Source: Pyxidicoccus parkwaysis (lineage in GTDB: Bacteria; Myxococcota; Myxococcia; Myxococcales; Myxococcaceae). Taken from it: a DNA stretch of 64,000 nucleotides. Below are positions 1-64,000 of the stretch, piece after piece. How positions within the stretch are numbered: the stretch's first letter is position 1; every line of letters begins with the position of its first letter. The notes beneath the pieces were generated by a model that did not search any database, had not been told where the DNA came from, and saw nothing but the letters and a program-made list of their open reading frames with translations. Location of the stretch: NCBI RefSeq assembly GCF_017301735.1, contig NZ_CP071090.1:4578001-4642000 (forward strand), given 5' to 3'. The translations under genes were made by a program, and so were the position numbers.

Positions 1-14
1 GTGGAGGAACCCCC

Positions 15-311
15 ATGAAGCGTCTCCTGATGTGCGTCCTGCTGTTCGCGGCACCCCTCGTGGCCTGTGGTGGAGAAGAGCTCCCGCTGTCTGAAACCGA
101 CGAAGCCCAGGTCTCCACCGCTCCGGAAGCGCCGGCGGTGGAGCACGAGGGCGCGCAGGTGGAAGCCGCCGCGGGTTGCTGGGTCACCCTGCGCACGTGC
201 ACCGTCTACACCTCCGGAGGAATCCGGATCCCCGACTGCTCGGCGACGAACTGCACCTGGCAGCAGCAGCTCAACCACTGCTGGGGGCTCTGGAACGACA
301 TCTGTAGCTGA
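15..311 (+). CDS. Small cysteine-rich lipoprotein
   Basis: A 98-residue secreted protein of unknown function. The N-terminus is a lipoprotein signal peptide: basic MKR, a hydrophobic stretch, then a lipobox ending VACGG at about residue 18. An acidic, Ala/Pro-rich linker follows (about residues 20-50). The C-terminal domain of about 45 residues holds six cysteines (GCW, TCT, DCS, NCT, HCW, ICS) and could form three disulfides. A strong ribosome binding site (GGAGGA) stands 5 nt before the ATG, and a perfect 11-bp hairpin follows the stop, so this looks like a one-gene unit. I do not recognise the family; the export and lipidation calls rest on the signal sequence. Confidence 0.8.
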   Translation: MKRLLMCVLLFAAPLVACGGEELPLSETDEAQVSTAPEAPAVEHEGAQVEAAAGCWVTLRTCTVYTSGGIRIPDCSATNCTWQQQLNHCWGLWNDICS

Positions 312-327
312 CAGCGTCGGACGGCGG

Positions 328-358
328 CCTCCCCAGACGGCAGGGGTGTCTGGGGAGG
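328..358 (+). terminator. Perfect 11-bp GC-rich hairpin after the lipoprotein gene
   Basis: CCTCCCCAGAC and GTCTGGGGAGG pair perfectly around a 9-nt loop, starting 17 nt after the stop codon of the preceding gene. No T-tract follows, so this is either a weak intrinsic terminator or an mRNA 3'-end stabilising hairpin. Confidence 0.5.
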
Positions 359-539
359 TGCAGCTCGCCCGCTCGGTGGAGACCCTGCGCGCATGGGTCT
401 CTCGGCAGCGCGGGCTGGCCGCCCGCCCGGGGCGGTTAACGCTTCTTAATGAACGCGCAACGCCAGGGACAGCAGGGGACGGCAGTCTCCGCGCTCATTC
501 CTGGAGCGCGAAGGCGCTCCCGACTGAAGGAGCGACCTC

Positions 540-1139
540 ATGGCACTGGCAACGATGCGGGCCCCCCGCCGCGAGCCCATGGTGTTCGGCTACGCGCTGG
601 ACACCCTGCTGGCGACGGTGTCGCCGCTGATGCCTCTCACCCTCAAGGCCCTGGAGCGGCAGGGCATCTTCGCCAGCCGCCCCCTGCTCACGGCCTACCC
701 CTGCTCGGTGTGGCCGGCCACCATCCGCCTGCTGGCGAGCACCACCCTGCCCCACCTGGAGCGCGACGAGGCCGAGTACGCCCTGGGCCGCGCCTTCGCC
801 GAGCACTTCATCCAGGCGCGCATGGGCACGGTACTCCAGGGCTTCGCCCAGGTGGTGGGCACCGAGCAGATGCTGCTGCGCCTGTCTCGCGCGCTGCGCT
901 CCACCAACAACTTCCTCGACGTCTCCGTGCGCCCCCACGGCGACGAAGGCGGCTGGGAGTTGCGGCTGCACCCGGTGCTCGAGTTCTCCGACCACCCGCG
1001 CCGCCTGGCGGACCCGCCCCACTTCGCACGGGGCCTGCTCACCTACGCCTTCCAGCACGGCGGCGCCCCCTCCGCGCGGCTGACCCTCGTCGACCACGAC
1101 GAGGGCCGCGCCCTCACCACCTTCCACGTGAGCCTGTAG
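540..1139 (+). CDS. DUF2378 (TIGR02265) family protein
   Basis: A 199-residue cytoplasmic protein matching the DUF2378/TIGR02265 paralogous family, which is largely confined to myxobacteria and has no established biochemical role. Features seen are an N-terminal VFGYALDTLL, a central helix-rich segment with the YALGRAFAEHF and LSRALRSTNNF motifs, and a C-terminal beta-rich part ending in LTTFHVSL. There is no signal peptide or membrane segment. The ATG is preceded by AAGGAG at a good distance, which fixes the start. The gene converges on the small lipoprotein gene at 1168-1383. Family members occur in many copies per genome and are often linked to sensory or developmental loci; that is background, not evidence of function here. 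Confidence 0.85.
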   Translation: MALATMRAPRREPMVFGYALDTLLATVSPLMPLTLKALERQGIFASRPLLTAYPCSVWPATIRLLASTTLPHLERDEAEYALGRAFAEHFIQARMGTVLQGFAQVVGTEQMLLRLSRALRSTNNFLDVSVRPHGDEGGWELRLHPVLEFSDHPRRLADPPHFARGLLTYAFQHGGAPSARLTLVDHDEGRALTTFHVSL

Positions 1140-1167
1140 GGCCAGAACGCCCGCCGAGGTGGGCTCG

Positions 1168-1383
1168 CTACCTGCAGAACTGCGGCTGGTTGTCGCAGTC
1201 ACGGCACAGGCCATTCACACACACCGTCGTGCCAGGACACCAGTCATCCGGCTCCGCACACGCCAACCCCTGCCGTGCCTCGCCCAGCGACTCGTCCGCC
1301 GTCGCCTCGGGGCCACCACCACAGCCAGCCAGGGCCAGCACCGCCATCAGTCCCAGGACCTTCTTCGTGTCGATGCTTCCCAT
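1168..1383 (-). CDS. Small cysteine-containing lipoprotein
   Basis: A 71-residue predicted lipoprotein. The signal sequence MGSIDTKKVLGLMAVLALAGC ends in a clear LAGC lipobox at about residue 21, followed by GGG. The mature part has cysteines in the spacing CAEPDDWC, CVNGLC, DC and C near the end, suggesting a small disulfide-bonded fold. AAGGGAG lies 7 nt upstream of the ATG. The gene is monocistronic, tail to tail with the DUF2378 gene. Function is unknown. It resembles the 15-311 protein in plan (lipobox plus short cysteine-rich domain) but not obviously in sequence. Confidence 0.75.
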   Translation of the reverse strand: MGSIDTKKVLGLMAVLALAGCGGGPEATADESLGEARQGLACAEPDDWCPGTTVCVNGLCRDCDNQPQFCR

Positions 1384-1533
1384 GGCAACGCTCCCTTCGG
1401 TTGGAGGACAGCGGCGCCATGTTCATTTGAAATTCAATTGCATCAGTACCGAATCAACCAACTCCACCCATTCTATCCAGGAATGAACAGAGGCCCGCCC
1501 CGCGGGGCAGGCCTGGGGTACGGGCGTTCCGGC

Positions 1534-2691
1534 TCAGGGACGGGGAGCGTCCACCATCCTCTGAATCTCCTCGAAGTGTTCGACCATGTGCTCGAGCGCG
1601 TTCTCCGACACGAAGTCGAGCCCCTCCATCGCGCCCGCCGCCGCTTCCGCGGCCCGTGCGAACATGCGCGCCTCGTAGGCCGCCACCGCGCGACTCCAGT
1701 CGGAGTCCCCGGCAAGCCCCAGCGCCAGCTCCGCCGCATCCAGCATGGCCATGTTCACGCCCTCGCCGGAGAACGGCGGCATGACATGCGCCGCGTCTCC
1801 CAGCAGCGTCACGCCCGGCCGGTGCGTCCACCGGTGCCCCACCGGGAGCGCGACGATGGGGCGCGGGACGATGGTGTCATTGCACACGTCGATGAACCGG
1901 AGCAGCGAAGGCGCCCACCCCGCGAAGCGCGCCTTGAGCATCTCGCGAGCACGACTGGACGAGGACAGGTCCAGGCCGCCCTGCTGGAGCCAGTCCTCGG
2001 CCACGCGAAACATGAGGTAGACGCGGACGTGCGAGTTGCTGCTGCGCTGCGCGATGAGGCTCAGGTTGTCGCCGACCACTGAGACCTTGCCGCGAGGGAT
2101 GAGCGCGGCGACGTCGGGATGTCGCGCATCCACGTCATCGATGCTCAGCTCGATGAACAACACCCCCGTGTAGCGAGGCTCCTCGGCCGACACGAGCGGC
2201 CGCACCTTGGACCACGCACCGTCCGCCCCCACCACGAGGTCGAACTCTCCGAGTGAGCCGCCCGCACCCGCGACGCGATAGCGCCCATCCGGTAGGGGCT
2301 CCACCGCGCGCACCTTGCTTCCCCACCGAATCGTCTCCGGCGGAAGGCTGTCGAGCAGGAGCGTGCGCAGTTGCTCGCGGTCAATCTCGGGCCGGCCACC
2401 GTCCGGGTCTCCTCCCAGGGAGAAGCGCAGCGTCCCCTGGGAGTCATAGAGCGCGTCGCCCTGGTCCTCGTAGCGCGCGAGCGCCTTGAACCCCGCTTCG
2501 AGCCCGGCGTGGCGCAGCGCGACCAGGGCCGAGTCCTCGTGCAGGTCCAGCGAGCCGCCCTGCGGGCGCGACAGCCGGTGCTCATCCAGCTCGAACACCG
2601 TGGAGGTGATGCCCCGCGTCGCCAGGATTCGCGCGAGCGTCAGCCCTCCCGGTCCTCCACCCACGATTCCAATGCGCTTCTCGATTTGCAT
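1534..2691 (-). CDS. FAD-dependent monooxygenase, TetX-like
   Basis: A 385-residue class A flavoprotein monooxygenase. It shows the N-terminal FAD-binding GIVGGGPGGLTLA (GxGxxG), an Arg/Asp-rich segment after the Rossmann fold, the middle DG motif (LVVGADGAWSKVR) and the C-terminal GD motif (LLGDAAHVMPPFSGEG) followed by GVNMAMLDAAELA, a pattern shared with the TetX tetracycline-modifying monooxygenase group. It probably hydroxylates a small aromatic or polycyclic compound with NAD(P)H and O2; the substrate cannot be read from the sequence. The ATG at 2691 is chosen because it sits just before the Rossmann motif and follows GAGGGG; the upstream extension of the frame runs into the divergent regulator gene. 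It is divergent from a MarR gene 30 nt away, which likely represses it. Resistance to a specific drug is not implied. Confidence 0.9.
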   Translation of the reverse strand: MQIEKRIGIVGGGPGGLTLARILATRGITSTVFELDEHRLSRPQGGSLDLHEDSALVALRHAGLEAGFKALARYEDQGDALYDSQGTLRFSLGGDPDGGRPEIDREQLRTLLLDSLPPETIRWGSKVRAVEPLPDGRYRVAGAGGSLGEFDLVVGADGAWSKVRPLVSAEEPRYTGVLFIELSIDDVDARHPDVAALIPRGKVSVVGDNLSLIAQRSSNSHVRVYLMFRVAEDWLQQGGLDLSSSSRAREMLKARFAGWAPSLLRFIDVCNDTIVPRPIVALPVGHRWTHRPGVTLLGDAAHVMPPFSGEGVNMAMLDAAELALGLAGDSDWSRAVAAYEARMFARAAEAAAGAMEGLDFVSENALEHMVEHFEEIQRMVDAPRP

Positions 2692-2702
2692 AGGCCCCTC
2701 AG

Positions 2703-2723
2703 TAATATTAAATAGGTACCTAT
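2703..2723. promoter_or_regulatory. Twin palindromes between monooxygenase and MarR genes
   Basis: The 30-bp divergent intergenic region is AT-rich, unlike its surroundings. It holds TAATATTA (2703-2710) and ATAGGTACCTAT (2712-2723), both perfect palindromes. The second overlaps the ATG of the MarR gene (2722-2724). MarR regulators usually bind such dyads, so this is the likely operator controlling both genes. Binding is inference. Confidence 0.6.
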
Positions 2724-3177
2724 GCAATCCAAACGCAAGCCACGCCCCTGGAACCCCGAAGCCACGTCGGCGTATTGGATAAACCGGGCGTCGCGGCTGC
2801 TCATGCGCCTGCACGAGACGCGCCTGCGCCCGCTGGGCTTCGGCATGAGCCAGCTTCCCGTGCTGATTGCGCTCGAGGAGAAAGGAACGCTGTCACAGAA
2901 GGTGCTCGCGGAATTGGCGCATGTGGAGCAGCCGACGATGGCGGAGATGCTCGGGCGCATGGAGCGCGACGGCGTCATCCGGCGCGAACCCAACCCCGAG
3001 GACAAGCGCGGGAGCCTCTCCTCCCTCACCTCCCAGTCCCGCGCCCGGCTTCCCGAGGCGAAAGAGGCACTGCTGCAAGGAGAGGACGAGGCGACCGCGG
3101 GCTTCACCCAGCAGGAGAAGGACCTCCTGCGCGAGCTCCTGCAGCGCGTCGTCCGGAACCTCGAAACAGAGGGTTGA
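2722..3177 (+). CDS. MarR family transcriptional regulator
   Basis: A 151-residue winged-helix regulator of the MarR family. The N-terminal helix carries YWINRASRLLMRLHETRLRPLGF, followed by the DNA-binding helices (SQLPVLIALEEKGTLSQKVLAELAHVEQPTMAEMLGRMERDG) and the wing (IRREPNPEDKRGSLSSLT), which includes the family DxR-type turn (EDKR). The C-terminal helix serves dimerisation. It probably represses the divergent flavin monooxygenase and itself, released by a small phenolic or drug-like ligand; the ligand is unknown. The start at 2722 keeps the N-terminal dimerisation helix. There is only a weak AGG ahead of it, and the start codon lies inside a perfect palindrome, so repressor binding could also affect initiation. 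Confidence 0.9.
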   Translation: MQSKRKPRPWNPEATSAYWINRASRLLMRLHETRLRPLGFGMSQLPVLIALEEKGTLSQKVLAELAHVEQPTMAEMLGRMERDGVIRREPNPEDKRGSLSSLTSQSRARLPEAKEALLQGEDEATAGFTQQEKDLLRELLQRVVRNLETEG

Positions 3178-3360
3178 TACCATCCCGACGAAGGCTCACC
3201 GGGCGGGGCCGTGCCCGTCGCGACGACGACGCCATTCGAGAGGCGGCCCACCGGTCACTGGCGTGCCGCCTGGGCCCACGGCGCTTCTGGCGTGGCCCTT
3301 ACTTGACGGCGCCATCCACGAGCGCGCCCTCCCCTGCTCCCGAACCCTGCGCGCAGGCCC

Positions 3361-3379
3361 ACCGCCGTCCGGCGGCGGT
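3361..3379. terminator. GC-rich hairpin between convergent genes
   Basis: ACCGCCG and CGGCGGT pair perfectly (7 bp) around TCCGG, ending at the stop codon of the minus-strand gene and 183 nt beyond the MarR stop. There is no T-tract. It may serve as a weak bidirectional terminator. The rest of 3178-3360 shows nothing recognisable. Confidence 0.35.
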
Positions 3380-4407
3380 CAGTAGTGGATGCGAGCGCTC
3401 ATGGCGCGGTGGTCCGAGTAGTTGAGGTCGGCCCGGTCGCTCCCGGTGAACTGTACGTCGGCGGCATCCGCCTCGTTGAAGGTCACGGTATGGCCATGCG
3501 ACGAGGTCGCCGCCGCGTTGAAGAAGAGGAAGTCGATGCGGCCGCCCGAGCCAATCGTCCAGTTGTCGTCGAGGCAGCTCCGGCTCCCGGAGCAGGCCTC
3601 GTAGATGGGGTCGTTCCAGCTGTAGTCGACGGTGCTCGCAATCGCCGAGTTCGCCTGGTTGTACCAGTCCTTGTACGCGCTGCCGTTGTAGTCACCCTCG
3701 TTGGAGTCCACGCCCCAGACCATCAGGTTGGCGCCGCTGACGCCGCGCATCTTCGTGTCCGTGAGCTGGATGTTCTTCTCCGCGCAACCGGAGTCGGAAG
3801 CCGGGCCCTCCTGGTTGGTGGGCCAGTGCGACGAGCCGAGGACGACCTTCTTGTTGGCGATGATGTCCGTGAAGGCCATGCGCAGGCCAATCGAGCGGGA
3901 CTGGGTGTTGAGCACGCACGAGCCGTTCGCGCCCTTATAGACCTGCCATGTCGCCTTCGTGCCTGAGATGGGCTGCAGGCGTCCGGTGCGGTAGATGATG
4001 GCGTTGGTCTGGAAATCCTTCGCGGGGCCACAGGGGCTGTTCATGGCCTCCGGATTGGCCTCGGACACGATGGAGTCATACAGCCCGGGCAGGTTGTCCT
4101 GCATGAACTGGGCGAGCTGGGCGGCCTGTGCGGCGCCGCTCATCTGGTGGACGATGAGGACGTCCGGCGAGTACGCCTGGGTCTTCATGTAATAGATGAG
4201 GTCCTGCCAGTCTCCCGCGCAGACGTCGCTCGCGGTCGGCAGGTTCTCGTAGTTCACGTTGTAGACCACCAGGAAGCCGGTGTTTGTATTCACCGCGATT
4301 TCCTGGGGCACCGTGCCCAGCGCGTCGGGCTCGACTGGCGCTTCTGATTGGACGCCTCCACAGCCGAACAGGGCGAGGGAGACCAATACCGGGACCTTGA
4401 GATTCAT
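3379..4407 (-). CDS. Secreted endonuclease/exonuclease/phosphatase-like lipoprotein
   Basis: A 342-residue predicted lipoprotein with an EEP (DNase I/sphingomyelinase-like) fold. The signal peptide MNLKVPVLVSLALFGCGG carries a lipobox. EEP landmarks in order are LVVYNVNYENLP (first strand with Asn), DVLIVHQMSG (where active enzymes have a QE pair), GSSHWP (His), VWGVDSNEGDYNG (the D-x-N segment), IDFLFF and the C-terminal SDHRAMSARI with the catalytic-type SDH. The metal-binding Glu of the QE pair is replaced by Met, so activity is uncertain. The start at 4407 is chosen because it opens the signal peptide and follows AAGG. It likely acts outside the cell on nucleic acid or phospholipid, or is a structural relative without catalysis. 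Confidence 0.75.
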   Translation of the reverse strand: MNLKVPVLVSLALFGCGGVQSEAPVEPDALGTVPQEIAVNTNTGFLVVYNVNYENLPTASDVCAGDWQDLIYYMKTQAYSPDVLIVHQMSGAAQAAQLAQFMQDNLPGLYDSIVSEANPEAMNSPCGPAKDFQTNAIIYRTGRLQPISGTKATWQVYKGANGSCVLNTQSRSIGLRMAFTDIIANKKVVLGSSHWPTNQEGPASDSGCAEKNIQLTDTKMRGVSGANLMVWGVDSNEGDYNGSAYKDWYNQANSAIASTVDYSWNDPIYEACSGSRSCLDDNWTIGSGGRIDFLFFNAAATSSHGHTVTFNEADAADVQFTGSDRADLNYSDHRAMSARIHY

Positions 4408-4514
4408 GGGGGGACCTTCGCGGCAGGACGCGCTGAGGAATTCAGACGCGCCCTCCATGAGGGTCCATCCCCCGCTGCCATCTCACGAATTCGTACCGGC
4501 AGCTCCGCCCTGCC

Positions 4515-5114
4515 TCAAGGCGTGTAGAGATAGGCCCAGTTCAGCTGCGTCCCATAGAAGATGGAGTCGAGCCGCTGATAGGCATTGAAGTTCTGGTAGA
4601 TGGTGGCACTGCACGAGGTCGCGGTGCAGGACTGCAAGGCGCCGGGATGGACGCCCGAGTAGAGGCTTCGGACCGCGTTCGCCCACGTCAGGAAGATGGG
4701 ACTTTGGAACTTCCGGAAGATGGTCCCCAGGTTCAGCCAGCCCTGGTCCGCGCCGACCTGCTTGTAGAGACAGAGCTGGTTGCCCGTCAGAGACGTCTGA
4801 TCGAACAGCCAGAGGCTGGAGCCCGCGCAACCGCTGTCGGTGAGCAGGTCATCCAGGTCCTGCTGGGTGACCCGCCCGCCGAGACTCCGGAAGATTGCAT
4901 CGCGCGCTTCAATCTGGGCGAGCTGCTCCTCGCGGGTGATGAACGTCGTCTCCTGCGTCATCGTCCCGTCCGGCTGCTCCCGGAGGATGGTCTGCGAGAG
5001 CAGCCCGTCCCGCGGGGCTTCGGGTGCGTCCGCCTGCACGTCTTCAGGCGGCCCTCCGCATCCCATCACCAGGGTGAGTCCACAGACCATCATCCACGTG
5101 CTCGAGCGCTTCAT
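4515..5114 (-). CDS. Predicted lipoprotein of unknown function
   Basis: A 199-residue predicted lipoprotein. The signal peptide MKRSSTWMMVCGLTLVMGCGG ends with an MGC lipobox, followed by an acidic Pro/Ala linker. The rest is globular with four cysteines (SGCAGS, QLCLY, SCTATSC) and an aromatic-rich C-terminus ending in NWAYLYTP. AGGAGG stands upstream of the ATG at 5114, which marks the start; a longer in-frame extension lacks a signal peptide at its N-terminus. It lies on the same strand as the EEP-like lipoprotein gene, 107 nt upstream of that start, and divergent from a secreted protein gene. I do not recognise the family. Confidence 0.75.
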   Translation of the reverse strand: MKRSSTWMMVCGLTLVMGCGGPPEDVQADAPEAPRDGLLSQTILREQPDGTMTQETTFITREEQLAQIEARDAIFRSLGGRVTQQDLDDLLTDSGCAGSSLWLFDQTSLTGNQLCLYKQVGADQGWLNLGTIFRKFQSPIFLTWANAVRSLYSGVHPGALQSCTATSCSATIYQNFNAYQRLDSIFYGTQLNWAYLYTP

Positions 5115-5196
5115 CAGGGGCCTCCTGGGATTGGCTGAACGGGCGGAGAACAATCTAGCTTATCTGGTTTTACATGTTTATCCCGACGCAGACAAT

Positions 5197-5214
5197 GGTT
5201 GCCCGCAGGCAACC
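5197..5214. promoter_or_regulatory. Perfect inverted repeat ahead of secreted-protein gene
   Basis: GGTTGCC-CGCA-GGCAACC is a perfect 7-bp dyad, 20 nt before the start at 5235 and downstream of an AT-rich stretch (5151-5180) that could hold divergent promoters. It could be an operator or a 5'-leader hairpin next to the GGAG ribosome binding site; neither is proven. Confidence 0.35.
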
Positions 5215-5234
5215 CGGAACACCCGGAGCCCTCC

Positions 5235-6008
5235 ATGTGCACGCGTCACGTCGTCCAGGCCACGCTCGCAGTCCTGGCCCTGCTCACGCCACTCCTGGGG
5301 CACGCGCAGCTCGTCCTGGAGCGCGTCGGTCCCACGTCTGCATCCACCGCCACCCTCCACCGGGGTGAGCGCGTCGGCTTCTCCGCGCGGGCCACCAGCC
5401 CGGCCGGTGGGATTCATGGCTCCGAGTGGTACCTCGGCGGCAGCTATCTCGGTGCGCAGTACCGCACCTCGCTCCCGGGCTCCACCGAGTACGACGCCAC
5501 GTTCTGGCGCGGCATCAACTTCCCCACGACGGGAACGTTCCGCGTGGAGGTCCAGGCATTCGACCGCGCCGGCAACTACAGCAGCCCCGCCGCGTGGACC
5601 CTCAACGTCGTCGAGCGCCCCCGGTTCCTCTATGTGGACCAGACGGACTCGCTGCTCGACGCGCCGCAGGCCACCCAGGACGCGTTCTGGAGCTTCGTCG
5701 CCGCACGCCGCATCAACCAGCTCGGCATCTACCGCCTCAACCAGGTGACACGCCTCGAATCCCTCTCGCGCGAGTGGGGCCGCCCCGTCCAGGTGTGGCC
5801 CATCTTCTCGGCCGAGTGCGACTTCTCAGGACGCTGGTTCTCCGACAACCGCTTCACGGATGCACTCGAGCTCGCCGAGACCACGATGCTCGATGCGTAC
5901 CGCGCCGATGACCGCACCTTCCGCAATGGGCTGCGTGTCGCGGGCTTCGCGTACTTCGCCCGGACCCACCTCACCGCAGCGCTCGCTGGCGCGACGTGCG
6001 GGCCCTGA
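5235..6008 (+). CDS. Secreted protein with Ig-like N-terminal domain
   Basis: A 257-residue exported protein. The signal peptide MCTRHVVQATLAVLALLTPLLGHAQ has an AQ-type cleavage site. Residues about 26-135 look like a beta-sandwich (RVGFSARATSPAGGI, TGTFRVEVQAFDRAGNYSSPAAWTLNVV), a bacterial Ig-like pattern. The remainder starts RFLYVDQTDSLLDAPQATQDAFWSFVAARRINQLGIYRL, which resembles the start of a secreted TIM-barrel-like or hydrolase domain, but the protein ends after about 120 further residues. I cannot name a function. The start at 5235 fits the signal peptide and follows GGAG. It converges on the next gene with 18 nt between stops. Confidence 0.7.
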   Translation: MCTRHVVQATLAVLALLTPLLGHAQLVLERVGPTSASTATLHRGERVGFSARATSPAGGIHGSEWYLGGSYLGAQYRTSLPGSTEYDATFWRGINFPTTGTFRVEVQAFDRAGNYSSPAAWTLNVVERPRFLYVDQTDSLLDAPQATQDAFWSFVAARRINQLGIYRLNQVTRLESLSREWGRPVQVWPIFSAECDFSGRWFSDNRFTDALELAETTMLDAYRADDRTFRNGLRVAGFAYFARTHLTAALAGATCGP

Positions 6009-6026
6009 CGCGGCCTGCTGCTCGTT

Positions 6027-6896
6027 CTACTGCTTCACGCTCATCTTCAGCTCGCCCTGCCCTCCTACCGTCAGGCCCTGCGTGCGCAGCTCCTGCTCCA
6101 GCTCCGCCGTCATGGGGCCGGACAGGGTGAGCTCGAGCAGCTTCGCTCCCCGCCCCAGTGCGGTGATGGTCCCTTCGAGGGGGACGGTCATCGTGATGGG
6201 AGACTCCGAGCCCTTGATGGTCAGCTTCGTGGTGACGTGGAGCGTTCCAACGGCGCCGCGCGCTTCCTTCGTGACGCCCGCGAGCCGCACCTGGGTGTCC
6301 GAGAACCGCATCGACGAGTCATTGCCCTGCTGGAGGATCTTCTCGGCGAGCACCTGCGCGAAGCGATCCAGCGAGTCACCCACCCGGATGGGCTTGTCGG
6401 GAAGCGCCGCCTCCAGCGGGTTCACCTTGCCGAGGTTCGGGATGCGCGACGCCACGGAGGCCCGCTCCGCCTCGGGCACGGGCTTGCCCGCCCCGTCCGT
6501 CACCACCACCCGTCCCTTCTCGTACGCGGCGACGTAGACCTTGCCGCTGAGCGGGTTGTCCTGGCGCGCCGTCTTACCCTTGTCCGTCGCCTCCTGGTAC
6601 GTGTCCCCGAAGGCGACCTTCACCCGGTCGACGAGGCCCTTGCGCACGGCAAGCACCGTGGAGGTGTAGCGCTCGTTCGTGGTGCTCGTCACGTCCATGG
6701 GCTCGGGCTCCATCCCGGGCCCGCGGATGGCGAAGTTCAGCTTCATCTCGACGCGCGTTTCCATCGTGGCGCTGTCGCCGACAGCAGGGGCCTTCTTCAC
6801 GAACTGGAAGGTCTGCGCCTTCTCGGCCTCGGCCCGGACGGCGGATGGCGCGAACGACAGTCCCACGGCGACGACGAGCGACAGGATTCGGTGCAT
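6027..6896 (-). CDS. Exported protein of unknown function
   Basis: A 289-residue exported protein. MHRILSLVVAVGLSFAPSAVRAEA is a Sec signal peptide with an ARA/E-type site. The mature part is rich in beta strands with charged, evenly spaced segments (TFQFVKKAPAVGDSATMETRVEMKLNF; ITMTVPLEGTITALGRGAKLLELTLSGPM) and no cysteine. The layout resembles periplasmic beta-rich proteins seen in myxobacteria, but no family name can be assigned. The ATG at 6896 opens the signal peptide and follows GGGGAGA. The gene is single and is divergent from the DUF4261 gene at 7025. Confidence 0.7.
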   Translation of the reverse strand: MHRILSLVVAVGLSFAPSAVRAEAEKAQTFQFVKKAPAVGDSATMETRVEMKLNFAIRGPGMEPEPMDVTSTTNERYTSTVLAVRKGLVDRVKVAFGDTYQEATDKGKTARQDNPLSGKVYVAAYEKGRVVVTDGAGKPVPEAERASVASRIPNLGKVNPLEAALPDKPIRVGDSLDRFAQVLAEKILQQGNDSSMRFSDTQVRLAGVTKEARGAVGTLHVTTKLTIKGSESPITMTVPLEGTITALGRGAKLLELTLSGPMTAELEQELRTQGLTVGGQGELKMSVKQ

Positions 6897-7024
6897 GGTG
6901 GTGTCTCCCCTCTCGCGCGGCATCCTTCCATGGGTTCGGCGACCGGCCACGCCGAAATCGACAGGTCATATGTCTCCCCTGCGTGCAGGCTTTTCCTTCC
7001 CAATCACGGGACTAGAGTCGCCTC

Positions 7025-7813
7025 ATGCGCGTCTCTTTCGTCCTTCTCTCCACGGCCGTGCCCCTGGATGGCGAGGCCATCTCCCGAAGCCACCTCGAGC
7101 TGTCTTCCAAAGCCACGCGGCTCGTCCCCGACGAGACGCGGGAGGACGGCATCACGTGCCTGCGCCTGCAGGACGACTCGGGAGACGTCATCCTCGCGCC
7201 CGTCCCGGCCCCCATCGCGACGGGCGAGGTCGAGGCGGCGGCGGCCCTGAGCCTCGCGTCCTTCGCGAAGATGCCCGGGCTCGCGCCGCATGCCGCGCAC
7301 GTCATCGTGACGTTCAGGGACGAGGCCCGGCGCGCACCGGCCGCCGAGGCGCTGGTGCTCGCCCAGGTGACGGCGGCCGTGGCGCATGCCGCTGGAGCCG
7401 TCGGGGTGTACTGGGGCATGGGCCACGTGGCGCATCCCGCCGAGTTCTTCATCGATGCCGTGCGCGACCTGGACCTCCCCTTGCCCGCGCTGACCGGCCT
7501 GAGCATCGTGCGCGACGGCAAGGGCGTGAGCATCCTGAGCGTGGGGATGGAGCAGTTCGAACTGCCGAACATGCTCGTGCTCGCCGACAAGTCCCAGGGC
7601 GGCGAGGCCATCCAGTTCGTTTTCGACATGCAGGGCTACGTCCTCAAGCGCGGGAGGACGCTGCCGGATGGCGACACGGTGGGACGCACCGCCGAGGAGC
7701 GCTTGCAGGTTCGCTACGTGCCCTCTCCCACCGATGCCTCCGTGAAGGTGGCGCAGGTGGACATGCGAAAGCCCGGGCTCTGGGCGCGCGCACGGCAGTT
7801 CCTGCGCAACTGA
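7025..7813 (+). CDS. DUF4261 domain-containing protein
   Basis: A 262-residue protein without signal peptide or membrane segment. It matches the DUF4261 pattern: an N-terminal strand MRVSFVLLSTAVPL, central AHVIVTFRDEARRAPAAEALVLAQVTAAVAHAAGAVGVYWGMGHVAHPAEFF, then LPALTGLSIVRDGKGVSILSVGMEQFELPNMLVL. Family members are found near polymorphic toxin and immunity genes in some bacteria, but the biochemical role is not established. The ribosome binding site ahead of the ATG is weak. The gene appears monocistronic. Confidence 0.75.
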   Translation: MRVSFVLLSTAVPLDGEAISRSHLELSSKATRLVPDETREDGITCLRLQDDSGDVILAPVPAPIATGEVEAAAALSLASFAKMPGLAPHAAHVIVTFRDEARRAPAAEALVLAQVTAAVAHAAGAVGVYWGMGHVAHPAEFFIDAVRDLDLPLPALTGLSIVRDGKGVSILSVGMEQFELPNMLVLADKSQGGEAIQFVFDMQGYVLKRGRTLPDGDTVGRTAEERLQVRYVPSPTDASVKVAQVDMRKPGLWARARQFLRN

Positions 7814-7916
7814 GGTGCCGTGCAGGGGCGTCCGCGGTGCGTGAGGTCCTGAATCACAGCCGGACCTGACCTGACTCCTTCTGGATGGAGTTCCCCCCTT
7901 TCATCCAAGGTGCATC

Positions 7917-8459
7917 ATGGCCAGACGTGTCGCCCCAGTCAGGAAGTTCTCTCCCGCAGCCGTGAAGAAGCACATCCAAGCGATTCAGGAGGTCGTCGAG
8001 AAGAACAAGCGGGCGTACAAGAGCGAGCACTTCACGGGGATTTCTCCCGAGGAGATCAAGAAGAAGCTCATGCGGGTGAACTCACCGTTCATCGTCTCGC
8101 AGGGGTGGGGCTCCGCGTCACCCGGCGGCTCGTTCACCTACTCGCTCGGCATCTACAACCCCGACCCCACGCAAGCCTCCTCGCTGTACGCCCACGTGTG
8201 GGTCGGCTCCGGGAACGTGGACCCGGTGGTCGGCACCTTCCTGCTGAACGTCGACACCCGCTTCCCCCGTCTGACGGAGCCTGAGTTCTTCGGCCTCTCG
8301 CTGGCCCCTGGCGCCTCGGCAACCCTGAGCTTCACCGTGAAGGTTCCCACTGGGATTGAGCAGTCAAAGTACCTGGGGAACAGCTGCCTCATGGAGCTCA
8401 ACTATCACGACATCGGGACGTATCTCGACCGCGGCGTCTTCGTCTTCGCTGTGACGTGA
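7917..8459 (+). CDS. Hypothetical protein with beta-sandwich C-terminal part
   Basis: A 180-residue protein with no signal peptide. Residues 1-55 are very basic and helical (MARRVAPVRKF, AVKKHIQAIQEVVEKNKRAYK, PEEIKKKLMRV). Residues 55-180 are a beta-rich domain (FIVSQGWGSASPGGSFTYS, SLAPGASATLSFTVKVP) with the look of an Ig-like or CARDB-type fold. AAGGTG lies upstream of the ATG. I do not recognise a family. The basic head could bind nucleic acid or another acidic partner; that is inference. Confidence 0.7.
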   Translation: MARRVAPVRKFSPAAVKKHIQAIQEVVEKNKRAYKSEHFTGISPEEIKKKLMRVNSPFIVSQGWGSASPGGSFTYSLGIYNPDPTQASSLYAHVWVGSGNVDPVVGTFLLNVDTRFPRLTEPEFFGLSLAPGASATLSFTVKVPTGIEQSKYLGNSCLMELNYHDIGTYLDRGVFVFAVT

Positions 8460-8519
8460 TGTCTGACTTCGGGCTCAGGGCTGGAGAGTGCCCCTGACTT
8501 CTGGGGCTCCCAGCTCGGC

Positions 8520-8651
8520 TCACTGCTGGGCCGGGCGGTTTTCTACGAAGAACTCATAGTTGTCCGCGTTGTCAAAAGCCTGGAGGGGGTTGGACGAGGC
8601 AGCGACGAGCCCTCCCACCAGCCAGATGAGACCACGAACGTTCCTGTTCAT
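8520..8651 (-). CDS. 43-residue secreted peptide
   Basis: A short gene of 44 codons including the stop. The product begins MNRNVRGLIWLVGGLVAASS, a basic start plus hydrophobic core, followed by NPLQAFDNADNYEFFVENRP and a final AQQ. It has the shape of a signal peptide with a cleavage site near LQA, leaving an acidic mature peptide of about 18 residues beginning FDNADNYEFF. An excellent ribosome binding site (AAGGAAG) stands 7 nt before the ATG, which is the main reason for calling a gene this short. Its start codon overlaps, as ATGA, the stop codon of an open frame coming from 9124. Function is unknown; a secreted signal, a toxin or the remnant of a lost protein are all possible. Confidence 0.6.
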   Translation of the reverse strand: MNRNVRGLIWLVGGLVAASSNPLQAFDNADNYEFFVENRPAQQ

Positions 8652-9007
8652 GTAGTGACTTCCTTTCTGACGAGACCGTGGGGTGCCGGTCGACTCAGTT
8701 CATGGCGTATTCTCGAGCTGAGCGCTATGTGCTCACCCAGGAACACCTTCTCATGCCGCCTACGCCTCGCTTCCGTTGCCGGATCGGACTCCATTCTGTG
8801 GCAGCGAACAGGCGCAAAGGCTTTGGTCCCGCAGTCGTAGAATCCGTCGAGTGTCGCGACGTTCGTGTTTTTGAGAACGCAGCAAGAAGTCGAGCGGGAG
8901 GTTGGGCCTGCGCGCGCACAGGAGTGGCGGCCGCAGCTGTTCCACTTCGGCGCGGGGGGACGGCGAGGTCCTTCGGCATATGATTCGCGTGAGGGCGAGG
9001 GAGCAAC
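8652..9007. other. Region without a confident gene
   Basis: These 356 bp lie between the secreted peptide gene (minus) and the 9008 gene (plus). A minus-strand frame is open across it and stops at 8648; its part over 8794-8890 (LKNTNVATLDGFYDCGTKAF) looks protein-like, but it has no convincing start and runs head-on into the 9008 gene. I treat it as a likely decayed or spurious frame. Promoters for both flanking genes must lie here; I see no clear -35/-10 pair. Confidence 0.4.
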
Positions 9008-9274
9008 ATGACGTCGATGACGGACGAGGAGATTCTGGCAGTCCTCCGCGCGAAGAAGGGACGACTCACCCCGACTGAGCTGGCCGAGCGATTGGACCAA
9101 CTCACCGGCGGCAAGCTGTCGCATAGCTACATCGTCACCTTCTTCAAGCGCGCTTTCCCGGAAATACCTCTGCGCGTTCTGTTGGAGGCGGGCGTGTGGG
9201 GCCGGGTCTGCGGTGGCAAAGGAGAGAGCGACGCGGAGTTCAACGAGAGGCTTCGCCCATGGCTTGGACCTTGA
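9008..9274 (+). CDS. Small hypothetical cytoplasmic protein
   Basis: An 88-residue protein beginning MTSMTDEEILAVLRAKKGRL and containing LTPTELAERLDQLTGGKLSHSYIVTFFKRAFPEIPL. The spacing suggests a small helical, perhaps helix-turn-helix-like domain. GAGGGAG lies 6 nt before the ATG. The next gene starts about 115 nt downstream on the same strand, so the two may be cotranscribed. No family is recognised; DNA binding is only a possibility. Confidence 0.6.
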   Translation: MTSMTDEEILAVLRAKKGRLTPTELAERLDQLTGGKLSHSYIVTFFKRAFPEIPLRVLLEAGVWGRVCGGKGESDAEFNERLRPWLGP

Positions 9275-9389
9275 GCCTGTGTTGGACCTGGAGGGGGCCC
9301 GGTCCTGGAGCGCCTCGATGTCGCAAGCGATGGAATCGCAGTACTCTCACCGCAAGCCCATGCCTCATGAGGTCAACCGGAATGGATGT

Positions 9390-9704
9390 ATGCCTGATGC
9401 CCTGACTGCCTGCCCATGTTGCGGCTATGCCACGCTCGACGACCGAGGCCATTACGACATCTGCGCTATCTGCTTCTGGGAGGATGACGGCCAGGACAAC
9501 GACGATGCGGATACGTGCTGGGGTGGTCCCAACGGCGTGAGCCTCAGCGAGGCCCGACTCAACTTCCTGACCTTCGGAGCTGCGGAGCATGAGGGCCTTC
9601 CACATGTCCGGGCTCCAGGCATCAGAGACCGGCGCTTGCGAGTCTTCGCCATCGAAGATGGGAAGGCCCTGGAGCGCGCGGAAGCACTGCGCGACCCGAC
9701 GTAA
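9390..9704 (+). CDS. CPCC-type cysteine-rich protein
   Basis: A 104-residue protein with the cysteine-rich CPCC family signature: ACPCCGYATLDDRGHYDICAICFWEDDGQDN. Four cysteines arranged CPCC and CAIC could hold one metal ion, and the acidic WEDDGQD stretch is typical of the family (PF14206). The family has no settled function; members often neighbour toxin, immunity or contact-dependent genes. The frame is open well upstream; the start at 9390 is chosen for closeness to the domain, with GGA 8 nt ahead. Starts at 9318 (with GGAG upstream) or 9360 are also possible. It lies just before an Imm11-type gene on the other strand. Confidence 0.75.
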   Translation: MPDALTACPCCGYATLDDRGHYDICAICFWEDDGQDNDDADTCWGGPNGVSLSEARLNFLTFGAAEHEGLPHVRAPGIRDRRLRVFAIEDGKALERAEALRDPT

Positions 9705-9762
9705 CGCTTTTCGGCCTTCGGTCTCCGGGCGAGTCCGGCCGCTGCTGCTGGTGGGCAGACGG

Positions 9763-10341
9763 TCAGCGGAACCCGGCCGAGTCGTTCCACTCCGGCACCG
9801 GGATGAAGCGCAGGCCCTCCGGTGGAGGCGTGAGGCTCATCACCCGCTCCACCACGGAGCGGTGGAAGACGTGCACCACCGCCTCCTCCAGGCGGAAGGC
9901 CAGCCGCTCCTGGAGGGGGACCTCTCGCAGCACCCTCTCGTTGAGAACGAGTTTGTCGATGCCCAGCACCGTCAGTCCGCTGTCGGAACACTCGATGACG
10001 GAGCGCTCACGGTCCACACAAGCCAGGCGCCGCCACATGTGCAGGAGCCAATAGCGGAGGACCGAGTCTCCGACGCGGACGTCCGCTGCGAGCCATTGCA
10101 CTCCCTGCAGCTCGGGCGGCTCCATGCAGTCTTTGAGGCGGGAGGAGACCACCGGCGCTGGAAGGATGTGGTGGTCTACCATTCTGGGCTTGGGAGGCAC
10201 TGGTTCCCCAAGTCTCAACCTCACAGGCTCCGAGCGCTGCACGGGACGCCCTTTCCGAAATGGGGAGGCGGACTCGTCCCATGTCAGGAGCGGATGTTCC
10301 TGGGAGCGGCCGCGCATGAGCACGAAGTACTCGTCCTGCAC
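9763..10341 (-). CDS. Imm11 family protein
   Basis: A 192-residue protein with the plan of the Imm11 (DUF1629) immunity proteins common in myxobacteria. The short start EYFVLMRG is followed by a W/F...GRPV segment, middle motifs ending in VDRERSVIECSDSGL (the conserved C-V/I-D region), and a C-terminal VVERVMSLTPPPEGLRFIPVPEW. The gene starts with GTG, preceded by a purine-rich GGTGGGGGCG. Imm11 proteins protect against a cognate polymorphic toxin usually encoded just upstream. No toxin is seen in the 152 nt upstream; instead there is an unknown small gene and an unused open frame. The immunity role is a family inference. Confidence 0.7.
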   Translation of the reverse strand: MQDEYFVLMRGRSQEHPLLTWDESASPFRKGRPVQRSEPVRLRLGEPVPPKPRMVDHHILPAPVVSSRLKDCMEPPELQGVQWLAADVRVGDSVLRYWLLHMWRRLACVDRERSVIECSDSGLTVLGIDKLVLNERVLREVPLQERLAFRLEEAVVHVFHRSVVERVMSLTPPPEGLRFIPVPEWNDSAGFR

Positions 10342-10493
10342 GGCTACGCCCCCACCTGTAGTTGCCGTCGCGCCAGGGGTTCTCCAGTACGCCCGTGTCG
10401 AGCACCGTGCCGCCGGCCACGCGGACAGGCGCGCCGGGGCTTGTCCTGGAGACTCGATGCACCAGCGCAGCCCACTCCGCCCGGCTGGTAATC
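10342..10493 (-). other. Possible gene remnant between two minus-strand genes
   Basis: A minus-strand frame through this gap reads GRITSRAEWAALVHRVSR and then APVRVAGGTVLDTGVLENPW and DGNYRWG before running into the Imm11 gene in another frame. It looks more protein-like than chance, but has only a GTG start at 10462 and no ribosome binding site. It could be the tail of a lost toxin or of the upstream protein before a stop mutation. Confidence 0.25.
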
Positions 10494-10796
10494 CTACCCG
10501 TCCGCAGTGAGCGTCCAGCGCCCCTTGACCACCTTGTGAAGAATGGAAGCGCTCAGGCTATCCAGCTCGCGGGGCAGCGCTGTTGGGGCGTGGCAGAATC
10601 TGCCTCCTTCAATCGCCTCGGCCACCGCCTCCAGCAGGGCTTTCACGGCCTCGGGGTATGAAACGTCCATGTCGAAAGCCCAGCCGCCAGCGTGGGGCCC
10701 GACGTGGACAGGCACATGAAGTTCGCACGCTACGGCCAGCACCATTGGGAGGATGACACCATTCTCCCGACGACCTGCGCGGATGATGATCGGCAT
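10494..10796 (-). CDS. Small hypothetical protein upstream of Imm11 gene
   Basis: About 100 residues from an ATG at 10796: MPIIIRAGRRENGVILPMVL, then VPVHVGPHAGGWAFDMDVSYPEAVKALLEAVAEAIEGG. It is composed like a small alpha/beta cytoplasmic protein with no signal peptide. The frame is open a further 41 codons upstream, but that part is of poor quality; a start at 10808 is also possible. The ribosome binding site is weak. It lies 152 nt upstream of the Imm11 gene on the same strand and may be cotranscribed. I do not recognise the family. Confidence 0.5.
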   Translation of the reverse strand: MPIIIRAGRRENGVILPMVLAVACELHVPVHVGPHAGGWAFDMDVSYPEAVKALLEAVAEAIEGGRFCHAPTALPRELDSLSASILHKVVKGRWTLTADG

Positions 10797-11101
10797 GGTC
10801 CCGGACATTGCGCCGTGCCCAGCAATTCGTCCCATAGGCTGAAGTGCAGAGCTGAGTTGCACAGAAAACAAAGGGAGCCGGCAGCGTTCTCCGCGCCGGC
10901 CCAGCTTCGCGGCAGCCACCAGCGTCCTTCAGCGCGGGCCCGGCGGCGGTGAGTGACTGGCGCAGCACGCGCACACCATCGGTGCGCGGAAGGCGCCCGG
11001 CCCCACGTTGGAACTCACAGAGGCCTCACGGGAGTCCCGACCATCCGCCCCACCCCTTCCAAAGCGCCGGAAAACCCAAGTCGCTTTGGGGGGTTGAGAA
11101 G
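10797..11101. other. Region without a recognised gene
   Basis: 305 bp between the small hypothetical gene and the tRNA. Several frames are open because of high GC, but none has a start with a ribosome binding site or a recognisable product. The T-run CTTCTCAACCCCCC on the minus strand next to the tRNA is not a clear terminator. Confidence 0.35.
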
Positions 11102-11175
11102 TGACCCCGACAGGAATCGAACCTGTGGCCTGCGGTTTAGGAAACCGCCGCTCTATCCAACTGAGCTACGGGGTC
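11102..11175 (-). tRNA. tRNA-Arg (anticodon CCT)
   Basis: A full cloverleaf reads on the minus strand: acceptor GACCCCG/CGGGGTC, D-arm GCTC-AGTTGGATA-GAGC, anticodon arm GCGGT-TTCCTAA-ACCGC with CCT at positions 34-36, a 5-nt variable loop, and T-arm ACAGG-TTCGATT-CCTGT. All stems pair fully. The discriminator base is A and the CCA end is not encoded. It reads AGG codons, which are rare in GC-rich genomes. Confidence 0.97.
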
Positions 11176-11291
11176 GGACTGCGGGGCGGTTTATAGCAGG
11201 CCGACCGGGGCGCGCAACGAGTCTGACGCGCTGCCCGAGCTGGCTCTGTTCGACCGTGACCGTGACGCCTACCTACAGCCGCTGTTCCAGC

Positions 11292-12242
11292 TCACGGTGC
11301 GAGCTTCACGCCGGTCCACTCCTCGCTCTTCGTCCAGAGACGCTCGGCCAGCTCCGGGTCCCTTGCCCACGGCCTCACGCCCCGACTCGAGGAAGAATCG
11401 GCGGGCACCGCTTCGGCGATGTCCACGTCCTCGCAGTACACGCCGCCCATGCCGTCGAGCTGGGGGCTCGTCGCACACCAGACACTCGTGGCCGCGCCCT
11501 GCTCCGGCGTCTTGTAGAAATCCCCTGTGCTCGCGGACTGGATAGCGCGCAGCTCTTCGTCCGAGAGCGACCGCACCAGCTCCGTCATGATGGCCCCGGG
11601 GTGCACCGAGAACGCACGGATGCGATGCGGCTCGCCTCGCACGTCGAGTGCGAGCGCGAAGAGCGCATTGGCCGTCTTGGACTGGCCGTAGGCAATCCAC
11701 TTGTCGTAGGGGCGCCGCTCGAAGTGCGGATCCTCGAAGTCGATCGCGGAGCGGCGATGTCCTCTCGACGACAGGGAGACCACGCGCGCACCGTGCGCCT
11801 TTCGCAGCGCGGGCCAGAGCCTTGCCGTGAGCTGGAAGTGGCCGAGGTGGTTGGTCGCGAGCTGCGACTCGAAGCCCCGGGCGTCCCTCGTGAGCGGCGT
11901 GGCCATGATGCCCGCGTTGTTCACGAGCATGTGGATGGGGCGGCCGGACGCCAGGAACCGCTCGGTGAAGGCATCAATCGATGCCGGCTTGCTCAAGTCG
12001 AGCTGCTCGAGCTCCACGCGCTCCATTCCCGTCAACGCCGAGCGGGCCTTGTCGGGCGTCCGCGCGGGAACGATGACCGTCGCACCGGCGGCCACGAGCG
12101 CGCGCGTGGTTTCGAGCCCCACGCCCGTGTACCCGCCAGTCACCACGGCGATAGCGCTGTCGAGCCTGCGGTCGCCGAGCACCTCGCGCGCCGTCGTCCG
12201 CTCGCCAAAGCCAGAATGGATGGGTTCTTGTTTCGTTCTCAA
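11292..12242 (-). CDS. Short-chain dehydrogenase/reductase
   Basis: A 316-residue NAD(P)-dependent oxidoreductase of the SDR superfamily. It shows the cofactor motif TGGYTGVGLET (TGxxxGxG), a DL motif after strand beta-3 (LEQLDLSKP), NNAGIMATP, the catalytic Ser (VVSLSSRGH) and YGQSK (the YxxxK active site), then HPGAIMTEL. The sequence is closest in style to retinol dehydrogenase/WW-domain-oxidoreductase-like SDRs; the substrate is unknown. The likely start is TTG at 12242, with GGGAGAG 4 nt upstream; no ATG lies nearer to the Rossmann motif. It starts 12 nt after the stop of the flavoprotein gene, so the two are probably one operon. Confidence 0.9.
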   Translation of the reverse strand: MRTKQEPIHSGFGERTTAREVLGDRRLDSAIAVVTGGYTGVGLETTRALVAAGATVIVPARTPDKARSALTGMERVELEQLDLSKPASIDAFTERFLASGRPIHMLVNNAGIMATPLTRDARGFESQLATNHLGHFQLTARLWPALRKAHGARVVSLSSRGHRRSAIDFEDPHFERRPYDKWIAYGQSKTANALFALALDVRGEPHRIRAFSVHPGAIMTELVRSLSDEELRAIQSASTGDFYKTPEQGAATSVWCATSPQLDGMGGVYCEDVDIAEAVPADSSSSRGVRPWARDPELAERLWTKSEEWTGVKLAP

Positions 12243-12254
12243 GTCGCTCTCCCA

Positions 12255-14030
12255 TCACGCCTGCTGCAATCCCTCGCCTGGGCGCACCGGCCCGGTAGGC
12301 CTGTGCGTGCCGGCGCGCCGGGATTCTAACGCGGCGACGGAGGCCAGGTACGCGTGCACCTGTGCCACCACGGCCGAGCCCTCGCCAATCGCGGCACCGA
12401 CTCGTTTGACGGAGCCCGCGCGCACGTCGCCGATGGCGAACACGCCGGGCAGGCTCGTCTCGAGCAGGTACGGCGCCCGCCCGGTGACCTCCCAGAGCTC
12501 CGCCTGAAGTGGCTCCTCGCGGAGCTCCGCGCCCGTGCGCACGAATCCGTTCGCGTCCAGCACCACACCGGAGCCCTCGAGCCACTCCGTGGCCGGGTCC
12601 GCTCCGATGAAGAGGAACAGGTGGCGCACGTCGTGCTCCTCCTCATGCCCATCAGTCCGGTGCCGCCAGCGCACGCGCTGCAAGCCGCCCTCGTCCTGGC
12701 CCTCGAGCCCCACCACCTCCGTCTCCATCATCAGCTCGATGCGAGGCGATGCGGCCATGCGCTCGATGAGGTAGCTGGACATGCTCGCGGCGAGCGCGCG
12801 TCCGCGCACGAGCACTCGCACCCGACTCGCATGGTCCGCGAGGAACACGGCCGCCTGGCCCGCGGAGTTGCCTCCGCCCACGAGCACGACCTCCTCACCG
12901 TCGCACATCCGCGCCTCGATGGGGCTCGCCCAATAGAAGACCCCACGGCCCTCGAACCGGTCGAGGTTCGCGAGCGCGGGACGGCGGTAGCGTGCGCCGC
13001 TGGCCACCACCACGGTCCGCGCGCGCACCTTCCGCCCATCGGTCAGCTCGAGCGTGAGCAGCACGGCGGTGGCATCACGACGCAGGGATGCGACCTCCGC
13101 CGGAATGGCCATCTCCACACCGAACTTCTGCGCCTGCACGAAGGCACGCGCGGTGAGCGCCTGACCCGTGATGCCGGTGGGGAAGCCCAGATAGTTCTCG
13201 ATGCGCGAGCTCGCGCCCGCCTGTCCGCCGAAGGCCCGCTGATCCAGGACGAGCACCCGAAGTCCCTCGGAGGCCGCGTACACGGAGGTGGCGAGCCCCG
13301 CGGGCCCCGCACCCACCACGACGAGGTCATAGAGCGTCTCGAACGCCCCCTCCGGGAGCAGGCCGAGCGCCCGGGCGAGGATGCTCTCCGAGGGGTTCTT
13401 CAGGACCGAGCCATCAGGGCACACCACCAGCGGGAGCTCCCCCGCGCGCGGCGAGTAGCGCTCCAGCAGCGCGGCCGCTTCGCCCTCCTGCTCCGGATCC
13501 AGCGCGAGGTACGGATGGCCATTGCGCGAGAGGAAGCCCTCCAGGCGCACCCTGCCCGGACACTCGGGAGGGCCCACCAGGACGGGGCCTCCCGCACCTG
13601 TCTCGATGAGACCCACGCGGCGCAGGATGAGGGCGCGCATGACGCGCTCGCCAAGGCCCGCCTCCGCAACGAGCAGCGCGCGCAGACGGTGCGGCGGGAT
13701 GACCAGCGCTTCCACCTCGCCCACCGCGTGGGCGTCGACGAGCCCGGGGCGTCCGGAGAGCTGGGCCACCTCGCCGAGGAATTGTCCCGGCCCCTCCTCC
13801 ACGATGGGAATTGAATGCCCCAGGCCATCGCGCCGGGTGAGAAGCACGCGGCCCTCGAAGAGCACGATCATCCCAGGGGTCGGCTGCCCGGCTGCAACGA
13901 GGCACTCCCCATCATGGAAGCGCCGGACCTCACCGAAGCGCCGCATGTGCTCGCGGTCCCGGGCGTCCAGGACGGGGAACACCTGAGCACGGCGCGACTC
14001 GAGGTCCGGAGGAAGAGGCGGGGGCATCAT
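12255..14030 (-). CDS. Cyclic-nucleotide-binding / thioredoxin-reductase-like flavoprotein
   Basis: A 591-residue fusion. Residues about 15-135 form a cNMP-binding beta-roll (GECLVAAGQPTPGMIVLFEGRV, with GQFLGEVAQLSGRPGLVDAHA as the phosphate-binding cassette). Residues about 145-225 resemble a thioredoxin/glutaredoxin-like insert (ALLERYSPRAGELPLVVCPDG). From about 230 the protein follows thioredoxin reductase: DLVVVGAGPAGLATSVYA (FAD), FGGQAGASSRIENYLGFP, VVLVGGGNSAGQAAVFLA (NAD(P)H) and PGVFAIGDVRAG. The redox CxxC of true thioredoxin reductases is absent; that position reads FYWASPIEARMC. It may therefore be an NAD(P)H-dependent oxidoreductase controlled by cyclic nucleotides. ATG 14030 is chosen; an in-frame TTG lies at 14042. 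It leads the SDR gene in a probable operon and is divergent from the NRPS. Confidence 0.88.
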   Translation of the reverse strand: MMPPPLPPDLESRRAQVFPVLDARDREHMRRFGEVRRFHDGECLVAAGQPTPGMIVLFEGRVLLTRRDGLGHSIPIVEEGPGQFLGEVAQLSGRPGLVDAHAVGEVEALVIPPHRLRALLVAEAGLGERVMRALILRRVGLIETGAGGPVLVGPPECPGRVRLEGFLSRNGHPYLALDPEQEGEAAALLERYSPRAGELPLVVCPDGSVLKNPSESILARALGLLPEGAFETLYDLVVVGAGPAGLATSVYAASEGLRVLVLDQRAFGGQAGASSRIENYLGFPTGITGQALTARAFVQAQKFGVEMAIPAEVASLRRDATAVLLTLELTDGRKVRARTVVVASGARYRRPALANLDRFEGRGVFYWASPIEARMCDGEEVVLVGGGNSAGQAAVFLADHASRVRVLVRGRALAASMSSYLIERMAASPRIELMMETEVVGLEGQDEGGLQRVRWRHRTDGHEEEHDVRHLFLFIGADPATEWLEGSGVVLDANGFVRTGAELREEPLQAELWEVTGRAPYLLETSLPGVFAIGDVRAGSVKRVGAAIGEGSAVVAQVHAYLASVAALESRRAGTHRPTGPVRPGEGLQQA

Positions 14031-14485
14031 GACCGTGCCCAATGCATGGACACGGGATGCGCGAGTGACATGAGCACGAGCATCCCCCCGGGCCCTCGCC
14101 TGGAGCCCACCTGCTCAGGACGTCCAGCCAGCGGAGGGCTCCGTGCCCTTCGGCGATATCACAGACAGCGCCGCATCTGATGCAAGGGTTCAGCGAGCCC
14201 TCTGCCCAACAATTTCTTCGATGCAAGGCCCAGACAGGGATGAACCATTGTCAAGCCTTTGGCTCAAAGATGATACGCGCAACCGATACTTCTAGCGCTT
14301 CAACCACACCGATCACTGTCAGTGTGCACCGCGGTGCTCCCCCAGTCTTGCGGGTCAGAAATGCTCCAGCGATTCGAGCTCGAAACGCGCATCGCAGCCC
14401 AGCTCAGTATTCAGAGACACCTGATACTGCTGCTACGTTCGCCTGCCCCCGATTTGCTTTGGGTCTCCCAGGACCTTGCGCATCC
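14031..14485. other. Divergent intergenic region upstream of the NRPS gene
   Basis: 455 bp between the flavoprotein and NRPS starts, noticeably less GC-rich than either gene over 14190-14470. The NRPS frame is open through part of it (from 14180), but the encoded residues have no NRPS homology. It should carry the NRPS promoter and a leader of about 200 nt; one promoter candidate is listed separately. No riboswitch or regulator-binding dyad is recognised. Confidence 0.5.
14248..14276 (+). promoter_or_regulatory. Candidate sigma-70-type promoter for the NRPS gene
   Basis: TTGTCA (14248-14253) and TGATAC (14271-14276) are spaced by 17 nt in the only AT-richer stretch upstream of the NRPS gene. 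The -35 matches the consensus at five of six positions; the -10 match is poor. A start near 14283 would give a leader of about 200 nt. Confidence 0.3.
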
Positions 14486-44434
<29,949 letters not shown>

Positions 44435-44444
44435 GGCTCCGGAC

Positions 44445-45944
44445 TCAGAAGCAGAGGGCGGAGGAATTCGGGATGAGCTGCGGCGCCGTAGCGCAGGCGG
44501 TCTGATTGCACTCCGTCCGGGTCATGCAGCTCCCGCAGCACGGGATCTCTCCCAAGGGGCAGGAAGGGGTGCACGTGCCACAGTCCACGGTGTTGCCGCA
44601 GGCATCGACGATGCAGCCGCACTGGCCCACACAGGTGTTCGACGGCGGGGTGCAGGTGGGCGAGCATGTGTAGTCGCCCTCGCAGGTGGCGTTCGCGCCG
44701 CAGTTGCCGCAGTCGAGCACGCCGCCACACTCGTCGAAAGGCGCACCGCACTGCGCTCCCACCTCCGAGCACGTCTGCGGCACGCAGCCCGTCGAGTACA
44801 GCTCCGCCGGCTGGCGCACCCACGCCCCGCTCGAGTCCTTGCCCCACCCTCCTACGACGAGCACCTGGTCCGGCGAGTTGCTCAGTAGCACCGCCTGGAA
44901 GTCGCGCCGCGCAAAGGCCAGGGACGGGACGGGGGTCCAGTTGTTCAACGAAGGGTTGAACCGCCGGACCTCGCTGATGGGGGCGCCCGTCGTCGGGTTC
45001 ACGCCCCCGAGTACCAGGACGGTGCCGTTGGCCAGCTCCAGCGCCTTGTGGCCGACACGCACGGGGCTCGTCTGGTTGGGGGACGCGGACCAGGAGTTGG
45101 TCGTCGGGATGTACCGCCAGTCCACCTGCGCGGCGACGTCGTTGGTCCAGGTGGGCGTCACCACCAGCACGCGGCCCTCCGCCGTCTGGCTCAGCAGCGT
45201 CGCGGAGTGGCCCGCCGCCACCGTCGTGGGGCTGGTCGCCACCGTGGACCAGGTGTTGGTGGCGGGGTTGTAGAGCTCCCCCTGGTTCCGGTTGCCCAGC
45301 ACCAGCACCGTGCCCTGCTTCAGGAGCGTGGCGGTGTGGCCGGAGTAGGTGAAGGCCGGCGCGGCGGCCAGGGTCCACAGGCCGGTGGCCGGGTCGTACA
45401 GCTCGGCCGAGGCCAGCCCCCGCGTCGTCGAGGGGTTGTCCCCGCCCACCACCAGCACCTTCCCATTGGGGAGCAGCGTCTGCGTGTGGCGGGCCCGCGG
45501 CACGTTGAGCGCGCCGGTGGAGCTCCACAGGCCGGTGCCCGGGTCATACAGCTCGGACCTCGTCGAGTCGCCGTCATCCATCAGGCCGCCGGAGACCAGC
45601 ACCTTGCCGTTCTGCAACAACGTGGCGGCATGGTCATACCGGGCCGTCACGAGCGGGCCGGTCTCCGCCCACGGAGACGAGGCGCCCGGCGTGTACAGCT
45701 CACTGCTGCGGAAGTATCTCGGCGCCCCATCCGTCGTTCCTCCGGCGAGCAACACCTTGCCGTTGGCGAGCAGGGTCAGGGTGGCCCCCGTGCGGTTGTG
45801 GAGGGGAGAGGCCGTGACGACCGCCGACTTCTGGCTGGCCTGGGCGGACGCCTCCGGGGCCGGGGCGCCCGACTGACCACATGCCACCGTCATGACCGCG
45901 GCAAGCAATGCCGCCATCCCACTCATCCGAGGCTGCTGACGCAC
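44445..45944 (-). CDS. Kelch-type beta-propeller lipoprotein with cysteine-rich tail
   Basis: A 499-residue exported protein. The N-terminus MSGMAALLAAVMTVACGQ is a lipoprotein signal with the VAC lipobox. Residues about 45-390 contain six or seven Kelch-like blades, each with a strand such as HTATLL, NGKVLVVGG and a SAELYDPATGLW-type turn, forming a beta-propeller. Residues about 395-499 are cysteine-rich (CGGVLDCGNCG, CVGQCGCIVDACGNTVDCGTC, CCGSC), as in many secreted myxobacterial proteins. GGAGG lies 5 nt before a GTG at 45944; an internal ATG at 45926 is possible. The stop lies 10 nt from the NRPS stop (convergent). It is 96 nt downstream of the giant surface-type gene and may be cotranscribed. 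It probably binds ligands or proteins at the cell surface; an enzymatic role (galactose-oxidase-like) is not supported. Confidence 0.85.
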   Translation of the reverse strand: MRQQPRMSGMAALLAAVMTVACGQSGAPAPEASAQASQKSAVVTASPLHNRTGATLTLLANGKVLLAGGTTDGAPRYFRSSELYTPGASSPWAETGPLVTARYDHAATLLQNGKVLVSGGLMDDGDSTRSELYDPGTGLWSSTGALNVPRARHTQTLLPNGKVLVVGGDNPSTTRGLASAELYDPATGLWTLAAAPAFTYSGHTATLLKQGTVLVLGNRNQGELYNPATNTWSTVATSPTTVAAGHSATLLSQTAEGRVLVVTPTWTNDVAAQVDWRYIPTTNSWSASPNQTSPVRVGHKALELANGTVLVLGGVNPTTGAPISEVRRFNPSLNNWTPVPSLAFARRDFQAVLLSNSPDQVLVVGGWGKDSSGAWVRQPAELYSTGCVPQTCSEVGAQCGAPFDECGGVLDCGNCGANATCEGDYTCSPTCTPPSNTCVGQCGCIVDACGNTVDCGTCTPSCPLGEIPCCGSCMTRTECNQTACATAPQLIPNSSALCF

Positions 45945-46040
45945 TACCCCCTCCAGGGTCCTTTCAGTGCCATACGGAACCAGCGCGATTGTCTGGCAGT
46001 TGGCAGGGGCCGGACCCCTACGAATTCGATTCCCACCGGG

Positions 46041-49000
46041 TCACCGGCCCTGCTCCGGGCTCTTCCGGGGCAGGGCTTTTTCGTGCCGGGTGGCCGCGCT
46101 TCGAGTCACCGGGGCCGGTGGCGTCTCGCTGGCGCGGGAGGAGCCGTCCCCGTCCATTGGCGTCATCAGCAGCCCCGGACTGCTGGCCTCCACGGGGGTG
46201 ATGGTGAGCGTGATGGCTGTCGGAGCCCACGTCTCCACGATGACGACGAGGCGCTGCCCCTGCTCGAGATGGATCTGGTTCGTCGCGGTCCCGGAGTGAC
46301 AATCCCAGGTCGTGGTGTTGGTGCCCACGCACGAGTCCAGCCGGGTGGACACATTCACGGGGTTGCCGGGGCCTCCGCCGGCCGCCTGAATCCGGTACAG
46401 GCCCGCCTCGGGCGCGACGAAGTCGTAGTGCCTCGCCGCTCCCCCGAACACGATCTCGCCGCTGAAGCAGCCGGACATGACGTGCTCGTCGTAGGTGGTG
46501 GTGCCGTGGACAGGCATGGCGCTCGGGTCAACCAGGGTTCCGCAGTTGACCTCGTCCTCATCCACCGCGCTCATGCACTGCGGGTCGTCCGGGTAGCCCA
46601 CATGGCCATCCTGCGCACCGGCCGGCTCGCCGTCCGTCGTGTCTCCGCAGGCCGGCAGCGAAGCGGGGTTCGTCTCATCGTCGTCGAGCGGCGAGGAGCA
46701 GCCCGGATCCAACGGGTAGTCCGGCTTGCTGTCCTGGTCGTTGTCGAGGGAGTCCGCACAGCGCGGGAGGCGGCACTCATACGCGTCCGCGGAAATGCTC
46801 CCATCCGGCAGGAGCGTTGGCAGACACGCGGTGTCGAAGGGACACCGGAACCAGGGCTGCTCCGGGTCGCACGTGGCCCCGAACTCCAGGTCCCCGTCGA
46901 TGTGGAGGGTGCCCGTCCCGTGGCCCTCGGCGACGACGTACACGGTCCTCGCCGCATCCATATACCAGGTGGTTCCCGGGATGTTCCCCTCCGTCGGCGT
47001 GCCCCCGCCCGAACTGCCAGGCAGGTTGCACACGATCTCGTCGCGGTCACGCTTGCAGGCGTCACGCAGGGACAGGGCCGTGAACCGGCCTTCGGCGTTG
47101 ACCTTCAGGGAGCCAATGCCCGGCACGCGGATGCCGATGACGCGGTCCACCGTGCCCACGTCCACACACGCGGGCTGTTCGTCATCCGTGGCCGTGGTGA
47201 AGTCGAGCGGGATGATGGCGGCGCCTTCTTCATCCAGGACGCCCACGTCCGCCGAGTCGATAGGGGCCTCGCAGGTGTCTCCCGCACCGCCCGCCTCGGT
47301 GGTGCCGGCCGCGCTTTCGCAGCCGGGGTCCTCGGGCCAGTCCATCCGCCCGTCGCCGTCGTTGTCCACGCCGTCCGAGCACATCGGCGCCACGACCGGG
47401 TCCGTCTCGTCGTCGTCCGCCGGCGAGGAGCAGCCCGGATCCGCCGGGTAGTCCATGACGCTGTCGCCGTCGCCATTGTTCACGCCGTCGCTGCACTGAG
47501 TCGCCAGGCAGCGGTACTCGCTCGAGCCCTCGGAGACGGGGACGCACTCCTGGTGGCCGCACTTGAAGGACTGGGAGCCCGGCTCGCACAGGGCGTTCGG
47601 GCCCAGCACCGCGGCGGTGATCTTCACGCGATGCCGGAGGGCGAGGTTGGACTCCCCTTCGATGATCACCCGGGCGTCCTTCGAGAGGGGGCCGGTGATG
47701 AGCCTGGGGGCGCCGGACGAGCAGTACGTCGCGCCGGTGACCGGCGTACAGGCCGGTGTCCCCGTCATGTCCTGGACGACGACGCGCGGCAGGACTCCAT
47801 CGTCGCTCTCCAGCGTTACGCTGTCGACGGGACCGTCGAACGGCAGCGTGTGCCATGAGCCGAAGGTGATCGCCGAGCCGCCACAGGTGCCCGAGTACGC
47901 CTGCGGCAGGGACACCGACAGCGGCCGGAAGTTGTCATGCCACGGCATGGGGACGGGCTTCGCGCAGCTCGCACCCGAGCCGGTCTCCAGCACCTTCAGC
48001 GAGACGGGTGCCGAGACACCGAAGAGCCCCGGGTAGTCCTGCGCCTTGCCGGTGAGCGCGAACGTCCCCGCCGTCGCGGGTGTGAACGGGTGCAGGTACT
48101 CCTTCGCCACGCCCTCCACCGTGTCGAACTGGCCGTAGGAGGCGCCCACTTGCGTTGTGCCCAGGAAGAACGCGAGCGACTTCACCTGCTTCTCGTCGCG
48201 CACGGTGGCGCGGACCTGGAAGGGCGTGCCGGCCACGGCGTAGTCGTAGTCCGGCGGCGCCACGACGACCTGCGGCGGCGTGTTCGGACGGACTGTGATG
48301 GGCTGGTTGAGCACGGTGGTCTGCCCGCTGTTGTCCGTTCCCTTCGCGGTGAGGATGAAGTCCGCGGCCGGAAGGTCGAAGGAGAGGATGGCTCCGCAGC
48401 CGGTGGAGCCGGGGCAGGACCCGCTGTTCTGCAGGGTGCCTCCATCCGGCAGCGGGACGCTCACCGAGGCCGCCGTCGTTGGGTTGTCGTCCTGCACACT
48501 GACCATCGCAATGGCCGGGTAGCCACCCACCGGAGTCCCGCTGCCGTCCCACCGCAGGAACACGCTCACCACCGGCGGCTTGTCCTGCTTCAGCAGCACA
48601 TGGAGGTACTTCCGCCGCTCGTGGCCCGCCTCGTCCTTGACGATGGCCAGCAGTGCCATGTCGCTGCGGCCACCCAGGTCCGCGACACGCGGGTACTGGA
48701 AGGTGACGGTCAGGCTCGTGTTCAGCTTCTCGGCGATGAGCGTCTCCTGCCCACCCACCACCTCCTGCGTCGACTCATTCCAGACGCCGCCGTAGACGGC
48801 CGAGACGCTCACGCTCTTCAGGTCCCCATCCGTGTCCGCGCCAGTGAGGTTGATCTGGTCCGAAGTGCCCTCCCTCGGGTTCGTGTTCGCGGTGAAGACC
48901 GTGATGGTGGGAGTCGCTTCGGCGGCATCGAGGGTGTAGAGCCGCTCCCCCGAGTCCAGCTTCTGGCCCATCGTGTCCTCCACCACGACGCGCAGCCGGA

Positions 49001-52000
49001 CCTCGTCGCCTCCACGAGTGCCCGTGAGCACCAGGGTGTGGTCGAGGACGTTCCGGGACGCCCCGGTGTAGTAGCTCGTGGCCACGACCGCGCCGTTGAC
49101 ATAGAGGCGCAGGGTGGAGGGACTGTCGCCGTCGTAGGCGCTGAGGGACAGGACGTTCCTTCCAGGCGCCGCGAGCAGGCGCTCCGGCATGCCCTTCAGG
49201 TCGGTGGGCGGATTCGTGCCCTGCCTCAAGGTGATGGACTGCGACACGCGCTGCGTCTGGCCCGCGCTGTCCACCACGTCCACGTACAGCGACGTGGCCC
49301 CGAGGCCCAGCGGGGGCATCCTGAGCGTGGCCCGGTAGGAGCCCGCCGAGGCCGGCACCGGCGACAGCGCCCCGAGGAAGGTGTCGCCCACGCTCGCCGT
49401 CACCGTGTACGGCGCCACACCCGAGCTGACCTTCACCGAGATGTCGAACGGTTGCCCCCCGGAGTAGATGCAGCAGGCGGGCGACAGCTCACCGATGCTG
49501 GCCGACAGGAGCTCCGGCGACTGCGGCGCACCCACCCGGATGACCCGTCCCTCGGACACCGTCTCCACGCCTCCCGCGCTCCGCGCCCGGACCTGGAGCA
49601 CGTACTCCGTGCCCGCGCTCGCGGATGTCGGCACGCGCCACTGGCCCGATGCGGCCATGGGCTCGATGCGCGACCACGGCTTGCCATCCACCAGCAATTC
49701 CGCGTCGTCGGCACGCAGTCCGGAGACGAGCGCCTGGAAGCCCACGAGCTTCCCGGCGGGCACCTCCGTCTGCGCCAGCGGCTGCAGCATGCGCGCCGAG
49801 GGCGCGACGGCCTGGCCCGGAGCCGGGAACACCTTCACCCCGGCGTAGCCCTGGGCGACGACGACGAGCTCACCCACGAGCACGGCGTCACGCGCGTCCA
49901 GCGCATCCAACACCGACAGACGCACCGGCGTGGTGGGCGACACGTCGAACAGCTCGACACCCTTCTCCGTCGTCACGAGCGCCAGCCGGCCCGACATGCG
50001 GATGCGGCGGACGGTGTTCGTCGTGGCCGTGCCACGCAGCGTGAGGCCCGAGCTGCCCAGGGTGTAGACACGGATGCCGGTCTCGTTGCCGGCGATGGCA
50101 ATCCCGCCCTCCAGCGCCACGACGTTCGCGGGCACGTCCGTCACGCCCGCGCGCCGGATGAGCGCCCCCGAGCGGTCAAACTCGACGACGCTGAGACCCG
50201 AGGTGCCCTGCGCCACGACGGCCTGACGCTCGTCGCCCGCCACGTCCACCACCGGCCCCTGCAGGTCGAGCTGCTGCAGTTGCTGCACGCCCGGCAGCGT
50301 CACCGTCGAAACGATTCCCGTGCCCACGGCCCACAGCCGGCCCGGCGCCGCGTGGAAGCGGTCCACGACGCCCAGATCGCCGAGGTCCTTTCCGCGGCCC
50401 AGCGGCTCACCGTTGTAGCTGCCATCCGAGAGCTTCAGCGCCAGCACCGACAAGGTCTTCCCGTTGAGCGTGAAGACGTCATTGCCGACGCGCTCGACCT
50501 GCCGCATCTGGGTCTGCGTGGAGACGTCGCGGACCTTGACGAGCTGCGCGAGGTTGCCGACGTCCACAAGCGTGGCGCCCTTCTGGCCCGCGGCCAGCAG
50601 GAAGCCACGACGGGACGGTGCCAGCCCCACCGCTGCATCCAGGGTCGGGTATGAGCCCAGGACGCGGGGCAGCTCCGAGACAGCAGGCGTCACGAGCGTC
50701 TTCAGGACGAGCCCCGCGTCCGTGGTGGCCACCAGCAGCCCTCCGGACAACGTGAGCGACGTCACCGCCAGCGTCTCCTGGCTCACGAGGCGCGGCGCAT
50801 AGGGCTCGCGCACATCCACGACCCGCAGCGCGCCGTCGTCGCACGCGACATAGGCCATGCCGCCTCCCAGCGCGAGCGCACGCACGCCCGTCCCGAGCGG
50901 CAAGCCTCCCTGCCGCGTCATGCTTCCCGCGGCCAGAGCGACCACCTCCACGCCCTGGTCCGTTCCCGCCACCAGCGTCGTTCCATCCACGTCCGCGTTG
51001 CGGATGGTGTTGTTGAGGATGACCTCGTACCGGGTGCCGAGGGCCTCGCCCGTGGACAGGGGGTACGCGCGGAGGTGGTTCTGGTTGGGGATGTACAGGG
51101 CATCCCCGGTCATCGCGACGATGGGCAACTGAGTCTCCGCCTCCGCCACCTCCTTGAGGTGCCGGAACGACGGATCCTCCGGCACCGAGAGGTCCAGCTC
51201 GTCAATCCAGGCGTCCCGCACCGCGATGGCGCGGCCCAGCACATCGAGGGACTGCATCCCCGAGGAGTGGGTCGTCTGTCCGACGATGCGGGGCTGCTCG
51301 GGCTGAGAGACGTCCAGCACCACGGCGGCGCCCGATGGCATCCGGACGAGCACATGGCGGCCCAGGATGACGAGCGACCTGGGCGCGCTGTCGAGCGTCA
51401 CCGTCGACAGCGGCGTGACGGACGGAGCCGAGGCCCCGCGCACCAGCCGGCCCACCGACACGCCCGTGGGCGTGGTGGCAATGACGAGGTCGTCCAACAG
51501 CGCCACGTCACCGGCACGCGCGAACGTGCCGCCCACCACGGCCCCACCCTCCGCCAGCGCGGGTGGCACCACCAGGCGCTGCTTCTTGAGCTCGGCGGGG
51601 TTCCCCTCGTCGTCCACGGCCCAGGCGCTCACCTCGAGCACCTTCCCCGAGGACGTGCCCACGGGCACCACGTAGCTGACGGTGCGCCCGCCCGTCATCA
51701 CCAGCGCGCCGTCCAGCGTCACGCGCAGGCCGAGCGACTCCACGGGCAACGTGTCGTCCTCCGCGGACATCCTGGCGGTGACGACGGACCCCGCGGCGAC
51801 GACCGTGCCCGCGGGCTCCACGACGAACTGGCTGATGGTCGGAGGGCCGCTCGCGGTGACCGACACCGTCGTCTTCGCCGTGGACTCGACACCGTCCTCG
51901 TCGATGAGCCGCGCGGTGACCCACACGTTCTGCGACGCCGTCAGGTACGGCATGCGGAGCGAGGCCGTGGTCGCCGGAGAGAGGACGACCAACTGCTCCT

Positions 52001-55000
52001 CGGCCGAGGCCTCCGTGAGCCCCACGGACAGGCGCAGCTCGTAGCGCGTGGGCGCGGGCCGCACGGAGGTATCGAAGCTCACCTGCACCGCGGCGAGGCC
52101 GCCCTCGGTAACAGACGTCGCGGGCGGAACCAGCGAGAAGAGGTGCCCCTCGGGGTGGGCGTTGGGAAGGATGAGGATGGGCTTCGGCGGGGAGGTGCCG
52201 GAGTCGGTGCCGTCAAAGGCGACGGCCTCGAGCGTCACCGCGTGGCCCATGGCCGGCGGCGTCGGAGTGAGCTTCGGCACCCGCAGCGTCGCGGTGAAGG
52301 CCGGCGCCTGGACGGTGGCCGAGGCGAGCTCCACCGCGCCATCGCGCAGCGTCACCGTGACGGACTTCACGCGGGCCGGATCCACCGGCTTCGCCACCAC
52401 GGTGAGCAGGCTCTTCTCCAGCACCGCGTCGGGCGCCTGGAGCGCCTCGAGCATCGGCCCTGAAGGCGGGGCGGACAGGGCCACCGTGGTCCGGTCGCTC
52501 CGGACATTGCCGGCGTGGTCGCGCACCCGCAGCTCCAGCGCCGCGGACGTACCGGTTGCCGGCAGCTCCACGCCGCCGGGCAGCTCGCTGTCGAGCACCT
52601 CGACGAGGTGACCATCGAGCAGCAGCTCCGCGGAGTACGCGTTGAAGGCGTCGACCTCGTCGTTCACCACCGGCGCCAGCGCGAGCCGTGTCCCGGCCAC
52701 TCCGGCATCCGGCGCGCCGAGCGAAACCTCGGGTGCCATTGGCCCACGGCCGAGCGAGAGGCGCGACACCGTGCGGCCGTCGGCGGCGAAGATGTCGCCG
52801 CCCTGCACAATGGCCGCTCCCGTCATGGCTGGGAAGTGGCCCACGGCCAGCGGATACGCCGCACCGACCACCTGCGCCGACCGCGCGTCATACACCCGCA
52901 GCCCCTTCGCCGTGCCGACGACGAGCCACGGACCGAAGGCCGATGTCGACACCGCGGGCGAGTCCAGCGGAGCCACGCCGGTGCCCAGGTCCTCGAGCCC
53001 GGAGTCCTTGACCTCGTAGCAGCGGACGAAGTTCGTCCCCAGGACGCAGGCCCGATCCTGTCCCACGGCGGAGACCGTCGTCGCGTCCGGCTCACTCCGC
53101 CATGCCTTCGCCTCCGGCGCGTGTGGCACGGAGAGGTCCAGCGCGGAGAGGCGGGTCGCCCCGAGCACCAGGGCGCGCGTCCCGTTCGCGGCGAGCGCCT
53201 TCACCGGCTCACCCGGCAGGCGCGCGGCGAGCGCACCGGACGCCGTCCGGACCTCGACGCCCTCGTCGGTGCCCACCAGCAGCAGCGAGCCCCGCGCCGC
53301 GGCCAGGGCCGAGGGCGGCCTGCGCACCGGCACGGTGATGGAAGTGCCCGCCACGTTCGGCAGCGGCAGCAACTCGACGGCGCCAGCACCCGCGCGCCGC
53401 ACGGCCACCGCGAGCCGGTCACCCACGAAGGCCAGGCCCACGGGCCGGCCCGCCAGCGTGCGCGAGCCGATGACATCCAGCGTGGTGCGCGAGCGTAGCT
53501 CGACGATGCTCCGTCCCACCTCGTCATCGCGGAGCACGGCCCAGTCATCCCCTCGCGCCGCCACACCCACCACGGCCTGCGACGTCCCCGTCTTCACCAT
53601 GGTGGGGCCACGGGCGAAGACGGCCAGCGTTCCGAACTTCTCGGCCGCCAGTCGCTGCGAGCCGGTCTCCAGCGCCTCCACCGTGGCGACCACCGGTGCC
53701 GCCTCGTCGCCGGTGGGCAGCTCGAAGTCATTGCCGCCCACCGAGGGCACGGAGGCATCCGCCACGCGCAGCGACGCCACGGGAGTCACGCCCCCGTCGA
53801 CGTTGTCGACGTGCAGCGTGGAGCCACCCAGCCACCGCGGCCCCTCCGGCCTCGTGACGACCTGGACCCGGGGGGACGTCCCATTCTCAGCGGGAGTAAC
53901 GGTGTAGATCTTCACCGCGGGCTCGCTCTGCTGCCCTTCCTTGTCGGTGACGATGGCACGCACCATCAGGGAGCGCTTCTTGCCGTCGATGAGGCGCGGC
54001 GTGGTGAAGGAGCGACTCCACGGCTCCTCCGTGAGCGTCACCGCCTGGTTGTCGAACTCGATGCGCACCGAGGTGACACCCGCGGGCGCGGTCGCGTAGA
54101 CCTTCACCTGGTACGACGCGCCCTCAATGAGCTCGCTCTTCGGCGACTCGGGCGCGGCGATGATGGCGAGCGGCCGCGACGAGCCCGGAATCGGCTTGAC
54201 GACCGTGACGGTGAGCGAGGCCGCGCTCTCGTTTCCACGCTGGTCGCGGGCCGTCACCCGCAGCTCCACCGGAGTGTCCTCGGACACGGCGGGCGCCACC
54301 CAGCGCACGGCACCGGGGATGCCCGCGAAGGTGAAGAGCTCCTTCGGAGCGGCCGGCCCCACGGCCTGGGTGATGGACGTGCTCGCGATGCGACCGTTGT
54401 CCGAGATGGACACGCGCAGGTCCATCGCCGTTCCGGAGAGGATCTTCGCTCCACTGGCCGGAAGCTTCCACGACACCACCGGCTTCGTGCTGTCGCGGTT
54501 CACCGTCACCTGGAGCAGCGCCGGAGGCGAGCTCTGGCCGCGCGAGTCGATGGCCACCGCGACCAACTCGTGGACCTCGGCCGTGTCGCCCGCCAGCTCC
54601 AGCCGGAGGGCGTCCGTCAGCTGCTCGTCTTGTTTCCCGCTCTGCACCGTGACGCGCTTGAGCGGCGCGCCGTCCATGCTGAGCTCGATGGCGCTCAGTT
54701 GTTCGTAGTCATGCGCGGACACCACCAGGTCGAGCGTCTCGCCCTCCGTGCCCGTATAGGCCGCGGTGGCGGGCGACGCGAAGGTCGCCGACGGCACTTG
54801 GTCACTGGTCACATCCACCGTCGCGGTGGCTTCGCCGACGTTGCCGGCCTTGTCCTTCACCTTGGCCTTCAGCGTGGACCTTCCGCCCGCAGGAATCGTC
54901 CGCCACGTGTACTTGAACTCCTTCTTGCTCTTGCCATCGGTGAACGCCGGCACCTGCTGGGTGTCGACAAACAGCTCAATGGAGTCGAGCTGCTGGCTGT

Positions 55001-58000
55001 CGTCCGAGCCCGACACCACGAAGGTGTATTCGGTCCCAATGCCCAGCGTGGCCCCGCTCACTGCTCCGGTGCGTCCGGAGAAGGCGAGCGTCACCTTTGG
55101 AGCCACCACGTCCACGGCATCGAAGGAGTGCGTCAGCGGGCCTTCCAGCTTGTTGCCCGCCACGTCGAACACGTTCGCCACGCGCATCGTGTAGCGCCGC
55201 GTCGACACGAGGTCGTCCGCCTGCGCGGGCCGAGTGAAGGACAGCATCGTTCCCGAGACGCTCGGCGTTCCCTCCAGGGCCGTTCCGGTCTCGGTGTCGA
55301 TGAGTGCCACCTCGGTGACCGGCTCGGTGCCCAGCACCACCGTCTCGTTGAAGGTCGCGCTGAACACCTTTTGCGCCAGGGGCACCCTGCCCGCCGGAGC
55401 CCAAATCGGAGTGTTCGTCGGCGGCTTCAGGTCACTGCGTTCAATCGACTTCTCCAACGGGACGCTGCTCCCCGGCTGCGTGATGTGCACGAGCACCGTG
55501 CCCAACTCACCCGCGGGCACGTACGCGCGCACGCTGACCGGCGTGAACCCGTCCAACTGCGCCGGCAGGGTGTCCGAACCGAAGCGCACCTGCATGCCAC
55601 GGGTGAAGCCGCTGCCCTCCAGCGTCACCCAGCCGCCCGAGGCGTCCACCACCGACGGGGTGATTTTGGCGACGACGAGCGGCGTGGTGTAGACGAACCC
55701 GCCCGGCACCTCGGCGACGCTGCTTCCACTCACCACCGACACGCTCACCGGTCCCGCGAAGAGCGTGGACGGAGCGATGACGCGCAATTGTTCCGGGGTG
55801 GCCTCATGCGTCAGGTCATCCGCCGCGGCCACCGAGCCGAAGTACACCGTGCTTCCAGGCAGGAAGCCCGCGCCGTCAATCGTCACCACGGTGCCACCGG
55901 CCACGGGGCCATGGTCCGGCGAGATGCCCGTCACGGAGACGGCCGCCGCCCCCTCGCCACCGAGGAACCGGAACGACCAGTCGCCCAGCACGCTGCCTCC
56001 GACGAAGCCCGTCGGCTCGAGGTGGACGCGCGCCGTGTACTCGTGTCCCGGCACGAGCGCGTCGCGCGGCTGGAAGCGCAGCGTCGAGCCCGAGCGCGAC
56101 ACGGACGACGACGGCACGACGACGCCGTCATCCAGCAGTGCCAGCGTCGACCCGGTCGTCACCGTCAACGGCAGCTCGCTCGCGAACGACACCGCCACGG
56201 GCGCGCCCCGCGCGAGCTCGGCCCCCGGCACCGGCACCGTGCGGGAAATCGTCGGGTACGGCAGCGTGTCGAAGAGCTGCGCGGACTTCGCGTTGCCCAC
56301 CAGCGCGAAACCGTCTCCCAGCAGGGCCCTCGGTGTGTCCCCCACGGCATGCGTGAAGAACGTCCGCTCCGCGAAGCCGGAGGACGCCGTGGTGTCGATC
56401 CACGCGCCACGCTTGCTGCCCACGGCCAGCAGCCATGGACCGGACAGCGTCACCGACTGGGGAATCTCCCCATTGAGTCCGCTCGACACCCAGGTGCCCA
56501 GCGGCTGGGGACGCGACGGAGTCGTGGCATCCACCACGTGGGCGGCATTGCCCGTGGCCACCGCGATGCGACTGCCCTCCACCGCCAGCGCACGCGCGGT
56601 GCCCGTCAGTCCTCCCACCGTGCCGAGCACCTTCAGCTCACCGTCCTGGAGGCTGCGCAGCTCGACGCGCGAGACCTGGTTCTCCTCCAGCAGCACGGCC
56701 AGGGCCTTGCCCGCCATGCCCACGCCAGCGATGCGCGCCGGTGCCACGGAGACCTGCGCCACCACCTCGAGCTCACCCTGCAGCTCGCCCAACAGCACGA
56801 GCTCGCTGCCGCCCGCCACCGCCACCGTCTTCGCGCCCCGGTCCGCCGCCACCGACGTCAGCGACGCCTCGGCCACCCACTGCACACGGTCCAGCTCCAT
56901 CGGGTTGCACGCGACGGCCGGGCCGCTGCCGCACGAGCCCAGCTCGTAGCGCACCAGCTCATGCTCGCCGAGCAGCACCGCCCGGGTGCCGCCCACCGCC
57001 AGGGCCGTGGCCCCGCTCACACCGGGCACGCGGCCCAGCTCCAGCTTGTTGCCCGTCGTCGAGAGGTCGATGGCGACCAACTCGCCGTTCCGAGCCTGCA
57101 GCAGCGTGCTGCCCACCAGGGCGCTCGCGCTGCCGATGGAGTCCAGCTTCTCGCGCTCCGCGAGCGTGAAGGTGAAGCCTCCAGGCAGGCTGCTCGCCAT
57201 GGAGGTGCTCGAGCCCGTCGGCGTCTCCACCCTCAGGTCCACGGCCCCGACGATGCCGTCCGGCACCGTCACGAGCAGCGCGCCCGTGGAATCCACCGAC
57301 GTGGCCCGCGCCGGCACGCCCGAGAACGTCACGCGCGAGCCCGCGTACAGCCCCTCACCCTGAATCCTGAGCTGCGCCCTGCTCATCGTCGGCGCGGACG
57401 CCGGCTCCACCTTCGAGACCTTCGGCGTCACCAGGTAGCGGTACGCGCCCAGCCGCGACGCGGACAGGCCGTCCGGATTGGTGATGCGCACCGCCGCCGC
57501 CCCCGGTGCTCCCGGAGGTGCGACGACGGTGACGACCTCGCCTCCAGCGGACACCGCGCAGGGGCCAGCGCTGGTGGCACCCGCCGGCTTGTCGCCGATG
57601 AGCACCGTGCACCCAGACCTGAAGTCCTTGCCGTGAAGGACGAGCGTCTCGCCTCCCGCCGTCAGGCCGTACGCCGGCAACACCCCGGCGAGCACCGGCC
57701 CCGCCAGCTCGGTCATCGAGGCCGTCTTGAAGCGGACCTCCGTGTCCGTGCCCAGCTTGCCACCCGCCATGTCTGCCAGCTCACGGCCCACCTTGAGCAC
57801 GTACTCCGTGCCCGGCACCAGGTCCGCCGTCGGGTCCACCACCACGCGCCCGCCGCCCTCGTCGGAGCGCACGGACACCACTGCGGACACGCTGGCGCCA
57901 GCCACCGTCTCCAGCCGCACGTGGGCCTGCGCCGAGGCCGAATCCGGCAGCTCCGTGAGGAGCACCGCCGGGGAGAGGCCCACCGGCACCGTCTCGCCCT

Positions 58001-61000
58001 CGGACGGAATGGTGCCGCGCACCTCCACGTGGTCCAGCTCCACGGAGGCCACCAGCCCCGCGAGCGGACCTTCGCCCGTCTCCGGAGGATGGATGGGCAG
58101 CTCCGTGGGCCGCCCGCCCTTGTCGAGGACGAACGTGCCCACCATCAGGTAGCGCCCCATGAGCGCCAGCGACTGCGCGTCACCGGTGACGATGGCATCC
58201 TCGAGCTTCGTGGGCGTGCCCGTCGCGGGTACGCGGAAGCGCTGGACCTTGCCGCCACCCGCCGCCACGTAGGCGATGCCCGCGGCAATCCGCGTCTGCT
58301 CCGCGGACACCCTGTGGGTGTTCATCACGTCCTCGAGCTGCAGCGGCGTCGCGAGCGTGGGGCTCGCCGGCACCTTCAGCTCGACGACGGCCACCTGGGC
58401 CTTCGCGCCGAGCGACACGAAGGCGCGCGAGCCCTCGGTGGTGATGTGGCGCGCCGGACCGGCCAGGGCCACGCCGCCCACCTCGTTCAAGTCACCCCTG
58501 CGCGCGTCGAGCACGAGCAGCCGCGGTCCACTCATTCCCTCGGCAGCGGCGAGCAGGTAATCGCCGTGGATGGCCAGCGCCGTCACGCCGCCCGGAATCG
58601 CGCGCTGGTACGTCAGCCGGGGCTGCGGGTCCTCCGAGGTCCGGTACGCCCGGACGCCAGCGGCGTCACCGGCGAAGACCATGTCCCCGTCCGCGACGAC
58701 GGCCACCGTCGCACCCGTGCCGGGCAGCGAGTACTTCAGCGCCGGAGCGGAGGGCCGCGTCACGTCCACGACCTTCAGTCCGCCCTTGCCCGCCGCCACG
58801 TAGAGGAGGTTGCCGGCTCGCGCGAGCTGATACGCGCCCGAGCCGGAGCTGTCGGTGAAGTCGAGCCGGGCGAGCTCCTTGAGCGCCGTGGGCTCCGACG
58901 GGTCGGCGACGTACAGGCCGCCCGTCGGGTACGAGCGCAGGCCACCGCCCTCGATGTCCGCGCCGTTGGGGCCGGTGACCATCACCTCGCCACCGATGGC
59001 GCCGAACACCACGCCGCGCTCCGCCAGCACGTGCCGCAGGGGCGGCGTCTTCAGCCGCGCCACGGCGCCCGCGCCGTAGAGGAACGAGCGCGGACGCACG
59101 TTCTCCTGGACCTCCGGCACACCCTCGGAGTTGTAGCTGGGGACGGTCAGCTTCGCGGTGATGTCCACGATGCCGGCCGCGTGCGGCGGCGCCACGGCCA
59201 CCGCGCTCTCCGCCGAGCGCACCCGCACGTCGAAGGACGGCTGGTCGCCGAAGAAGAGCTTCATGCCCGGCATGAAGCCCGTGCCGGTGAACGCAATCTC
59301 CGTCCCACCCTGCTGCCCGGTGCCATCCGGCGTGGGCGCGCTGATCTCCAGGATGTCGCGGTAGAGGAAGCCGCCCACGCGGACGGCGGACGTTCCACCG
59401 CCCTCGTACGCGACGGACACGGACGCGAGGCCCGCTGCCGCCGAGGGCGGCACCTGGACGGTGAGCTCCGTCCCCGCATCGTTGCGGACCACGCTGCCCG
59501 CGCCGGTGATGGCCTTGCCACCCACGCGGACGGTGAGGCCGTCGGCGAAGCCCTGGCCCTGGATGAGGACCGGCGTCGTCCGCGTCTTCAGGCCGCTGGC
59601 CGGAGAGATGCTCGTGATGACCGGCTGCGGCCGGCCGAGCGAGTCGACGGTGAAGGAGAACTTCGCCTCGGTGGCCAGGGGACGGGGATTCGTCTCGCCG
59701 GAGAGGGTGCTCTCGATGCTGCCGGCGGCAAGAGTGACTTCGACCTCTTCACCGGGCACAAAGGGCGTCGCGTCCTTCGGCAGGAAGACGATGGACGAGC
59801 CCCGCACCTGCGTGAAGACGACGGAGCCGGTGCCCTCCACCGGGCGGCCCTCCGGCCGCGGGTGCGACGCGGAGTAGGCCTTCACCACCAGCTCGTTCGC
59901 GCCCAGCGACGCCGGGCTCACCGGCAGGGTGAAGTCGATGCGGACCTGCGCGTTCGCCGACGCGACGGAGCCCGGCGTGGGCGCGTAGCCCACCGCGAGC
60001 AGCTCCGTGGGCGGCACCTCCACCACCGTCTGCGACGCGTCGCGCGTGGCCACCAGCAGGCTGCCGCCGTACCACGTCAGGCCCTGACCGTCGGCCACCA
60101 GCTGCGTGGACTGGAGCTTCACGGGCGCCGCCTCGTGCGCCTCGGACACGTCGAAGACGTACAGCCGCTGGCCCACCGTGACGTAGGCGCGGCCCGCGCG
60201 CACCGCCACGCGGCTACGAAGCAGCGTGTCGACGTTGGAGAGGGCCGCGTCGACCACCACGCCGCCCTTGCGGTTGCCCTGGCGGTCGAAGATGGCCAGC
60301 CGCAGGCCGTTGCCCACGGACGCATTGACGGCCGACGTGAGCACGTAGAAGCGGTCCGCCCCCAGGTCCAGCGCGAGGCCGTCCTCCGGGTACAGCGGCA
60401 CGGAGCGCACGAAGGTCAGCGCGGGACTGCTCACGTCGAACACCTGAATCTGCCCGCTGGCGGTGCCCGGCTGCATCACGCTCGCGTAGGCCAGCGTGCC
60501 CTCGATGCGGACGCCTGCGGCGACGCCGCCCGTCGTCACGCGTCCCACCTGGAAGGGCTGCTTCGCGTTGGACACGTCCACCGCCGTGAGCCCCGCGCCC
60601 TCGGCCAGCAGCGCCAGGCGCCCGCTCACGTCGAGGCTGCGCACCGGCGCGCTCGTGGACAGGCCACCCAGACGGATGGGCCGCTCCTCGAGCATCACGT
60701 CGAAGATGTCCAGCCCCACCGCGTTGGACGGGCCGTCCACGCCGACGTACAGCGTGTCACCCACCAGCTTCAGTTCGGAGGCCTGCTTGGGCGGGTAGCC
60801 CGGCAGGTCCAGGTTCGCGCCGAACGGCATGTCGTACGCGAACACGCCCACGGGCACCCCACCCTCCGGGCCATCCGGAATGCGCAGCGACACCTGCACC
60901 AGGCCGGCCTGCTCGGAGGCCGGCACCGTGAAGCGCAGCGTGCGCAGGTCGACCACGTCGGCCGCCGTCGCGTCGATGTCGCCGACCCGGACCGTCGTGC

Positions 61001-64000
61001 CCGGCACGAGCGCGTCCCGGTCCAGCGTCACCGTCACACGCGTGCCACCGGACACGGGCCCGTGCTCCGGAGACAGCGTCGCGCGGGCCCGGCTCGGGTC
61101 CTCGACGTACACCAGGGCGGAGATGAGCTCCGAGCGGGGCCCGCCCACATGGGTGCTGACCGCCACGTCCACGGGGCCGGCCTGGTCCGCGGCCGGAGCC
61201 ACGATGGACAGCCGGGTGCCCTCGCCGGACATGCTGCAGGTGCCGGCCGTGGCGCAGTTCACCAGCTTGCCGCCAATCTCGACCCGCTCGTCTCCCACGA
61301 AGCCCGACCCCTCGAGGACGAGGGTGCCGCCGCTCTCACGCAGGAGCGTCTGCGGCGTCACGGCCGCCAGCGTCGGCATGCGGCTGCCGGCGACGCCCGT
61401 GGTGAAGCGCGCGAGGAAGGGCAGCAGCAGGTGCCCGCCGTGCTCGTCCGTGATGGCCGTGTCCAGCCGCAGCTCGTACTTCGTCTTCTCCTTCAGCGTG
61501 CCGTCGACCTTGACCTTCACGGTGTAGAGCTGGTGCAGGTCGTCCTTCTCCACCGACACCAACCAGCCCACCTCGCGGCCGTCGGCGCCCAGGGCCGTCG
61601 TGCCGCCCTCTCCGACGAACCGGACGGTGCTCGTGGTCACGGTGTCCTCGGTGAGGGGCCGGTTGAAGCGCACCACGAACTCGGGGCTGCCGGGAGCGAT
61701 GAGGGACTCGCGCTCGGGCGTCACGCCGGTGACGAACGAGAACGGCACCTTCAGCTCGGTCAGCCGGTCGCGCCCCGCCAGCATGAGGCGGTCACCCGCC
61801 GCCAGCGAGTCCATGGACACCTCGGTGTTGCCGCCACTGACGCGGATGGGGTTCCGCGGGTCCGACACGTCCACCAGCACCACGCCGCCCTCGTTGGCGG
61901 ACACGAAGAGCATGTCCCCCAACAGCCGCAGGCGCTGCGGCTGTCCCGGCGTGTTGGACAGGTTCTCGTCGAAGCGGATGCGCAGGTCCTTCAGCTCCGC
62001 GAATTTCTCCGGGTCCGGGTCGCCGACGTCGAAGAAGAGCAGGCCCAGCTCGGGGGCCGCGACGATGGCCGTGTCCCGCACCACCACCACATCGGTGAAG
62101 TTGACGTCGTTGTACGAGATGCGCTTCAGCCGCGCGGCGCCCGGGCGCGCGGATGCGTAGATGTCCAGGTGCCCCTCCGGGTGCTGCGTGCTGCCGGGCT
62201 TCGCGAAGTACGACGTGCGCTGACCGCCACGCGCGCCGCCACCGAGCGAGTACTCCGGAGGAGGCGGCATCTCGCCTGTGTCCGTCGGGCAGTAGCGCAC
62301 GCCCTCGTGCTGGCCGGAGGCCACATAGAGGCGGCCCCCCTGCACCGTCATGCCGTAGGGCTCGACGCCCACATCGATGCTTCCCACGAGCAGCGGGTCC
62401 GAGGGGAAGCGCGTGTCCAGCAGGCGCAGCACGCCCCCCGTGCCCGCCGCGGGCTCAGTGCCTTTGCAAGGCGGCGCATTGGGCGCCGGGTTCGGCACCA
62501 GGTTGTTGAAGGCCACCCAGCCGCCAATGGACGTGGGCAGCACGCGCGTGGCGAACTCCGGCTGGGCCCAGGTGCCGAACCTCGCACCGCCCACCTTCGC
62601 CATGGACCGGCTGTTCGAGCTGGCGACCGTGAGGCCCGCCGCGCCGTTCGCGACGAGCACCTGCTTGCCGCGCATCGCCACGTCCAGCGAGTCCACCGTC
62701 AGGTCCACTTCCGGCCACGGCGTCTCAGGAGGCAGATAGCCGAGGAGGATGGCCTGGAGCCGGTCGACGCTCGCGATATCCGTCTCCGCCATGGACTTCA
62801 CCGCGGCGGAGCCAGCCGCGGGAGCGCCAGGCGTTCCCACGTCGAAGGTGCTCACCGCGAAGGTGTCGATGAAGCGACCGGGCTTGTTGTATTCGCCGTT
62901 GTAGGTCGTGGAGATGCGGTTGCCGTTGATGGACGCGCCCGCGGACGCGTAGACGAAGGCCGGGTCCTGCGGGTCGGCGACGAGCGACTTCGGGTAGACG
63001 CCCGACACCACCACCGTGCCGGACCCCGGCGGCGTCGCGGACTTGCCGCGCTCCAGGCCGTAGCCCACGGCCCTCGCCAGGGTGCTGACCTCGTCGAGGT
63101 CGGAGCTCGAGCCACCTTCCCTGCCGTCCGCGAGCCTCGACCGGACGATGACCTGGGCGAAGCCATCCGCGCCGAAGGAGCCCGACGGCGCCGTCGCCGT
63201 CAGCTCTCCGGTGGACACCACCGCCACGGACGTCGCCTCCTGTCCGCCGATGCTCACCGTGGGCACGCCGGTGGCGTAGGCCCAGGACGGCAGGAAGCCG
63301 TCGCCGAAGATGCGGACCTTGCTGCCACCGAGCGGGTTGAGGAAGCGCGGCGTCACCTTCTCCACGTAGAGCGGCGGCTTGTACAGGAAGCCGCCGGGCC
63401 GGCGAGCCGCCAGGCCCGAGCCCGACACGAGCTCGCCCTGGGCATTGAGACTGCCGTTGATGACCACCACGTCCGCGAGACCCGGCGCGGCCCCCTTGGG
63501 AATGACGACCTCCAGCCGCGTGGGCGAAGGCGTCCCCGACGACAGCACCGTGGCCACCTTCCCGCCGATGAGGACCGTCGTCTCGGTCGCGAAGTCACTG
63601 CCGAGAATCTGCACGATGCTGCCGCCCTCGAGCGGCCCCACGCGCGGCACCACCTGCGCGATGCTCGGACGCGCGCCGGTGTCCCGGGCCGTCTCGAAGT
63701 CCACCTTGAACGGCGCCAGCAGGTGCCTGGCATCCGGGGTGAGCAGCTCCGTGGACACAGACAGCCGCACGCCCTGCCCCGCCGGCAGCGGGTGCTCCTT
63801 GCGGAAGCGGATGACGGCCGTGCTGACATTGACCGATTCCGAGCCCACCTCCAGGTCCGCCTGCGGGCCCGTCTCGGGCAGCGGATCCGGGCACGACGCG
63901 TCCAGCGTCGCGGCGCTCTGCGCGGACAGCCACTCCGCGCACCCCACCCGCAGCGACACCGCCTTGCGAGCGCTCTCCGGGGTGACGGCGGTGGAGAACG
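46041..64000 (-). CDS. Giant IPT/Ig-like/beta-propeller surface protein (5' end outside window)
   Basis: An open frame of about 5,985 residues; the reading frame continues through the right edge, so the N-terminus and any signal peptide are missing. It contains at least ten IPT/TIG-like domains (for example ISPDHGPVAGGTVVTIDGAGF and LPAYGLTAGGETLVLHGKDF), SbsA/Big_5-type Ig domains (VPGHEYTARV, VPGTEYVLKV), later Ig-like repeats (STKPVVSWKLP), and several beta-propeller stretches with LVIVD-type motifs (LRVVDVREPYAP, VLVDVSDPRNP). The C-terminal 550 residues carry four acidic cysteine repeats (CSDGVDNDGDGRMDWP and relatives), likely Ca2+-binding, and a beta-sandwich near DFVAPEAGLYRI. No C-terminal membrane anchor is seen. 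It is probably an extracellular adhesin or matrix-associated protein; that is inference. Confidence 0.88.
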   Translation of the reverse strand, partial: FSTAVTPESARKAVSLRVGCAEWLSAQSAATLDASCPDPLPETGPQADLEVGSESVNVSTAVIRFRKEHPLPAGQGVRLSVSTELLTPDARHLLAPFKVDFETARDTGARPSIAQVVPRVGPLEGGSIVQILGSDFATETTVLIGGKVATVLSSGTPSPTRLEVVIPKGAAPGLADVVVINGSLNAQGELVSGSGLAARRPGGFLYKPPLYVEKVTPRFLNPLGGSKVRIFGDGFLPSWAYATGVPTVSIGGQEATSVAVVSTGELTATAPSGSFGADGFAQVIVRSRLADGREGGSSSDLDEVSTLARAVGYGLERGKSATPPGSGTVVVSGVYPKSLVADPQDPAFVYASAGASINGNRISTTYNGEYNKPGRFIDTFAVSTFDVGTPGAPAAGSAAVKSMAETDIASVDRLQAILLGYLPPETPWPEVDLTVDSLDVAMRGKQVLVANGAAGLTVASSNSRSMAKVGGARFGTWAQPEFATRVLPTSIGGWVAFNNLVPNPAPNAPPCKGTEPAAGTGGVLRLLDTRFPSDPLLVGSIDVGVEPYGMTVQGGRLYVASGQHEGVRYCPTDTGEMPPPPEYSLGGGARGGQRTSYFAKPGSTQHPEGHLDIYASARPGAARLKRISYNDVNFTDVVVVRDTAIVAAPELGLLFFDVGDPDPEKFAELKDLRIRFDENLSNTPGQPQRLRLLGDMLFVSANEGGVVLVDVSDPRNPIRVSGGNTEVSMDSLAAGDRLMLAGRDRLTELKVPFSFVTGVTPERESLIAPGSPEFVVRFNRPLTEDTVTTSTVRFVGEGGTTALGADGREVGWLVSVEKDDLHQLYTVKVKVDGTLKEKTKYELRLDTAITDEHGGHLLLPFLARFTTGVAGSRMPTLAAVTPQTLLRESGGTLVLEGSGFVGDERVEIGGKLVNCATAGTCSMSGEGTRLSIVAPAADQAGPVDVAVSTHVGGPRSELISALVYVEDPSRARATLSPEHGPVSGGTRVTVTLDRDALVPGTTVRVGDIDATAADVVDLRTLRFTVPASEQAGLVQVSLRIPDGPEGGVPVGVFAYDMPFGANLDLPGYPPKQASELKLVGDTLYVGVDGPSNAVGLDIFDVMLEERPIRLGGLSTSAPVRSLDVSGRLALLAEGAGLTAVDVSNAKQPFQVGRVTTGGVAAGVRIEGTLAYASVMQPGTASGQIQVFDVSSPALTFVRSVPLYPEDGLALDLGADRFYVLTSAVNASVGNGLRLAIFDRQGNRKGGVVVDAALSNVDTLLRSRVAVRAGRAYVTVGQRLYVFDVSEAHEAAPVKLQSTQLVADGQGLTWYGGSLLVATRDASQTVVEVPPTELLAVGYAPTPGSVASANAQVRIDFTLPVSPASLGANELVVKAYSASHPRPEGRPVEGTGSVVFTQVRGSSIVFLPKDATPFVPGEEVEVTLAAGSIESTLSGETNPRPLATEAKFSFTVDSLGRPQPVITSISPASGLKTRTTPVLIQGQGFADGLTVRVGGKAITGAGSVVRNDAGTELTVQVPPSAAAGLASVSVAYEGGGTSAVRVGGFLYRDILEISAPTPDGTGQQGGTEIAFTGTGFMPGMKLFFGDQPSFDVRVRSAESAVAVAPPHAAGIVDITAKLTVPSYNSEGVPEVQENVRPRSFLYGAGAVARLKTPPLRHVLAERGVVFGAIGGEVMVTGPNGADIEGGGLRSYPTGGLYVADPSEPTALKELARLDFTDSSGSGAYQLARAGNLLYVAAGKGGLKVVDVTRPSAPALKYSLPGTGATVAVVADGDMVFAGDAAGVRAYRTSEDPQPRLTYQRAIPGGVTALAIHGDYLLAAAEGMSGPRLLVLDARRGDLNEVGGVALAGPARHITTEGSRAFVSLGAKAQVAVVELKVPASPTLATPLQLEDVMNTHRVSAEQTRIAAGIAYVAAGGGKVQRFRVPATGTPTKLEDAIVTGDAQSLALMGRYLMVGTFVLDKGGRPTELPIHPPETGEGPLAGLVASVELDHVEVRGTIPSEGETVPVGLSPAVLLTELPDSASAQAHVRLETVAGASVSAVVSVRSDEGGGRVVVDPTADLVPGTEYVLKVGRELADMAGGKLGTDTEVRFKTASMTELAGPVLAGVLPAYGLTAGGETLVLHGKDFRSGCTVLIGDKPAGATSAGPCAVSAGGEVVTVVAPPGAPGAAAVRITNPDGLSASRLGAYRYLVTPKVSKVEPASAPTMSRAQLRIQGEGLYAGSRVTFSGVPARATSVDSTGALLVTVPDGIVGAVDLRVETPTGSSTSMASSLPGGFTFTLAEREKLDSIGSASALVGSTLLQARNGELVAIDLSTTGNKLELGRVPGVSGATALAVGGTRAVLLGEHELVRYELGSCGSGPAVACNPMELDRVQWVAEASLTSVAADRGAKTVAVAGGSELVLLGELQGELEVVAQVSVAPARIAGVGMAGKALAVLLEENQVSRVELRSLQDGELKVLGTVGGLTGTARALAVEGSRIAVATGNAAHVVDATTPSRPQPLGTWVSSGLNGEIPQSVTLSGPWLLAVGSKRGAWIDTTASSGFAERTFFTHAVGDTPRALLGDGFALVGNAKSAQLFDTLPYPTISRTVPVPGAELARGAPVAVSFASELPLTVTTGSTLALLDDGVVVPSSSVSRSGSTLRFQPRDALVPGHEYTARVHLEPTGFVGGSVLGDWSFRFLGGEGAAAVSVTGISPDHGPVAGGTVVTIDGAGFLPGSTVYFGSVAAADDLTHEATPEQLRVIAPSTLFAGPVSVSVVSGSSVAEVPGGFVYTTPLVVAKITPSVVDASGGWVTLEGSGFTRGMQVRFGSDTLPAQLDGFTPVSVRAYVPAGELGTVLVHITQPGSSVPLEKSIERSDLKPPTNTPIWAPAGRVPLAQKVFSATFNETVVLGTEPVTEVALIDTETGTALEGTPSVSGTMLSFTRPAQADDLVSTRRYTMRVANVFDVAGNKLEGPLTHSFDAVDVVAPKVTLAFSGRTGAVSGATLGIGTEYTFVVSGSDDSQQLDSIELFVDTQQVPAFTDGKSKKEFKYTWRTIPAGGRSTLKAKVKDKAGNVGEATATVDVTSDQVPSATFASPATAAYTGTEGETLDLVVSAHDYEQLSAIELSMDGAPLKRVTVQSGKQDEQLTDALRLELAGDTAEVHELVAVAIDSRGQSSPPALLQVTVNRDSTKPVVSWKLPASGAKILSGTAMDLRVSISDNGRIASTSITQAVGPAAPKELFTFAGIPGAVRWVAPAVSEDTPVELRVTARDQRGNESAASLTVTVVKPIPGSSRPLAIIAAPESPKSELIEGASYQVKVYATAPAGVTSVRIEFDNQAVTLTEEPWSRSFTTPRLIDGKKRSLMVRAIVTDKEGQQSEPAVKIYTVTPAENGTSPRVQVVTRPEGPRWLGGSTLHVDNVDGGVTPVASLRVADASVPSVGGNDFELPTGDEAAPVVATVEALETGSQRLAAEKFGTLAVFARGPTMVKTGTSQAVVGVAARGDDWAVLRDDEVGRSIVELRSRTTLDVIGSRTLAGRPVGLAFVGDRLAVAVRRAGAGAVELLPLPNVAGTSITVPVRRPPSALAAARGSLLLVGTDEGVEVRTASGALAARLPGEPVKALAANGTRALVLGATRLSALDLSVPHAPEAKAWRSEPDATTVSAVGQDRACVLGTNFVRCYEVKDSGLEDLGTGVAPLDSPAVSTSAFGPWLVVGTAKGLRVYDARSAQVVGAAYPLAVGHFPAMTGAAIVQGGDIFAADGRTVSRLSLGRGPMAPEVSLGAPDAGVAGTRLALAPVVNDEVDAFNAYSAELLLDGHLVEVLDSELPGGVELPATGTSAALELRVRDHAGNVRSDRTTVALSAPPSGPMLEALQAPDAVLEKSLLTVVAKPVDPARVKSVTVTLRDGAVELASATVQAPAFTATLRVPKLTPTPPAMGHAVTLEAVAFDGTDSGTSPPKPILILPNAHPEGHLFSLVPPATSVTEGGLAAVQVSFDTSVRPAPTRYELRLSVGLTEASAEEQLVVLSPATTASLRMPYLTASQNVWVTARLIDEDGVESTAKTTVSVTASGPPTISQFVVEPAGTVVAAGSVVTARMSAEDDTLPVESLGLRVTLDGALVMTGGRTVSYVVPVGTSSGKVLEVSAWAVDDEGNPAELKKQRLVVPPALAEGGAVVGGTFARAGDVALLDDLVIATTPTGVSVGRLVRGASAPSVTPLSTVTLDSAPRSLVILGRHVLVRMPSGAAVVLDVSQPEQPRIVGQTTHSSGMQSLDVLGRAIAVRDAWIDELDLSVPEDPSFRHLKEVAEAETQLPIVAMTGDALYIPNQNHLRAYPLSTGEALGTRYEVILNNTIRNADVDGTTLVAGTDQGVEVVALAAGSMTRQGGLPLGTGVRALALGGGMAYVACDDGALRVVDVREPYAPRLVSQETLAVTSLTLSGGLLVATTDAGLVLKTLVTPAVSELPRVLGSYPTLDAAVGLAPSRRGFLLAAGQKGATLVDVGNLAQLVKVRDVSTQTQMRQVERVGNDVFTLNGKTLSVLALKLSDGSYNGEPLGRGKDLGDLGVVDRFHAAPGRLWAVGTGIVSTVTLPGVQQLQQLDLQGPVVDVAGDERQAVVAQGTSGLSVVEFDRSGALIRRAGVTDVPANVVALEGGIAIAGNETGIRVYTLGSSGLTLRGTATTNTVRRIRMSGRLALVTTEKGVELFDVSPTTPVRLSVLDALDARDAVLVGELVVVAQGYAGVKVFPAPGQAVAPSARMLQPLAQTEVPAGKLVGFQALVSGLRADDAELLVDGKPWSRIEPMAASGQWRVPTSASAGTEYVLQVRARSAGGVETVSEGRVIRVGAPQSPELLSASIGELSPACCIYSGGQPFDISVKVSSGVAPYTVTASVGDTFLGALSPVPASAGSYRATLRMPPLGLGATSLYVDVVDSAGQTQRVSQSITLRQGTNPPTDLKGMPERLLAAPGRNVLSLSAYDGDSPSTLRLYVNGAVVATSYYTGASRNVLDHTLVLTGTRGGDEVRLRVVVEDTMGQKLDSGERLYTLDAAEATPTITVFTANTNPREGTSDQINLTGADTDGDLKSVSVSAVYGGVWNESTQEVVGGQETLIAEKLNTSLTVTFQYPRVADLGGRSDMALLAIVKDEAGHERRKYLHVLLKQDKPPVVSVFLRWDGSGTPVGGYPAIAMVSVQDDNPTTAASVSVPLPDGGTLQNSGSCPGSTGCGAILSFDLPAADFILTAKGTDNSGQTTVLNQPITVRPNTPPQVVVAPPDYDYAVAGTPFQVRATVRDEKQVKSLAFFLGTTQVGASYGQFDTVEGVAKEYLHPFTPATAGTFALTGKAQDYPGLFGVSAPVSLKVLETGSGASCAKPVPMPWHDNFRPLSVSLPQAYSGTCGGSAITFGSWHTLPFDGPVDSVTLESDDGVLPRVVVQDMTGTPACTPVTGATYCSSGAPRLITGPLSKDARVIIEGESNLALRHRVKITAAVLGPNALCEPGSQSFKCGHQECVPVSEGSSEYRCLATQCSDGVNNGDGDSVMDYPADPGCSSPADDDETDPVVAPMCSDGVDNDGDGRMDWPEDPGCESAAGTTEAGGAGDTCEAPIDSADVGVLDEEGAAIIPLDFTTATDDEQPACVDVGTVDRVIGIRVPGIGSLKVNAEGRFTALSLRDACKRDRDEIVCNLPGSSGGGTPTEGNIPGTTWYMDAARTVYVVAEGHGTGTLHIDGDLEFGATCDPEQPWFRCPFDTACLPTLLPDGSISADAYECRLPRCADSLDNDQDSKPDYPLDPGCSSPLDDDETNPASLPACGDTTDGEPAGAQDGHVGYPDDPQCMSAVDEDEVNCGTLVDPSAMPVHGTTTYDEHVMSGCFSGEIVFGGAARHYDFVAPEAGLYRIQAAGGGPGNPVNVSTRLDSCVGTNTTTWDCHSGTATNQIHLEQGQRLVVIVETWAPTAITLTITPVEASSPGLLMTPMDGDGSSRASETPPAPVTRSAATRHEKALPRKSPEQGR
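46047..46081 (+). terminator. Strong terminator-like hairpin, plus orientation
   Basis: GCCCTGCTCCGG and CCGGGGCAGGGC form a 12-bp stem with one G-T pair, a 6-nt loop, and a TTTTT tract (46077-46081). In plus orientation this is a textbook intrinsic terminator. It lies over the last codons of the minus-strand giant gene, where the T-tract is on the wrong side. It may stop antisense transcription running on from the NRPS. Confidence 0.65.

What the first reader, a model, noticed from the sequence alone, without database searches (positions are those of the whole stretch)
46041..64000. Secreted mosaic protein of more than 5,985 residues
One gene mixes at least ten IPT/TIG domains, SbsA-like and other Ig domains, several LVIVD-type propellers and four calcium-type cysteine repeats. 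The alternation of Ig-domain blocks with propeller blocks recurs along its length. Few bacterial proteins of this size have a known role; contact, prey adhesion or matrix building are possible.
Basis: partly seen in the sequence, partly recalled or inferred. Interest (0 to 1): 0.6.

Follow-up and report, generated by a model that had tools for sequence, protein, structure and literature searches.

The report
Megadalton surface partner of polymorphic toxin
A myxobacterial gene encodes a secreted, bead-string protein of 10,631 amino acids that is always found beside a swappable-tip toxin, its immunity gene and two foldase genes, so it is probably the giant contact arm of a weapon for killing or recognising neighbouring bacteria.

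Summary
The window cuts the gene. Complete, it encodes 10,631 residues (mature protein about 1.10 MDa) with a Sec signal peptide, 35 Big_7-like and 8 Big_5 Ig domains, 14 TIG domains and about ten propellers. Seven consecutive [propeller-Big_5-TIG-TIG] units form the middle.

It is not a lone mosaic. Colinear orthologues occur in 37 of 195 Myxococcota genomes. All 27 loci that hold both genes on one contig have them adjacent: the giant and a 4,400-6,100-aa RHS polymorphic toxin. The toxin's C-terminal tip differs in nearly every locus and is followed by a small immunity-type ORF (one is SUKH-3). Two PpiC-type prolyl-isomerase lipoproteins complete the module. The RHS core never occurs without the giant. 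The two giant-only genomes are draft assemblies in which the giant runs off its contig. Whole modules have been lost, leaving relics.

The giant diverges fastest at its C-terminal end, has two alternative tails, and recombines there. Best explanation: a surface-displayed, variable-tipped contact arm partnered to an RHS toxin in neighbour killing or kin recognition. The pairing is shown. Surface exposure, binding and delivery are inferred. I found no earlier description of this module in the open-access literature searched.

The parts
46041..64000 (-). 3' part (residues 4647-10631 plus stop) of the 10,631-aa giant gene; the 5' part lies outside the window, to extended position 77936 (genome C1:4655936)
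   Evidence: Open frame to GTG 77936 with SD and Sec signal peptide; colinear orthologues
63120..63998 (-). Rest of unit 3 of [propeller-Big_5-TIG-TIG]: Big_5 and two TIG domains (residues 4647-4939)
   Evidence: Family HMMs, Pfam TIG/Big_5
60870..63119 (-). Unit 4: propeller, Big_5, TIG, TIG (residues 4940-5689)
59157..60869 (-). Unit 5: propeller, Big_5, TIG, TIG (residues 5690-6260)
57213..59156 (-). Unit 6: propeller, Big_5, TIG, TIG (residues 6261-6908)
55470..57212 (-). Unit 7: propeller (inferred from spacing, no LVIVD hit), Big_5, TIG, TIG (residues 6909-7489)
53907..55469 (-). Ig block: Big_5 and four Big_7-like domains (residues 7490-8010)
   Evidence: Big_13/Big_7 Pfam hits
52737..53906 (-). 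Probable propeller (residues 8011-8400, inferred from sequence character and spacing)
   Evidence: sequence, gap between Ig blocks
51585..52736 (-). Four Big_7-like Ig domains (residues 8401-8784)
49806..51584 (-). Probable double propeller with LVIVD repeats (residues 8785-9377)
47997..49805 (-). Six Big_7-like Ig domains (residues 9378-9980)
47937..49439 (-). Hypervariable distal segment (residues 9500-10000): 54-57% identity between two giants that are 90% identical overall; dS also raised, a sign of recombination
46044..47996 (-). Exchangeable C-terminal tail, type A: four acidic double-disulfide repeats and two PPC-like beta domains (residues 9981-10631); other orthologues carry a Gly-rich tail (type B)
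44445..45944 (-). Kelch-repeat lipoprotein gene (499 aa) immediately downstream; relatives near the giant in four other loci (G003, G002, G019, G022a); not part of the conserved core module

Best explanation
The protein is the megadalton extracellular partner of an RHS polymorphic-toxin module. Module order in most genomes: PpiA (divergent, core gene) | PpiB - giant - PpiC - [small RHS] - RHS toxin - immunity. Order here: PpiB - PpiC - RHS - immunity - giant. Proposed mechanism: the giant crosses the inner membrane by Sec (signal peptide seen). The PpiB/PpiC lipoproteins act as dedicated foldases for about 60 proline-rich Ig/TIG domains and about ten propellers (inferred from linkage and co-occurrence). 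The RHS lipoprotein sits in the outer membrane with its toxin tip inside the YD shell (inferred from the family). The giant stands out from the cell as a fibre of perhaps 250-300 nm (inferred from domain number). It is anchored through its conserved N-terminal end and touches neighbours with its fast-evolving, exchangeable C-terminal end. Contact brings the RHS toxin to the target; kin are spared because they carry the matching immunity gene. Shown: gene structure, secretion signal, domain order, obligate pairing, toxin-tip swapping, immunity-type ORFs, distal variability. Inferred: surface exposure, polarity, physical giant-RHS interaction, target binding, delivery.
For: Signal peptide and complete ORF. 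Co-occurrence: in 195 Myxococcota genomes the giant N-terminus is in 37 and the RHS core in 35, all within the 37; no genome has the RHS core alone; copy numbers match in the genomes with two modules. Where both genes are on one contig they are neighbours. Both giant-only genomes are drafts with the giant cut by a contig end (G111; G038). RHS tips drop to about 11-33% identity (46% in one pair) while the cores are 36-89% identical; core distances track giant distances (Mantel r 0.96, p 0.0001), tips do not (r 0.17). RHS_assc_core hit 59.8 bits, cut-off 32.5. A small ORF overlaps the RHS stop by 4-8 nt in most loci; one is SUKH-3, 41.1 bits, cut-off 23. PpiB, and with relic exceptions PpiC, occur only in giant-carrying genomes, and both are Rotamase domains. 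Divergence is concentrated C-terminally, two tail types exist, and dS jumps at residues 9501-10500. Deletion relics occur in G007, G016 and G010 contig C7.
Against: No receptor-binding or membrane-anchoring domain was recognised in the giant, and no outer-membrane exporter is linked to it, so the route to the cell surface is unknown. Genetic pairing does not prove physical interaction. Tight linkage and vertical descent by themselves give correlated trees. Most toxin tips, including the one here, have no recognised family. The direction of display (C-terminus outward) rests on variability only.
Confidence: 0.6

Rival explanations
1. The giant is an assembly, export or protective scaffold for the RHS toxin on the producer cell, not an adhesin. 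It would dock, stabilise or expose the RHS lipoprotein, and another factor would bind the target.
For: Obligate co-occurrence and co-divergence; very constrained N-terminal 7,000 residues; Ig strings and propellers are interaction surfaces.
Against: A pure scaffold does not obviously need a hypervariable, recombining distal end or alternative tails. One hundred nanometres or more of reach would be wasteful.
Confidence: 0.2
2. The pair mediates non-lethal cell-cell recognition or social motility, as animal teneurin-latrophilin or MET/plexin receptors do; the toxin tip and immunity gene would serve signalling or self-recognition.
For: M. xanthus rhs gene MXAN_6679 insertions affect motility and predation (PMC10433427, PMC3150448). 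The repeating unit's best structural neighbours are MET and plexin sema-propeller-IPT ectodomains.
Against: It was not possible to test whether MXAN_6679 belongs to this RHS family. Tip swapping with changing immunity ORFs, including SUKH-3, is the signature of toxins. Structural similarity is weak globally (TM about 0.3).
Confidence: 0.12
3. A secreted matrix or biofilm protein that is only a neighbour of an RHS toxin locus.
For: Architecture alone (Ig strings, acidic pI 5.0, acidic disulfide repeats, S-layer/LigA-type Big_2 pair) would fit a matrix protein.
Against: Strict co-occurrence with RHS, PpiB and PpiC, matching copy number, order changes that keep the set together, and joint loss.
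Confidence: 0.05

Closest known systems
Large signal-peptide RHS/YD polymorphic toxins of myxobacteria (M. xanthus Rhs4/Rhs5, MXAN_6679; PMC10433427) and WapA-type RHS
   Same: About 4,000-aa exported RHS proteins with exchangeable C-terminal toxin tips and a downstream immunity-type gene; Rhs4/5 kill non-kin without T6SS
   Different: Here the RHS is bound genetically to a >10,000-aa second protein and two module-specific PPIase lipoproteins; no such partner was found in the papers searched. A conserved region of roughly 1,300 aa precedes the YD shell with no PDB relative.
Bacterial teneurin-like proteins (TLPs; PMC13018210; PDB 9ifo, 9pt5)
   Same: Surface lipoprotein YD-shell toxins of Myxococcota with a TTR-like domain, N-terminal Ig modules, variable toxin and downstream immunity; delivery unknown. 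The giant's Big_2 pair matches TLP Ig domains (E 1e-38).
   Different: RHS core profile finds no TLP hit; no NHL/FN-plug was recognised; the TLP paper describes no giant partner in the passages read.
CdiA/CdiB contact-dependent inhibition
   Same: Works alike: long surface arm, variable receptor region, swappable toxin tip, immunity gene
   Different: There arm and toxin are one polypeptide exported by CdiB; here they are two genes, with no TpsB-type exporter seen.
Aureispira grappling-hook protein GhpA (ixotrophy)
   Same: Giant extracellular contact protein of a predatory bacterium, multi-Ig; appears among the fold hits (9flp)
   Different: T9SS-secreted heptamer, paired with T6SS (PMC11205867); no sequence relationship shown.
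PrtM/PrsA foldase with PrtP (recalled, not tested)
   Same: PpiC-type lipoprotein foldase encoded beside a very large exported protein
   Different: Gram-positive; protease, not toxin partner

Membership tests
RHS polymorphic toxin system (the module) | YD/RHS repeats with RHS-associated core in the partner | tested here: met
   RHS_repeat, DUF6531; TIGR03696 59.8 bits, cut-off 32.5
RHS polymorphic toxin system (the module) | C-terminal tip after DPxG exchanged between close relatives | tested here: met
   Core 85-89% but tip 16-30% identical in the closest pairs
RHS polymorphic toxin system (the module) | Cognate immunity gene directly downstream | tested here: met
   ORF overlapping the RHS stop by 4-8 nt in most loci; SUKH-3 hit in one; the ORF here (149 aa) has no family
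RHS polymorphic toxin system (the module) | Toxic activity of the tip, neutralised by the immunity protein | not testable with these tools
   No Pfam toxin family above cut-off for the tips searched
Bacterial teneurin-like protein | FN-plug, NHL propeller and YD-shell superfold with TIP domain | tested here: inconclusive
   TTR-like hit only (E 0.0065); profile of the pre-shell region finds no TLP structure
Fibrillar adhesin / giant surface adhesin (the giant) | Export signal plus long stalk of repeated Ig-like domains | tested here: met
   Sec signal peptide; 57 Ig/TIG domains mapped plus a Big_2 pair
Fibrillar adhesin / giant surface adhesin (the giant) | Recognised adhesive domain and surface anchor | tested here: not met
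   None in Pfam or NCBIfam scans of the segments searched; so filed as adhesin-like, not as a member
CDI (CdiA) | TPS/haemagglutinin-repeat CdiA with CdiB exporter | tested here: not met
   No such domains in the giant, RHS or neighbouring genes scanned

The most novel reading that the evidence does not exclude
A previously undescribed class of contact-dependent antagonism machine: a two-polypeptide RHS system in which a separate 1.1-MDa fibre, folded by dedicated prolyl isomerases, provides reach and target specificity for a surface-lipoprotein RHS toxin. It would supply a delivery partner for large exported Rhs toxins, whose delivery route is described as unknown or only presumed.
Probability: 0.4. 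Interest if true: 0.87.

Novelty: new variant of a known kind. Interest (0 to 1): 0.72.

Why it matters
How large signal-peptide Rhs toxins of myxobacteria and teneurin-like proteins reach their targets is stated to be unknown (PMC13018210) or only presumed to resemble CDI (PMC10433427). A conserved megadalton partner, present whenever this RHS core is present and absent whenever it is absent, is a concrete candidate for that missing part. It also gives a reason for one family of giant bacterial genes, puts one in a strain deposited as M. xanthus, a tractable species, and predicts a physical complex that can be tested by one deletion.

Tried and rejected
Chance open frame: rejected (orthologues, dN/dS, codon GC). 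Antisense ORF 53811-63998 (+, 3,396 aa): treated as a shadow of high GC3 on the minus strand, not tested further. Recent tandem self-duplication: internal BLASTP at 1e-8 found no near-identical internal repeats, so the mosaic is old. MYXO-CTERM or other C-terminal sorting tag: none seen in the tail sequence. Partner as classical TLP: PDB profile search negative. Toxin tip identity: Pfam gave nothing reliable. MXAN_6679 equivalence could not be tested because DK1622 is not named in any collection here and the original papers are not held. Five literature searches, for an Rhs-PPIase-giant module, for LVIVD in Myxococcus and for giant Ig-like proteins in myxobacteria, found no description.

Full report
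WHAT IS THERE. The reported open frame is real but truncated by the window. The genome is one 13,211,253-base contig and the window is C1:4578001-4642000. Fetching the neighbouring DNA shows that the frame runs from window-extended 46041 to 78104 stop-to-stop. The only sensible start is a GTG at 77936, just after a GGAGGGG box. It is followed by MPRFSSNGVRAALVAWVFLGFALVAHAQTS, a standard Sec signal peptide. The protein has 10,631 residues, a mature mass of 1,098 kDa, pI 4.96 and 786 prolines. The window holds residues 4647-10631.

ANATOMY. Pfam finds Big_7, TIG, Big_5, LVIVD and Big_13. HMMs built from the orthologues and iterated give this map: signal peptide; two beta-sandwich domains (about 34-254, from the model); a Big_2 pair (about 250-450), related to Ig domains of bacterial teneurin-like protein, SbsC and LigA; 21 Big_7-like domains (459-2977); seven units of propeller-Big_5-TIG-TIG (about 3000-7490); an eighth Big_5 and four Big_7 (to 8010); a probable propeller; four Big_7 (8401-8784); probable double propeller (to about 9377); six Big_7 (to 9980); tail. 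AlphaFold of one unit (residues 2985-3625) is confident (mean pLDDT 89.7). Its best Foldseek neighbours are MET and plexin ectodomains, which also follow a propeller with IPT domains; the global TM is only about 0.3, so this is likeness of plan, not evidence of function. The N-terminal model matches generic multi-Ig strings including S-layer proteins, ice-binding adhesin repeats and the GhpA neck.

A FAMILY, NOT A ONE-OFF. The genome carries a second giant (C1:3830328-3862391, 10,687 aa), colinear at 40% identity over 10,087 alignment columns but with a different tail. The N-terminal 600 aa finds the family in 14 of 27 genomes of the genus and in other families of the order. Lengths are strikingly constant in the genus (10.3-10.7 kaa for most) and 9.8-12.7 kaa outside it. 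Named examples from the genome collection are Myxococcus, Pyxidicoccus, Corallococcus and Citreicoccus species and Myxococcaceae MAGs, including a strain deposited as M. xanthus AM003. Two tail types alternate: acidic double-disulfide repeats with PPC-like domains, or Gly-rich repeats.

THE PARTNERS. Directly upstream of the giant here (extended 78963-92300, minus) lies a 4,445-aa lipoprotein-type RHS protein with Ig domains, a TTR-like domain, DUF6531, YD repeats and an RHS-associated core. Mapping 22 loci (21 with a giant, one a deletion scar) shows the same pair wherever the fetched contig reaches far enough, in either order. A tblastn map resolves three PPIases: PpiA (divergent), PpiB and PpiC, all Rotamase domains. 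The commoner order is PpiB-giant-PpiC-RHS; in the clade of this locus it is PpiB-PpiC-RHS-giant. Some loci have an extra 1,300-aa YD-repeat protein between. The survey of 195 Myxococcota genomes found the giant in 37 and the RHS core in 35 of those 37; no genome has the RHS core alone (the other A3 hits are short TTR-region matches). The two exceptions are contig breaks: in G111 the giant runs to the contig end, and in G038 it runs off the contig while PpiC sits on another small contig. PpiB is confined to giant-carrying genomes with matching copy number. PpiC is too, apart from relics. PpiA is a general gene of the order next to which the module sits. These counts are not independent observations, because genomes are related, but presence is patchy within the genus and loss is joint.

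TOXIN SIGNATURE. RHS cores are 36-89% identical between loci, but the 325-404 residues after the final DPxG-type motif are mostly 11-33% identical, at or near random level, even where giants are 90-96% identical. Core and giant distances correlate (Mantel r 0.96); tips do not (r 0.17). A small ORF overlaps the RHS stop by 4 or 8 nt in most loci. In G022a it is a SUKH-3 immunity protein above the Pfam cut-off; here it is a 149-aa orphan at extended 78970-78521. An orphan RHS 3' module in G058 and an orphan tip fragment in G004 are also typical of polymorphic toxins. Relics of lost modules are seen in G007 (PpiB and giant fragments beside intact PpiA), G016 and G010 contig C7.

WHICH END MEETS THE TARGET. 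In close pairs the first 7,000 residues are nearly frozen, and divergence rises toward the C-terminus. In G003/G012a identity falls to 54-57% at 9500-10000 against about 93% elsewhere. dN/dS is 0.1-0.5 in the first 7,500 residues and 0.3-0.66 distally. In G003/G012a dS itself jumps at 9501-10500, meaning segment exchange. This is relaxed or diversifying evolution plus recombination, not proof of positive selection (dN/dS stays below 1). It fits a C-terminal, target-facing end.

MECHANISM AND STATUS. Shown: secretion signal, architecture, obligate genetic module, tip swapping, immunity-type ORFs, distal variability. Inferred: that PpiB/PpiC fold the giant and/or the RHS; that the RHS lipoprotein is on the outer surface; that giant and RHS touch; that the giant binds neighbours; that the result is killing of non-kin or prey. 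Published precedent for the toxin half is good: exported ~4,000-aa Rhs4 and Rhs5 kill non-kin M. xanthus independently of T6SS (PMC10433427), and YD-shell lipoprotein toxins with immunity genes occur in many Myxococcota, with delivery unexplained (PMC13018210). No held paper that was found describes the giant partner; subscription papers and preprints were not searchable, so novelty is provisional.

VERDICT. The more important fact is its obligate membership in a polymorphic-toxin module. I rate it a new variant of a known kind, interest 0.72, confidence 0.6 in the contact-arm model and higher (about 0.9) that the giant and the RHS toxin function together.

Noticed in passing
window 14180-44434 (+): A second enormous ORF, 10,084 aa, convergent with the giant; its N-terminal condensation-like sequence and C-terminal thioesterase look like an NRPS megasynthase. 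A further large ORF cluster (c25) recurs beside giants in G019 and G012b.
   Followed up: partly
G017:C1 about 3872651-3905000 (L080, L081): The giant in this single-contig genome is split: the first ORF stops at 6,118 aa although the downstream module genes lie at the usual distance, so it is a frameshift or pseudogene or an assembly error.
   Followed up: no
L112-L113 (G007:C1 about 9095158-9102763): Deletion scar of the module: intact PpiA, a PpiB fragment and two short giant fragments, one with an internal stop.
   Followed up: partly
L111 and L009 (G000:C1:3863881-3867897); also G017, G018, G023 loci (cluster c11): In G000b, G017, G018 and G023 a separate ~1,300-aa YD-repeat protein sits between giant and RHS; its role is unexplained.
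   Followed up: partly
G010:C5 (L082-L086): Two giants flank one RHS within about 80 kb: giant - RHS - PpiB - second giant, with a second RHS beyond it.
   Followed up: partly
window 44445-45944 (-): Kelch lipoprotein with a Cys-rich C-terminus directly after the giant; relatives lie near the giant in several but not all loci.
   Followed up: partly
G058:C1 about 2632902-2693000 (L075-L078): The longest relative, 12,676 aa, with 134 cysteines in its tail, beside a 6,109-aa RHS and an orphan 531-aa RHS end.
   Followed up: no
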